The notes under the pieces are model-generated. The model had not been told where the DNA came from and searched no databases. It saw only the letters and a list, made by a program, of their open reading frames with translations. Below, piece by piece: positions 1 through 64,000 of a stretch of DNA of 64,000 bases. A program made the translations under genes and the position numbers. Position 1 is the first letter of the stretch; each line of letters begins with the position of its first letter. This DNA comes from Actinomycetota bacterium (GTDB lineage: Bacteria; Actinomycetota; Acidimicrobiia; IMCC26256; JAENVU01), in assembly GCA_016870395.1 (NCBI GenBank), contig VGBT01000001.1:130376-194375 (forward strand), in the 5' to 3' direction.

Positions 1-49
1 CGAAGCGCGCGCCCGGCTCCTCGAGCCCGGTGATCCCGGAGGTCGCGTC

Positions 50-697
50 GTGACGGGAGCCGGACCACCGCGGTCGGCGCTCTCCGGCTACCCCGCCAAC
101 CTGGTCGTGGCGGGCCGCGCCTGCCTGGTGGTCGGTGGCGGACGGATCGCGGCCCGCAAGGTAGCGGGCCTGCTCGACCAGGGGGCGCTGGTCACGGTGG
201 TCGCGCCCGAGGCGGGCGACGCCGTGCGCACGCTGGCCGACGAGGGGCGCCTCGACTGGGTGGCCCGCCCCTTCGAGCTGGCCGACCTCGACGGGATGTG
301 GCTGGCCGTGACCGCCACCGACGACCCCGCGGTCAACCGGGCGGTGTTCGAGGCCGGGGAAGCCCGCCGGGTCTGGGTCAACAGCGCCGACGATCCCTGC
401 AACTGCTCGCTCACCCTCATGTCGGTGGTCCGGCGCGGGGATATCGTGGTCGCCATCGGCACGAACGGACGCAGCCCCGCGCTGAGCGCGTACCTGGCCG
501 AGCGCGTGCGAGACGATGTCGGACCGGAGTACGAGTCTCTTCTGGAGCTCCTCGCCGAGGCCCGAGGCGAGCTGCAGTCGGCCGGGCGCGCTACCGAGGG
601 CGCCGATTGGCGAGCGGCCCTGGATTCCGGCATCCTCGACCTGATCCGTGCCGGCCGCGTGTCCGAGGCGAGGGAGCTGCTGCGCTCGTGTCTGTGA
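50..697 (+). CDS. precorrin-2 dehydrogenase / sirohydrochlorin ferrochelatase-type protein (CysG N-terminal/Met8p-like)
   Basis: N-terminal NAD-binding motif LVVGGGRIAARKVAGLLDQGALVTVVAPE; SADDPCNCS and NGRSPALSAYLAERVR; precedes hemA. Confidence 0.88.
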   Translation: MTGAGPPRSALSGYPANLVVAGRACLVVGGGRIAARKVAGLLDQGALVTVVAPEAGDAVRTLADEGRLDWVARPFELADLDGMWLAVTATDDPAVNRAVFEAGEARRVWVNSADDPCNCSLTLMSVVRRGDIVVAIGTNGRSPALSAYLAERVRDDVGPEYESLLELLAEARGELQSAGRATEGADWRAALDSGILDLIRAGRVSEARELLRSCL

Positions 698-1974
698 TCG
701 TCGTAGGCATCAACCACCGGACCGCGCCCGTGCAGATGCGCGAGCGCGTCGCCGTGCCCGCGTCGCGGATGACCAAGGCCGTCCACGACCTCGCCGGCCG
801 CGAGCACCTTGCCGAGGTGGTGCTGCTGTCCACCTGCAACCGAACCGAGGTCTACGCGCGCTGCACCAAGTTCCACGCTGCGGTATCCGATGTGCTCGAC
901 TTCCTGGCCGAGCAGGCCTCCGCGACGCCAGACGACTTCGCGGAGCACTTCTACACGTACTACGACGACGGCGCCGTGGCCCACCTGTTCGGCGTTGCCG
1001 CCGGCCTCGACTCGATGATCGTGGGCGAGGGGGAGATTCTCGGCCAGGTGAAGGACGCGTGGCGGCTCGCCGAGCGCGAGTCCGCGTCGGGTCAGGCTCT
1101 CGCGCGGGTGTTCCGCCATGCGGTCGAGGTCGGCAAGCGTGCCCGGACCGAGACGGCGATCGGCCGTCGGGCGCTCTCGGTGTCTTCTGCAGCCGTGGCG
1201 CTCGCGGAGCAGACGATGTTCAGCTTGCGGGGCCGATCGGTCTTGATCCTCGGTGCGGGCGAGGTGGCCGAGGGGATGGCCCGAGCGCTGCGCAGCGCGG
1301 GTGTCGGTGAGATCGTGGTCGCCAACCGCACCCACGCTCGCGCCGTCCAGCTCGCGAGCCAGGTCGACGGCCGCGCGGCCGCACTCGGCGAGCTGCACGA
1401 GGTGCTCGGCACGATCGACGTGTTGCTCACCGCCACCGACTCGACCGAGGTGCACGTGGAGCGGGGTGACATCGAGGCCGTCATGGCGCGTCGCGACGGG
1501 GCGCCCCTGCTCGTCGTCGACGTCGCGGTTCCTCGCGACGTCGACCCGGGCGCAGACGACGTGCCGGGCGTGACGTTGCTCGACATGGACGATCTGATGG
1601 CGTTCACCGAGTCGTCGCTGCACGAGCGCCGCCGCGAAGTGAGCAAGGTCCAGAGCATCATCATCGACGAGCTGGAGCGCTTTCAGCTCGAGCGCACCGC
1701 GCGGGAGGTCGCGCCACTCGTCGCATCGTTGCGCGCGCGTGGCGAGGAGATCCGAGCCAGTGAGCTCGCAAGGTTCCGTGCCAAGCTCGACACGCTCGGT
1801 CCGGAGGCCCGCAAGACTGTCGACGCACTTACTGCCGGCATCGTCAACAAGCTGCTGCACGATCCAACGGTCCGGATCAAGGAGACCGCGGGCACCGCGC
1901 GGGGCGAGCTCTACGCCGACGCGCTGGCCGCGCTGTTCGATATCGACGACGGCAGCGAGCCGGCTGACGAATGA
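688..1974 (+). CDS. hemA: glutamyl-tRNA reductase
   Basis: VVGINHRTAPVQMRERVAV, LLSTCNRTEVYA, GEGEILGQVKDAW; GTG start at 688 overlaps the upstream stop. Confidence 0.95.
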   Translation: MSVIVVGINHRTAPVQMRERVAVPASRMTKAVHDLAGREHLAEVVLLSTCNRTEVYARCTKFHAAVSDVLDFLAEQASATPDDFAEHFYTYYDDGAVAHLFGVAAGLDSMIVGEGEILGQVKDAWRLAERESASGQALARVFRHAVEVGKRARTETAIGRRALSVSSAAVALAEQTMFSLRGRSVLILGAGEVAEGMARALRSAGVGEIVVANRTHARAVQLASQVDGRAAALGELHEVLGTIDVLLTATDSTEVHVERGDIEAVMARRDGAPLLVVDVAVPRDVDPGADDVPGVTLLDMDDLMAFTESSLHERRREVSKVQSIIIDELERFQLERTAREVAPLVASLRARGEEIRASELARFRAKLDTLGPEARKTVDALTAGIVNKLLHDPTVRIKETAGTARGELYADALAALFDIDDGSEPADE

Positions 1975-2867
1975 CCGACACCCTGCGGGTCGCGACGCGC
2001 GGCTCGGAGCTGGCCCGGCTGCAGGCGGGTCGGGTTGTCGATCTGCTCGCGGTCCCGGCCGAGCTGGTGGTGGTCAGCACCCGCGGCGACCGCGACAAGA
2101 CCTCGCCGATCCACGCGATCGGCGGTGCCGGTGTCTTTGCCAAGGAGGTGCAGGAGGCAGTGCTCCAGGGCGACGCCGACGTGGCGGTGCACTCTGCGAA
2201 GGACCTGCCTGCCGTGACGCCGTACGGCCTGACGATCGGCGCGGTCCCCGAGCGCGCCGACCCGCGTGACGTACTCGTCGGCTCCAGGCTCGACGACCTG
2301 CCGACGGGGTCACTCGTGGGAACCGGCGCGGTGCGACGACGCGCGCAGCTCGCATCGCTGAGGCCCGACCTGGCGTTCGGCGAGCTCCGCGGCAACATCG
2401 CGACGCGGCTCGCGCAAGCGGACCGGTTCGGTGCGATCGTGGTCGCACTGGCGGCGCTCGAGCGCCTCGGGCTCACCGAGCGCGCGACCGAAGTGTGCTC
2501 CACGTCGACGCTGCTGCCGCAGGTCGGCCAGGGTGCGCTCGCGGTGGAGTGTCGCGCCGACGACCAGGCAACGCTCGACGCGCTCGCGACCGTAGACGAC
2601 GCGCTCAGCCACGCCGAGCTGCGGGCCGAGCGCGCCTACCTGGCCCAGCTCGGCGGCGGGTGCGATCTGCCGTGTGGCGCGCTGGCGCGCGCCGATGGGG
2701 ACGGGTCGCTGGACCTCGAGGTGATGCTCGCGTCGCTTGACGGCCATGTCGTCTTGCGGCTCCGCGGGAATGGTGACGACCCGGAGGCGTTGGGATCCGA
2801 CCTTGCCCGCCGCCTCGTCGACCACCACGGCGGCAACCTCCTGCTCGAGGAGGCGGAGGCGTTGTGA
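1971..2867 (+). CDS. hemC: hydroxymethylbilane synthase (porphobilinogen deaminase)
   Basis: LRVATRGSELARLQA, STRGDRDKTSPI, VHSAKDLPAV, GQGALAVECR; ATGA overlap with hemA. Confidence 0.95.
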   Translation: MTDTLRVATRGSELARLQAGRVVDLLAVPAELVVVSTRGDRDKTSPIHAIGGAGVFAKEVQEAVLQGDADVAVHSAKDLPAVTPYGLTIGAVPERADPRDVLVGSRLDDLPTGSLVGTGAVRRRAQLASLRPDLAFGELRGNIATRLAQADRFGAIVVALAALERLGLTERATEVCSTSTLLPQVGQGALAVECRADDQATLDALATVDDALSHAELRAERAYLAQLGGGCDLPCGALARADGDGSLDLEVMLASLDGHVVLRLRGNGDDPEALGSDLARRLVDHHGGNLLLEEAEAL

Positions 2868-2922
2868 CTAGCCGTCGGCTGAGGACGTGGAGCCGGAGCC
2901 GACCATCCAGGGAGGCGATGTC

Positions 2923-4395
2923 GTGACGGTCTACCTGGTGGGGGCGGGTCCTGGTGACCCCGGGCTGCTCACCCGGCGTGGGGCCGAGCTGCTGGCGCGC
3001 GCCGAGGTGGTCGTCTACGACCGGCTCGCGCATCCCGCGCTGCTCGACCTGGCCGCGCCCGAGGCCGAGCGGGTCGACGTCGGCAAGGCCCCGGGCGACG
3101 TGACGCTCGACCAGGAGGGGATCAACGCGCTGCTCGTCGATCGTGGCCGTACCGGGCGAACCGTCGTGCGCTTGAAGGGCGGCGACCCGTTCGTGTTCGG
3201 TCGGGGGGGAGAGGAGGCCGAGGCCCTCGCCGCGGCCGGCATTGCGTTCGAGGTGGTGCCCGGCGTCACCAGCGCCATCGCGGCGCCCGCCTACGGCGGC
3301 ATCCCGGTCACCCATCGGGGGCTGGCGACGCACTTCACGGTGGTGACAGGCCACGAGGACCCGGCCAAGGGCACGACCGACACCGACTGGGAGTCCCTCG
3401 CCCGGGTCGGCGGCACTCTCGTGATCCTGATGGGTGCGGGTAACCTGCCCGAGATCGCCCGGCGACTGATCGCCGGCGGCCGGTCGCCCGACACGCCGGT
3501 CGCGGCGGTCCGTTGGGGGACCCGCCCGGAGCAGGCGACGGTACGCGCCACGCTGGCGACGATCGCGGCGGCCGGGGTCGCGGCCCCGAGCGCGATCGTG
3601 GTGGGCGCGGTCGCCGGGCTGGACCTCGCCTGGTTCGAGGCCCGCCCACTGTTCGGCCGGACCGTCGTGGTCACCCGGGCCCGAGAGCAGGCGAGTGCGC
3701 TCCGGTCGCGGCTCGAGGAGCTCGGCGCGGCGGTGATCGAGCTGCCGACGATCGCGATCGAGCCGATCGACTTCGAGCTGCCTCCACTTGACCGCTACGC
3801 GTGGCTGGTGTTCACGTCGCCCAACGGGGTCGACGCGTTCTTCACCCGTGGGCTGGCCGCGCGCGGGCTCGACGCGCGTGCGCTCGGGCATCTACGGATC
3901 GCGGCGATCGGTCCGGGTACCGCAGCGGCACTCACCGAACGGGGCTTGCGGGCTGATGTCGTCCCCGAGCGCTTCGTCGCCGAGTCGCTGCTCGAGGCGT
4001 TCCCGGCGCCCGGCGCACCCGGCGAGCGGATCCTGCTCGCACGCGCCGAACAGGCGCGTGAGGTGCTGCCCGAGGGGTTGACCGACCGCGGCCACGTGGT
4101 CGACGTGCTCGACGTCTACCGGACGGTTCCGGCCCGGCCCCTCGCCGCCGATCTGACCGTCGTGCGCGAAGGGCTGGTCGACGCGCTCACGTTCACGTCG
4201 AGCTCGACGGTGACGAACTTCTGCGACCTGGTCGGTCCGCTGTCCGAGCCGGCGCCGCTCGTGGTGTCGATCGGTCCGATCACCACGCGCACGGCGGGAG
4301 AGCGGGGCCTGCACGTCGACGTGGAGGCCGAGCCGCACACGATCGACGCGCTGGTGGAGGCGGTCCGCGCGGCCCTCACCGGGCCGCGCCCATGA
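2923..4395 (+). CDS. uroporphyrinogen-III C-methyltransferase / uroporphyrinogen-III synthase fusion
   Basis: VYLVGAGPGDPGLLTRRGAELL and VVRLKGGDPFVFGRGGEEAEAL (CobA/SUMT) followed by a HemD-like domain (VVVTRAREQASALRSRLEELGA, TFTSSSTVTNF); GTG at 2923 preceded by GGAGG; upstream GTG at 2887 also possible. Confidence 0.92.
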   Translation: MTVYLVGAGPGDPGLLTRRGAELLARAEVVVYDRLAHPALLDLAAPEAERVDVGKAPGDVTLDQEGINALLVDRGRTGRTVVRLKGGDPFVFGRGGEEAEALAAAGIAFEVVPGVTSAIAAPAYGGIPVTHRGLATHFTVVTGHEDPAKGTTDTDWESLARVGGTLVILMGAGNLPEIARRLIAGGRSPDTPVAAVRWGTRPEQATVRATLATIAAAGVAAPSAIVVGAVAGLDLAWFEARPLFGRTVVVTRAREQASALRSRLEELGAAVIELPTIAIEPIDFELPPLDRYAWLVFTSPNGVDAFFTRGLAARGLDARALGHLRIAAIGPGTAAALTERGLRADVVPERFVAESLLEAFPAPGAPGERILLARAEQAREVLPEGLTDRGHVVDVLDVYRTVPARPLAADLTVVREGLVDALTFTSSSTVTNFCDLVGPLSEPAPLVVSIGPITTRTAGERGLHVDVEAEPHTIDALVEAVRAALTGPRP

Positions 4396-4437
4396 GCCGT
4401 TCGGAGCTGGTGGACCCGTCGGCCTAGCCTTGGTGGC

Positions 4438-5418
4438 GTGAGCTTCCCCGAGCACCGGCCCCGTCGCCTGCGTCGGACCGACGCGATGCGCCGCCTGACC
4501 GCCGAGGCCCGTCTCTCGGTCGACGACCTGGTCGCCCCGCTCTTCGTGAAGGAGGGCATCGACGCGCCCGAACCCGTCGTCTCCATGCCGGGGGTCGTGC
4601 AGCACACCCAGGAGAGCCTCCGCAAGGAGGTGCGGGCGCTCGCGGACCTCGGGATCCCCGCGGTGATCCTGTTCGGGGTCCCGGCGGCCAAGGACGCCCG
4701 GGGGTCGGGTGCCGACGATCCCGACGGCGTGGTGCAGGTCGCGCTGCGGAACCTCCGCGACGAGGTGGGCGACGACCCCGTGCTCATGGCCGACGACTGC
4801 CTCGACGAGTACACCGACCACGGCCACTGTGGGCTGCTCAGCGCGAGCGGCGAGGTCGACAACGACGCCACGCTGGAGCGCTACGCGTCGATCGCCATCG
4901 CGCAGGCCGACGCCGGCGCCGACGTGGTCGCGCCGAGCGGGATGATGGACGGCCAGGTCGGTGCGATCCGCACCGCCCTCGACGCGAGCGGGCACGCCGA
5001 CACCGCGATCCTCGCGTACTCGGCGAAGTACGCCTCCGCGCTCTACGGACCGTTCCGTGACGCGGCCGAGTGCGCGCCGCAGTTCGGCGACCGGCGCGGG
5101 TACCAAATGCACCCGGCGAACGCGCGCGAGGCACTCGACGAGACCGCTGCCGATCTCGCGGAGGGCGCCGACATGGTGATGGTGAAGCCCGCGCTCGCGT
5201 ACCTCGACGTGATCGCGTCGCTTCGCGACGCCTTCGACGTCCCGGTCGCGGCATACCATGTGAGCGGCGAGTACGCGATGTTGAAGGCCGCGGCGGCCAA
5301 CGGGTGGATCGACGGTGATGCGGTTGCGCGCGAGCACCTGCTCGCGATCCGGCGGGCCGGCGCCGACTTCGTGCTCACCTACCTCGCCCGCGAGGTCGCC
5401 GAGCACCTCCAGTCGTGA
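4438..5418 (+). CDS. hemB: delta-aminolevulinic acid dehydratase (porphobilinogen synthase)
   Basis: RPRRLRRTDAMRRLTAE, LMADDCLDEYTDHGHCG, VAPSGMMDGQVGAIR, MVKPALAYLDVI. Confidence 0.95.
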   Translation: MSFPEHRPRRLRRTDAMRRLTAEARLSVDDLVAPLFVKEGIDAPEPVVSMPGVVQHTQESLRKEVRALADLGIPAVILFGVPAAKDARGSGADDPDGVVQVALRNLRDEVGDDPVLMADDCLDEYTDHGHCGLLSASGEVDNDATLERYASIAIAQADAGADVVAPSGMMDGQVGAIRTALDASGHADTAILAYSAKYASALYGPFRDAAECAPQFGDRRGYQMHPANAREALDETAADLAEGADMVMVKPALAYLDVIASLRDAFDVPVAAYHVSGEYAMLKAAAANGWIDGDAVAREHLLAIRRAGADFVLTYLAREVAEHLQS

Positions 5419-5506
5419 CTTCAAACGCCGGCCTGGTTTGTGCGCCGAGGAGCGCATATCGCTCATCTTCGAACAATCCCGGGGGGCCTTCGGGGGAGGG
5501 TCAACC

Positions 5507-6808
5507 GTGAGCGTAAGCCCCAGCGGTAGCAACGCGGAGTGGTTCGCCCGGGCGAACGAGGTGATTCCCGGCGGGGTCAGCTCTCCGGTGCGGGCGTTCG
5601 CCGCGGTCGGCGGCACTCCGTTCTTCGTGGCGCGCGCCGAGGGCGCGCACCTTGTCGACGAGGAAGGCCGCCGCTACCTCGACTTGGTGCAGAGCTGGGG
5701 TGCGTCGATCCTCGGCCACGCGCACCCGGCCGTGGTGGAGGCGGTGCAGCGCGCCGCGGCCGACGGCACCAGCTACGGCGCGCCCACCGCGCGCGAGGTG
5801 CGCCTGGCCGAGGAGATCGCGGACCGGGTGCCGAGCGTCGAGAAGGTGCGGCTGGTGTCGTCGGGCACCGAGGCCGCGATGACCGTCGTGCGGCTCGCCC
5901 GTGGGGCCACCGGGCGCGCCAAGGTGCTGAAGTTCGCGGGCTGCTACCACGGTCATCTCGACGCGCTGCTCGTGGCGGCCGGTAGCGGGGTCGCGACCCT
6001 CGGGCTGCCCGGCTCGGCGGGTGTGACCCCGGGGGCCGTCGCCGACACCGTCGTCGTGGCGTTCAACGACCGTGACGCGTTCGACGAGGCGCTCGCGGTG
6101 CACGGCGACGACCTCGCCGCGGTACTGGTGGAAGGTGTGCCGGCGAACATGGGCCTGGTGCCGCCCGAGGTCGGGTTCCTCGAGCACCTGGAGCGGCGTT
6201 GCCGCGAGGTCGGCGCGCTGCTCGTGTGCGACGAGGTGATCACCGGCTTCCGGTTGGCACCCGGCGGTGCGCAGCAGCACTACGACCTCGCGCCGGACCT
6301 GTCGATCTTCGGCAAGGTGGTGGGCGGCGGGCTGCCGCTCGCGGCGGTCGGTGGACCGGCCGCGCTGATGGACCGCCTCGCGCCGGTGGGCGAGGTGTAC
6401 CAGGCGGGCACGCTGTCGGGGAACCCGCTTGCGACGGCTGCCGGGTTGGCCGTGCTCGGGCACCTCGACCCTACGGCCTACGAGCAGCTCGAGGCCCGGG
6501 TCGCGCTGTTCGCGAAGGCGCTGGACGACGCGGTCACGAGTGCCGGCCTCGCGCTGCAGGTGCCCCGGGTCGCGACCCTGCTCGGCCTGAGCTTCGCCGA
6601 CGCTCCGGTCCGCGACTACGAGTCGGCGAAGGCGTCCGACCACGCGGCCTATGCCGCGTTCTTCCACGCGATGCTGCGCCGGGGCGTGTACCTCGCGCCG
6701 AGCGGCTACGAGACCATGTTCGTGAGCCTCGCGCACACCGACGCGGAGCTGGCCCGTACCGCGGAGCACGCCCACGATGCCGCCCTCGAGGTCGCCGGGT
6801 CTCGCTGA
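5507..6808 (+). CDS. hemL: glutamate-1-semialdehyde 2,1-aminomutase
   Basis: NEVIPGGVSSPVRAFAAVGGTPFF, GCYHGHLDALLV, PLP lysine context FGKVVGGGLPLAAVGG; GTG start at 5507 in frame with the longer ORF. Confidence 0.94.
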   Translation: MSVSPSGSNAEWFARANEVIPGGVSSPVRAFAAVGGTPFFVARAEGAHLVDEEGRRYLDLVQSWGASILGHAHPAVVEAVQRAAADGTSYGAPTAREVRLAEEIADRVPSVEKVRLVSSGTEAAMTVVRLARGATGRAKVLKFAGCYHGHLDALLVAAGSGVATLGLPGSAGVTPGAVADTVVVAFNDRDAFDEALAVHGDDLAAVLVEGVPANMGLVPPEVGFLEHLERRCREVGALLVCDEVITGFRLAPGGAQQHYDLAPDLSIFGKVVGGGLPLAAVGGPAALMDRLAPVGEVYQAGTLSGNPLATAAGLAVLGHLDPTAYEQLEARVALFAKALDDAVTSAGLALQVPRVATLLGLSFADAPVRDYESAKASDHAAYAAFFHAMLRRGVYLAPSGYETMFVSLAHTDAELARTAEHAHDAALEVAGSR

Positions 6809-6836
6809 GAGATTCACCCGCGCTCGCTCAGCGAGA
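6800..6836. terminator. perfect 10-bp inverted repeat between convergent hemL and the lipoprotein gene (candidate bidirectional terminator)
   Basis: TCTCGCTGAG (6800-6809) and CTCAGCGAGA (6827-6836); convergent gene ends. Confidence 0.5.
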
Positions 6837-6838
6837 TG

Positions 6839-7087
6839 TCAGTCCTCGGGGGCCTTCTTCTTGCGGACCTTGTCCATGTAGAACAGCGAGCCGATGAAGA
6901 GCCAGAAGAACACGGCGAGCAGCACGAAGGCTGCGCCGCCGCCGCCGTTCTCGCCGGCCGCGTCGACGAGCTGGCCGTCGGAGCACCCGGCGGCGAGCAC
7001 CGCGAGGGCGAGGAGCGGCAGGAGCCGCGTGGTGGAGCAGAGGATTCCCTGGCGCTGGTGTCGGGTGGGGCGCTGCAGGCGGGTCAT
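6839..7087 (-). CDS. small predicted lipoprotein with a C-terminal transmembrane segment
   Basis: Signal plus lipobox LAVLAAGC; C-terminal hydrophobic AAFVLLAVFFWLFIGSLFYM. Confidence 0.6.
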   Translation of the reverse strand: MTRLQRPTRHQRQGILCSTTRLLPLLALAVLAAGCSDGQLVDAAGENGGGGAAFVLLAVFFWLFIGSLFYMDKVRKKKAPED

Positions 7088-7095
7088 TGTGCTCC

Positions 7096-7989
7096 TCAGA
7101 CCGTCTCGGGCGTCTTGTCGTCGGCTGCGTCCCTTGCGACGCGCTCTGCCGCCTCGGTCAGCGCGGCGGCTTGGGCTTGGAGATCGCGCTCTCGCCAGTG
7201 CAACCCGAGCAGGAACAGCACGAACAGCGTGCCGGAGCCGAGGAACGCGACCGTCGGCGGTACCCGCATCGAGCCGAGGTCACGCACGTACACCAGGGCG
7301 TCGACCGGCTTGGAGGTGTCGCACTTGGGCGCCGGGATCGGGTCGCCGAACGGGACGATCTGGGCGTCCTTGTCGACCGGGCAGATGAACGCGACCGCGT
7401 ACAGCGGCTCGTGCAGGCTCATGTGGATCCACGGCCAGCCGGCGCCGGTGGACACGTCGACCTGGCTGAAGGTGCTGCCCCCGCCCGTCTCGTACGCGCT
7501 CTTCACGATGTAGTCGGTCGCCGCGGAGTAGATCGCGAACTTGCTCGTGGCGCCGGTCTCCTCGGAGATGGCGCCGGTCTCGGTGGGTGCGACGAGCGCC
7601 GCGTCGACGGCGGCCTTCACGTTGGCCAGCTCAGCTAGGTCGACCTTGTTCGCGGGGGTCTTCGCCGTCTGCACCGGCTCGTACTTGGAGCGGGCGAGGT
7701 CGCCGCCCGAGATCGACTCCAGCGCGACCCACTGGGCGCTCCGGCCCTTCAGCGTGTTGCGCGGGGACGCGGTGGTCATCCACAACAGCGAGAGCAGTAT
7801 CATCAGCCCGGCAAGACCGGCGCCGATGACGAGGAAGCCGAGTCGGGCGCCGAGGTTGGTGGCGAGCAACAGGTACACGGTGCCGCAGAAGAGGGCCACC
7901 GCCGAGATCGGGACGAGCACGCCGAGGATCGTCGGGTACCAGAGGGTGCGCTGGGTCAACTCGCTCGCGAGGATCAGTGCGTTCGGCAA
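7096..7989 (-). CDS. hypothetical multi-pass membrane protein of the cytochrome bc operon
   Basis: 297-aa ORF, two N-terminal TM segments and one C-terminal TM; tightly spaced in the operon; family not recognised. Confidence 0.7.
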   Translation of the reverse strand: MPNALILASELTQRTLWYPTILGVLVPISAVALFCGTVYLLLATNLGARLGFLVIGAGLAGLMILLSLLWMTTASPRNTLKGRSAQWVALESISGGDLARSKYEPVQTAKTPANKVDLAELANVKAAVDAALVAPTETGAISEETGATSKFAIYSAATDYIVKSAYETGGGSTFSQVDVSTGAGWPWIHMSLHEPLYAVAFICPVDKDAQIVPFGDPIPAPKCDTSKPVDALVYVRDLGSMRVPPTVAFLGSGTLFVLFLLGLHWRERDLQAQAAALTEAAERVARDAADDKTPETV

Positions 7990-7998
7990 CGCCGGCTC

Positions 7999-9264
7999 CT
8001 AGAGGTTGCGCTCGTACGTGACGACGGCGTCGATCTGGTCCTGGGTGAAGATCTGGCCGAAGTGAGGCATGCGGCCCGAGGAGATGCCCCGCACCCCGTA
8101 GCCCTTGTTGTTCTCGACGCCTTCGCCGACCCACGCGTACTGCTTCTGGTAGCCGGGGGTCTTCGGATCGTCGGCGGGCTCGCCGGGGAACTGCTCGAGC
8201 ACCGAGCCCCCGGTGAGCGACGGCCCGAAGGCGCCACCTCCCATCGGGCCGGGTAGCGGCACCAGGGCGTTGGTCGGGTCGTTGTACGACCAGCCGTTGG
8301 TGTGGCAGCGGGCGCACTGGGTCATGAACAGCAGCTTGCCCTGGCTCGCGCGGTCGACCTCGGTCTTGAAGGCGCGGGAGCGCACGATCGCCTCCTCGGC
8401 GCGGGCCACCTTGATCTCGGCGGCCGCGCGGGCCGTGACGCTCTCTGCTGCGGCCAGGTCCTCACGAGCCGCGGCCAGGTTCTGTCGGGCGGTCTTCAGC
8501 GCGCTGGCGGCCTGGTCCTGGAGGGCGACGACGTCCTTGCCGACCTGCGCCTTGGCCTGGGCCGGGCTGACCTGGATGCTCTTCAGGTACGCGACGAGGT
8601 CGCTGACCGCCTGCGCGTTCTTCGGACCGCCGCCGGCGATGCCCCAGGCCGGCATCGGCGTTCCGGGCCGCCCGTAGGTGATGATCTGGGTCACCTGCTG
8701 CTCGGCACGCGCGCAGTTGGCGGCTTCCTCGGCCAGCTCCTCGGCGGTGCAGTCGTTGAAGCGGTAGAAGACCGTGTCGAGCGCCGGTGCCGCCCAGCTC
8801 ACCTGCACCGGCCGGGCTTCCGTGTCCCCCTGGGCCTCGGGCGTGATCACGAACGGCGCCGAGCCGCCGGCGGAGTCGGTGCCGTGGCAGGTGGCGCACA
8901 GCAGCGACTTGGCCGCGTCGTACTCGGGCATCTGGTCGTTGGCGTAGAGCGTTGCACCCCGCTCGATCGCCCGCTCCTCAAAGCCCTCGGCCTCCGCGCT
9001 CTGCCGGCCGGGCTCGAGCACCCAGTACAGCGGTAGCACGATCGCCACGATCGAGGAGAACAGCAAGGTCCACCGCAGCACGCGGGTGAGGTGCTCGTTC
9101 TCGAGCGTCTCGTCGTCGTAGAACGGCGTGAGGTTCTGAGGCTCGACCTCTTTCGGCGCGCGCCGCACCGAGAGCACCCGGTACGCCAGCACGCCAGCGA
9201 TCACCAAGACCGCGATGATGTTGACGGTGAAGACGAGCGTCCGGAGGGTGATCGCCAGGGTCAA
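7999..9264 (-). CDS. membrane-anchored di-heme cytochrome c
   Basis: Two CXXCH motifs (CATCH, CARCH), two N-terminal TM segments, next to Rieske and cytochrome b genes. Confidence 0.88.
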   Translation of the reverse strand: MTLAITLRTLVFTVNIIAVLVIAGVLAYRVLSVRRAPKEVEPQNLTPFYDDETLENEHLTRVLRWTLLFSSIVAIVLPLYWVLEPGRQSAEAEGFEERAIERGATLYANDQMPEYDAAKSLLCATCHGTDSAGGSAPFVITPEAQGDTEARPVQVSWAAPALDTVFYRFNDCTAEELAEEAANCARAEQQVTQIITYGRPGTPMPAWGIAGGGPKNAQAVSDLVAYLKSIQVSPAQAKAQVGKDVVALQDQAASALKTARQNLAAAREDLAAAESVTARAAAEIKVARAEEAIVRSRAFKTEVDRASQGKLLFMTQCARCHTNGWSYNDPTNALVPLPGPMGGGAFGPSLTGGSVLEQFPGEPADDPKTPGYQKQYAWVGEGVENNKGYGVRGISSGRMPHFGQIFTQDQIDAVVTYERNL

Positions 9265-9303
9265 GGTCGCCTCTTCGGGTCGATCCGGTGGGAGTGCACG
9301 CTG

Positions 9304-10152
9304 CTAGCCGACGCAGGGCGGGCCCTCGGCGCCCTGCCCGGTGGTGTCGGTGCCGATGGGGGCGCCCTCGGTCGGCAGGCCGGTGTCGATCGTGAGCTTC
9401 TGGCCGCTGATCTCGACGACGAAGTGGTCGAGGCCACGCGGCGCCGGCCCACCGGTCTTCTCGCCGACGCGGTTGTACTTCGAGCCGTGGCACGGGCACT
9501 CGAACCACTGCGAGCTGGGGCACCAGGGCACCTTGCAGCCCAGGTGCGGGCACTTCTGGTAATGGGCCACGATGCCCTGCTCCATGGCCGGGATCAGCAG
9601 CGTGTACTGGGGGACCTTCCTGGCCTTCGGGACCGCCGAAGTGGGGTAGGGCACCAGGTAGCTACGCGCCTCGGGCACGTAGTAGGGCTCCTTCTTCTCC
9701 TCGTTGTAGGCGAGCACCTCGTCGAGGCCGACGCCGGCGTCGATCTTGCCGCCGAAGCCGCCGGCCGACTTCGCGTAGAGGAAGCTGATGCAAGCGGCGG
9801 CAAGAGCACCGAGGCTCACTGTCATCGTGACGACGATGCCCCGGTTCAGGAACTGCCGGCGGCTGACCTGGATCTCCTCCTCGTCGACGGGCTGACGCTC
9901 AGCGACCCCGGACGGCGCCCGAGTGGCGGGCACCGCGGCCTCGGACGCGGCCTCGTCTGCGTTCCTCGTCGCGGCGCCGGCCGTCACCGCGGTCTTGCCG
10001 GCCTCGGCGTCGCGTTGGCGGGTCTCGGCCGACAGCGTGCCGGTGACGCGGCCCGACGCGTCGGAGGAGGCCCGGCGGCGGCCGGTGGCGAGGACCATCA
10101 CCGCGGCCAGGATTAGCAAAACCGGGATGGCGATGACGAGTGCGGTGGACAC
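9304..10152 (-). CDS. Rieske iron-sulfur protein of quinol-cytochrome c reductase
   Basis: Rieske motifs CPHLGC and CPCHGS; SRRQFLNRG Tat-like motif before the TM anchor. Confidence 0.93.
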   Translation of the reverse strand: MSTALVIAIPVLLILAAVMVLATGRRRASSDASGRVTGTLSAETRQRDAEAGKTAVTAGAATRNADEAASEAAVPATRAPSGVAERQPVDEEEIQVSRRQFLNRGIVVTMTVSLGALAAACISFLYAKSAGGFGGKIDAGVGLDEVLAYNEEKKEPYYVPEARSYLVPYPTSAVPKARKVPQYTLLIPAMEQGIVAHYQKCPHLGCKVPWCPSSQWFECPCHGSKYNRVGEKTGGPAPRGLDHFVVEISGQKLTIDTGLPTEGAPIGTDTTGQGAEGPPCVG

Positions 10153-10159
10153 AGGACTC

Positions 10160-11014
10160 CTAGAGCTCGAAGAAGATGCCGTCGTTCCAGGGGAACACGA
10201 AGTTGAAGCCGGCGCCCCGGAAGAACGAGCCGATGATCACGAGCACCGTCCAGAACATGAGGAAGACCGTGAAGATCGAGATCGCGAACTTCCGATCCTC
10301 GGGCTTGTTCGACGGGTTCTTGTCGACGTACGGGGCGATGATGAGCAGGAACAGGGCCATGCCCGGGATGGTCACACCCGCGATCATCGGGTGGAACATC
10401 GTGAGCAGCTCCTGGAGCCCGAGGAAGTACCAGGGCGCCTTCGAAGGGTTGGGCGTCTGGTTCACGTCGGCGAGCCCGAGCAGCGGGGCGCGCACCAGGG
10501 CCGAGAAGATGAGCAGCATCGCACTCACCGACAGGGTGGCCGCGAGCTCGATCACGAGCAGGTGCGGCCAGGTGTGGACCTTGTCCTGGGCCTCGCCCCG
10601 GACCTGCTGGATCGACCCCGACTTGACCACCGTGAGCAGGCGCTGGGTGTGGCCGCCCGGACCGGTGCCCGACGGAGTGGCGATCGGCGCGGCCTTGACC
10701 GCGGTCGCGGTGCCTCCGCCTCCGACGGATGCGGCCTCTCCGCCCTCCTTCGCGGCCTTGCGGCGGCGTGAGCGCTCGAGCAGGTGCGCGGGGACCCCGC
10801 CCTTCGACTCGGTGATCTCCTCGCCCGCCGCGGCGGCCGGCGTTTGGGACGGCGTCTCGGCGGGCGTCTCCGGCGCCGGCGCCTCCTCGGTTGGCGCCCC
10901 GGCCGAGGCGTCTTCGGTGCCGCCCTCGGCGGCGCCTTCGGTGTCGCCGGACAGCCCGAGCTGCTTGCGCCGCTCGGCGGCACGCCGCTTCAGGTGTTCG
11001 GGAAGTTCGGGCAT
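10160..11014 (-). CDS. cytochrome b C-terminal half (subunit IV/PetD-like) with long N-terminal extension
   Basis: NPSKAPWYFLGLQELLTMFHP and following hydrophobic segments, separate from the N-terminal cytochrome b ORF. Confidence 0.88.
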   Translation of the reverse strand: MPELPEHLKRRAAERRKQLGLSGDTEGAAEGGTEDASAGAPTEEAPAPETPAETPSQTPAAAAGEEITESKGGVPAHLLERSRRRKAAKEGGEAASVGGGGTATAVKAAPIATPSGTGPGGHTQRLLTVVKSGSIQQVRGEAQDKVHTWPHLLVIELAATLSVSAMLLIFSALVRAPLLGLADVNQTPNPSKAPWYFLGLQELLTMFHPMIAGVTIPGMALFLLIIAPYVDKNPSNKPEDRKFAISIFTVFLMFWTVLVIIGSFFRGAGFNFVFPWNDGIFFEL

Positions 11015-11059
11015 GGTGGCGCTTCCCCCTAGAGCGTTCCGGGCGCGGCGACGTTGGGC

Positions 11060-11857
11060 CTACAGCGGTCCACTGATGCCTCCGTCCTTGCGGACCCTCC
11101 AGAAGTGGACCGCCATGAAGATCACGATCACGAACGGCAGCAGCAGCACGTGCAGCGTGTACCAGCGCAGCAGCGTGTCGCCGCTGATCTCCTTCGAGCC
11201 GAGCAGCGCGTAGCGCACCTGACTGCCGAAGACCGGCGTGTAGCCCATCATGTTGGTGCCGACCGTGACTGCCCACAGCGCGAGCTGGTCCCAGGGGAGC
11301 AGGTATCCGGTGAAGGAGAGCAGCAGCGTCAGCGTGAGCAGGATCACGCCGATCACCCAGTTGAACTCGCGTGGCGCCTTGTAGGCGCCGTGATAGAAGA
11401 CGCGGCTCATGTGCAGGAACACGGTGATCACCATGAGGTGCGCGGCCCACCGGTGCATGTTGCGCACGAGCGAGCCGAACCACACCGCGGTCTCGAGCTG
11501 CTGAACGTTGTTCCACGCGAGCGCCTCGGTCGGCCGGTAGAAGAACATCAGGAAGATGCCGGTGACAGTGAGCAGGATGAACAGGAAGAACGACAGCCCG
11601 CCGAGGCAGAGCGTGTAGCTCACCTTCACCGCGTGCCGCTTCACCTTCACCGGGTGGAGGTGGTACAGCACGCTGTTCATGATCACGTACGAGCGGTTTC
11701 GCGGGCTGTCGGTGTAGCCGCGCCGAAAGATGGATCCCGGGCGAAAGATCGACGTCAGCACCTGCGAGCTGCCGAGCTGGTCGCCGAGCGCCTTCGAGCG
11801 CTCGCGCAACTTCGTTCCGAGCCCCCCGCTCCCGTTGCTCCCGTTGCCGTTGGCCAC
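11060..11857 (-). CDS. cytochrome b N-terminal half (cytochrome b6-like)
   Basis: YTLCLGG...FFYRPTEA, NMHRWAAHLMVITVFLH, GYLLPWDQLALWAV, LHVLLLPFVIVIFMAVH, C-terminal GGISGPL. Confidence 0.94.
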   Translation of the reverse strand: MANGNGSNGSGGLGTKLRERSKALGDQLGSSQVLTSIFRPGSIFRRGYTDSPRNRSYVIMNSVLYHLHPVKVKRHAVKVSYTLCLGGLSFFLFILLTVTGIFLMFFYRPTEALAWNNVQQLETAVWFGSLVRNMHRWAAHLMVITVFLHMSRVFYHGAYKAPREFNWVIGVILLTLTLLLSFTGYLLPWDQLALWAVTVGTNMMGYTPVFGSQVRYALLGSKEISGDTLLRWYTLHVLLLPFVIVIFMAVHFWRVRKDGGISGPL

Positions 11858-11915
11858 GAGTGCCTCTCCTGCTTCCGTGTCCGTGCCCGACCGATGAGCC
11901 GGGCGAAGTTGGGTG

Positions 11916-12329
11916 CTAGAACCTCACGCCGTACGCGTATCCGTTGCGCGGTGTACGGGTGTGCGGATCGCCCGCCGCACCTTGCGCCGTCACCTTGCCG
12001 AGGACGATCACACCGGTCGGGCACCGGTCGACGCAGAGCGCGCAGCGCGTGCACACGTCCTCGTCCACGATGAACGCCACGTGGTCGCGGGGGTCCTCGC
12101 CCGGGCGGTCGGTCCCGACGGCCTCGGTGATGGCCGAGACCGAGACCATGTGGATGCACTTCCACGGGCAGATGTCGACGCAGCCCTCGCACATGATGCA
12201 CTCGGCCTGGTCGATGTGGAGGAACTGCTTCGGCTTGACGGCCTGGGTCAAGAAGCCCGGGTCGACCTCGGCGAGCACGTAGTCGGTGGCGAACTCCGGC
12301 ATCGTCGGGTTCGCGTCGGTGCGGGCCAC
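11916..12329 (-). CDS. 2x[4Fe-4S] ferredoxin-type protein
   Basis: CIMCEGCVDICPWKC and CTRCALCVDRCPTGV. Confidence 0.9.
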   Translation of the reverse strand: MARTDANPTMPEFATDYVLAEVDPGFLTQAVKPKQFLHIDQAECIMCEGCVDICPWKCIHMVSVSAITEAVGTDRPGEDPRDHVAFIVDEDVCTRCALCVDRCPTGVIVLGKVTAQGAAGDPHTRTPRNGYAYGVRF

Positions 12330-12333
12330 GGCG

Positions 12334-12834
12334 CTACGCCTTCGCCCTCAGTGGCCGGCCGAAGGGCGACCGGCCGACCTTCACCGGCGCGGCGGTCTCG
12401 AGCTCGCTCGCGGTCTTGCGCTTCTGCCACAGCACGATGAACGCGATGTTCGCCGCGAAGAACACGAGGTAGATCCCGACTACCAGCAGGTCGCGCACCC
12501 CGTGCTGCAGGTCGATGGAGAACGGCCAGTTCCACGACTTCATCACCGGGATCGCGGTGGTCGACTTGATGATGAACCGGTTGGTCGACAGGCCCCAGTA
12601 CTTGTCGGACGCGGTGATGAACTCGTGCGGGATCACCGCGTAGGCGAGCAGCATCATGGTGAACGTGTAGACCGCCCCGGCCATGGCCTGGGCCCAGGTG
12701 GTGGGCTGTTCAGGCTTCGGGCGTCGCAACAGGACCACGAGCGGGATGGTCATCACGATCAGCAGCAGGGTCGCCCAGATGAGGCGGCCGTTAGGTCGGA
12801 GGAACGGTAGCCAGTCCGGTAGCAGGTTAAGCAT
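12334..12834 (-). CDS. hypothetical membrane protein, first gene of the bc operon
   Basis: 166-aa ORF with about 3 TM segments, 4 bp from the ferredoxin gene; no family recognised. Confidence 0.65.
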   Translation of the reverse strand: MLNLLPDWLPFLRPNGRLIWATLLLIVMTIPLVVLLRRPKPEQPTTWAQAMAGAVYTFTMMLLAYAVIPHEFITASDKYWGLSTNRFIIKSTTAIPVMKSWNWPFSIDLQHGVRDLLVVGIYLVFFAANIAFIVLWQKRKTASELETAAPVKVGRSPFGRPLRAKA

Positions 12835-13022
12835 GTGGCCGCTCGGTCTCCTTCGCCGGGCCCCACGCGCGCTCCCCCGTCGCGTGTCGAGCCCCTGATC
12901 TGACGATGTTCTCTACCACGCTAGATCGCGGAAAGACACATCGGCGGGTTGGTGACCGGTGCCCGGCCGATCGGTCGCGCGCGGTGCCGGGTCGCACCCC
13001 GATTCGCGCGACGATGCTGGGC

Positions 13023-14282
13023 ATGTCCGTGCCTTCCGGCGACCGCTATGACGCGCTCGTGGTGGGGGCCGGGCCGTCCGGGGCCGCGGCCGCCTACTGG
13101 CTCGCCGAGCGCGGGCGACGGGTCCTGGTGGTGGAGCGGAAGCGCTTCCCGCGGGAGAAGACCTGTGGTGACGGCCTCACCCCGCGTGCCGTGCGTCAGC
13201 TACTCGACATGGGCCTGGGCGAGCCTCTCTCGGAGTTCCACCGCTACGAGGGCCTGCGCTCGATGGCCCACGGTGTGACGCTGGAGCTGGCCTGGCCGTC
13301 CCATCCCGTCTACCCCTCGCACGGGTACGTGGTGCGGCGCCGAGACCTCGACCTCATGGTCGCCGAGCGGGCGGTGAAGGCGGGAGCCACGCTGTGGCAA
13401 GCCACTGAGGCCCTGGAGCCGTCCCTCGACCGGGGCCTGGTGACCGGGGCCGTCGTACGGCACACGGAGTCGGGGACCACCGAACGGGTGTCGGCCCGCT
13501 ACGTGGTGGTGGCCGACGGTGCCAACTCACGGTTCGGTCGTGCGCTCGGCACCGCCCGTGACCGCTCCTACCCGATGGGGATGGCGATTCGCGGCTATTA
13601 CCGCTCTTCGCGCCATGACGACCCCTGGATCGAGAGCCACCTCGACCTGCGGGACCGCGAGGGGAACCATATGCCCGGATATGGGTGGATCTTTCCGGTC
13701 GGTGACGGCACGGTCAACGTGGGTGCCGGTCTCCTCGACACCTTCACCGGCTTCAAGGCCGTCAACACGACCCGGCTCATGGAGGCCTTCACCGCCACCG
13801 CGCCCTCTTACTGGGGGATCTCGGAGGCGACCGCGACCGGGCCATGGACCGGGGGGCGACTCCCCACCGGCGGGTCGGTGCTGCCCAAGACCGGCCCCAC
13901 CTGGATCGTGGCCGGCGACGCGGCCGGGTCGATCAACCCGTTCAACGGGGAGGGCATCGCGTATGCCTACGAGACCGGGCGGATGGTTGCCGAAGCGGTC
14001 GACGACGCGCTCGAGGCCGGCGACGGCCTCGCCCTGGCCGCGTACCCCGAGCGGCTGGAGGCCGTCTACGGCCTCTACTTCAGGGTCGCCCGCCTCTTCG
14101 TGAAGGCGATCGGCAACCCGGGGGTGATGCGGGAGCTGACCCGGGTCGGGTTCCGGTCGCGGACCCTCATGGAGTGGGTCCTGCGGATCATGGCGAACCT
14201 GTTGCGTCCCGACGAGCTCGGCCCGGCCGAGGCCGCGTACGCGGTGGCGGCCCGGGTCGTGGCCGCGCTGCCCGAGCCGTAG
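13023..14282 (+). CDS. geranylgeranyl reductase family FAD-dependent oxidoreductase (possible menaquinone side-chain reductase)
   Basis: DALVVGAGPSGAAAAYWLAERGRRVLVVERKRFPREKTCGDGLTPRAV; GDAAGSINPFNGEGIAYAYETG; alternative ATG at 13014. Confidence 0.85.
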   Translation: MSVPSGDRYDALVVGAGPSGAAAAYWLAERGRRVLVVERKRFPREKTCGDGLTPRAVRQLLDMGLGEPLSEFHRYEGLRSMAHGVTLELAWPSHPVYPSHGYVVRRRDLDLMVAERAVKAGATLWQATEALEPSLDRGLVTGAVVRHTESGTTERVSARYVVVADGANSRFGRALGTARDRSYPMGMAIRGYYRSSRHDDPWIESHLDLRDREGNHMPGYGWIFPVGDGTVNVGAGLLDTFTGFKAVNTTRLMEAFTATAPSYWGISEATATGPWTGGRLPTGGSVLPKTGPTWIVAGDAAGSINPFNGEGIAYAYETGRMVAEAVDDALEAGDGLALAAYPERLEAVYGLYFRVARLFVKAIGNPGVMRELTRVGFRSRTLMEWVLRIMANLLRPDELGPAEAAYAVAARVVAALPEP

Positions 14283-14322
14283 CGACCTCAAGCGCCGGGG
14301 GCACCGGGACGATGGACCATCC

Positions 14323-15543
14323 ATGGGGACTGCGCAGCACACCGCCGGTGACGCGGGTCCCGATCCCTGGCGGCGGCTGTACGCGGTGAGCGATCCCCGC
14401 GCCGACGGCGCCCGGTTCCCGGGGCTCGGTCGACTGCTGTTCCTCAACGAGAACCTCGGTGGCCACGCCACCATGCACCTGCACATGTTCCGTGCCCTCG
14501 CGGAGCACCCCGAAGTCGACGCGGTGCACCTCGACGTGCCGCCGGCCGGCCTCGTCCGCCGCATCGCGGGCGCGCAGGTCCCGGGCCTCGCGCGACTCGA
14601 CCTCGACCTCGGCGCGCTTCGATCGCAGCTCGCCCTGAGCCGGGTGGCCGACCGGATGCTGCGGCGGGCCATTGCCGAGGGCCCGGTGGGCGCGATCCAC
14701 GCCTACTCGCAGCACGTGGCGATGCACTCCTCGAAGACGCTGGCCCGCTTTCCGAGCGTGGTGTCCACCGACGGGTCGGCGGCCCAGAACGCGAAGCAGC
14801 TGCCGTTCCGTCACCCGACCCGCTTCACCCCAGCGGCGACCGCGCACGCCGAGCGCTACGAGGCCAAGGTGTTCGCGGCGGCCACGATCGTCGTGGCCCA
14901 GAGCGAGTGGGCCGCGGGCGCGATCCGCGACCGGTACGGGCTCGGAGAGGAGCGGCTCCGGGTGATCCCGTTCGGGATCATGCCGCCGGTCCTCGTCGAG
15001 CGGAAGGTGCGCGAGCCGTTCGAGATCACCTTCACCGGCAACACGATGCTGCGCAAGGGTGGCACCCAGCTCCTGCGGGTCTTCCGGGAGCGACGGTGGC
15101 ACGAGCGAGGCGTGGTCCTCAACCTCGTGACCCGCGACGAGGTGCCCGACGAGCCCGGGGTCCGGGTGTACCCCGACCTCCGGCCGGGCGACCCCCGTCT
15201 CGTCGAGATGCTGGCGCGGACCGCGGTGTTCGTTCTGCCGAGCGAGATCGACAAGTCGCCCTACTCGGTCCTCGAAGCCATGTTCGCGGGGGTGCCGGTC
15301 GTCTCGACCTGGGTCGGCGGGGTGCCGGAGATGGTGCTCGACGGCGAGACCGGGCTGCTCGTACCGATCGGCGACGACGAGGCGCTCGCGAGCGCGATCG
15401 AGCGGCTGCTCGACGACCCGGCCGAGCGCGAGCGCATGGGCGCGGCGGCGCGCACCCTTGCCACGGAGCGCTTCGACGCCCGCAAGACGACGCTCAACCT
15501 GCTGGCCGTGATCGCCGAGGCCGAGTCGGTGTTCGCTCGCTAG
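14323..15543 (+). CDS. glycosyltransferase, GT4-like
   Basis: VFVLPSEIDKSPYSVLEAMFAGVPVVSTWVGGVPEMVLDGETGLLVP. Confidence 0.88.
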   Translation: MGTAQHTAGDAGPDPWRRLYAVSDPRADGARFPGLGRLLFLNENLGGHATMHLHMFRALAEHPEVDAVHLDVPPAGLVRRIAGAQVPGLARLDLDLGALRSQLALSRVADRMLRRAIAEGPVGAIHAYSQHVAMHSSKTLARFPSVVSTDGSAAQNAKQLPFRHPTRFTPAATAHAERYEAKVFAAATIVVAQSEWAAGAIRDRYGLGEERLRVIPFGIMPPVLVERKVREPFEITFTGNTMLRKGGTQLLRVFRERRWHERGVVLNLVTRDEVPDEPGVRVYPDLRPGDPRLVEMLARTAVFVLPSEIDKSPYSVLEAMFAGVPVVSTWVGGVPEMVLDGETGLLVPIGDDEALASAIERLLDDPAERERMGAAARTLATERFDARKTTLNLLAVIAEAESVFAR

Positions 15544-15550
15544 GCGTGGG

Positions 15551-16339
15551 CTAACCCCTCCAGGCCCTGAAGGGCCGGGCGAGGTGATAGGCGAGGCGGG
15601 CCCGGTGATGGCCCGGCCCCATGCACAAGCGCGGGATGGCGAACGGGTCCGTGCCGGGGACGACCCGGCCGAAGCTGAACGTGAACGCCGCGCGGTACCC
15701 GGCCTCCCGCGCGGCTGCCCGTGTCGGCGCGTCGTGGTGGCCGAAGGGGTATGCGAGCAGGTCCACGTGCCGCCCGGTGATCTCCTCGAGGCGTTCGCGC
15801 GATTCGAGCAGCTCGCGCGACCGGACCGCGGCGGTGACGTCGGGGAGCGACGCATGGGTGGTGGTGTGGGATCCGACCGTCAGGCCGGCTTCCACCAGGG
15901 ATCGGAGCTCCGTGGGGGCGAGGGTCGGCGCGGCGCCGGGCCAGAAGTCGGGCTCGCGTCCGAGCACGCCGGCGACCGCGAAGACGGTGGCGGGCACGTC
16001 GAGCGCTCGGAGCACCTCGAGCGCCTGTCCGAGCACGCCGGCGAGGGCGTCGTCGAAGGTGACGGCGACCAGTCCGTCGAGCGCGGCGCCGGTCTCTAGC
16101 CGGGTGACGATCTCGTCGAGTGCCGTGAAGCGCAGGCCCCAGCCGGCGATCGCCTCGAGCTGGTCCCGGAACCGGCTCGGCGAGAGGTAGTACTCGGTGT
16201 GGTTGGACGGGTCGGTGCCGACGTCGTGGTAGCAGAGCACGGCCGCGCCGAGCCCCTGGGTCGGGAGGTCACGTCCGAGCAGCGAGCATCCCGCGCCGAG
16301 CAGTCCGAGGCGCTTGGACCACAGGGCCTCGACGTCCAC
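15551..16339 (-). CDS. polysaccharide deacetylase family protein
   Basis: VLCYHDVG, VAVTFDDALAGVL, VGSHTTTHASLPD, LLAYPFGHHD. Confidence 0.88.
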   Translation of the reverse strand: MDVEALWSKRLGLLGAGCSLLGRDLPTQGLGAAVLCYHDVGTDPSNHTEYYLSPSRFRDQLEAIAGWGLRFTALDEIVTRLETGAALDGLVAVTFDDALAGVLGQALEVLRALDVPATVFAVAGVLGREPDFWPGAAPTLAPTELRSLVEAGLTVGSHTTTHASLPDVTAAVRSRELLESRERLEEITGRHVDLLAYPFGHHDAPTRAAAREAGYRAAFTFSFGRVVPGTDPFAIPRLCMGPGHHRARLAYHLARPFRAWRG

Positions 16340-16435
16340 CCACGCGAGCGTACCGGTGCGTGCTTTGCGTGCCCGCGGAGCACGCGCGGTAGCGTGGTGG
16401 CCGAGCGCTTTTGGAGCACACGAGAGGGGAGCGAG

Positions 16436-16897
16436 GTGATCCAGTACCTGCCGATCCTGGCGATGATCGTGCTGGTGATCCTGTTCGTCGCCGTCTCGTT
16501 CGCCGCCTCGCTCCTGCTCACCACCAAGCGGCCGACGCGTGCGAAGACCGCGCCGTACGAGTGCGGGATCGTCCCCGAGGAGGAGCCGGCCGAGCGCTTC
16601 CCGGTGCGCTTCTACCTCGTCGCGATGGCGTTCATCGTTCTCGACGTCGAGATCATCTTCCTGTACCCGTTCGCGACGGTCTTCGAGGACCTCGGCGGCT
16701 ACGGGCTCGCGGTCATGGGCGTGTTCCTCCTCGTGCTGCTGGTTCCGTTCGGCTACCTGCTCTCGGTCGGCGCGCTCGACTGGGGCCCGGCCCGACAGGT
16801 CGCCGACCGCCTCGTCCGCCCGGTGCTGCGCGCGGCGGGACTGCCGTCCGGTGTTGCGGAGCGTCCTTCACGCGCATCCGAGACCGAAGCGGCGTAA
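16436..16897 (+). CDS. nuoA: NADH-quinone oxidoreductase subunit A (copy 1)
   Basis: KTAPYECGIVPEEEPAERFPVRFYLVAMAFIVLDVEIIFLYPFA; GTG start in frame. Confidence 0.93.
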   Translation: MIQYLPILAMIVLVILFVAVSFAASLLLTTKRPTRAKTAPYECGIVPEEEPAERFPVRFYLVAMAFIVLDVEIIFLYPFATVFEDLGGYGLAVMGVFLLVLLVPFGYLLSVGALDWGPARQVADRLVRPVLRAAGLPSGVAERPSRASETEAA

Positions 16898-16903
16898 CTC
16901 CTC

Positions 16904-17467
16904 ATGCCGCTCGACGCGATCCCCTACAACTTCCTCACCGGCCGCCTCGAGGACGTGGTCCGGTGGGCGCGACGCAACAGCGTCTTCCCCGCGACCTTCG
17001 GCCTGGCCTGCTGCGCGCTGGAGATGATGGCCACCGGCGCCGCGCACTACGACCTCGCGCGCTACGGCATGGAGATCTTCCGCGCGAGCCCGCGTCAGGC
17101 CGACCTCATGTTCGTCGCCGGGCGGGTCTCCCAGAAGATGGCCCCGGTGCTGCGCCAGGTCTACGACCAGATGGTCGAGCCCAAGTGGGTGATCTCGATG
17201 GGCGTGTGCGCGAGCAGCGGCGGGATGTTCAACAACTACGCGATCGTGCAGGGCGTCGACCAGATCGTCCCGGTCGACGTGTACGTTCCGGGCTGCCCGC
17301 CCGGACCCGAGACGCTGATGCACGGGATCCTCGCCTTGCACGAGCAGATCCGCACCGGTGAGCTCCTGAAGCGCCGGCAGGCGTCTCCCACCGGCGGCGC
17401 CGGCATCGAGATCGCTCAGCGCGACGGCGCGCCTGCGCCGTCGCTCACCGCGAGCACGCGAGCCTGA
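16904..17467 (+). CDS. nuoB: NADH-quinone oxidoreductase subunit B (copy 1)
   Basis: [35 protein letters not shown]. Confidence 0.96.
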
Positions 17468-17473
17468 GCCCCG

Positions 17474-18070
17474 ATGTCGGATCCGACCCCCGCGCCCGCC
17501 GACGACGCTCGTGAAGACGTTCACGAGCCCGGTGCCGCGCCTGCGCCCTGGGACGAGGTCGCCGCGGCGCTCGTCGCGGCCTTCGAGGGCGCCGTGTTCC
17601 ACGACAGCCACGGGCAGCCGGTCGTCTACGTCGCTCCCGCGCGGCTGGCCCACGTCGCGACCTTCCTGCGCGACGAGCAGCAGTTCACGACCTGCCTCGA
17701 CGTGACCGCGGTCGACCACCTCCTCGACGGCGAGCGCCTCGTGGTCGCGGGGGTGGAGCCCGAGCGCTTCGAGGTCGTCGCCAACTTCCTCTCGCATCTG
17801 CGCAACCGCCGCATCCGCGTGATCGCCGAGGTCCCGGCGGCCGACCCCACGGTCCCGAGCCTCACCCCGATCTACCCCGGCGTGAGCTACGCCGAGCGCG
17901 AGGTGTACGACCTGCTCGGCATCGTCTTCGAAGGCCACCCCGACCTCACGCGCATCCTCATGCCCGACGACTGGTCCGGCCACCCGCTGCGCAAGGACGA
18001 CGCGCCCGCGCGCGTTCCCGTCACGTTCAAGGGCGACCCCGGCCCGAGAGTCGGGAGGGTCGCGGAGTGA
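17474..18070 (+). CDS. nuoC: NADH-quinone oxidoreductase subunit C (copy 1)
   Basis: YPGVSYAEREVYDLLGIVFEGHPDLTRILMPDDWSGHPLRKD. Confidence 0.94.
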   Translation: MSDPTPAPADDAREDVHEPGAAPAPWDEVAAALVAAFEGAVFHDSHGQPVVYVAPARLAHVATFLRDEQQFTTCLDVTAVDHLLDGERLVVAGVEPERFEVVANFLSHLRNRRIRVIAEVPAADPTVPSLTPIYPGVSYAEREVYDLLGIVFEGHPDLTRILMPDDWSGHPLRKDDAPARVPVTFKGDPGPRVGRVAE

Positions 18071-18077
18071 GCACGAG

Positions 18078-19370
18078 ATGAGCGACGTGTGGGAGGAGGT
18101 CGAGCGGCTCGGTCGTCAGACCGACGAGGGCGCGCAGGAGCTGCGCCCACGTTCCGAGCTCGTCGTCACCGGTGGCCCCTGGCCCGAGGGCGAGGGCGAG
18201 GGCGAGGGCGAGACCATGATCATCAACATGGGGCCCCAGCACCCGTCCACCCACGGGGTGCTGCGCGTGATGATGGAGCTCGACGGTGAGACGGTGGTGC
18301 GGGCGAAGCCGGTCATCGGTTACCTCCACACCGGCATGGAGAAGACGGCCGAGCAGCTCACCTACGTGCAGGGCAGCACCAACGTCACCCGCATGGACTA
18401 CGCGTCGCCGATCGCGAACGAGCTCGTGTTCTCGACGGCCGTCGAGCGGCTGCTCGACGTCGAGGTCCCGCCGCGCGCCGTCTGGGCGCGCATGCTCCTT
18501 GCCGAGCTGAGCCGCATGGCGAGCCACCTCCTGTTCCAGGCCAGCAACGGCATGGACATCGGCGCGGTGTCGATGATGCTCTACGGCTGGCGTGAACGTG
18601 AGGAGACGCTGCGGGTCCTGGAGATGATCACGGGACTGCGCATGAACCACAACTTCGTGCGCCCCGGTGGCATCGCGGCCGACCTGCCCGACGGCTGGCA
18701 GCGCGCGGTGCTCGAGCTCTGCGAGATCGTCGAGCGCGGCATCGACGACTACGACACGTTGCTCACCTCGAACCCGATCTGGGTCGAGCGCACCGTCGGA
18801 GTGGGGGTCATCACCACGGAGCAGGCGTTGGCGCTCGGGATCTCCGGACCGATCCTGCGCTCCACGGGATTCCCGTGGGACCTGCGCAAGGCCCAGCCGT
18901 ACCTCGCGTACGACCAGGTCGACTTCGACGTGATCTACACGGAGAACGGCGACTGCTTCGACCGCTATCGCATCCGGCTCGGCGAGATCGCGGAGTCGAT
19001 CAAGATCGTTCGCCAGTGCGTGGACATGATGCCCGCCGGCGACTACCGGACCCAGGACAAGAAGGTCACCCCGCCGCCGCGTGCTCGTATCAATGAGTCG
19101 ATGGAAGCGCTGATCCACCACTTCAAGCTCTTCACCGAGGGCTTCCGTGTCCCGGCCGGCGAGACCTACGTGTCGGTCGAGTCGCCGCGTGGTGAGATCG
19201 GCTGCTACCTCGTCTCCGACGGGACGGGCAAGCCGGTGCGGATGCACATCCGCGGACCGTCGTTCTACAACCTCCAGTCGATGGAGCCGATGATGGAAGG
19301 CCGCCTCGTGGCCGACGCCGTCGCGGTGATCTCGAGTGTCGACCCGATCCTCGGAGAGGTGGATCGGTGA
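18078..19370 (+). CDS. nuoD: NADH-quinone oxidoreductase subunit D (copy 1)
   Basis: INMGPQHPSTHGVLRVMMELDGE, C-terminal SVDPILGEVDR. Confidence 0.96.
   Translation: MSDVWEEVERLGRQTDEGAQELRPRSELVVTGGPWPEGEGEGEGETMIINMGPQHPSTHGVLRVMMELDGETVVRAKPVIGYLHTGMEKTAEQLTYVQGSTNVTRMDYASPIANELVFSTAVERLLDVEVPPRAVWARMLLAELSRMASHLLFQASNGMDIGAVSMMLYGWREREETLRVLEMITGLRMNHNFVRPGGIAADLPDGWQRAVLELCEIVERGIDDYDTLLTSNPIWVERTVGVGVITTEQALALGISGPILRSTGFPWDLRKAQPYLAYDQVDFDVIYTENGDCFDRYRIRLGEIAESIKIVRQCVDMMPAGDYRTQDKKVTPPPRARINESMEALIHHFKLFTEGFRVPAGETYVSVESPRGEIGCYLVSDGTGKPVRMHIRGPSFYNLQSMEPMMEGRLVADAVAVISSVDPILGEVDR
18186..18209 (+). repeat. four tandem copies of GAGGGC inside nuoD copy 1
   Basis: Direct reading; encodes (Glu-Gly)4. 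Confidence 0.9.
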
Positions 19371-19855
19371 TGTTCACGCCCGAGAACCTCGAGCGCGCCC
19401 GCGCGATCGTGGCCCGCTACCCGCGGGCCAAGTCCGCGATCCTGCCGCTCGCGCACCTCGCCCAGGACCAGGACGGCTGGCTCTCGCCCGAGGCGATGCG
19501 CGAGATCGCGGCGCTCACGAGAGTCGAGCCGGCCGAGGTGCTCGGCACCTGCAGCTTCTACACGATGTTCAAGCGCGATCCGGTCGGCCGGCTCGTGGTG
19601 TCGGTGTGCACGAACGTCACGTGCCTCGTCACCGGCGGGCCCGAGGTTCTCGAGCACCTCGCCCGGCGCTACGACGACGACGACGTGTATGTCGAGGAGG
19701 TCGAGTGCCTCGCGGCGTGCGGGGGTGCGCCTGCGATGCAGGTGAACTACGAGTTCCACGAGGGTCTCACGCCCGAGATGGCGGAGGAGATCGTCGAGGC
19801 CTACAAGCGGGGTGAGCTCATCCCGCGCGGCGTGAGCGGAGGCCGGGTGTCGTGA
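19367..19855 (+). CDS. nuoE: NADH-quinone oxidoreductase subunit E
   Basis: [2Fe-2S] thioredoxin-like: CTNVTC...ECLAACGGAPAMQVN; GTG 19367 or ATG 19370. Confidence 0.94.
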   Translation: MMFTPENLERARAIVARYPRAKSAILPLAHLAQDQDGWLSPEAMREIAALTRVEPAEVLGTCSFYTMFKRDPVGRLVVSVCTNVTCLVTGGPEVLEHLARRYDDDDVYVEEVECLAACGGAPAMQVNYEFHEGLTPEMAEEIVEAYKRGELIPRGVSGGRVS

Positions 19856-21180
19856 CCGTCACCGAGACCCGCGTCATCACGAAGCGGATCCACGACCGTC
19901 CGGAGGACAGCTGGACGATCGACGGCGCGCTCGCGTCCGGCGCGTACGAGGGCTTGCGCGCGGCGTTCGCCATGGGGCGTGACGCGATCGGCGAGGAGCA
20001 GGTGAAGGCGTCCGGTCTGCGTGGCCGGGGCGGCGCCGGGTTTCCCACCGCGACGAAGTGGTCGTTCCTCCCGGCGGGTTCGTACCCGCGCTACCTCGTC
20101 GTCAACGCCGACGAGGGTGAGCCGTCCACCTTCAAGGACCGCATGCTCATCGAGCGTGACCCGCACCAGCTCATCGAGGGGATCGCGATCGCCGCGTTCG
20201 CGATCGAGTGCAACCTCGCGTTCGTCTACATCCGCGGCGAGTTCGCGCTCGGCTACGAGCGCCTGGAGCAGGCGGTGGCGGAGGCGAAGGCGAAGGGCTT
20301 CCTCGGCATGAACATCCTCGGCTCGGGCTTCGACCTCGACATCGTCGTGCACCGCGGCGCGGGCGCCTACATCTGCGGCGAGGAGACGGCGTTGCTCGAG
20401 AGCCTGGAGGGCGAGCGCGGCATGCCGCGCATCCGCCCGCCGTTCCCAGCGATCGAGGGGCTCTACGCGAAGCCGACCGTGGTGAACAACGTCGAGACGA
20501 TCTCCACGCTCCCACACATCGTGCGTATGGGCGGGGAGGAGTACGCGAAGCTCGGGGTCGACCGCTCGACCGGCACGCGCGTCTTCTCGCTCTCCGGTCA
20601 CGTCAAGCGTCCGGGCAACTACGAGGTCGAGCTGGGCGTCACCTTCCGCGACCTCCTGTACTCGCCGGAGCTCGGTGGCGGCATCACCGACGACCGCAAG
20701 GTGAAGTTCTTCATCCCCGGGGGCGCGTCGAGCCAGTGGCTCACCGGCGCCGACGAGCACCTCGACGCCCCGCTCGACATGGACTTCTTGGAGCAGAACC
20801 TCGGCGTGATGCTGGGCTCCGGCGCGGTGATGGTCTTCGACGAGACTGTCAACCCGGCGCTCGTGGCCTGGCGCCTCGCGAAGTTCTTCGCGGACGAGTC
20901 GTGCGGCAAGTGCACGCCGTGCCGGGAGGGAACCGGCTGGGTCGAGAAGGTGCTGTACCGGATCGCGCACGGCCAGGGTCGGCCACAAGACTTCGACATG
21001 CTGCTCGACGTGTGCGACAACATCTCGCCGGGCGTCACCACCGCCCCGTTCGCCCAGACGACGATCTGCCCGCTCGGGCCGTCGGTGGTCAGCCCGGTCG
21101 CGAGCCTCCAGAAGTACTTCCGCGACGAGGTCCTCGCGATGTGCACCGGTCCGTCGACGATCCCCGTGAGCGCGTCATGA
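19852..21180 (+). CDS. nuoF: NADH-quinone oxidoreductase subunit F
   Basis: GLRGRGGAGFPTATKWSF, VNADEGEPSTFKDR, ESCGKCTPCREGT. Confidence 0.96.
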   Translation: MTVTETRVITKRIHDRPEDSWTIDGALASGAYEGLRAAFAMGRDAIGEEQVKASGLRGRGGAGFPTATKWSFLPAGSYPRYLVVNADEGEPSTFKDRMLIERDPHQLIEGIAIAAFAIECNLAFVYIRGEFALGYERLEQAVAEAKAKGFLGMNILGSGFDLDIVVHRGAGAYICGEETALLESLEGERGMPRIRPPFPAIEGLYAKPTVVNNVETISTLPHIVRMGGEEYAKLGVDRSTGTRVFSLSGHVKRPGNYEVELGVTFRDLLYSPELGGGITDDRKVKFFIPGGASSQWLTGADEHLDAPLDMDFLEQNLGVMLGSGAVMVFDETVNPALVAWRLAKFFADESCGKCTPCREGTGWVEKVLYRIAHGQGRPQDFDMLLDVCDNISPGVTTAPFAQTTICPLGPSVVSPVASLQKYFRDEVLAMCTGPSTIPVSAS

Positions 21181-23777
21181 ACCTGGTGAGCGTCACGATC
21201 GACGGGCGCGAGGTGCAGGTGCCCGCCGGCGAGTTGCTGATCAAGGTCGCGCAGGAGCACGGCACCTACATCCCGCGCTTCTGCTGGCACGAGCGGATGA
21301 AGCCGGTGGGGATGTGCCGGATGTGTTTGGTCGAGGTCGAGGGCGTGCGGGGGCTTCCGCCGGCGTGCACCACCCCGGTCACCGATGGCATGGTCGTGCG
21401 CACCAAGACGCCGGCGGTGAAGAAGGTGCAGGACGGCGTCCTCGAGCTCCTGCTCGTGAACCACCCGCTCGACTGCCCGGTGTGCGACCGCGGCGGCGAG
21501 TGCCCGCTCCAGGACACCACGCTCGCGTTCGGTCCGGGAGAGTCTCGCTTCGTCGAGGAGAAGCGGCACTGGGAGAAGCCGATCCCGGTGTCCGACCTCG
21601 TGCTGCTCGACCGCGAGCGCTGCATCCAGTGTGCGCGTTGCACACGCTTCGCCGACGAGATCGCGGGTGATCCGCTGATCTCGTTCGGGGAGCGTGGTGG
21701 CCAAACGGAGATCATCACCTTCCCCGACGAGCCGTTCGCGTCGTACTTCTCGGGCAACACGGTCCAGATCTGCCCCGTCGGCGCGCTCACCGCGAAGCCG
21801 TATCGCTTCAGGGCGCGCCCGTGGGACCTCACCGGGGCCGAGACGTCGTGCGTCACCTGCGCGGTCCACTGCCGGGGCGCGCTCGAGTCCACCAGCAACC
21901 AGCTGGTGCGGCTCCTCGGCGTCGACAGTGAGCCGGTCAACCAGGGGTGGCTGTGTGACAAGGGCCGCTACGGGTACGAGGCGGTCAACGCCGACGAGCG
22001 CGTGCGCCACCCGATGATCCGCAAGCGCGGCGAGCTGGTGGAGTGCTCGTGGCCGGAGGCGCTCGACGCGGCAGCCGACGGGATCCAGCGGGCGCTCGAC
22101 CTCAACGGGCCGCAGTCGGTGGCGTTGCTCGGCGGTGCCAACGGCACCAACGAAGAGGCCTACGCCTGGGCCCGCCTCGCCAAGAGCGTGCTGCGCACCG
22201 ACAACGTCGACGCGCAGCTCGGCGACGGGCTGCCCGCCGAGGTCGTGCTGGGTCTCCCCCGCGCGCTCATCGCCGACCTCGACCGGGCGCGCGGCATCGT
22301 GCTGCTGGGCCCCGACCTCAAAGAGGAGCTCCCGGTCCTCTACCTGCGCATGCGGCGCGCCGCGGTGGAGCTCGGCGTCCCGCTGATCGAGATCGCACCT
22401 CGCGACACGGGCTGCTCGCGCTACGCCTCGGCCCGGCTCCGGCCCGTGCCCGGAGAGCAGGCCGGCATCGCGCGCCGGCTCGCCGCCGCCGTCGGTGGTG
22501 CACCCAGCGGCGACGCCGACATCGACGAAGCCGCCGTGCTCCTCGCGGGCAGGGACGGCGACGTCGTGGTGGTTCTCGGCCGCGGCGACCTGGCCGAGTC
22601 GGCCGCCACCACCGTTGCCGCGGCCGCGGAGCTCGGCGCTCTGCCCGGCGCGAAGTTCCTCGTCGCGCTCCGTCGGGCCAACGTCCGCGGCGCGCTCGAC
22701 CTCGGCCTGGCTCCCGGGTTCCTGCCCGGTCGGGTCACGCTGGCCGAGGGAGGCGACCACTTCGCGCAAGCCTGGGGTGGGGTCCCCGCGGCCCCGGGCC
22801 TCGGTGCGCTCGGGATCCTCGGGGCCGCGTCCGAGGGGCGCATCCACGCCCTCGTCCTAGCCGGGAGCGACCCCGTCGGTGGGTGCCCGGACCGCTCGCT
22901 CGCGCGTAACGCGATCGCGGCAGCCGGCTTCGTGATCGCGGTCGACACGTTCGTGACCGAGAGCAACAAGCGCGCCGACGTGTTCCTCCCCGTCACGATG
23001 TGGGGCGAGGAGTCCGGCACGGTCACCAACGTCGAAGGGCGCGTGCAGCGGGTCGCGCAGAAGGTCTCGCCCGAGGGCATCGCGATGCCCGAGTGGCGCA
23101 TCGCGGCGGAGCTCGCACTGCGGCTGGGGGTCGACTTCGGTTTCGAGGCGGTCGAGGAGGTCACCGACGAGATCGCCCGGGTGGCTCCCGCGCACGCGGG
23201 CGTCGACACCACGCTCCTGCGTCGGGCGCGCGATGGAGTCGTGCTGCCCGTCGCCGAACACCCCGACGAGCTCCACTTCGGTCGCGCCGGCGTGGGGCTG
23301 GCGGGGGCCTCGTGGGACCCGATCCTGCCGACACCAGCGGAAGTGGTGGCCGACGCCCCGGTCGAGCCGGTCGAGCCGGTCGAGCGGCAGATGCCCGCGC
23401 TGCACGTGTGGTCGCGCGAGGTGCCGGACGGGTCGGCGTCGGCGCCGGCGCGTGACGCCTACGCTCTGCGGCTCGTGAGCGGGCGCACCCTCTACGACGG
23501 CGGCATCACCGTGACACTTTCGCCGTCGATGGCGCAGCTTGCACCGCGGGCCGTGCTGCTCGTGAACCCGCACGACCGCGATCGCATCGGGGTGAGCGAC
23601 GGCGACGAGGTGCGGGTCACGTCTGCCCGCACGAGCATGAACCTCGTACTGCGCGGCGACGCGGCCACGTCCGCAGGCTGCGCGTTCCTGCCCTTCAACC
23701 TGCCCGGTCCGGGTGCGTCCGACCTGATCGACGCCTCGGCGCCGGTGACCGACCTGCGCGTGGAGTCGATCCGATGA
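21177..23777 (+). CDS. nuoG: NADH-quinone oxidoreductase subunit G
   Basis: [2Fe-2S] CWHERMKPVGMCRMCLVEVEG, CPVCDRGGECPLQ, CIQCARCTRF, and N7-type CVTCAVHC-X27-C; ATG at 21177 in frame with the longer ORF. Confidence 0.95.
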   Translation: MNLVSVTIDGREVQVPAGELLIKVAQEHGTYIPRFCWHERMKPVGMCRMCLVEVEGVRGLPPACTTPVTDGMVVRTKTPAVKKVQDGVLELLLVNHPLDCPVCDRGGECPLQDTTLAFGPGESRFVEEKRHWEKPIPVSDLVLLDRERCIQCARCTRFADEIAGDPLISFGERGGQTEIITFPDEPFASYFSGNTVQICPVGALTAKPYRFRARPWDLTGAETSCVTCAVHCRGALESTSNQLVRLLGVDSEPVNQGWLCDKGRYGYEAVNADERVRHPMIRKRGELVECSWPEALDAAADGIQRALDLNGPQSVALLGGANGTNEEAYAWARLAKSVLRTDNVDAQLGDGLPAEVVLGLPRALIADLDRARGIVLLGPDLKEELPVLYLRMRRAAVELGVPLIEIAPRDTGCSRYASARLRPVPGEQAGIARRLAAAVGGAPSGDADIDEAAVLLAGRDGDVVVVLGRGDLAESAATTVAAAAELGALPGAKFLVALRRANVRGALDLGLAPGFLPGRVTLAEGGDHFAQAWGGVPAAPGLGALGILGAASEGRIHALVLAGSDPVGGCPDRSLARNAIAAAGFVIAVDTFVTESNKRADVFLPVTMWGEESGTVTNVEGRVQRVAQKVSPEGIAMPEWRIAAELALRLGVDFGFEAVEEVTDEIARVAPAHAGVDTTLLRRARDGVVLPVAEHPDELHFGRAGVGLAGASWDPILPTPAEVVADAPVEPVEPVERQMPALHVWSREVPDGSASAPARDAYALRLVSGRTLYDGGITVTLSPSMAQLAPRAVLLVNPHDRDRIGVSDGDEVRVTSARTSMNLVLRGDAATSAGCAFLPFNLPGPGASDLIDASAPVTDLRVESIR

Positions 23778-24982
23778 GGCTCCTGGCCGCGGGCGATCCG
23801 CTGTTCGCGGACGGGCTCGATTTCGGCATCGTGCTGATCGTGATCGTGAAGACGGTCGTGACCTTTGCGCTGCTGCTGGTGCTTGTCCTCTTCTACATCT
23901 GGTTCATGCGCAAGGTCATCGCCGACATGCAGAACCGGATCGGCCCCGCACGCGCGGGCGGTCGGTTCGGGATCCTGCAGACTCTGGCCGACGGCATCAA
24001 GCTGTTCTTCAAGGAGCAGTCGGTGCCGGACAGCGCAGACCCCTTCGTCTTCCGGCTCGCGCCCTACCTGTCGATCATCCCGGCGTTCCTCGCGTTCTCG
24101 ATCATCCCCATCGGCGGCGAGGTCTCGATGTTCGGTCACGAGACCTACCTGCAGCTCGCCGACCCCGAGATCGGCGTGCTGTTCCTGCTCGCGATGTCGG
24201 GCATCGGTCTCTACGGCGTGATGCTCGCGGGGTGGGCGAGTGGGTCGAAGTACCCGCTGCTGGGCTCGGTGCGGGCGTCCGCGCAGATGCTCTCGTACGA
24301 GGCCGCCTTCGGGCTGGCCGTCGTCGCCGTGCTCCTCCACGCGGGCACGCTCTCTACCCGCGGCATCGTGAACGCCCAGGCGTGGACGAGCTGGGACAGC
24401 TTCGCGACGAGCTGGTACTGGACGGTCGCCGTCGTTTCGTTCGCGATCTTTTTGGTCGCAGCGATCGCGGAGACGAATCACCCGCCCTTCGACTTGGTCG
24501 AGGCCGAGCAGGAGCTCGTGGGCGGCTTCGTCACCGAGTACACGGGCATGCGGTTCGCAATCTTCTTCCTGGCCGAGTTCATGAACCTGATCACGATGTC
24601 GGCGATCGCGGTCACGCTCTTCCTCGGCGGGCCGTCGGGTCCCGCGCTCGGCTTCCTTCCCGCGGACGGCACCGTGAACGTCTGGCTCATGCCGGTGTTC
24701 TGGTTCTTCGCCAAGCTCCTCTTCCTCCTTTTCTGCACGGTGTGGGTGCGCGCCTCCCTGCCGCGACTGCGCTACGACCAGCTCATGGACCTCGGGTGGA
24801 AGTGGCTCATCGAGCTCGCGTTCCTCGCCGTGATGGTGACGGCAGTGGTGCTGGTCGGGCGCGACGAGGGATGGAACCGCTGGGTCGTGGTCCCGGCCTC
24901 GATCGCAGGTGCCGTCGCGGTGCTGGGCGCTCTCCGGCTCTGCATGCCGAAGCGTTCGGAGCTCGTGGAAGAGGAGGCGTAG
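23774..24982 (+). CDS. nuoH: NADH-quinone oxidoreductase subunit H (copy 1)
   Basis: MQNRIGPARAGGRFGILQTLADGIKLFFKE; ETNHPPFDLVEAEQELVGGFVTEYTGMRF. Confidence 0.96.
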   Translation: MRLLAAGDPLFADGLDFGIVLIVIVKTVVTFALLLVLVLFYIWFMRKVIADMQNRIGPARAGGRFGILQTLADGIKLFFKEQSVPDSADPFVFRLAPYLSIIPAFLAFSIIPIGGEVSMFGHETYLQLADPEIGVLFLLAMSGIGLYGVMLAGWASGSKYPLLGSVRASAQMLSYEAAFGLAVVAVLLHAGTLSTRGIVNAQAWTSWDSFATSWYWTVAVVSFAIFLVAAIAETNHPPFDLVEAEQELVGGFVTEYTGMRFAIFFLAEFMNLITMSAIAVTLFLGGPSGPALGFLPADGTVNVWLMPVFWFFAKLLFLLFCTVWVRASLPRLRYDQLMDLGWKWLIELAFLAVMVTAVVLVGRDEGWNRWVVVPASIAGAVAVLGALRLCMPKRSELVEEEA

Positions 24983-25048
24983 GTGCCCACTCTTCGCGAT
25001 CGTCCGCGCGTCGGGCACCTGAGCCGACCAATGAGGGAGGAGGCGTAG
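24983..25048 (+). other. 22-codon mini-ORF (GTG...GCGTAG) between nuoH and nuoI copy 1; spacer bounded by 15-bp direct repeats
   Basis: GAGGAGGCGTAGGTG at 24971-24985 and 25037-25051 (66-bp period); in-frame translation (M/V)PTLRDRPRVGHLSRPMREEA*. Confidence 0.5.
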
Positions 25049-25684
25049 GTGGGTCTTTTCCAAGGCTTCGGCGTGACGTTGAAGCAGATGTTCAAGCCGC
25101 GCCTCACCACGCCCTACCCGGATGCCAAGCGGCCAAAGCCGCCGCGCTTCCACGGGCGCCACGTGCTCAACCGCTACGACGACGGCATGGAGAAGTGCAT
25201 CGGCTGCGAGCTCTGCGCCGGCGTCTGCCCGGCGCGCTGCATCTACGTGCGTGGCGCCGACAACCCACCGGACGCGCCCGTCTCGCCCGGTGAACGCTAC
25301 GGCTTCGTCTACGAGATCAACTACCTGCGCTGCATCCACTGTGACATGTGCGTCGAGGCATGCCCGACCGAGGCGATCACCGAGACGAAGCTCTTCGAGT
25401 TCTCGTTCACCAACCGCGAGGACGCGATCTACACCAAGACCGAGTTGCTCGTCGACGACGACGGTCGGGCGCGCCGCCAGCCCTGGGAGTTCTGGATGGG
25501 CGACGAGGACGACCATACGAGCGCCTGGATGCGCGCCACCGCACCGTCGGGCGCCGTGGGCTACGAGGACCGGGTCGTCTGGTCGGAGGAGCTTGGGTTC
25601 GGCTACCGCGATCCCGAACGTGGTCAGCACACCGCGGCCGATGCCGAGGACCACACCACGAACGACGCCGAGGATGCCTCGTGA
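25049..25684 (+). CDS. nuoI: NADH-quinone oxidoreductase subunit I (copy 1)
   Basis: [15 protein letters not shown] and [16 protein letters not shown]. Confidence 0.95.
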
Positions 25685-26247
25685 GCGAGGTCGTGATCTT
25701 CTTCCTGATGGCCGCGCTCGCCCTCGGCGCCGCGCTGGGTGTCGTGCTCGCGAAGAACCCGGTGCACAGCGCGTTGCTCCTGGTCACCGTCCTGGTTGCG
25801 ATCGCGGTGCTGTTTGTCGTGCAGGACGCGCAGCTCCTCGCTGCTGTGCAGGTGATCGTCTACGCCGGCGCGATCGTCGTGCTGTTCCTGTTCGTGATCA
25901 TGTTGCTCGGTGTCGACGAGCAAGAGAGTCTGTCGGACCCCGTGCGGATCCAGCGGCCCGCCGCGATCCTGCTCGGCGTGATCGCCCTCGCGGAGGTGCT
26001 GTTCCTCACCGGGCACCACTGGGCCACCGGAGCGGAGAAGGCCCGCGGTGCGCTCGACGACGGTTCCGGCGGCAACGTCGAGCGGGTCGCCCGTAGCCTC
26101 TTCACCGAGTTCCTCTGGCCCTTCGAGGTGACTGCCGTCCTGTTGGTCGCCGCGGTGATCGGCAGTGTGGTGCTCGCGCGGCGCAGTAACCGGCCCACCA
26201 CCGACGACGTCGACGAGTCGAGTGGCGAGAAGGTCTCGGCGCCGTGA
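25681..26247 (+). CDS. nuoJ: NADH-quinone oxidoreductase subunit J (copy 1)
   Basis: [54 protein letters not shown] start at 25681. Confidence 0.94.
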
Positions 26248-26552
26248 AGCTCACCGACACCTACTTCCTCACCTTCGCCGCGCTTCTCTTCACGATCGGT
26301 GCGGTCGGCCTGCTGGTCCGTCGCAACGTGCTCGTGATGTTCATGTGCGTCGAGCTGATGCTCAACGCCGTCAACGTCACGTTCGTTGCCTTCTCGAAGA
26401 CGTTGAACGACATCAGCGGGCAGGCGATCGTGTTCTTCGTTCTCGTCGTGGCCGCAGCCGAGGTCGCGGTCGGCCTCGCGATCATCGTTGCCATCTTCCG
26501 GCGGCGGCGCAGCGGTGTCACCGCCGACGACATCGACCTCCTGAAGGGCTGA
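26244..26552 (+). CDS. nuoK: NADH-quinone oxidoreductase subunit K (copy 1)
   Basis: [21 protein letters not shown]...[18 protein letters not shown]. Confidence 0.95.
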
Positions 26553-26565
26553 GGCTCCACCGATC

Positions 26566-28695
26566 ATGAACGCGCGCGATCTCCTGGACACGATCTGGAT
26601 CGTTCCCGCGCTCCCGCTGCTGGGTGCGGTCGTGCTGGGTCTGTTCGGCCGTCGCATCGGCGACCCGAGAGCCGGCTGGATCGCCACGGGCCTGCTCGGC
26701 GCGGCCTTCTGCTGGTCGGTGGTGATGTTCGCGGCGCTGCTGTCGCTGCCCGACGAGGCACGGCGAAACACCGTCGAGCTCTACACGTGGCTCCGGGCCG
26801 GCGCGCTCGAGGTGAACCTTGGGTTCCTCGCCGACCCGCTCTCGATCACCTGGATCCTGTTGGTCACCGGCGTCGGATCGTTGATCCACCTCTACGCGAT
26901 CGGCTACATGCACGGCGACGAGCGGTTCAGCCGCTTCTTCGCCTACTTCAACCTGTTCGCGGCCTCGATGCTGGTGCTGGTGCTCGCCAGCAGCTTCCTG
27001 CTCACGTTCCTGGGCTGGGAGGGTGTCGGCCTCTGCTCGTACCTGTTGATCGGGTTCTGGTTCCAGCGTCGCCGGGCGTCGAGCGCGTCGGTCAAGGCCT
27101 TCGTCACCAACCGGGTCGGCGACTTCGGCTTCATGCTCGCGATGTTCTTCATCGTCGGCGCGCTGGGGAGTCTCGACTACGCGGCGATGGACGCGAAGGC
27201 CGGAGGCATCGCCCAGTCGACGGCCACCGTGATCGCGCTGCTGCTGTTCCTGGCCTGCATCGGCAAGAGCGCGCAGATCGGGCTGCACCTTTGGTTGCCC
27301 GACGCAATGGAAGGACCCACGCCCGTCTCCGCACTCATCCACGCGGCCACGATGGTGACCGCCGGTGTCTATCTCGTGTGTCGTACGGCACCGTTCTTCG
27401 AACGAAGTGGCGACGCGATGACGGTCGTCGCGATCTTCGGTGCGCTGACCGCGCTGCTCGCGGGCACCGTCGCGCTCGTTCAGCCCGACATCAAGCGCGT
27501 GCTGGCGTACTCGACGGTGAGTCAGCTCGGCTACATGTTCCTCGCGGCGGGGGTCGGTGCCTACTCGGCCGCGGTGTTCTTCGTCCTCGCTCATGCGTTC
27601 TACAAGGGCACGCTGTTCCTCGGCGCTGGAACCGTCATCCACGGCACCCACGACGAGCAGGACATCCGGCACATGGGTGGCCTGCGCAAGTACCTCCCGT
27701 TCACCGGGATTGCGTTCGTGATCGCGTGGCTCGCCATCTCGGGCGTCCCACCTCTGGCCGGGTTCTGGGCCAAGGACGGGATCCTGGCGAGCGCGTTCTT
27801 CGACGACGCGTACGTCGTCTACGCGATCGGCCTGTTCGCCGCCGCGCTGACCGCGATCTACGTTACACGCGAGACGTTGCTCGTCTTCTTCGGCAACGAG
27901 CGCTTCCACCCGGCCGTAGCGACAGCCGCGGGGAGTGACGTCAGTGGCGAGACCGGTGCCGGCGAGGACGGGAGCGCGCCCGCAGCCGCCGAGGAAGTGA
28001 GCGCGGCCACGACGTCGGCGGCGGAGGGCGCCATCGTGTCGGAACCTGCCTTGGCACACGCGCACGTCGAGACGGCTTCGCCGACCGTCGACTACGGGAC
28101 GCACACCGCGCCGACGCACCTTGAGGGGAACCCGCACGAGGGAACCTCGGTGATGGTGTTCCCGGTGCTGGTGCTGGCGACGTTCGCGATCTTCGCCGGG
28201 CTGCTCAACCTCCCGTTCAAGAGGCTGGAGTTCCTCACCGAGTTCCTCGACCCGGTGTTCGGCCGCTTCTACTCGCCATATCCCACGTCGTTCGTCGCGG
28301 GGCTCACTCTCGACCTCGTCGCCATCGCGGTCGCCTTCACCGGGGTGGGGATCGCGTTCTGGCTCTACCGCAAGGGCCTCGCCGATCCCGAGCTCGATCC
28401 CCTGAACCAGCGGCTCGGCGCGCTGGCCCGACTGTTCGGCAACGCCTGGTACTACGACAAGGCGATCACCTACCTGGTCGGGGGTCCGATCCGGCGGGCA
28501 GCCGACTGGCTGGCGGGCGTGTTTGACCTGAAGATCCTCGACGGTGCCGTCAACGGCGTCGCCCACCTCTTCGGGTTCGCGTCGCGAGGCCTACGGCGGG
28601 TCCAGACCGGTCTCGTCCGCCAGTACGCCCTCGGGATCGTCCTCGGTGCCGTCCTCCTCCTGCTCTACGCAGTTGCACGGGTCGGTATTTCGTGA
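26566..28695 (+). CDS. nuoL: NADH-quinone oxidoreductase subunit L (copy 1)
   Basis: FLGWEGVGLCSYLLIGFW, WLPDAMEGPTPVSALIHAATMVTAGVYL. Confidence 0.96.
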   Translation: MNARDLLDTIWIVPALPLLGAVVLGLFGRRIGDPRAGWIATGLLGAAFCWSVVMFAALLSLPDEARRNTVELYTWLRAGALEVNLGFLADPLSITWILLVTGVGSLIHLYAIGYMHGDERFSRFFAYFNLFAASMLVLVLASSFLLTFLGWEGVGLCSYLLIGFWFQRRRASSASVKAFVTNRVGDFGFMLAMFFIVGALGSLDYAAMDAKAGGIAQSTATVIALLLFLACIGKSAQIGLHLWLPDAMEGPTPVSALIHAATMVTAGVYLVCRTAPFFERSGDAMTVVAIFGALTALLAGTVALVQPDIKRVLAYSTVSQLGYMFLAAGVGAYSAAVFFVLAHAFYKGTLFLGAGTVIHGTHDEQDIRHMGGLRKYLPFTGIAFVIAWLAISGVPPLAGFWAKDGILASAFFDDAYVVYAIGLFAAALTAIYVTRETLLVFFGNERFHPAVATAAGSDVSGETGAGEDGSAPAAAEEVSAATTSAAEGAIVSEPALAHAHVETASPTVDYGTHTAPTHLEGNPHEGTSVMVFPVLVLATFAIFAGLLNLPFKRLEFLTEFLDPVFGRFYSPYPTSFVAGLTLDLVAIAVAFTGVGIAFWLYRKGLADPELDPLNQRLGALARLFGNAWYYDKAITYLVGGPIRRAADWLAGVFDLKILDGAVNGVAHLFGFASRGLRRVQTGLVRQYALGIVLGAVLLLLYAVARVGIS

Positions 28696-30296
28696 ACGAC
28701 CTCGGATTTCCGATCCTCACCGCATTGATCGGCACCCCGATCGTCGGGGCGCTGCTCGTGCTGTGCACGCCGTCGAGTCGCCCGGAGATGGCGCGTGCGG
28801 TGGGCTACATGGCCAGCGCGGCCACGCTCGGCCTGGCGGCCTGGCTGCTCTGGGAATTCGACACCGCCTTCGGCGGCTTCCAGTTCGTCGAGGCGAACCG
28901 CTGGTTCGACGCGCTGGGCGTCGGCTACATCGTCGGGGTCGACGGGTTCAGCATCTTCATGGTCGCCGTGACCGCGCTGCTCTTTCCGATCGGACTGCTC
29001 GCGTCCTCCACGATCGAGCATCGGGTCAAGGCCTACACGTTCTGGTTCCTCCTGCTCGAGGGCGCGATCTTGGGGATCTTCCTGTCCTTGGATCTCATCG
29101 CCTTCTTCGTCTTCTGGGAAGCGATGCTCGTCCCGATGTACTTCCTCATCGCGGGCTGGGGCAGCGCGAACCGCGTGTACGCGTCGATGAAGTTCTTCAT
29201 CTACACCGCGGCCGGCTCGGCCTTCCTGTTGGCGTCGATCCTGGTCCTGGGCTTCCTGCACCAGGCCGACACGGGCAACCTCACGTTCGACTACCGGGTC
29301 CTGGTCGCATGGAACGGCCTCGCCGGGAGCACGGCCGCGTGGCTCTTTCTCGGTTTCATGGCCGCGTTCGCGATCAAGGCGCCGCTCTTCCCGTTTCACA
29401 CCTGGCTGCCCGACGTGCACACCGAGGCGCCCACTGCCGGGTCCGTGGTGCTGGCAGGTGTGATCCTGAAGATGGGTGCGTACGGCTTCATGCGCTTCAG
29501 CTTCGAGTTGTTCCCGCAGGCGTCAGTCGACTTCGCCCCCCTGATCCTCACACTGGCCGTGATCGGGATTGTCTACGGGTCGGTGGTCGCAGCGATGCAG
29601 CGCGACGCAAAGCGGGTGATCGCGTTCTCGTCGGTCGCGCACATGGGCTTCATCCTGCTCGGGATCTTCTCGATCACGGTCTTCGGGCTCGACGGCGCCA
29701 CGTTCACTATGATCAGCCACCCGCTCACCACGGGCGCGCTGTTCCTGGTGATCGGGATGCTCTACGAGCGTCGGCACACGCGCCAGATCGACGCGTTCGG
29801 TGGCATCTGGCGCTCCGCCCCCGTTCTCACCGGGTTCTTTCTCGCGGCGATGTTCGCCGGCATCGGCGTTCCCGGCTTCTCCGGCTTCATCGGTGAGTTC
29901 CTCTCCGTGCTGGGGGCGTTCGTCTCCCATCGTTGGTGGGCGGTGGTCGCGACCACCGGTGTGGTCCTGGCGGCGGTGTACATGCTCTGGATGTTCCAAC
30001 GGGTGTTCACCGGCAAGGCCGAAGGCGAGAACGTCACCGTGGCCGACGTCACGATCCGCGAGGTGGTCGTCGTCGCGCCGCTCCTGTTGCTCAGCCTGTT
30101 CATCGGCCTGTTCCCGCAGCCGGTGCTCGACCGCATCGAGCCGACGGCCAAGCGCGTGGTCGCCAACTTCGAGCGCAAGACCGACTACGTGCGCCCCGGA
30201 CCCGATCGCATCCCCACCAAGGCAGAGCGCGAAGCAGAGCGCGAAGCAGAGGCTGAGGCCGAGCACGACGGCGAGACCACGGAGCCGACCAAGTGA
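28692..30296 (+). CDS. nuoM: NADH-quinone oxidoreductase subunit M (copy 1)
   Basis: FWEAMLVPMYFLIAGWG, PLFPFHTWLPDVHTEAPTAGSVVLAGVILKMGAYG. Confidence 0.96.
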   Translation: MNDLGFPILTALIGTPIVGALLVLCTPSSRPEMARAVGYMASAATLGLAAWLLWEFDTAFGGFQFVEANRWFDALGVGYIVGVDGFSIFMVAVTALLFPIGLLASSTIEHRVKAYTFWFLLLEGAILGIFLSLDLIAFFVFWEAMLVPMYFLIAGWGSANRVYASMKFFIYTAAGSAFLLASILVLGFLHQADTGNLTFDYRVLVAWNGLAGSTAAWLFLGFMAAFAIKAPLFPFHTWLPDVHTEAPTAGSVVLAGVILKMGAYGFMRFSFELFPQASVDFAPLILTLAVIGIVYGSVVAAMQRDAKRVIAFSSVAHMGFILLGIFSITVFGLDGATFTMISHPLTTGALFLVIGMLYERRHTRQIDAFGGIWRSAPVLTGFFLAAMFAGIGVPGFSGFIGEFLSVLGAFVSHRWWAVVATTGVVLAAVYMLWMFQRVFTGKAEGENVTVADVTIREVVVVAPLLLLSLFIGLFPQPVLDRIEPTAKRVVANFERKTDYVRPGPDRIPTKAEREAEREAEAEAEHDGETTEPTK

Positions 30297-31804
30297 TCGC
30301 CACCCAGACCCCGTCGATCGACTGGCTCGCGATCGCGCCCGTCATCGCACTGGTGGGTGCCGCGCTCGCGGTCATCCTCGTGCGAGCGATGATCCGCCAT
30401 GCCCCGCGTGTGTACGAGGCGTCGATCGTCGTTGGGTTCGTCGGGCTGACGGTTGCCGCGTTGTTCCTCGCACGGCAGTGGTCCGAGGTGCGCGACTCCG
30501 GTTCGTACCTCGCGATCTCCGACATGGTCGCGGTCGACGGGTTCGCGGTGTTCGTAGGCACGGTGGTGCTGATCGCCACTGGTCTCGTGCTGCTGCTCTC
30601 GAGCAAGTACCTCGCCAGGCGGGGCATCGAGTCCCGCCCGGAGTACGTCGCCTTGTTGCTCCTGTCGGCGGCCGGGATGCTCGTGATGAGCACTGCCAAT
30701 GACCTGATCGTCGTGTTCGTCGCGCTCGAGACGCTGTCGATTCCGCTGTACGTGCTCTCGGCCTACGATCGGCGCCGCTCGCGCTCGCTCGAAGCGGGTA
30801 TGAAGTACTTCGTGCTCGGCGCGTTTGCGTCTGCCGTGCTGCTCTACGGCATCGCGCTGGTGTACGGGGCCACCGGCACGACGTCGCTGCTCGGCAGCGA
30901 GGGCAACGTCGGCATCGCGCAGTTCCTCTCCCAGGTGACGCTGCTCGAGGAGGGCACGCTGATCGCCGGCCTGATGCTCCTGCTCGTCGGTCTCGGCTTC
31001 AAGATCGCCGCGGTTCCGTTCCACATGTGGACGCCCGACGTCTACGAGGGATCGCCGACCCCGGTGACCGCATTCATGGCTTCGGCGACCAAGGCGGCCG
31101 GGTTCGCAGCCCTGCTCCGAATCCTCCTGACCGCCTTCGTCGACTACCGCTCCGACTGGCGCCCGGCCATCTGGGGCCTCGCGGTGCTCACCCTCGTGGT
31201 CGGCTCGGTCGCAGCGCTCGTCCAACGCGACATCAAGCGAATGTTGGCGTACTCCTCGATCAGCCATGCCGGTTACGTGCTGATCGGCTTGGAGGCGGGG
31301 ACCCGCCAGGGCCTCGAGGCGGCGCTCTTCTATCTGTTGGTCTACGCGTTCATGACCGTGGGCTCGTTTGCCGTGGTGAGCGTGGTCGGGAGGAGGGACG
31401 ACCGCCACCTGATCGAGGACTACCGCGCGTTGGGAAGGGACCGACCGGCGCTGGCCGCGCTGCTCGCGTTCTTCCTGCTGGCACAGGCCGGCGTGCCGCC
31501 GACCGGTGGGTTCATCGCGAAGCTGGGGGTGTTCGCCGCCGCGGCCGACGCCCGCAGCTACGCCCTGCTGCTCGTCGGTGTCGTCGCCTCGGTGATCGCG
31601 GCGTTCTTCTACCTGCGGGTGATCGTCGTCATGTACGCGAGCGAGGACGTCGAGGAGGCGACCGAGGCCCCGGCCGCGGCGCGTGCGCGGGTCGACGCGC
31701 CCACCGCCGTGGTGCTGGCCGTGTGCGCCGCGTTCACGCTCTGGGTCGGGATCCTGCCGACGGTCACGCTCGAGTTCGCGCGCCATGCCCACCTCGTCAA
31801 CTGA
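30293..31804 (+). CDS. nuoN: NADH-quinone oxidoreductase subunit N (copy 1)
   Basis: VALETLSIPLYVLSAYDRRRSRSLEAGMKYFVLGAF, AAVPFHMWTPDVYEGSPTPVTAFM. Confidence 0.95.
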   Translation: MIATQTPSIDWLAIAPVIALVGAALAVILVRAMIRHAPRVYEASIVVGFVGLTVAALFLARQWSEVRDSGSYLAISDMVAVDGFAVFVGTVVLIATGLVLLLSSKYLARRGIESRPEYVALLLLSAAGMLVMSTANDLIVVFVALETLSIPLYVLSAYDRRRSRSLEAGMKYFVLGAFASAVLLYGIALVYGATGTTSLLGSEGNVGIAQFLSQVTLLEEGTLIAGLMLLLVGLGFKIAAVPFHMWTPDVYEGSPTPVTAFMASATKAAGFAALLRILLTAFVDYRSDWRPAIWGLAVLTLVVGSVAALVQRDIKRMLAYSSISHAGYVLIGLEAGTRQGLEAALFYLLVYAFMTVGSFAVVSVVGRRDDRHLIEDYRALGRDRPALAALLAFFLLAQAGVPPTGGFIAKLGVFAAAADARSYALLLVGVVASVIAAFFYLRVIVVMYASEDVEEATEAPAAARARVDAPTAVVLAVCAAFTLWVGILPTVTLEFARHAHLVN

Positions 31805-31861
31805 TGCGCTCAACGATGCTCCACGGGTGCTCTGAACTGCACGAATGGCCCCGCCCGCGGG

Positions 31862-31890
31862 TTGCTGCTGCGAGAAAGGGCCGGTATATG
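31862..31890 (+). promoter_or_regulatory. candidate sigma70-like promoter for the second nuo operon
   Basis: TTGCTG (31862-31867), 17-nt spacer, TATATG (31885-31890), about 40 bp before nuoA copy 2; unverified. Confidence 0.35.
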
Positions 31891-31928
31891 CTCGCCCGGT
31901 TCCAGGGTGCCGGGGTGGAGAGACGCGC

Positions 31929-32291
31929 GTGACGGAGTACTACCGCCAGTACCTCGCGGTCGCCGTGCTGATCGGTGCAGCGCTCCTGATGGTCGGGGGC
32001 ATGCTCGGCTTGGGTCGGTTGATCCGCCCGCGCCGTCCCCAGCCCGAGAAGTACGTCACCTACGAGGCCGGCTCCGACCCGATCGGGATGTTTGGCCAGT
32101 CCAACGTGCGCTACTACGTGTACGCGCTGCTCTTCGTGATGTTCGATGTGGAAGCCGTGTTCATCTTCCCGTGGGCCGTCGACGTCGAGGGCCTCGGAGT
32201 CCCGGCGCTCGTCTCGATGATCGTCTTCATCGTGCTGCTCGCGCTCGGCCTGGTCTACGCGTGGCGCAAGGGGGTGCTGCGGTGGGCCTAG
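31929..32291 (+). CDS. nuoA: NADH-quinone oxidoreductase subunit A (copy 2)
   Basis: [46 protein letters not shown] start at 31929. Confidence 0.94.
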
Positions 32292-32809
32292 TCGAGAAGG
32301 GCGTCCTGGGGCGCAAACCGCTCAAGCCGGTCACCTGGCTGCTCAACTACAGCCGCAAGTACTCGCTGTGGATGTTCCAGTGGGGACTTGCCTGCTGCGC
32401 GATCGAGATGGGCGCGGCGCTGGCGAGCCCACGTTTCGACATGATGCGGCTCGGGGTGATTCCGTTTCCGGCCAGTCCTCGCCAGGCCGACCTCGTGGTG
32501 ATCTCCGGCACCGTCACCGACAAGATGGCCCCGGCCATCAAGCGGCTCTACGAGCAGATGCCCGACCCGAAGTACGTGATCTCGATGGGCAGCTGCGCCA
32601 ACTGCGGCGGCCCGTACTGGGACTCGTACTCGGTCACGAAGGGGGTCGACCAGATCATCCCCGTCGACATCTATATCCCGGGCTGCCCACCTCGCCCCGA
32701 GGCACTGCTCGACGCCATCGTGATGCTCCAGGAGCGGATCCAGAACGAGGGGATCGGCAACGACGAGCTGGCCTCTCGTTGGCGCGGGGAGCCGGTCGAA
32801 GTTGCCTGA
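32282..32809 (+). CDS. nuoB: NADH-quinone oxidoreductase subunit B (copy 2)
   Basis: [58 protein letters not shown] at 32282. Confidence 0.95.
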
Positions 32810-33491
32810 CGAGACCCCGACGACTGAGCCGAGTGCCGACGACGCGAGTGCCGTGGTCGCGACGGCCGAGGTCCCACCCGAGCCGGACCCGGTCGTCGCG
32901 CAGCTCGCCGCCCGCTTCGAGGTGGGACTCGGCGACGGCCTCCGCGACTGGGCCGACGCCTTCGGCCACCTCGTGGTCCGGGTGCGGCGCGACGCCTGGC
33001 GGCCCGCCGCCGAGCTCGCCAAGCGCGACCTGGCGTGCGACTTCCTCTCGTTCGTAGCCGGGATCGACTGGCGGCCGGCCGACAAGTCGGAGGGCGACGA
33101 GGGCGGCGACACCAGCTCGCCCGTGCAGCCCACGGAGATGACGTTCGGCGCGGCGGGGGCCGAGGGCCGCTTCCAGGTGTTCGCGCACGTCGAGTCGACG
33201 AGCCGGCACTGGGGCGTCACGATCAAGGTCGACGTCGAGGAGGCCAACCCGCGCGTGCCGAGCTGGGTCGGGGTGTACCCGGGCGCCGACTGGCACGAGC
33301 GCGAGTGCTGGGAGATGTTCGGCATCACGTTCGACGGCCACCCGAGCCTGCGTCACCTCTATCTGCCCGGCGGTTTCGAAGGCCACCCGCTGCGCAAGGA
33401 CTTCCCGCTGCTCGCGCGCGAGGTGAAGCCCTGGCCGGGGCTGGTCGACGTGGAGCCGATGCCCGGTGGTGACGAGGAGGGCGGCGAGTGA
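32802..33491 (+). CDS. nuoC: NADH-quinone oxidoreductase subunit C (copy 2)
   Basis: [45 protein letters not shown]. Confidence 0.94.
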
Positions 33492-34678
33492 CCACGACGC
33501 AGCCCCCCTCGCAGATGCCCGGCTTCGAGGTCGACCGGGCCGCGCTGGCCCACCTCGCCGACGCCCAGGTGAACGTCGAGCTCGACACCGGCGACATGAT
33601 CCTCAACATGGGACCGCAGCACCCCGCCACGCACGGGACCCTGCGGCTGGTGGTGCGCCTCGACGGCGAACGGGTGATCGCGGCCGACCCGGTGATCGGC
33701 TACATGCACCGGGGCTACGAGAAGCTCACCGAGTTCCGCACCTACCCGCAGGTCACCACGCTGATCAACCGCATCGACTGGCTCTCGTCGTTCGCGAACG
33801 AGGTGCCCTTCGTCCACGCGGCGGAGCGGCTCATGGGCATCGAGGCCCCCGACCGGGCGCGCTACGTCCGCACGATCCTCACCGAGCTGTCCCGCATCGC
33901 GACGATCTACCTCTTCCTCGGGGAGATGGGGCTCCAGGTCGGCGCGCTGACCCCGGCGTTCTGGGGCTTTCGCGACCGCGAGCACGTGCTCAACCTCATC
34001 GAGGGCGCGACCGGTGGGCGCTTCCACCCCAACTTCAACCGAATCGGCGGCCTGAAGGACGACCTTCCCTGGGGGTGGGTCGCAGACTGCCGCGCCGCGA
34101 TGGACCGGATCCTCACCGGCTGCGACGACTTCGAGAAGGTGCTTGTGGGCAACGAGATCTTCGAGGCCCGCACCCGGGGCGTGGGGATCATTCCGGCCGA
34201 GCTCGGCGCTGCCTATGGCGTGTCGGGTGCCAACCTGCGCGCCTCGGGGATCGACTGGGACCTCCGCCGCGACGGCCAGCCCTACCTCGCCTACCCCGAA
34301 CTCGACATCAAGGTCTGGACGCACGCCGACGGCGACTCGTTCGCCCGCTACTGGGTGCGTCTCCAGGAGACGCGCGAATCGGCCCGCATGGTGCTCCAGC
34401 TCCTCGAACGCCTGCCGTCGGGCCCGGTGATGGCGAAGGTGCCGCGCATCATCAAGGTGCCCGAGGGCGAGTGCTGGGTCGAGACCGAGAACCCGCTTGG
34501 CCAGATGGGCTACTACGTCGTCTCCAAGGGCGCGACGGGCCCGTTCCGGGTGAAGATCCGCTCGGCGAGCTTCAGCAACGTGTCGATCCTGCCCTGGCTG
34601 TTGCGCGGGGTCTACGTGCCCGACGTCGTCACCATCCTCGGCAGCCTGTACTTCATCCTCGGGGACATCGACCGATGA
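33488..34678 (+). CDS. nuoD: NADH-quinone oxidoreductase subunit D (copy 2)
   Basis: LNMGPQHPATHGTLRLVVRLDGE, YMHRGYEKLTEFRTYPQ, C-terminal ILGDIDR. Confidence 0.95.
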   Translation: MTTTQPPSQMPGFEVDRAALAHLADAQVNVELDTGDMILNMGPQHPATHGTLRLVVRLDGERVIAADPVIGYMHRGYEKLTEFRTYPQVTTLINRIDWLSSFANEVPFVHAAERLMGIEAPDRARYVRTILTELSRIATIYLFLGEMGLQVGALTPAFWGFRDREHVLNLIEGATGGRFHPNFNRIGGLKDDLPWGWVADCRAAMDRILTGCDDFEKVLVGNEIFEARTRGVGIIPAELGAAYGVSGANLRASGIDWDLRRDGQPYLAYPELDIKVWTHADGDSFARYWVRLQETRESARMVLQLLERLPSGPVMAKVPRIIKVPEGECWVETENPLGQMGYYVVSKGATGPFRVKIRSASFSNVSILPWLLRGVYVPDVVTILGSLYFILGDIDR

Positions 34679-34785
34679 CGTTGGCGCTCGACATCGGCTG
34701 GGGCACCACCCTCGCGATCAAGGGCTACGCGGAGCGGAGCTACCCCACGATCGCGTGCCGCGCGGTGCGGAGCGCAGCGTCATGA
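34675..34785 (+). other. 36-aa mini-ORF sharing [14 protein letters not shown] with the start of nuoH copy 2 (partial duplication)
   Basis: ATGA overlap with nuoD copy 2 stop; its own TGA overlaps the nuoH copy 2 ATG at 34782. Confidence 0.7.
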
Positions 34786-34835
34786 ACGTCAGCCTCGCGC
34801 TCGACATCGGCTGGGGCACCACCCTCGCGATCAAG
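34684..34835 (+). repeat. 39-bp direct repeat with 113-bp period at the nuoH copy 2 start
   Basis: GCGCTCGACATCGGCTGGGGCACCACCCTCGCGATCAAG at 34684-34722 and 34797-34835, identical. Confidence 0.95.
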
Positions 34836-35816
34836 ACCGTGATCGTGCTCGCGATCATCCCGTTCGGCGCGCTGGTCCTCGGCTACACGTTCCTGCTGAA
34901 GATGATGAGCCACATGCAGAGCCGGCTCGGTCCGATGGACCCCGGCGGCTTCCACGGCTGGTTCCAGCTCGTGGGCGACGGCATCAAGTTCCTCCAGAAG
35001 GAGGACATCATGCCGGCCGAGGCCGATCGCCGGGTCTTCGCGATGGCACCGGCCGTCGTCGTGATGTCGACATTCCTCATCTTCCTTGTCATCCCCGCGG
35101 GCCCGCGCCTGGTGGTCGAAGACCTCGACGTCGGCGTCTTCTACGCGCTGGCGGTCTCGAGCCTCTCGGTGATCGGGGTCCTGATGGCCGGCTGGGCGAG
35201 TGCCAACAAGTTCGCGCTGCTCGGTGCCCTCCGGGCTGCGGGGCAGCTGATCGCGTACGAGCTCCCGCTGCTGCTCGCGGTGGTGGGAGTGGTGATCGAG
35301 GCCGGCACCATGAGTCTGCAGGGCATCGTTGTTGCCCAGCAGGAAGGCGCGATCTTCGGATTCGACGCGATCGGCAACCCGTTCGTGCTGACCCAGTTCG
35401 TGGGCTTCGCACTGTTCCTCGTCGCCGCGCAGGCCGAGCTCACCCAGCCGCCCTTCGACATGCCCGTCGCCGAGAGCGAGCTGATCTCGGGCTACATGGT
35501 CGAGTACACGGGCTTCCGATTCCTCTTCTTCTTCATCGGCGAGTTCGGCACCGCGTTCGCGTTCGCCGCGCTCGCGGCCACCCTGTTCCTGGGCGGCTGG
35601 GCGATCCCGGGCGTGCACGGGGCGACGGCCGACCTGCTCGGTCCGATCGTGCTGTTCGTGAAGCTCATGGCGATCGCGTTCCTGATGTTCTGGGTCCGCT
35701 TCACCTATCCCCGCCTGCGAGAGGACCAGCTCCAGGCGCTGGCCTGGAAGGTCCTCATCCCGATCGGGCTGCTGAACATCATCGCCACCGGAATCATCAA
35801 GGTCGCCGTGTCATGA
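34782..35816 (+). CDS. nuoH: NADH-quinone oxidoreductase subunit H (copy 2)
   Basis: [63 protein letters not shown]. Confidence 0.95.
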
Positions 35817-36298
35817 AGAAGCCGAAGATCCCCGGCGTCATCACCGGTCTGGGCGTGACCTTCCGAACGATGATGGAGGGCGCGGTCACGGTCCAGTACC
35901 CGCACGAGCGCGAGGACCCGCCCACACGCGCGCGTGGTGTGATCGCGCTCAAGGAGGAGAACTGCACCGTCTGCATGCTGTGCGCACGCAGCTGTCCCGA
36001 CTGGTGCATCTATATCGAGGGTCACAAGGAGCAGCGCCCGCCGCGCCGCGAAGGCGGACGCCCCCGCACCATCGGCCTTCTCGACCGCTTCGATATCGAC
36101 TACGGGCTCTGCATGTACTGCGGGATCTGCGTCGAGGTCTGCCCGTTCGACGCGCTGTTCTGGAGCCCGGAGTTCGAGTACTCCGAGTCCAACATCGCCG
36201 ACCTGCTCCACGACAAGACCAAGCTCGGGGAGTGGATGCTGACCGTGCCCGAGCCCGAGCCGCTCGAGCTCGGGGCCGCGGTGAAGGCCAAGAAGTGA
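35813..36298 (+). CDS. nuoI: NADH-quinone oxidoreductase subunit I (copy 2)
   Basis: [17 protein letters not shown] and [18 protein letters not shown]. Confidence 0.95.
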
Positions 36299-36810
36299 TC
36301 GCCCAGAACGTCACCTTCTGGATCCTGGCCGCCGCGATGGTGCTCGCGGCGATCGGTGTCGTGCGTTCGCAGAACGTCGTGCACGCGGCGCTGTACCTGG
36401 TCGTCGTGCTCGCCGGCTCGGCCGCGCAGTTCATCCTCCTCGCCGCCGAGTTCGTGGCGTGGGTCCAGGTACTCATCTACATCGGTGCGGTGATCATCTT
36501 GTTCCTGTTCGGGATCATGCTGACGCGAGCGCCGATGCGAAGCGACACCGACCTCGACAACGACCAGCGGTGGCCTGCCGCGGTCGTCTCGCTGTTCCTC
36601 CTGGGCGTGCTCTCGACTCTGCTGATCCAGGCGTTCGGGGACAAGGAGATCGACATCAGCGGCGGCCACGGGGCCGAGCTCCTGGCGCAGGGCCGGGCCG
36701 GCAGCCTCGCGGAGTCGATCTTCGCCGCGTACGTCGTTCCCTTCGAGCTGGTTTCGATGCTGCTCCTCGCTGCACTGGTGGGCGCCGTCGTGATTGCGAG
36801 GAGGGACTGA
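36295..36810 (+). CDS. nuoJ: NADH-quinone oxidoreductase subunit J (copy 2)
   Basis: [53 protein letters not shown] at 36295. Confidence 0.94.
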
Positions 36811-37109
36811 TGGTCCTCAACCAGTTCCTGGTGCTCGCGGCCGCGCTGTTCTGCATCGGCATCTACGGGGTGCTCGCGCGCCGCAACGGCGTCCTGGTAC
36901 TGATGAGCGTCGAGCTGATGCTCAACGCGGTGAACCTCAACCTGATCGCGTTCTCGGCGTACCTGCGTGAGGTTTCCGGTCAGGTGTTCGCGTTGTTCGT
37001 GATCACGATCGCGGCCGCGGAGGTCGGCGTCGGCCTCGCGATCGTGCTGCTCATCTACCGGAACCTGCACAGCCCCGACCTCGACCGGGTCGACGAGCTG
37101 AAGGGCTAG
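36810..37109 (+). CDS. nuoK: NADH-quinone oxidoreductase subunit K (copy 2)
   Basis: [26 protein letters not shown]...[22 protein letters not shown] overlap with nuoJ. Confidence 0.95.
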
Positions 37110-37112
37110 ACG

Positions 37113-39188
37113 TTGCTCGAGTACGCCTGGATCATCCCCGTCATCCCGACCGTCTCGTTCGTGCTGATCCTGTTCTTCGGCAAGCGGATGCCGAGGCAGG
37201 GCTCGGAGATCGGCATCGCCGCGCTCGGGGCGTCGTTCGTGTTGTCCTGCGTGGCCGTCGTCCAGTGGATCCAGCATGTCGACGACGCGACGAGCGAGCA
37301 CGGTCTCGGCGCGCTGCGGTCGCTGGGCAAGAGCCTCTTCCTGGCCGAGAGCGGCGCCTACGCAGCGGTCGGCCCGGTCGTCAGCACGGTCGAGTGGTTC
37401 AAGATCGGGGCCGTCGAGGTTGCGGTCGGAACGCAGATCGACGGGCTCGCGGTGATGATGCTCTTCGTCGTCACCATCATTTCCCTGCTCGTGCACGTGT
37501 ACTCGACGGCGTACATGCACGGCGACGTTCGCTACACCTACTTCTACGCCGCGCTGAGCCTGTTCACGGCGTCGATGCTCACGCTGGTGGTCGCACCCAC
37601 GACACTCCAGCTGCTCGTCGGCTGGGAGCTCGTGGGTCTGTGCTCTTTCATGCTGATCGGCCACTGGTGGGAGGAAGGCGCCAACACCAACGCCGCCATG
37701 AAGGCGTTCCTCACCACCCGCACCGGCGACGTCGGGCTCATGATCGGTGTGATCGTCACCTTCTTCGCGGCGGGCCAGACGTTCGACATCGTCCACATCA
37801 ACACGGTCGCGCTCGAGGGCGTCGGCGGGCACACCATCTGGGTCGTCGGTGCCTCCTGCCTCATGCTCGGCATCATCGGCAAGAGCGGCCAGTTCCCGCT
37901 GCACACCTGGCTCCCCGATGCCATGGCCGGCCCGACGCCGGTCTCCGCGCTGATCCACGCCGCGACGATGGTCGTGGCCGGGGTCTACCTGGGCGCTCGG
38001 CTGTACGGCGTGTTCTGGCAGGGGTTCTCCATCGGCGACGGCGGGGTCAACTTCATGGCGCTCGTCGGTGGGATCACCATCCTCATCGGAGCCGCGCTCG
38101 CCTTCGTGCAGGACGACATCAAGAAGGTCCTCGCCTACTCGACGATCAGCCAGCTCGGGTACATGGTGATGGGCCTCGGGGTGGGTGCCTGGGTCGGCGC
38201 GGTGTTCCACCTGTTCACACACGCCTTCTTCAAGGCGCTGCTCTTCCTGGGTGCCGGGTCGGTGAGCTACTCCGCGTCGCATCACTCGTTCGACATGCGC
38301 GAGGACATGGGCGGGCTGCGCAAGTACATGCCGATCACGTTCTGGACGTTCCTGATCGGCTCGTTCGCGCTGGCCGGGATCTTCCCCCTGGCCGGGTTCT
38401 GGTCGAAGGACGAGGTGCTGGCCACCGCGGGCCAGGGCAACTACGAGATCTTCATGGTCGTGGGCCTCGTCGGCGCCTTCCTCACCGCGGCCTACATGAC
38501 CCGCTGCGTGTGGCTGACCTTCTTTGGCGAGTACCGGGGCCACGGGCACCCGCACGAGTCTCCACGCGCGATCACCGTTCCGTTGATCGTGCTCGCGGGC
38601 TTCAGCATGGTGGCCGGGCTCGCCAACGCCACCGCGCTCGGTATCGAGAAGTTCGTCGAGTACGTGGAGCCGCACGGCGAAGGGTTCCCCGAAGTGTTCA
38701 CACCCGACTTCGACCTCGGGCTGGTGGCGCTCTCGAACGCCATCGTCGTGATCGCGATCGGCATCGGCCTGTTCTTCTGGCTCGACCGGCGAGAACTGCG
38801 CGGGCTCAAGGGCCTCACCGAGCGAAGCGGGGCCGCCAAGGCGGGCCACACCTTCCTCGTCAACAAGTACTACCTGGATCACCTCTACGAGCAGGGCATC
38901 GTGGGGGGCATCAAGGGCCCGATCGCCCGTGCGTCCTACTGGGTGAACCAGCGCGTCATCGACGGCGTCGTGAACGCAGTCGGCAAGGGTGCGACCGCGT
39001 TCGGTCGGGTCGTGTACCGATACGTCGACCAGGATGTGGTTGACGGCGCCGTCAACGGCATCGCGCACGAGACGGACCAGGCGGGCGGCCTGCTCCGGTA
39101 CGTGCAGTCAGGTCGCGTGCAGCGCTACGCGCTCATGCTCTTCGCCGCGGTCGGGCTGCTGGCCGTCGCGCTCGTCATTTTCAGCTAG
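37113..39188 (+). CDS. nuoL: NADH-quinone oxidoreductase subunit L (copy 2)
   Basis: LLVGWELVGLCSFMLIGHWW, HTWLPDAMAGPTPVSALIHAATMVVAGVYL; TTG start. Confidence 0.95.
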   Translation: MLEYAWIIPVIPTVSFVLILFFGKRMPRQGSEIGIAALGASFVLSCVAVVQWIQHVDDATSEHGLGALRSLGKSLFLAESGAYAAVGPVVSTVEWFKIGAVEVAVGTQIDGLAVMMLFVVTIISLLVHVYSTAYMHGDVRYTYFYAALSLFTASMLTLVVAPTTLQLLVGWELVGLCSFMLIGHWWEEGANTNAAMKAFLTTRTGDVGLMIGVIVTFFAAGQTFDIVHINTVALEGVGGHTIWVVGASCLMLGIIGKSGQFPLHTWLPDAMAGPTPVSALIHAATMVVAGVYLGARLYGVFWQGFSIGDGGVNFMALVGGITILIGAALAFVQDDIKKVLAYSTISQLGYMVMGLGVGAWVGAVFHLFTHAFFKALLFLGAGSVSYSASHHSFDMREDMGGLRKYMPITFWTFLIGSFALAGIFPLAGFWSKDEVLATAGQGNYEIFMVVGLVGAFLTAAYMTRCVWLTFFGEYRGHGHPHESPRAITVPLIVLAGFSMVAGLANATALGIEKFVEYVEPHGEGFPEVFTPDFDLGLVALSNAIVVIAIGIGLFFWLDRRELRGLKGLTERSGAAKAGHTFLVNKYYLDHLYEQGIVGGIKGPIARASYWVNQRVIDGVVNAVGKGATAFGRVVYRYVDQDVVDGAVNGIAHETDQAGGLLRYVQSGRVQRYALMLFAAVGLLAVALVIFS

Positions 39189-39201
39189 GAGAACTCAGGC
39201 G

Positions 39202-40710
39202 ATGAACTGGTTCCAGGAGTGGGCGCTGACCCTGGCGATCTTCCTCCCCGCGGTCGGGATGGTGATCATCCTGGCGATCCCGCGTGCGGAGGAGAACGCG
39301 ATCAAGGTCGTGGCGTTGCTCACCTCGCTCGTCACGCTCGGCGTCGGCATCGGGATCCTCGCGGACTTCGACTACGACCGCGCCGGGATCCTGCAGTTCC
39401 GGGTGAACGAGCCCTGGATCGACATGATCCAGTCCCGTTACCACCTCGGACTCGACGGCATCTCGCTTCCGATGCTGATCCTGTCGATGGTGGTGACGGT
39501 GCTGTGCATCGTCTACTCGTGGAACCACTTCCCAGAGCCGCACAACCCCAAGGCGCTCCTCGCGCTCATCCTGCTGCTCGAGGTCGGGATGAACGGCACC
39601 TTCCTCGCCGAGGACCTCATCCTCTTCTTCATCTTCTTCGAGATCGTTCTGCTCCCGATGTTCTTCATGATCGGCGTGTGGGGCGGACCCAACCGCGAGT
39701 ACGCGTCGATCAAGTTCTTTCTCTTCACCTTGTTCGGTTCGGCGCTGATGCTCCTGGGGTTCCTGGCGCTGTTCTTTCTCGAAGGCACGTTTCAGATCCC
39801 CGAGCTCACCGCGAGGGCCGGCGTCAACATCGCCGAGGTGACCCAGAACCTGATCTTCGCCGGGTTGTTCCTCGGCTTCGCGATCAAGGTGCCGATGTTC
39901 CCGTTCCACACCTGGCTTCCCGACGCGCACACCGAGGCGCCGACGGTGGGCTCGGTGCTCTTGGCCGCGATCCTCCTGAAGCTCGGCACCTACGGGTTCA
40001 TCCGCATTGCGATGCCGACGTTGCCTGACGCGGCGGAGACCTGGGCACCGTGGATCGGTCTGCTCGCGGTGATCGGCATCATCTACGGGGCGTTGTGCTG
40101 CCTCGCCCAGACCGACATGAAGCGGCTGATCGCCTTCTCGTCGGTCTCCCACATGGGCTTCGTGATGCTCGGGATCGCGACGCTCACCGACTTCGGGATG
40201 AACGCGGCGATCTTCGGCATGGTCGCGCACGGCCTGATTACCGGGATGCTCTTCTTCCTGGCCGGCTCGGTGCAGCACGCGTACGGCACGCGCGAGATGT
40301 CGAGGCTCGGTGGTCTGCTCCAGCAGGCACCGAAGATGGGCTGGATCCTCGGGTTCTGCGCGATGGCTTCGCTCGGCCTGCCCGGGCTGGCCGGGTTCTG
40401 GGGCGAGTTCCCCGCGGTGCTGTCTGCATACCAGCCTGCACCCGGGCTTCCGGTCGAGGCCTTCCGGACGTTCATGGTCCTTGCCGCGATCGGCACGGTG
40501 CTCGCGGCGGGGTACCTGCTCTGGATGTACCAGCGCGTCGCGTTCGGCACCCCGAAGGCCGAGTTCGCCGACGCCCACATCCACGACGTATCGGTCCCGG
40601 AGTGGATCGCCTGGACGCCGCTGCTGCTCGGGATCGTTGCGCTCGGCGTGTACCCGGAGATCATCTTCGGGCTCACCGACGCCCCCGTCCAGCGGCTGTT
40701 CGGAGGCTGA
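39202..40710 (+). CDS. nuoM: NADH-quinone oxidoreductase subunit M (copy 2)
   Basis: FFEIVLLPMFFMIGVWGG, PMFPFHTWLPDAHTEAPTVGSVLLAAILLKLGTYGFIR. Confidence 0.95.
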   Translation: MNWFQEWALTLAIFLPAVGMVIILAIPRAEENAIKVVALLTSLVTLGVGIGILADFDYDRAGILQFRVNEPWIDMIQSRYHLGLDGISLPMLILSMVVTVLCIVYSWNHFPEPHNPKALLALILLLEVGMNGTFLAEDLILFFIFFEIVLLPMFFMIGVWGGPNREYASIKFFLFTLFGSALMLLGFLALFFLEGTFQIPELTARAGVNIAEVTQNLIFAGLFLGFAIKVPMFPFHTWLPDAHTEAPTVGSVLLAAILLKLGTYGFIRIAMPTLPDAAETWAPWIGLLAVIGIIYGALCCLAQTDMKRLIAFSSVSHMGFVMLGIATLTDFGMNAAIFGMVAHGLITGMLFFLAGSVQHAYGTREMSRLGGLLQQAPKMGWILGFCAMASLGLPGLAGFWGEFPAVLSAYQPAPGLPVEAFRTFMVLAAIGTVLAAGYLLWMYQRVAFGTPKAEFADAHIHDVSVPEWIAWTPLLLGIVALGVYPEIIFGLTDAPVQRLFGG

Positions 40711-40713
40711 TCC

Positions 40714-42177
40714 GTGAACCCAGGGTGGGACTTCCACGCCCTCGCGCCGATCATCGTCATCACGGCCACGATCGTGGTCGTGCTCGTCGCCGACTTCTTC
40801 TTCGAGTACCGCGGCCGGTTTCGCACGTCGCTGCTCGCCTCGCTCGGCGTGCTCGCGGCGATGGTTCCGATCGTGACGATGGCAGCCGACGGCGGAACGC
40901 GCGTGCTGTTCGGAGGCGCGATCGTCGTCGACGACTACACGCTCGCGTTGCAGGGCTTCTTCCTGGCCGTGACCTACGTCACCCTGCTGCTCTCCGTCGA
41001 CTACATCGGTGACGGCGACTACTACCAGGGCGAGTTCTACGTCCTCCTGCTCACCTCGCTGCTCGGCATGATGGTGATGGCCGCCGCGCGAGACCTGATC
41101 AGCATCTTCGTCGCGCTCGAGACGGTGTCGATCCCCACCTTCGTGCTCGCGGGCTGGCGCAAGCACGACCGGCGCTCCAACGAGGCGGCGATCAAGTACT
41201 ACCTGATCGGAGTGCTGTCGTCCGCGTTGATGCTCTACGGGATGTCTCTGGTGTTCGGGCTCACGGGGTCGACGCTGCTGGTCGGAATCAAACCAGTCAT
41301 CGGTCGCATCGACGAGCCGTTGCTGATCGTCGCCGTGTTCCTCACCCTGGCCGGGTTCGCGTTCAAGGTGAGCGCCGTACCGTTCCACTTCTGGGCACCC
41401 GACACCTACGAGGGCGCTCCGACTCCGGTCACGGCCTATCTCTCGGTCGCCTCCAAGGCGGCGGGCTTCGTCGCGTTGCTCAACGTCGTCTACTTCGGCT
41501 TCTTCGACGCACCCGACACCTGGCAGCCCGTTCTCTGGGTGCTCGCGGCGGCGTCGATGCTGCTCGGGAACCTTGCGGCGCTGCGCCAGACGGACATCGT
41601 CCGGATGCTGGCGTACTCGTCGATCGCCCAAGGCGGCTTCATCCTCGTGCCGTTCGCAGTGGCTGGCAGCGGTGATGCCCGCGTCTCGTCGTTCGAGGCG
41701 GTCGTCGTCTACCTGCTGATCTACGGGGCGATGAACCTCGGCGCGTTCGCGGTGGTCATCGCGCTGGCGCGCCGCACCCGGAGTACCGAGATCTCCTCGT
41801 ACGCGGGGCTCGGGAGCTACGCGCCGGGTCTCGCACTCGCGATGAGCATGTTCCTGTTCTCGCTCGCCGGGATCCCGCCGTTCGCCGGCTGGTTCGCGAA
41901 GTTCGTGATGTTCCGGTCCGTGCTCGACGCCACCACTCCGGCCGCCACGGTTCTCGGAGCGATCGCTGCGGTCAGCTCCGTGATCGCGTTCTTCTACTAC
42001 GCCCGGGTCGCCCGGGAGATGTGGTTCCACCCCGCGCCCGACGGTGCCGACACGACGCCGATGCGACTGCCGGTAGCGCTCGACGTCGCGATGGTGATCT
42101 GCGGGGTGGTCGTGCTCGTCGTCGGCGTGTACCCGCAGCTCTTCGCACGCATCGGCGAGCTCGCAGCCGGCGGCTGA
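40714..42177 (+). CDS. nuoN: NADH-quinone oxidoreductase subunit N (copy 2)
   Basis: VALETVSIPTFVLAGWRKHDRRSNEAAIKYYLIGVLSSALMLYG, AVPFHFWAPDTYEGAPTPVTAYL. Confidence 0.95.
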   Translation: MNPGWDFHALAPIIVITATIVVVLVADFFFEYRGRFRTSLLASLGVLAAMVPIVTMAADGGTRVLFGGAIVVDDYTLALQGFFLAVTYVTLLLSVDYIGDGDYYQGEFYVLLLTSLLGMMVMAAARDLISIFVALETVSIPTFVLAGWRKHDRRSNEAAIKYYLIGVLSSALMLYGMSLVFGLTGSTLLVGIKPVIGRIDEPLLIVAVFLTLAGFAFKVSAVPFHFWAPDTYEGAPTPVTAYLSVASKAAGFVALLNVVYFGFFDAPDTWQPVLWVLAAASMLLGNLAALRQTDIVRMLAYSSIAQGGFILVPFAVAGSGDARVSSFEAVVVYLLIYGAMNLGAFAVVIALARRTRSTEISSYAGLGSYAPGLALAMSMFLFSLAGIPPFAGWFAKFVMFRSVLDATTPAATVLGAIAAVSSVIAFFYYARVAREMWFHPAPDGADTTPMRLPVALDVAMVICGVVVLVVGVYPQLFARIGELAAGG

Positions 42178-42181
42178 CGCC

Positions 42182-43330
42182 GTGGAGGTGCGCTCGGGGC
42201 TGGCGGAGCGGATCCACCGTGTTGGGCCGGTGCCGTTCTCGGTGTTCGTCGACGCCGCGCTGTACGACCCGGTCAACGGCTTCTTCGCCCGGGGGAAGGG
42301 AGCTGGTCGCGGCGGTGCCGACTTCCTCACCAGTCCCGAGGTCGGCCCGCTGTTCGGTGCGTGCGTGGCGCGCGTGCTCGACGGTTGGTGGCGCCGGCTG
42401 GGCGAGCCGGATCCCTTTGTCGTGGTCGAGGCGGGCGCCGGGGCGGGCCGGCTGTGCCGCGAAATACTCCGACCCGACCCGGTCTGCGCACCGGCCTTGC
42501 GCTACGTGATGGTGGAGCGCAGCGAGGAGCTGCGCGAGCGTCAACGTGACCACCTCGTCGTGGAGCCGTTCGAGTTCGCGCTCGGGCCCTCGGCTCCCGG
42601 CGGCGAAGGGGAGCCGGTCGAGCTCGTGGCGCGTGTCGGGCCGATCGTGAGCGCGCTCGACAAGCTGCCCGCGGTGCCCTTCGAGGGTGTCGTGTTCGCG
42701 AACGAGCTGCTCGACAACCTGCCGTTCGACCTGGTCGAGCGCACCGACGAGGGCTGGGCGGAGGTCCGGGTCGGTGTCGACACCGCCGGTCGGTTCCACG
42801 AGGTGGTGCTGCCCGCGTCGGAGGAGCTCGTGGCCTGGATGGCCGGGATTGAAGTGCCGGTGGGAGCCCGGCTCCCGGCCCAGCGCGAGATCGAGACCTG
42901 GATCGACGCGGTCGCGGGCGTCGTTCGGCGTGGGGTGCTGGTGTGCGTCGACTACGCAGCAGATGCCCAAAAGATGGCGACGCGCGGGCGAGGGTGGCTA
43001 CGCACCTACCGTGAGCACGGGCGCGGCGTCGACCCGCTCGACGCTCCGGGCAGCCAGGACGTCACCGCCGACGTGCTACTGGAGCCGATGCGCCGGGCGG
43101 CGCGCCAGGCCGGCCTGACCCTCGTCGCGGAGACCACCCAGTCCGAGTGGCTGGCCGGGCTCGGCATCGACGCATTGGTGGAGAAGGGAGCCGCGATCTG
43201 GCGGGCGGGCGCGGCGCGCGGGGACGTCGACGCGATCGCGGGGCGAAGCCGCGCGTCCGAGGCTGCGGCGTTGACCGACCCTGTCGGGCTGGGAGCCCAT
43301 ACGGTCCTGGTGTGGACCAAGGCCCTCTGA
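42182..43330 (+). CDS. SAM-dependent methyltransferase, MidA/NDUFAF7-like
   Basis: YDPVNGFFARGKGAGRGGADFLTSPEVGPLFGACVAR, VVVEAGAGAGRLCREIL, VVFANELLDNLPFDLVER; 4 bp after nuoN copy 2. Confidence 0.86.
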   Translation: MEVRSGLAERIHRVGPVPFSVFVDAALYDPVNGFFARGKGAGRGGADFLTSPEVGPLFGACVARVLDGWWRRLGEPDPFVVVEAGAGAGRLCREILRPDPVCAPALRYVMVERSEELRERQRDHLVVEPFEFALGPSAPGGEGEPVELVARVGPIVSALDKLPAVPFEGVVFANELLDNLPFDLVERTDEGWAEVRVGVDTAGRFHEVVLPASEELVAWMAGIEVPVGARLPAQREIETWIDAVAGVVRRGVLVCVDYAADAQKMATRGRGWLRTYREHGRGVDPLDAPGSQDVTADVLLEPMRRAARQAGLTLVAETTQSEWLAGLGIDALVEKGAAIWRAGAARGDVDAIAGRSRASEAAALTDPVGLGAHTVLVWTKAL

Positions 43331-43365
43331 GCGTTGGTGCCCCAGCCTGTCGTAGCGACGGTCTC

Positions 43366-43418
43366 GGTCACCGACTCTGGGTGGGGAGGCCGCGGGTAGC
43401 CTCCCGTCGACGGTGACC
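43366..43418 (+). promoter_or_regulatory. nested inverted repeats upstream of acs
   Basis: Outer 8 bp GGTCACCG/CGGTGACC (43366-43373/43411-43418); inner 7 bp GGGAGGC/GCCTCCC (43384-43390/43399-43405). Confidence 0.45.
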
Positions 43419-43431
43419 TGAGGGGGAGACG

Positions 43432-45399
43432 ATGGCCGACGTGACGCTCGAGGCGCTGCTGGAGGAGGGTCGCACGTTCGCACCTTCCGCCGAGTTCGTG
43501 CGCGACGCGCTCGTGCACGACGGCTCGCTCGCCACCGCGGCCGATGCAGACGTCGAGGCATTCTGGGCGGCTCAGGCTCGGGACCTGCTCGACTGGGACC
43601 AGGACTTCCACACCGTGCTCGAGTGGGACCTGCCGTACGCGAAGTGGTTCGTGGGCGGGAAGCTCAACGTCTCGTACAACTGCCTCGACCGCCACGTTGC
43701 GGCAGGCCACGGCGCCCAGGTCGCCTTCCTCTGGGAGGGCGAGCCCGGTGATGCCAGGGCGATCACCTACGCCGAGCTGTTGGCGGAGGTCTGTCGAACC
43801 GCGAACGCGCTGCGCGCGCTCGGTGTGGAGAAGGGCGATCGGGTCGCCCTCTACCTGGGGATGGTGCCCGAGCTCCCAATCGCGATGCTCGCCTGTGCCC
43901 GGATCGGTGCCGCCCACTCGGTGGTCTTCGGCGGATTCTCGGCCGACTCGCTGCGTGACCGCATCAAGGACGCCGATGCCAAGCTGCTGGTCACCGGCGA
44001 CGGCGCGTGGCGTCGTGGAAGTGTCGTACCGCTCAAGGAGATCGCCGACGAGGCGATGGCCGAGGCGCCGTCGATCGAGCGGTGCCTGGTGCTGCGCCGG
44101 ACCGCGCACGAGGGCGTGCCCATGCAAGACGGGCGCGACGTGTGGTGGCACGACGTCGTCGCCTCGCAGCCGTCGGAGTGTGCCCCTGTCCCGATGGACG
44201 CCGAGGACCTGCTCTACCTCCTCTACACGAGCGGGACCACCGGCAAGCCCAAGGGCATCATGCACACGACGGGCGGCTACCTCACCCAGGTCGCGTTCAC
44301 GCACAAGTACGTGTTCGACCTGCATCCCGACACCGACGTGTTCTGGTGCACTGCCGACTGCGGCTGGGTGACGGGGCACTCCTACATCGTGTACGGACCG
44401 CTCGCGAACCGGACGACGAGCGTCATCTACGAAGGAACGCCGGATCACCCCGACAAGGACCGGTTCTGGTCCATCGTCGCCAAGTACCGGGTGACGACGC
44501 TCTACACCGCGCCCACCGCGATCCGCACGTTCATGAAGTGGGGCACCGAGTACCCCGATCGTCATGATCTCTCTTCGCTGCGCCTGCTGGGCTCCGTCGG
44601 TGAGCCGATCAACCCGGAGGCCTGGGTCTGGTACTGGCAGCACATCGGTGGTGGCCGGTGTCCGGTCGTGGACACGTGGTGGCAGACCGAGACAGGCGCC
44701 ATCATGATCAGCCCGCTGCCGGGCGCGACGGTGGCCAAGCCGGGGAGCGCGACCTTTCCGCTGCCCGGGATCGGCGCCGAGATCGTGAACGACGAGGGCG
44801 ACGCGGTGAGCATCCCAGGCGGTGGCTACCTGGTGCTCACACAGCCGTGGCCGTCGATGCTGCGCGGGATCTGGGGTGACCCGGAGCGCTATCGCGAGAC
44901 CTACTGGTCACGCTTCTTCGGGCGGTACTTCGCGGGCGACGGCGCGAAGCGCGACGCTGACGGGTACTACTGGCTGCTCGGCCGGGTCGACGACATCATG
45001 CTCGTCGCCGGCCACAACATCTCGACGACGGAGGTCGAGTCGGCGCTCGTGTCGCATCCGGCTGTCGCGGAGGCCGCGGTCGTCGGCAAGACCGACGAGA
45101 CCACGGGGCAGGCGGTGGCCGCGTTCGTGATCCTGCGCTCGGGCAACGAGGCGAGCCACCGGCTCGTGGGCGAGCTGCGCGACCACGTGGCCGAGGTCAT
45201 CGGTCCGATCGCGAAGCCGAAGTCCGTTCTCTTCGCCGAGGACCTGCCGAAGACCCGCTCGGGGAAGATCATGCGCCGGCTGCTGCGCAACGTCGCCGAG
45301 GACGAGGCCCTCGGCGACACGACGACGCTCGCCGACCCGAACGTCGTCGCGGGCATCAAGGCCCGCTACCTCGCCGACGCTCCGGATGACGAGGAGTGA
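43432..45399 (+). CDS. acs: acetyl-CoA synthetase (acetate-CoA ligase)
   Basis: [76 protein letters not shown]. Confidence 0.96.
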
Positions 45400-45943
45400 C
45401 AGGACCCCGGCTGGATCGGGCCCTGTCTGCCGGGTCGGGGCCTTCGCGGTGAGGCGGCGGGTCCCACCCGAGCACTGGACCTGGCGTGACGGCCCGGTCG
45501 AGCCCGGATCCGCGGTGGTGGTCGACATCGACGGCGTCCTCTCGGACGCCGCGATCCGCCAGCACTACATCGAGGCGCCGCGGCGGGACTGGCGTGCGTT
45601 CTTCGACGCCTGCGGTGACGATCCGGTCATCGAGGAGGTCCGCGTGATGCTCGACCTGCTCGATGCCGCGATGCGCGTGGTGCTGTTGACGGCGCGCCCG
45701 CAGCGAGTGCACCACCTCACCGAGGCCTGGTTGCGTCGCTACGGCATCCGGTGGGACGTGCTCATCATGCGCCCGTGGGGCGACTACGAGCTCTCACGCG
45801 ACTACAAGCAGTCGACGGTGTGGGACCTGCGCGACTACGGCTTCGACCTCCGGCTCGCGATCGAAGACGACCGTCGCAACGTCGAGATGCTGCGCGCCGA
45901 GGGGATCCCCTGCATCTACCTTCACTCGGGCTACTACGACTGA
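45386..45943 (+). CDS. HAD-like phosphatase domain protein (polynucleotide kinase 3'-phosphatase-like)
   Basis: [32 protein letters not shown]; alternative GTG start at 45449. Confidence 0.72.
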
Positions 45944-45960
45944 GCTCTGCCAAACCTCCT

Positions 45961-45986
45961 GTTCGGACCGGTGAAAACGTCCGAAC
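45961..45986 (+). terminator. 8-bp inverted repeat after the HAD-like gene (candidate terminator or operator)
   Basis: GTTCGGAC (45961-45968)/GTCCGAAC (45979-45986), 10-nt loop. Confidence 0.4.
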
Positions 45987-46127
45987 CGACGAAACTCCGC
46001 CGTTCGACCAGTTGCAGTGGCGCGTGGTCGTCTGCAAAAGTAGGCTCTTATCTGGCAGGGAGGGAGGTCGTTCGGGCTCTAGGAGTCTGGACCTGTACCC
46101 TGCGCCAAGGCTGGCCGCGGAGGACCC

Positions 46128-49100
46128 ATGACAGCGCTTCGGCGCACACGCTCGGCACAGGGACTGGCCGTTGCGACGATCGCGACCTTGATGCCGCTTG
46201 CGGCTGTCGTCAACGGGGGAACTCCCGCGAAGGCGAACTCGTTCGCGCACCGAGGCATCGTGTCGGAGCGTCCGAGCGACCGGACGCCGAGCTTCGTCGA
46301 CGGCAGCGTCTTCGGGATCGCCCAGGTCGCCAACCGCGTCGTCGTGGGCGGCACCTTCACCAAGGCCGGCCCCGGCATCCGCGGCGCTGCAGCGCCGGTC
46401 GACACGGTGGCGGGGACGTTCAGCGTCGGGTTCCCCGACGTCGCCGGAGCGGTGTTCGCGACTGCTCCCGACGGTGCAGGCGGATGGTTCCTGGGTGGGC
46501 GCTTCACCTCGGTCGGCGGTGTCGCGCGCACGAACCTCGCCCACGTTGACGCGGCCAACACCGTCACCGGCTTCGTCGCGGACGCCAACGGCGCGGTACG
46601 CGATCTGGAGCTCATGGGCACGGAGCTGTATCTGGGCGGTGAGTTCACGACGGTCAACGGCCAGTCCGCGCAAAGCGTGGCCAAGGTCGACGCGGCAGTC
46701 GGGACGCGGATCTGGGGCGCGACGATCAACGGAGCCGTTCGCGCGATCGAGCCGAGCGCCGACGGGACGCAGCTCTACGTTGCCGGTGAGTTCCTCAAGA
46801 TCGACGGCGTCGCCCAGCGACGCCTCGGCGCCATCGGCACCACGACTGGGGCCAGGGTGGCGTCCTTCACCCCGGGCACGGTGAACGGAACCGTGCGTGC
46901 CCTGGAGCTCGCGAACGGGGCGCTGTTCGTGGGTGGCGACTTCACGACGGTCAACGGTCTGACCCGCCAGCGCCTTGTCCAGGTCGACCCGAATACGGGT
47001 GCGGTCGGAAGCCTGAACGTCACGATCAACGGTGCGGTCTACGACCTCGAGCCCAACGCTGCCGGATCGACGATCTACCTCGCCGGGCGGTTCTTCACCG
47101 TGGCCGGCCAGGCTCGCAAGTACCTCGCGAGTGTCAGCGTGGGTGTGGGCGCGGGCTCGGTCGGCTCGCTCAACGTCGCCAACATCAGCTCGGGCGGCGT
47201 GAACACGGTGCTGCTGGACGAGGCGGCGAACGATCTGTACGCGGGCGGTGACTTCATCCTCACCCCGGAGAAGACCGCCCCGGCGAAGCTGGCGCGCGTC
47301 GACCTCGCGACGAACGTGGCGGAGCGTGTCGTGAGCGCGTACGAGAATCCGGAGTCGTTCGCGCGCGCACCACTCGAGGCATCGGGCATCTGGACGCTGG
47401 GTCGCGACGGCGATCGGCTCATGGTGGCCGGCGACTTCTCCGACTACGGGCTGGTCGACCGCGCGCGTCTCGCCGCGTACGACCTCAACACGGGGGCGCT
47501 GGACCTCGGGTTCAACCCGGACCCCGACGCGGACGTGAACGTCGTGCGGGCGACGCCTGACAATTCGGCGGTCTACGTGGGCGGCGACTTCTCGAACATC
47601 GCGGGGGTCCCACGCCGCGGCCTGGCGAAGCTGGATGCGCAGACCGGTTCGGCAGTCCCTGGATTCACTGCTGACACCAATTCCTACGTGAAGGACATCG
47701 CCGTTCGCGACGACGGCACCGCGGTCTACGTGGGGGGGAACTTCCTCACCGTCAACGGTGCCCGTGCGGAGCGCCTCGGGGCCATCGCCCCGACGACCGG
47801 TGCACTCCTCCCGGGTGTCGACCTGAACCTGACCGAGCCGACGAACGACCAGTCCGAGGGCGGTGCTCGCGCCGTGACGTTGAGCCCCGACCAGAACCGC
47901 CTCATGGTGGTCGGCAACTTCCGGAGGATCGCGGGGCTCGAGCGCCCGCTGGTCGCCCAGGTCGACGTCTCGGCGCCGCTGCCTACGGTCACGGACTGGA
48001 GGACCGAGGTCTACGACGTGCCCTGCGCCCGCAACAAGATCGGTTGGATGCGCGACGTCGACGTCTCGCCCGACGGCCAGACGGCCTACGTCGTGAGTGC
48101 CGGGCACTTCTACTATCCCGCTTGCGACTCCGTGAACGCGTTCTCGATGACGCCGACCGGCGGGGACCTCGAACCGCTGTGGACGAAGAAGATCGGCGAC
48201 ACCCTCGAGTCGGTCGCTGCGACGGAGGACGCGCTCTACATCTCGGGCCACTTCCGCTACCTCGAGACCGAGACCCAGAGCGACGACAGGTTCCAGCTCG
48301 CGGCGCTGGACCCGGCCACGGGCGCAGGGCGCAACTGGGTGCCGAACGCGGGCGGCTTCCGCGGCGTGCTCGCGCTCGAGTCGGAGCCGGCCGGGCTGTT
48401 CGTCGGCTCCGACGGCGACACCGTCGGGAAGATCCCCCACGGGCGCTTCGCCCACTTCCCTGCGCCGGATCCCGGACTCTTCGTCCACAAGTCGCCCGAT
48501 CCGAGCGTGAGTGCAGCCTCCGGTGGCACCGTCACCTACCACTTCTCGCTCGAGAACACCTTCGACGACCGCACGATCGAGCTGACCTCGCTCACCGACA
48601 CCCGGCTCGGCAACCTCGCAGATGCCTGCTCGTTGCCGCTCACGATCGCGCCCCTCGGGGCCGCTTCCTGCTCCGCGAGCGAGTACCTCTCGGGCTCCAA
48701 CCTGGCCCAGATCGCCGGGACGGTCACCGCAGCGGGCACCGAGAACGGCTCGCCGGTGTCCGACACCGACACCTCCACGGTGAAGCTCGTGTCCTCGCCT
48801 CCCACGCTGCGCGTGCGCAACATCAACGGGCCGATCTCGGTGCCCTATCCCGACGGCCAGACCCAGTTCGCGATCAGCGTGATGAATCTGGACATGCGCC
48901 GCCCGATGACCATCACGTCGCTCTCCGCTGACCGCTACGGCGACCTCAACGGCGTCGGCAGCTGCGCGACGCCCCACGTCGTCGCGCCGAACGAGCTCTA
49001 CCACTGCAACTATTGGGGAGAAATCGACGGGCCGATCGGTTCGCGCGTCACCGTGCGGAACACTGCGGTGGCCGAGTACCAAGGCAGCCCGACGTCGGCA

Positions 49101-50762
49101 AGCGCGACTGCGACGACCACCGTCGCAGCGCCAGTGGGGGGCGCGCCCGTGCTGTACGTGGTTGCGAACCCGAGTGCCTTGACGGCGTCCGAGATCAAGG
49201 TCCGCAACCGACTCGCGACCAGCTACAACGTGACGCCCGTCGACGACAACACGCTGACGGCGGCCGATGCGACCGGCATGGCGCTCGTGATCGTGTCGAA
49301 CTCGGTCAGCGACAGCCGGGTCACGAACAAGCTCAAGGGTGTGGAGACTTCCGTGATCTGGACCAAGGCGTCGCTCTACGACGACAACGGACTCACGGCC
49401 GCCTCAGCCAATCAGGGAACGACCTCCGCCCTGGCGATGACCGTGACCAGCACGCCTCATGCGCTCTCCACAGCGCGGACCGGATCCCAGACGTTGCTCA
49501 ACTCGTCGCAGACGATGAACTGGGCCGACCTTGGCGGCGACGCCGAGGAGGTCGCGACCCTTCCCAACGGTCAGGTGGGGATCTTCGCGTACCACGCGGG
49601 GTCCGAGCTCGCTGACGGGTCGACGGCAGCCGGGTGCCGCATCGGGGTGCCGTTCACCAACGCGGCGTTCAATGCGATCAACACGACCGGCTGGGCGTTC
49701 TGGGACTACGCCGTCGCCTATGGCGCGGCCGAATGCGGTACGGGGATCATCCAGACGATCGCTGGGAACGGCAGCCAGACCTACCTCGGCGACGGTCTCC
49801 CGGCGACCGGCAACGCGGTGCGGCGACCCTACAATGTCACGCTCGACCCGACCGGCCAGTCCTTCGTGATTACCGACGCCGACAACAACGCCGTGCGACT
49901 CGTTGAGGTCGCGACGGGGATCATGACCACGCTCGCCGGCACCGGCACTGCTGGCTCGGGAGGCGACGGCGGCCAGGCCACGTCGGCCCAGCTCCGTGCG
50001 CCGCTGCGCAGCTACTACGGCCCCGACGGCCACCTCTACATCGCCGACACCTCGAACCACAAGATCCGCCGGGTGAACACCTCGACCGGTGTGATCACGA
50101 CAGTCGCGGGTACCGGGAGCTCGGGCTCTCAGGGCGACAACGGCCCAGCGACCTCGGCCAGGCTCAACAGCCCGTCCGACCTCGCGTGGGACGTCGCCGG
50201 CAACATGTACGTCGCGGATCGCGGCAACAACAAGATCCGCCGGGTGACCACGGCGGGGACGATCTCGACGTTCGCTGGCACGCCCTCCTCGGGTTTCAAC
50301 GGCGACGAGATCGCGGCGACCAGTGCCCGCCTGAACACGCCGTACGGCGTCGCCGTCGGTCCCGACGGGACGGTCTACATCGCCGACTACAACAACGAGC
50401 GGGTTCGATCGGTGGACGCCGGTGGTGTCATCCACACGGTCGCCGGCACCGGTATCGCCGGCGCCGGTGGGGACGGCGGCCTCGCGATCGACGCGGACCT
50501 GCACAAGCCGATCCACGTCATGGTCGATCCGGCCGGAGGCCTCTGGATCAGCGAGGTGAACAACAGCTGGGTGCGCTACGTGGACCCGAACGGGATCATC
50601 AACGTCATTGCAGGTACGACGACGCTCGGGTTCTCCGGTGACGGTGAACAGCCGATCTTCGCCGTGCTCAACCGGCCGAGCGCTACCGCCATGGACGCCG
50701 CGGGCAACGTGTACGTCGCCGACCGTGACAACCGGCGGATCCGCCTGATCCACCACAGCTGA
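46128..50762 (+). CDS. large secreted beta-propeller protein (N-terminal Kelch/delta-60-like repeats, C-terminal NHL repeats)
   Basis: Signal-like N-terminus; repeated [LVI]Y[VL][GA]G[DENR]F..[VI].G motifs; C-terminal repeats GTG.AG..GDGG.A..A.L..P......G..Y[IV]AD..N..[IV]R. Confidence 0.82.
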   Translation: MTALRRTRSAQGLAVATIATLMPLAAVVNGGTPAKANSFAHRGIVSERPSDRTPSFVDGSVFGIAQVANRVVVGGTFTKAGPGIRGAAAPVDTVAGTFSVGFPDVAGAVFATAPDGAGGWFLGGRFTSVGGVARTNLAHVDAANTVTGFVADANGAVRDLELMGTELYLGGEFTTVNGQSAQSVAKVDAAVGTRIWGATINGAVRAIEPSADGTQLYVAGEFLKIDGVAQRRLGAIGTTTGARVASFTPGTVNGTVRALELANGALFVGGDFTTVNGLTRQRLVQVDPNTGAVGSLNVTINGAVYDLEPNAAGSTIYLAGRFFTVAGQARKYLASVSVGVGAGSVGSLNVANISSGGVNTVLLDEAANDLYAGGDFILTPEKTAPAKLARVDLATNVAERVVSAYENPESFARAPLEASGIWTLGRDGDRLMVAGDFSDYGLVDRARLAAYDLNTGALDLGFNPDPDADVNVVRATPDNSAVYVGGDFSNIAGVPRRGLAKLDAQTGSAVPGFTADTNSYVKDIAVRDDGTAVYVGGNFLTVNGARAERLGAIAPTTGALLPGVDLNLTEPTNDQSEGGARAVTLSPDQNRLMVVGNFRRIAGLERPLVAQVDVSAPLPTVTDWRTEVYDVPCARNKIGWMRDVDVSPDGQTAYVVSAGHFYYPACDSVNAFSMTPTGGDLEPLWTKKIGDTLESVAATEDALYISGHFRYLETETQSDDRFQLAALDPATGAGRNWVPNAGGFRGVLALESEPAGLFVGSDGDTVGKIPHGRFAHFPAPDPGLFVHKSPDPSVSAASGGTVTYHFSLENTFDDRTIELTSLTDTRLGNLADACSLPLTIAPLGAASCSASEYLSGSNLAQIAGTVTAAGTENGSPVSDTDTSTVKLVSSPPTLRVRNINGPISVPYPDGQTQFAISVMNLDMRRPMTITSLSADRYGDLNGVGSCATPHVVAPNELYHCNYWGEIDGPIGSRVTVRNTAVAEYQGSPTSASATATTTVAAPVGGAPVLYVVANPSALTASEIKVRNRLATSYNVTPVDDNTLTAADATGMALVIVSNSVSDSRVTNKLKGVETSVIWTKASLYDDNGLTAASANQGTTSALAMTVTSTPHALSTARTGSQTLLNSSQTMNWADLGGDAEEVATLPNGQVGIFAYHAGSELADGSTAAGCRIGVPFTNAAFNAINTTGWAFWDYAVAYGAAECGTGIIQTIAGNGSQTYLGDGLPATGNAVRRPYNVTLDPTGQSFVITDADNNAVRLVEVATGIMTTLAGTGTAGSGGDGGQATSAQLRAPLRSYYGPDGHLYIADTSNHKIRRVNTSTGVITTVAGTGSSGSQGDNGPATSARLNSPSDLAWDVAGNMYVADRGNNKIRRVTTAGTISTFAGTPSSGFNGDEIAATSARLNTPYGVAVGPDGTVYIADYNNERVRSVDAGGVIHTVAGTGIAGAGGDGGLAIDADLHKPIHVMVDPAGGLWISEVNNSWVRYVDPNGIINVIAGTTTLGFSGDGEQPIFAVLNRPSATAMDAAGNVYVADRDNRRIRLIHHS

Positions 50763-50789
50763 GGTCGGTGCCGCGGCGGCACCGACCTC
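50761..50789. terminator. perfect 12-bp stem, 5-nt loop between convergent genes (bidirectional terminator candidate)
   Basis: GAGGTCGGTGCC GCGGC GGCACCGACCTC, overlapping stop codons of genes on both strands. Confidence 0.75.
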
Positions 50790-51276
50790 AGTCGCGGAAG
50801 TTCGTGAACTGCAGCGGGATGCCGAAGTCGTGCTCGCGCATCGCGGCGATGGCGGCCTGGAGGTCGTCGCGCTTCTTCCCACTGACCCGGAGGTGGTCGC
50901 CCTGCACCTGGTGCGACACGCCTTTCAGGCCCAGACCCTTGACGAACTTGCCGACCGCGCGCGCCTTCTCGTCGTTGATCCCGACCTGCAACGTGACCGT
51001 CTGACGCACGGTGCCCTTGGCGGCCTCCTCCACGTTGCCGTAGCCGAGCGCCTTCAGCGAGACCTTCCGCTTCACCATCTTCTCCTCGAGCACCTGCGTC
51101 AGCGCCTGGAGGCGCGCCTCGCTCTCGGTGTGGAGCTCGATCGTCTGGTCCTTGAGCGCGATCGACGAGTCGGTTCCCTTGAAGTCGAAGCGCGTCGCGA
51201 TCTCGCGCGCGGCCTGGTCGACCGCGTTCCGCACTTCCTGCATGTCGACCTCGGAGACCACGTCGAAGCTGGGCAT
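50788..51276 (-). CDS. YajQ family nucleotide-binding protein
   Basis: MPSFDVVSEVDMQEVRNAVDQAAREIATRFDFKGT...ALGYGNVEEAAKGTVRQ; start reassigned from the longer ORF. Confidence 0.93.
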   Translation of the reverse strand: MPSFDVVSEVDMQEVRNAVDQAAREIATRFDFKGTDSSIALKDQTIELHTESEARLQALTQVLEEKMVKRKVSLKALGYGNVEEAAKGTVRQTVTLQVGINDEKARAVGKFVKGLGLKGVSHQVQGDHLRVSGKKRDDLQAAIAAMREHDFGIPLQFTNFRD

Positions 51277-51329
51277 GATGGCGTCGAACCCCCGGATTCC
51301 GGCAACAAGGCGGCTGCTACTGTACGCCC

Positions 51330-51413
51330 GGGTCCGTACCCGAGTGGCCAAAGGGGACTGGCTGTAAACCAGTTGCGCAAGCTACGGAGGTTCGAATCCT
51401 CCCGGGCCCACCA
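51330..51413 (+). tRNA. tRNA-Tyr (GTA)
   Basis: Acceptor GGGTCCG/CGGGCCC, anticodon loop CTGTAAA, long variable arm, GGTTCGAATCC T arm, encoded CCA. Confidence 0.94.
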
Positions 51414-51432
51414 AGCTCGTGCTCCCGGCGGG

Positions 51433-51924
51433 TCAGAGCATCCGCTGCATCACGACGAGGTCGAGCCAGCGGCCGAGCTTGCGCCCCACCTCCCGCTCGG
51501 TGCCGACGATCTCGAAGGCGCAGGCGCGGTGCAGCGAGATCGAGGCGTCGTGGCCACCCACGATGCGGGCGATGACGGAGTGGTACCCGTACCCGGCGGC
51601 GAGCCGGACCAACTCGGCGAGGAGCGCGGCGCCGACACCCGCGCCTCGCTGGTCGCCGCGCACGTACACGGAGTCCTCGACCGTGGGGAAGTACGCGGGC
51701 CGATCCTTGTACGGGCTGAGCGACCCGAACCCCACCACCTCTCCGGCCGCGACCGCGACCACCGCCGGGTGGCCACCCGAGTGGCCCGCGATCCACCTCC
51801 GTTGCTCGTCGAGCGTCCGTGGGACGAGGTCGAAGGTGACCGTGGTGGTCTCGACCTCGAGGTTGTAGATGTCGCGGATCGCCGCGGCGTCGTCGGGTTC
51901 GGCCAGGCGGATCTCGATCGTCAC
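51433..51924 (-). CDS. GNAT family N-acetyltransferase (phosphinothricin acetyltransferase-like)
   Basis: IRLAEPDDAAAIRDIYNLEVETTTVTFD, VYVRGDQRGAGVGAALLAELV, GWxLDLVVMQ-like C-terminus. Confidence 0.85.
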   Translation of the reverse strand: MTIEIRLAEPDDAAAIRDIYNLEVETTTVTFDLVPRTLDEQRRWIAGHSGGHPAVVAVAAGEVVGFGSLSPYKDRPAYFPTVEDSVYVRGDQRGAGVGAALLAELVRLAAGYGYHSVIARIVGGHDASISLHRACAFEIVGTEREVGRKLGRWLDLVVMQRML

Positions 51925-52015
51925 GGCGGCAGGGTACTCGGGGCCCCGGATCGGGTGGGTGCTGTCCCGCGCCCGGGCGCTATCCTGGCGGGTTCCGGTG
52001 AACGGCCGCAATGAT

Positions 52016-52091
52016 GCCCCCTTAGCTCAGTCGGCAGAGCACTTCCATGGTAAGGAAGGGGTCTACGGTTCAAGTCCGTAAGGGGGCTCCA
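52016..52091 (+). tRNA. tRNA-Thr (GGT)
   Basis: Acceptor GCCCCCT/AGGGGGC, anticodon stem CTTCC/GGAAG with loop ATGGTAA, encoded CCA. Confidence 0.94.
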
Positions 52092-52096
52092 TCACT

Positions 52097-52173
52097 GGCG
52101 GGGTAGCTCAGTCGGTTAGAGCACACGGCTCATAATCGTGGTGTCGCGGGTTCGAGTCCCGCCCCCGCTACCA
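52097..52173 (+). tRNA. tRNA with CAT anticodon (elongator Met; tRNA-Ile2 not excluded)
   Basis: Acceptor GGCGGGG/CCCCGCT, loop CTCATAA, TTCGAGT T loop, encoded CCA. Confidence 0.93.
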
Positions 52174-52191
52174 AGAGAGGGAGCGCATCAG

Positions 52192-52353
52192 ATGGCGAGC
52201 GACAAGCGGGTCAAGGTGACCCTGGCCTGCGAGGACTGCAAGCGGCGGAACTACATCACGATCAAGAACAAGGTCAACGATCGTGAGCGCATCGAGATGA
52301 AGAAGTACTGCCGCTTCGACAAGCGTCATACCGTGCACAAGGAGACCCGGTAA
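52192..52353 (+). CDS. rpmG: 50S ribosomal protein L33
   Basis: [53 protein letters not shown]. Confidence 0.96.
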
Positions 52354-52414
52354 CGGGCGTAACCTCCGCGGGGAGGGAGGGGTCGAACCCCTGCCCATAT
52401 CGACCGGAGCGCCC

Positions 52415-52978
52415 ATGGTGGACCAGGCCGAGCTGATCGTCGCCGCGCAGACCGGCGACCGTTCGGCCTTCGACGAGCTGGTGCGACAGACCTACGTCGA
52501 CACCTACACCCTGGCGTTGCGGTTGACCTCGAACGAGGAGGATGCGCGCGACGTGGTGCAGGAGACGTACCTGCGAGCCTGGAAGGCCCTTCCCCGCTTC
52601 CGCGGTGACGCTGCGCTGTCGACCTGGCTCCACCGCATCACGGCGAACTGCGCTTCCACCTACCTCAGTCGCCGCCGGCGCCTCCGCACCGAGCCCCTTG
52701 GTCCCGGCCACGACGCCGTCGAGCTTCGGATGGAGGTCCAGCCCGAGCAGATGGCGGAGTCGTCCGCCGAGCTGGAGCGAGTGGGCCGGGCCCTGGAGTT
52801 GCTGCCGGCCAAGCTGCGCGCGGTGGTGGTGCTGAAGGACGTGTACGGCCTCAGCCACGAGGCGATCGGCGAGGAGCTCGGTATCTCGGCGGGCGCCGCA
52901 AAGGTGCGGCTCCACCGCGGTCGCCGCCGTCTCCAGGAAGCAGTCAGTGAGGATCCGAGGACGGCCCGTGCGGTATGA
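52415..52978 (+). CDS. RNA polymerase sigma-70 family, ECF-type
   Basis: AFDELVRQTYVDTYTLALRLTSNEEDARDVVQETYLRAWKAL; sigma4 LPAKLRAVVVLKDVYGLSHEAIGEELGISAGAAKVRLHRGRRRL. Confidence 0.93.
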   Translation: MVDQAELIVAAQTGDRSAFDELVRQTYVDTYTLALRLTSNEEDARDVVQETYLRAWKALPRFRGDAALSTWLHRITANCASTYLSRRRRLRTEPLGPGHDAVELRMEVQPEQMAESSAELERVGRALELLPAKLRAVVVLKDVYGLSHEAIGEELGISAGAAKVRLHRGRRRLQEAVSEDPRTARAV

Positions 52979-53321
52979 GGACGTCGCCGAGCTGCTTCCC
53001 GGGATCGTCGACGGGACGGTCGAGATCGACGATCGGACTCTGGCCTTCGTCGAGTCGGACCTGCGCTGTCAGGCCGAGCTCGCCCGCTACCGGCGTCTGT
53101 TGCGTGCCCTGGAGCAGCTCCGGTACCGGTATTCGGAACCGGCCCCGGGTCTCCTCGCCGCCACGCTAGTGGCACTCGCCGAGGAGGGGGAGCGCCGCGC
53201 GATCCGATCGTTGCTGAGTGGACGCCGACTGGCCTACGCCGGCGCCGCGCTCGGCGGGGTGGCGGTAGCGGGAGCCGCCGCCACCGCGGTCCTCCTGGCG
53301 AGACGACTGCGCGCGGCCTGA
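52968..53321 (+). CDS. putative membrane anti-sigma-like protein
   Basis: Overlaps the sigma factor gene; single C-terminal TM LAYAGAALGGVAVAGAAATAVLLARR; no zinc-binding HXXXCXXC motif seen. Confidence 0.55.
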   Translation: MRYEDVAELLPGIVDGTVEIDDRTLAFVESDLRCQAELARYRRLLRALEQLRYRYSEPAPGLLAATLVALAEEGERRAIRSLLSGRRLAYAGAALGGVAVAGAAATAVLLARRLRAA

Positions 53322-53401
53322 GTGGGGTCGGCGTGAGGGGCCGGAGTGAGCGTGAGCGGGGCTCTCGGCTAACCTGACCCACCCGGCCCTTGCGCGCCCG
53401 G

Positions 53402-53475
53402 AGGGCAGTAGCTCAATTTGGCAGAGCTCCGGTCTCCAAAACCGGCGGTTGGGGGTTCGAGTCCCTCCTGCCCTG
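53402..53475 (+). tRNA. tRNA-Trp (CCA anticodon)
   Basis: Acceptor AGGGCAG/CTGCCCT, anticodon loop CTCCAAA, GGTTCGAGTCC; 3' CCA not encoded. Confidence 0.94.
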
Positions 53476-53517
53476 CTCGTCCTACCGACCACGACGACAG
53501 CACCAGAAGGCCCCACG

Positions 53518-53796
53518 GTGAACCGACAGACCAAGCGCATGATGCAGCGCCAGGGTGCCGACCAGCCGCGCGCGCCCGAGCGCCGAGCGGCGCCGAGCAA
53601 GCAGCAGAGCGACCGCACGGGCCCCCGGCAGTTCTTCTCCGAGGTGCGCGGTGAGCTGCGCAAGGTCGCGTGGCCCACCCGCAACGAGGTCGTCAACTCC
53701 ACGATCATCGTGCTCATCGCGGTCACGTTCATGATGGCGCTCATCTTCGGCTTCGACTACCTGTCGGCCAATTTCGTCCTCTTCCTCTACGACTGA
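53518..53796 (+). CDS. secE: preprotein translocase subunit SecE
   Basis: [44 protein letters not shown]; upstream of nusG. Confidence 0.95.
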
Positions 53797-53800
53797 TCCG

Positions 53801-54607
53801 ATGACTGACGACTCGACCTTCGACCCCTTCGCGCCCGAACCGACCTCGGAGGCTTCCTCCGGGAACGGCTCGGGCTCGACGCTCGCGGCCGCCGACCCGG
53901 TCGGCACCGGCCCTGCCCCCGGGGCGCCCGGCCTCGAGGCTCCCGACGCCGTGCCCGACCTCGGCCCCGAGGTCGGGTCCGAGGTCGTCCTGACCGGCGA
54001 CGAGGAGCTGGTCGAGGTCATCGACGAGGAAGACGAGACCGAGCTGGAGCCGAGCCCGTACGACCGCCCGGGCCGCTGGTACGTGGTGCACACCTACGCC
54101 GGCTACGAGAACAAGGTGAAGCAGAACCTGGCCAGCCGGGTGCGCTCGATGAACGTCGAGGAGCGCATCTACGAGGTCGCCATCCCGATGGAAGACGTCA
54201 TGGAGTTCAAGAACGGCCGGAAGGTCGTGGTTCAGAAGAAGGTCTGGCCCGGCTACCTGCTGATCCGCATGGCGCTCGATGACGAGTCCTGGTACGTGGT
54301 GCGCAACACCCCCGGCGTCACCGGCTTCGTGGGCAGCGGTGCGAAGCCGACGCCCCTCACGCGACGCGAGGTCGAGGAGTGGATCGGCACCGGCGAGAAG
54401 GTCGAGGGCGTCACCGAGAAGAAGGCCCGGCCCCGCCTCGAGTACGAGGAGGGGGAACAGGTCCGCGTGGTCTCCGGTCCGTTCGCCGACTTCAACGGCG
54501 CGATCAGCGAGATCGACGTGGAGCGTTCGCGCCTCAAGGTGCTGGTGAACATCTTCGGCCGTGAGACCCCGGTCGAGCTCGAGTTCAGCCAAGTAGCCAA
54601 GCTGTAG
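53801..54607 (+). CDS. nusG: transcription termination/antitermination protein NusG
   Basis: [45 protein letters not shown]-terminal KOW-like [16 protein letters not shown]. Confidence 0.96.
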
Positions 54608-54622
54608 GAGACGGGAACTGAG

Positions 54623-55051
54623 ATGGCCAAGAAGAAGTTGGCCGCAATCGTGAAGATTCAGATCCAGGCCGGTCAGGCCACCCCGGCGCCGCCGGTGGGC
54701 ACTGCGCTGGGCCCGCACGGGATCAACATCATGGACTTCTGCAAGGCGTACAACGCCGCGACGGAAAACCAGCGTGGCCAGGTGATCCCGGTGGATATCT
54801 CGATCTTCGAGGATCGGACGTTCACCTTCGTCACCAAGACCCCGCCGACCCCGTTCCTGCTCAAGCAGGCCGCAGGGATCGAGAAGGGCTCGTCGGTCAC
54901 GCCGCGCGAGAAGGCCGGCAGCGTGACCCGCGCGCAGGTGCGCCAGATCGCCGAGACGAAGATGCCCGACCTGAACGCGATCGACCTCGACGGGGCGATG
55001 GCCCAGGTCGAGGGCACGGCCCGCTCGATGGGCCTCGACGTCGTCGGCTGA
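54623..55051 (+). CDS. rplK: 50S ribosomal protein L11
   Basis: [36 protein letters not shown]. Confidence 0.97.
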
Positions 55052-55205
55052 CCAGCAAGGCCCGCCGGCAGAGGACCTCGCTGCCGGAACCGGGTGTTCG
55101 AGGGACCAGAACCGGCGTCGTAGCGGAGCGGAGACGTATCCAGCTCCGAACGGCCCGGAGGGCGGCGGCCGGTATCCGGGCGCCGAGTGAGGAGCGACCG
55201 AACAG

Positions 55206-55925
55206 ATGGCGAAGCACGGCAAGAAGTACACCGACTCGGCTCGGCGCTACGACCGCGACCGTCTGCACGACGCGACCGAGGCGATCGAGCTCGTGAAGGG
55301 CTTCGCGACGAAGCGCTTCGACGAGACGATCGAGGCGGCGTTCCGGCTCGGGGTCGACCCCCGTAAGGCCGACCAGATGATCCGGGGCACGGTCTCGCTC
55401 CCGCAGGGCACCGGCAAGTCCGTCCGGGTGGCGGTGTTCGCCGCGGGCGACGCAGCCCGCCAGGCCCACGAGGCCGGTGCCGACGTCGTCGGCTCCGACG
55501 ACCTCGTCGCGAAGGTCGAGGGGGGCTTCCTCGACTTCGACGTCGCGATCGCGACGCCCGACCTGATGGGACAGGTGGGCAAGCTCGGCCGAACGCTCGG
55601 ACCCCGGGGCCTGATGCCGAACCCCAAGACGGGCACGGTTACGACGGAGGTGGGCAAGGCGGTCGGTGAGTTCAAGGCCGGCAAGGTCGAGTACCGGACC
55701 GACCGCTACGGCAACGTCCACGTGCCGATCGGGAAGGCCAGCTTCGACGTGGCCGGGCTGGTCGCCAACTACGACGCGGTGCTCGACGAGCTCATGCGGG
55801 CCAAACCGGCCTCGGCGAAGGGTCGCTACCTCAAGGCGGTCACCGTGAGCTCCACCATGGGACCCGGAGTCAAGATCGACCCCACCCGCGCGATCGATTC
55901 GGCAGCCGTCCGCGGCACCGGCTAG
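55206..55925 (+). CDS. rplA: 50S ribosomal protein L1
   Basis: [32 protein letters not shown]. Confidence 0.97.
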
Positions 55926-56101
55926 GGTTTCGCGCTCCACAACCGATCTGCGCCGCAGACCTCCGGTCCCCGCGAGGGGTAATGGGTCCGGCCTCGAGAG
56001 CCCTGCTCCGTGAGGCAGCCCGCCGGACGAGGCGACTCCTCTGCTCGTCGGGGCGTCCCTCCCACGTGGCGCCCCGTTTCGTCGTGTCAGGGGAACTGCG
56101 C
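55926..56101 (+). ncRNA. candidate ribosomal protein L10 leader
   Basis: 176-nt structured interval directly before rplJ; hairpins GACGAG/CTCGTC (56026-56031/56044-56049) and GGGGCG/CGCCCC (56050-56055/56070-56075). Confidence 0.5.
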
Positions 56102-56710
56102 ATGGCTCGGCCCGAGAAGGTCGCCGTCGTCACCGAGATCCGCGAGAAGCTCGAGGGCGCCGACGCCGCGGTGCTCACCGAGTACCGCGGCCTGAAGGTC
56201 GGTGAGCTCGCCGAGCTGCGCGGCGCGCTGCGCCCTGCGGGCGGCGAGTTCAAGGTGTTCAAGAACACCCTGGCCCGGAGGGCGGCCGAGGAGGCCGGCC
56301 TGGTCGAGCTGGTGCCGCTCCTGGAAGGCCCGACCGCGATCACCTTCGTCATCGGCGACGCCGTGGTGGCCGCCAAGGCGCTCAAGGACTTCGCCAGGGC
56401 CAACCCGACGCTCGTCCTCAAGGGTGGCCTGCTCGGCACCCGGGTGCTGGCGACAGCCGAGGTCGAGGCCCTGGCCGAGGTCCCGCCGCGCGATGTGTCG
56501 TTGGCCCGCCTGGCCGGAGGCTTCCAGGCCCCGCTCACCAAGGCGGCCGGCCTGTTCGGAGCCTTCACCCGCAACTTCGCCTACGGCTTGAAGGCCTACA
56601 TCGACCAACGTCCCGCCCCCGCGGAGGCGCCGGCCCCCGAGGCATCCGCGCCCGGGCCCGAGGCCGGCGGATCCGAGTCCGAGTCCGAGTCCGAGTCCGA
56701 GTCCGAGTAA
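56102..56710 (+). CDS. rplJ: 50S ribosomal protein L10
   Basis: MARPEKVAVVTEIREKLEGADAAVLTEYRGLKVGELAELRGALR; ATG at 56102 in frame. Confidence 0.95.
   Translation: MARPEKVAVVTEIREKLEGADAAVLTEYRGLKVGELAELRGALRPAGGEFKVFKNTLARRAAEEAGLVELVPLLEGPTAITFVIGDAVVAAKALKDFARANPTLVLKGGLLGTRVLATAEVEALAEVPPRDVSLARLAGGFQAPLTKAAGLFGAFTRNFAYGLKAYIDQRPAPAEAPAPEASAPGPEAGGSESESESESESE
56672..56707 (+). repeat. six tandem copies of TCCGAG at the 3' end of rplJ
   Basis: Direct reading; encodes (Ser-Glu)6 immediately before the TAA. Confidence 0.95.
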
Positions 56711-56743
56711 GTCTCGAGAACCCAGAAAGAGAGCATCACCATC

Positions 56744-57136
56744 ATGGCGACGATGAGCACCGACGAGCTCCTGGACGTCTTCAAGAACATGACGGTCCTC
56801 GAGCTCAACGAGTTCCTAAAGGCGTTCGAGGAGTGCTTCGGCGTCACCGCGGCGGCTCCGGTCGCGGTCGCGGTCGGCCCGGTCGCGGCCGCCGGCGGCG
56901 AGCCGGCGGCGGCCGATGAGGACCAGGACGAGTTCGACGTGATCCTCGCGGCGGCCGGCGACAAGAAGATCCAGGTCATCAAGGAGGTCCGAGCGCTCAC
57001 GAGCCTCGGACTGAAGGAGGCCAAGGACCTCGTCGACTCGGCGCCGAAGCCGGTGCTCGAGAAGGCCTCGAAGGAGGATGCCGAGAAGGCCAAGGCCGCG
57101 CTTGAGGGCGCCGGCGCCACCGTCGAGCTCAGGTAG
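56744..57136 (+). CDS. rplL: 50S ribosomal protein L7/L12
   Basis: [41 protein letters not shown]. Confidence 0.97.
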
Positions 57137-57200
57137 CGCGATTTGAGCGGGCGTCTAACCTTGACCCCCGGAGAGGGGCGTCGTATCCTCCCCGGGCCGA

Positions 57201-57220
57201 CAGGCACCCATGGGTGCCTG
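57201..57220 (+). terminator. perfect 20-bp palindrome between rplL and rpoB (attenuator or processing hairpin candidate)
   Basis: CAGGCACCCATGGGTGCCTG followed by TTTG. Confidence 0.5.
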
Positions 57221-57365
57221 TTTGGGCCTGTCTGCTTGCGGATGCTTCCGCGCGCGGCTAGCATCCGCTGAGCCGTGTCGTCCCGCTCGTCCCGCTCTTG
57301 ATTCCCGTCGTGCGGGCTTGCGCGCGCCCGCACGTCGTCTCGCACCCTGTCTCGCACCCTGAGGA

Positions 57366-60300
57366 GTGACGTTGATGCGTCTCGCGTCCCGGGAACGGTT
57401 CTCGTTCGGACAGCTTCGTGAGGTCCTGCAGCTGCCCAACCTGATCGCGGTGCAGCGCGAGTCCTTCGCGTGGTTCCTCGAGCAGGGGGTCGCCGATGTA
57501 CTGCGCGACATCTCGCCGATCGAGGACTTCACCGGTCAGCTCAAGCTCGAGCTGACCGATCCGGTGTTCGACCCGCCGAAGAACTCCGAGGCCGAGTGCC
57601 GGGTCAACGACCTGACGTATCACCGGCCGCTGTTCGTGACCGCGCGGTTCATGAACGCGGGCACCGGTGAGATCAAGGAGCAGGCGGTCTTCCTTGGCGA
57701 CTTCCCGGTGATGACCGACCGGGGCACGTTCATCATCAACGGCACCGAGCGGATCGTGGTGAGCCAGCTCGTGCGGTCGCCGGGCGTGTACTTCGACATC
57801 AACCCGGACAAGACCTCGCCGGAGAAGGACGTCGTCAGTGCCAAGATCATCCCGGGTCGGGGCGCGTGGCTCGAGTTCGAGGTCGACAAGAAGAACGTCG
57901 TCTACGCGCGCATCGACCGGAAGCGCAAGCAGCCGGTCACGGTCCTGCTCAAGGCGCTGGGCTTCGGTGAGTCCGAGGAGGAGCTCCTCAACCTTCTGCT
58001 CGACCCGCAGGGCCGGCCCTACGACTCGATGCGCAACACGCTCGACAAGGACCACACCGAGGACGCCGACGCGGCGTTCATCGACATCTACCGCAAGTTG
58101 CGACCGGGTGAGCCGCCGACACCGGACAGCGCGCGGAACCTGATCGAGAGCCTGTTCTTCAACCCGAAGCGCTACGACATGGCCAAGGTCGGGCGCCACA
58201 AGGTGTCCAAGAAGCTCTCCGACGAATACCCCAAGCTCGGGAGCGTCGTCCCCAACGCGGACCCCGAGGCGGGCCCGGTCGACTACACGCTCCAGCGGGC
58301 CGACGTCCTCGCGACGGTCTCGTACCTGGTGAAGCTCCACGCGAACGACCAGCCCAACGACTACTTCCCCGACGACATCGACCACTTCGGCAACCGCCGG
58401 GTGCGCTCGGTCGGCGAGCTCATCACCAACCAGGTCCGGGTCGGCCTGAGCCGGATGGAGCGGGTGGTGCGCGAGCGCATGACCACCCAGGACGTCGAGG
58501 CGATCACGCCCCAGACGCTGATCAACATCCGGCCGGTGGTCGCGGCGATCAAGGAGTTCTTCGGCTCCTCGCAGCTGAGCCAGTTCATGGACCAGACCAA
58601 CCCGCTCGCGGGCCTGACCCACAAGCGCCGCCTCTCGGCGCTCGGCCCGGGTGGACTGAGCCGTGAGCGCGCCGGGTTCGAGGTCCGTGACGTGCACCCG
58701 AGCCACTACGGCCGGATGTGCCCGATCGAGACACCGGAGGGCCCGAACATCGGCCTGATCGGCTACCTCTCGACGTTCGCCCGCATCAACCGGTTCGGGT
58801 TCATCGAGACGCCGTACCGAAGGGTGGTCGACGGCGTGGCGACGGAGCAGATCGACTACCTCGCCGCGGACGACGAGGACCGCCACATCATCGCGCAGGC
58901 CAACGCCCACATCGACGTCGCGGGTCGTTTCCTCGACGAGAAGGTCCTGGTGCGCGCCGGGCGCGGCGAGCTCGCCTACGTCGACCCGCACGAAGTCCAC
59001 TACATGGACGTCTCGCCGAAGCAGATCGTCTCCGTCGCGACCGCGCTGATCCCGTTCCTCGAGCACGACGACGCGAACCGAGCGCTGATGGGCGCGAACA
59101 TGCAGCGCCAGGCCGTGCCGGTGCTTCGCCCCGAGGCGCCCTACATCGGCACCGGGGTCGAGGCCGCCGCCGCGCGCGACGCCGGCGAGCTGCTGATCGC
59201 GGAAACCGACGGCGTGGTCACCGAGGTCACGGGCAGCACCATCACGGTCGACTACCAGGGCCCCGGCAAGCCCGTGACCCACCGGCTCTCCAAGTTCCGC
59301 CGGTCCAACCAGGGCACCTGCATCAACCAGAAGCCGCTCGTGTCCACGGGCGACCAGGTGTCGGCCGGCGACATCCTCGCCGACGGCCCGTCCACCCACC
59401 AGGGCGAGCTCGCGCTCGGCAAGAACCTGCTCGTGGCGTTCATGCCCTGGAAAGGCCACAACTTCGAGGACGCGATCGTCCTCTCGGAGCGGCTGGTACG
59501 TGACGACGTGCTCACCTCGATCCACATCGAGGAGCACGAGATCGACGCCCGCGACACCAAGCTCGGCGAGGAGGAGATCACCCGCGACATCCCGAACCTG
59601 TCCGAGGACATCCTGAAGGACCTCGACGAGCGGGGCATCATCCGCGTCGGTGCCGAGGTCGGCCCGGGCGACGTGCTCGTCGGCAAGGTGACCCCGAAGG
59701 GCGAGACCGAGCTCACGCCCGAGGAGCGCCTCCTGCGCGCGATCTTCGGGGAGAAGGCCCGCGAAGTTCGCGACACGAGCCTGAAGGTCCCCCACGGCGA
59801 GACCGGAAAGGTCATCGACGTGAGGGTGCGCAGCCGCGATGACGGCGACGAGCTGCCGCCCGGCGTGAACCAGCTCGTGCGCGTGTACGTCGCGCAGAAG
59901 CGCAAGATCTCCGAGGGCGACAAGCTGGCCGGTCGTCACGGCAACAAGGGCGTGATCTCCAAGATCCTGCCCGTCGAGGACATGCCGCACCTCGCCGACG
60001 GGACGCCGGTCGACATCGTGCTCAACCCTCTCGGCGTACCGAGCCGCATGAACGTCGGTCAGGTGCTCGAGGCCCATCTCGGCTACGCGGCCCGCCACGG
60101 CTGGGAGGGCCATGGCCGGGCTCCGGCCAACCCGCGCAAGACCCGGCCGATCACCGAGCCCGCGGTTTGGGTGACCACGCCGGTGTTCGACGGCGCGCAC
60201 TGGGACGAGCGCGAGGACGCGGGTCCGCACGGCACCATCCAGGACCTGTTCGCCACCCTGCACGCCGACGGGACGCACGGCGTGCGGATGGTCGACACCG

Positions 60301-60839
60301 ACGGGAAGGCCACGCTCTACGACGGTGGGACCGGCGAGGCCTACGACAGTCCGGTGACCGTCGGCTACATGTACATCCTGAAGCTGAGCCACCTCGTCGA
60401 CGACAAGATCCATGCCCGGTCGACGGGTCCCTACTCGATGATCACCCAGCAGCCCCTGGGTGGGAAGGCCCAGTTCGGCGGTCAGCGCTTCGGGGAGATG
60501 GAGGTGTGGGCGCTCGAGGCCTACGGCGCGAGCTACGCCCTCCAGGAGATCCTCACGATCAAGTCCGACGACGTGCTCGGCAGGGTCAAGGTCTACGAGG
60601 CGATCGTCAAGGGCGAGAACATCCCCGAGCCCGGCATCCCCGAGAGCTTCAAGGTGCTCATCAAGGAGATGCAGGCGCTCTGCCTCAACGTGAAGGTCAT
60701 CGACGAGGAAGGCGCCGAGATCGTGATCCGCGAGCTCGACGAAGACGCCTTCCGCACGACGGAGAGCCTGGGTATCGACCTCTCCCGTCCCGAGCGAGGG
60801 ACCGACGAAGAGGACGAAGCAAGGCGAATGGCCCCGTGA
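57366..60839 (+). CDS. rpoB: DNA-directed RNA polymerase subunit beta
   Basis: [83 protein letters not shown] at 57375 may be the real start. Confidence 0.97.
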
Positions 60840-60859
60840 ACACGAGAGAAGAGGCATAG

Positions 60860-64000
<3,141 letters not shown>

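Follow-up and report, generated by a model that had tools for sequence, protein, structure and literature searches.

The known systems closest to the one described here are the Rieske/cytochrome b complexes of anammox bacteria and cytochrome b6f. In Kuenenia, two such complexes (Kuste4569-4574 and Kustd1480-1485) include a NAD(P)-reductase with four Fe-S clusters and FAD, which has been modelled on the n-side, and electron exchange with NAD(P) has been proposed for the anammox complexes (PMC12954380). For cytochrome b6f, which shares in ferredoxin/FNR-linked cyclic electron flow, ferredoxin is the suggested n-side donor and heme c_n the point of entry (PMC9342900). A third related system is ExtOPQ of Geobacter, whose ext cluster encodes no ferredoxin but a rhodanese, a porin and multiheme cytochromes (PMC5877670). 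Here we consider a stretch of 64,000 nucleotides from an actinobacterium of the order IMCC26256 (the window), in which a separate 2x[4Fe-4S] ferredoxin is encoded within the operon of a b6f-like complex. The order includes Actinobacteria bacterium IMCC26256 and several Acidimicrobiia MAGs.

All genes of the bc operon lie on the reverse strand. They encode, in order, a 166-aa membrane protein (12334..12834), the ferredoxin (11916..12329), a cytochrome b6-like subunit of 265 aa (11060..11857), a protein resembling subunit IV, the C-terminal part of cytochrome b (10160..11014), a Rieske protein (9304..10152), a membrane-anchored cytochrome c in which profile matches identify two c-type domains (7999..9264), a 297-aa membrane protein that has no Pfam family and is conserved at the operon end (7096..7989) and a small protein of 82 aa that is conserved in the order IMCC26256 (6839..7087). 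The division of cytochrome b is that of the b6f type, in which a short cytochrome b of four helices is paired with a separate subunit IV, here with the Cytochrome_B domain on the 265-aa protein and Cytochrom_B_C on a separate one, and the Rieske protein carries the [2Fe-2S] motifs CPHLGC...CPCHGSKY, including the Ser and Tyr (CPCHGSxY) of high-potential Rieske proteins. The first gene of the operon (12834..12334), separated by 4 bp from that of the ferredoxin, encodes a conserved upstream partner with three long predicted helices, an S-x-GRP motif at the C-terminus and no Pfam family, and a fold search of the PDB with this protein returned no match. We refer to the window's kind of complex, with the ferredoxin as a separate gene, as type A, and to a sister complex with a fused ferredoxin domain as type B.

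The genome to which the window belongs (2.98 Mb) contains a single b6-type bc complex, one COX1 and, where a contig ends, part of a menD gene (198 bits), so that an aerobic respiratory chain of the menaquinone type is likely; no match to PF02621, of the futalosine pathway, was found.

The window complex resembles the anammox complexes in its b6-like cytochrome b with a subunit IV-like protein, in a heme c_N with a Glu ligand, in a probable n-side Fe-S chain and in the high-potential Rieske Ser in menaquinone-type organisms. It differs in that its 2x[4Fe-4S] ferredoxin stands alone: the subunit with FAD/NAD(P) domains and Fe-S clusters is absent from the window operon and is found in the sister type B clusters. 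Furthermore, the anammox complexes work with multiheme cytochromes, whereas the window encodes a diheme cytochrome c and its host is likely an aerobe. With cytochrome b6f, the window complex shares the b6 and subunit IV division and the heme c_n cysteine, C84 of the b6-like subunit, but there is no photosystem, and the two-domain cytochrome c takes the place of cytochrome f. Plant-type ferredoxin is a 2Fe-2S protein; that of the window is predicted to bind two [4Fe-4S] clusters and is operon-encoded. As for Geobacter, the window b6 scores above the cut-off of the ExtP model (NF040969; 307 versus 290 bits), but subunit IV is far under that of ExtQ (54 versus 150) and the operon has no ext neighbours, so membership of the ExtP selenite/tellurite operon was rejected. 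In the open literature we found no description of a ferredoxin-bc operon in actinobacteria, although a mention in the subscription literature is possible.

The ferredoxin gene starts with GTG and encodes 137 aa, in which two Fer4 domains are found above the cut-off by Pfam profile search. As the first-pass annotation had noticed, both cysteine motifs are intact; they read CxxCxxCxxxCP. The first comprises C44, C47, C50 and C54 (12168..12200, reverse strand) and is followed by PWKC, the second comprises C93, C96, C99 and C103 (12021..12053, same strand), and none of the eight cluster cysteines varies when 13 or 28 homologues are aligned. Among full-length ferredoxins, identity is 72-88% within the order IMCC26256 and 55-65% for other families of the class. 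Searching the PDB by sequence retrieved only generic polyferredoxin and NuoI-type relatives, and the AF2 model (mean pLDDT 48) was too poor for use. The two-cluster layout is that of NuoI and other 8Fe ferredoxins, and NuoI is the top NCBIfam model, but at 41.5 bits the score is far under the NuoI cut-off (113 bits) and the identity of about 33-40% is confined to the core.

Synteny was counted by tblastn and not from gene calls, since codon-biased calling overlooked the ferredoxin gene where GC content was lower. Using full-length ferredoxins situated away from a contig edge, which gave 157 loci in three sets with some genomes represented in more than one, we found a b6 gene directly downstream in 153 (49, 77 and 27 in the respective sets), with a median gap of 60-83 bp. 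The four exceptions are three stand-alone second copies (L039, L040 and L102, of which the last two represent a single gene copy retrieved twice from one genome) and one locus, L182, in which the b6 gene is cut by the contig end. The adjacency of ferredoxin and b6, which had first been noticed in the window, thus recurs across the phylum and was seen in all sampled families that have the ferredoxin; together with the identity of 72-88% across the order, this shows that neither the gene nor its arrangement is due to chance. Among 297 Actinomycetota genomes, 96 encode the ferredoxin and 100 a type A b6; 93 have both, three the ferredoxin only and seven the b6 only (Fisher p about 3e-64, a value that treats related genomes as independent and is indicative only). 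The ferredoxin is a real and deeply conserved partner of a b6f-like respiratory complex.

Some matches to the ferredoxin lie inside long reading frames. These encode GltD-like FAD/NAD(P) proteins, with Fer4_20 and Pyr_redox_2 domains, that end in a Fer4 dicluster domain homologous to the ferredoxin and are encoded directly upstream of a paralogous b6(-IV)-Rieske-cytochrome c cluster, the type B complex. Fusions were found at L207, L217-L223 and L225-L233, to which L243-L245 were added through their b6; the 17 loci L217-L233 had been chosen because a ferredoxin-like domain lay within a long frame or where its contig ends, and all carry the fusion apart from L224, where a type A cluster is found, from the genome whose type B part is L225. 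Twenty type B loci entered the trees. In the ferredoxin tree, built from few columns, the domains of the two types fall into separate groups (93/88 for type A, 61/81 for type B), and in the b6 tree type B is a clade (100/99) that nests with type A in a joint clade excluding other b6 (100/100). Both trees separate the same two types, even in genomes that hold both, which argues for co-inheritance of the ferredoxin domain and its b6. Type B shares the FAD/NAD(P) module with the anammox complexes but has lost the heme c_n ligands. The type B b6 is without the heme c_n cysteine, and in Acidimicrobiia b6 and subunit IV are often fused.

C84 is invariant in the type A b6, including the members without ferredoxin, and is replaced by Arg in type B. 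Likewise, subunit IV carries a WPHLLxxE motif in all 27 ferredoxin-bearing type A loci in which the motif was found, and by hand alignment its Glu corresponds to the position of spinach Phe40, i.e. to the second axial ligand of heme c_n, where type B has a His. These kept ligands suggest that type A has a working Q_N site, and they support the analogy with b6f that had been drawn from the window sequence. A third position, H66, lies in the conserved N-terminal extension of b6 and is kept in types A and B; other b6 proteins have R, E, Y or W there in four of five cases and H in one (L251). H66 may be taken as a lead towards a ligand of an extra b-type heme like that proposed in Kuenenia, which would be bound at the dimer interface by a pair of N-terminal His (His43/His62 there). 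The Rieske proteins of type A complexes with ferredoxin have SY in 45 of 46 matches and SF in the remaining one, so that all possess the high-potential Ser, and the other b6-type bc complexes of the phylum have Gly at this position (three matches only).

We propose, with a probability of roughly two in three, that the ferredoxin is a dedicated cytoplasmic-side electron-transfer partner of a menaquinol:cytochrome c reductase that is b6f-like and contains heme c_n. The sequences show directly how the genes are ordered, conserved and found together, that the fused Fe-S domain is homologous, and that the heme c_n ligands are kept; from these we infer that the protein docks, which path the electrons take and how the parts lie in the membrane. 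The ferredoxin would be a loosely bound subunit or docking shuttle of the only bc complex found in the host, and would dock on the n-side (cytoplasmic) surface of b6/subunit IV, near heme c_n, probably with the help of the 166-aa membrane protein; the sister fusion to a NAD(P)H/FAD module and the anammox-like architecture make this face the most likely one. Electrons would be exchanged between a cytoplasmic low-potential pool and the n-side cofactors, first heme c_n, perhaps together with an extra heme at H66, and next heme b_N or the Q_N site. This suggests that, in a large and for the most part uncultured group of actinobacteria, low-potential electrons of the cytoplasm join or exit the respiratory chain at the bc complex itself. 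If so, complex III would be a junction of the ferredoxin and quinone pools in much of the Actinomycetota (96 of the 297 sampled genomes carry the ferredoxin), and such a junction would exist beyond photosynthesis and anammox. It would also offer a non-photosynthetic and partly cultivable system in which to study the entry of electrons from ferredoxin into b6f-type complexes at heme c_n, with the ferredoxin-less and NAD(P)H-fused natural versions as ready comparisons.

Two directions are candidates: ferredoxin may reduce quinone, in the manner of the cyclic flow around b6f, or quinol may reduce ferredoxin by bifurcation. By a symmetry argument, a high-potential Rieske protein together with a menaquinone pool would allow a low-potential heme b branch (PMC12954380), and the Rieske residues found here, with menaquinone as the pool quinone, make bifurcation to ferredoxin thinkable. 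One electron of menaquinol would then go through the high-potential Rieske protein and cytochrome c to oxygen, the other through the b hemes and the n-side cofactors to ferredoxin; the 11-subunit complex I of the window could return the ferredoxin electrons to the quinone pool, as a respiratory analogue of cyclic flow, and NAD(P)H would be the corresponding product of the type B complex. That the complex is such a quinol-based bifurcating enzyme, reducing ferredoxin in an aerobe, is a speculative proposal and on balance an unlikely one. It is weakened by the fact that ferredoxin-less type A complexes carry the same high-potential Rieske residues and that the presence of heme c_n ligands points to a functional Q_N site.

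Dedicated partnership with the bc complex has to be weighed against the view that this is a housekeeping soluble ferredoxin, serving 2-oxoacid:ferredoxin oxidoreductases, P450s or other soluble enzymes, and that co-transcription only balances expression. Its distribution lends this view some support, as the ferredoxin has been lost in some genomes while the bc complex stayed. Six genomes keep the upstream membrane gene and b6 without it (G009, G116, G176, G187, G209 and G230), with no remnant at the operon and no copy elsewhere genome-wide, and the b6 tree implies at least three losses (ferredoxin-less type A operons L236-L240 and L253). The ferredoxin is consequently accessory and not needed for the core complex, and these six clean absences reject a fixed essential subunit.

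Moreover, eight genomes of four families (f4, f9, f10 and f17) have a near-identical stand-alone second copy in a conserved neighbourhood, with lgt, ABC transporter and FtsX-like genes on one side and an Fpg/Nei-like gene on the other (named by eye from sequence). The two copies of a genome are 0-4 bases apart over most compared stretches (9 in G022) and in most pairs their similarity ends at the start and stop codons, while between genomes the copies differ by 14-20%, a pattern that fits a single ancient duplication whose products have stayed similar through gene conversion (concerted evolution). The second copy suggests that a source of ferredoxin other than the bc operon has been selected for, which would favour a docking shuttle over a rigidly bound subunit, and the ferredoxin may have other clients too. 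The second-copy loci are L039, L040/L102, L047-L050, L052-L055, L071 and L077, and their contigs often break inside the gene.

POR-type enzymes are also present in 57 of 61 relatives, the genome of the window included, but three well-assembled genomes that are 92-97% complete (G016, G018 and G027) keep the ferredoxin and the bc operon with no POR_N match, and POR enzymes were therefore rejected as the obligate electron source. The synteny with b6 over the whole phylum sample, the sister complex, whose b6 gene is directly preceded by that of a flavoprotein fused to the homologous domain, and the presence of another, different small ferredoxin-like protein in the window's own genome further argue against a purely housekeeping role, which we consider improbable.

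It has also to be considered that the ferredoxin is the electron input of a complex I lacking the NADH module, and that its location in the bc operon is incidental. An 11-gene operon without nuoEFG (nuoA, B, C, D, H, I, J, K, L, M and N; about 31845..42177, forward strand) is indeed present as had been stated, but the complex I operon that lies nearest has the full set of 14 genes, nuoA-N (about 16199..31804, forward strand), with nuoE (at 19367), nuoF (at 19852) and nuoG. Enzymes of 11 subunits are discussed as ferredoxin-linked (PMC11238625). Nearly every genome of the order has both the ferredoxin and the 11-gene operon, and across the phylum ferredoxin and nuoD2 occur together in 84 genomes (Fisher p about 4e-37, likewise indicative only). 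This association is loose and much less tight than that with b6: 12 genomes, four of which have a completeness of 90% or more, carry the ferredoxin without a nuoD2 match, and 26 have nuoD2 without such a ferredoxin, including large genomes (7-10 Mb) of family f48. In addition, the ferredoxin was never inside a nuo operon in any locus read. The first-pass annotation had proposed that the ferredoxin links a low-potential pool to either complex; synteny, co-occurrence, fusion and co-inheritance with b6 sustain the part that concerns the bc complex, whereas the link to complex I is weak by co-occurrence and was set aside, so that we regard this second explanation as quite improbable. Finally, an assembly or structural subunit whose clusters carry no current in turnover and help to assemble or regulate the complex would agree with the dispensability of the ferredoxin in some lineages, but the invariance of all eight cluster cysteines and the electron wire that is formed in the sister complex, where the domain is joined to a full FAD/NAD(P) module and additional cluster-binding domains, make it very improbable indeed.

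Further observations were made in the course of this analysis. The 14-gene and 11-gene complex I operons stand in tandem (16199-42177), and both are found in nearly all genomes of the order. A geranylgeranyl-reductase family gene (12906-14282), divergent from the bc operon, adjoins it across the order, and the best NCBIfam match of its product is MenJ, with 304 bits against a cut-off of 700. Three loci (L082, L101 and L151) come from MAG records that are titled Bifidobacterium breve and carry an acidimicrobiian ferredoxin; these titles look mislabelled.
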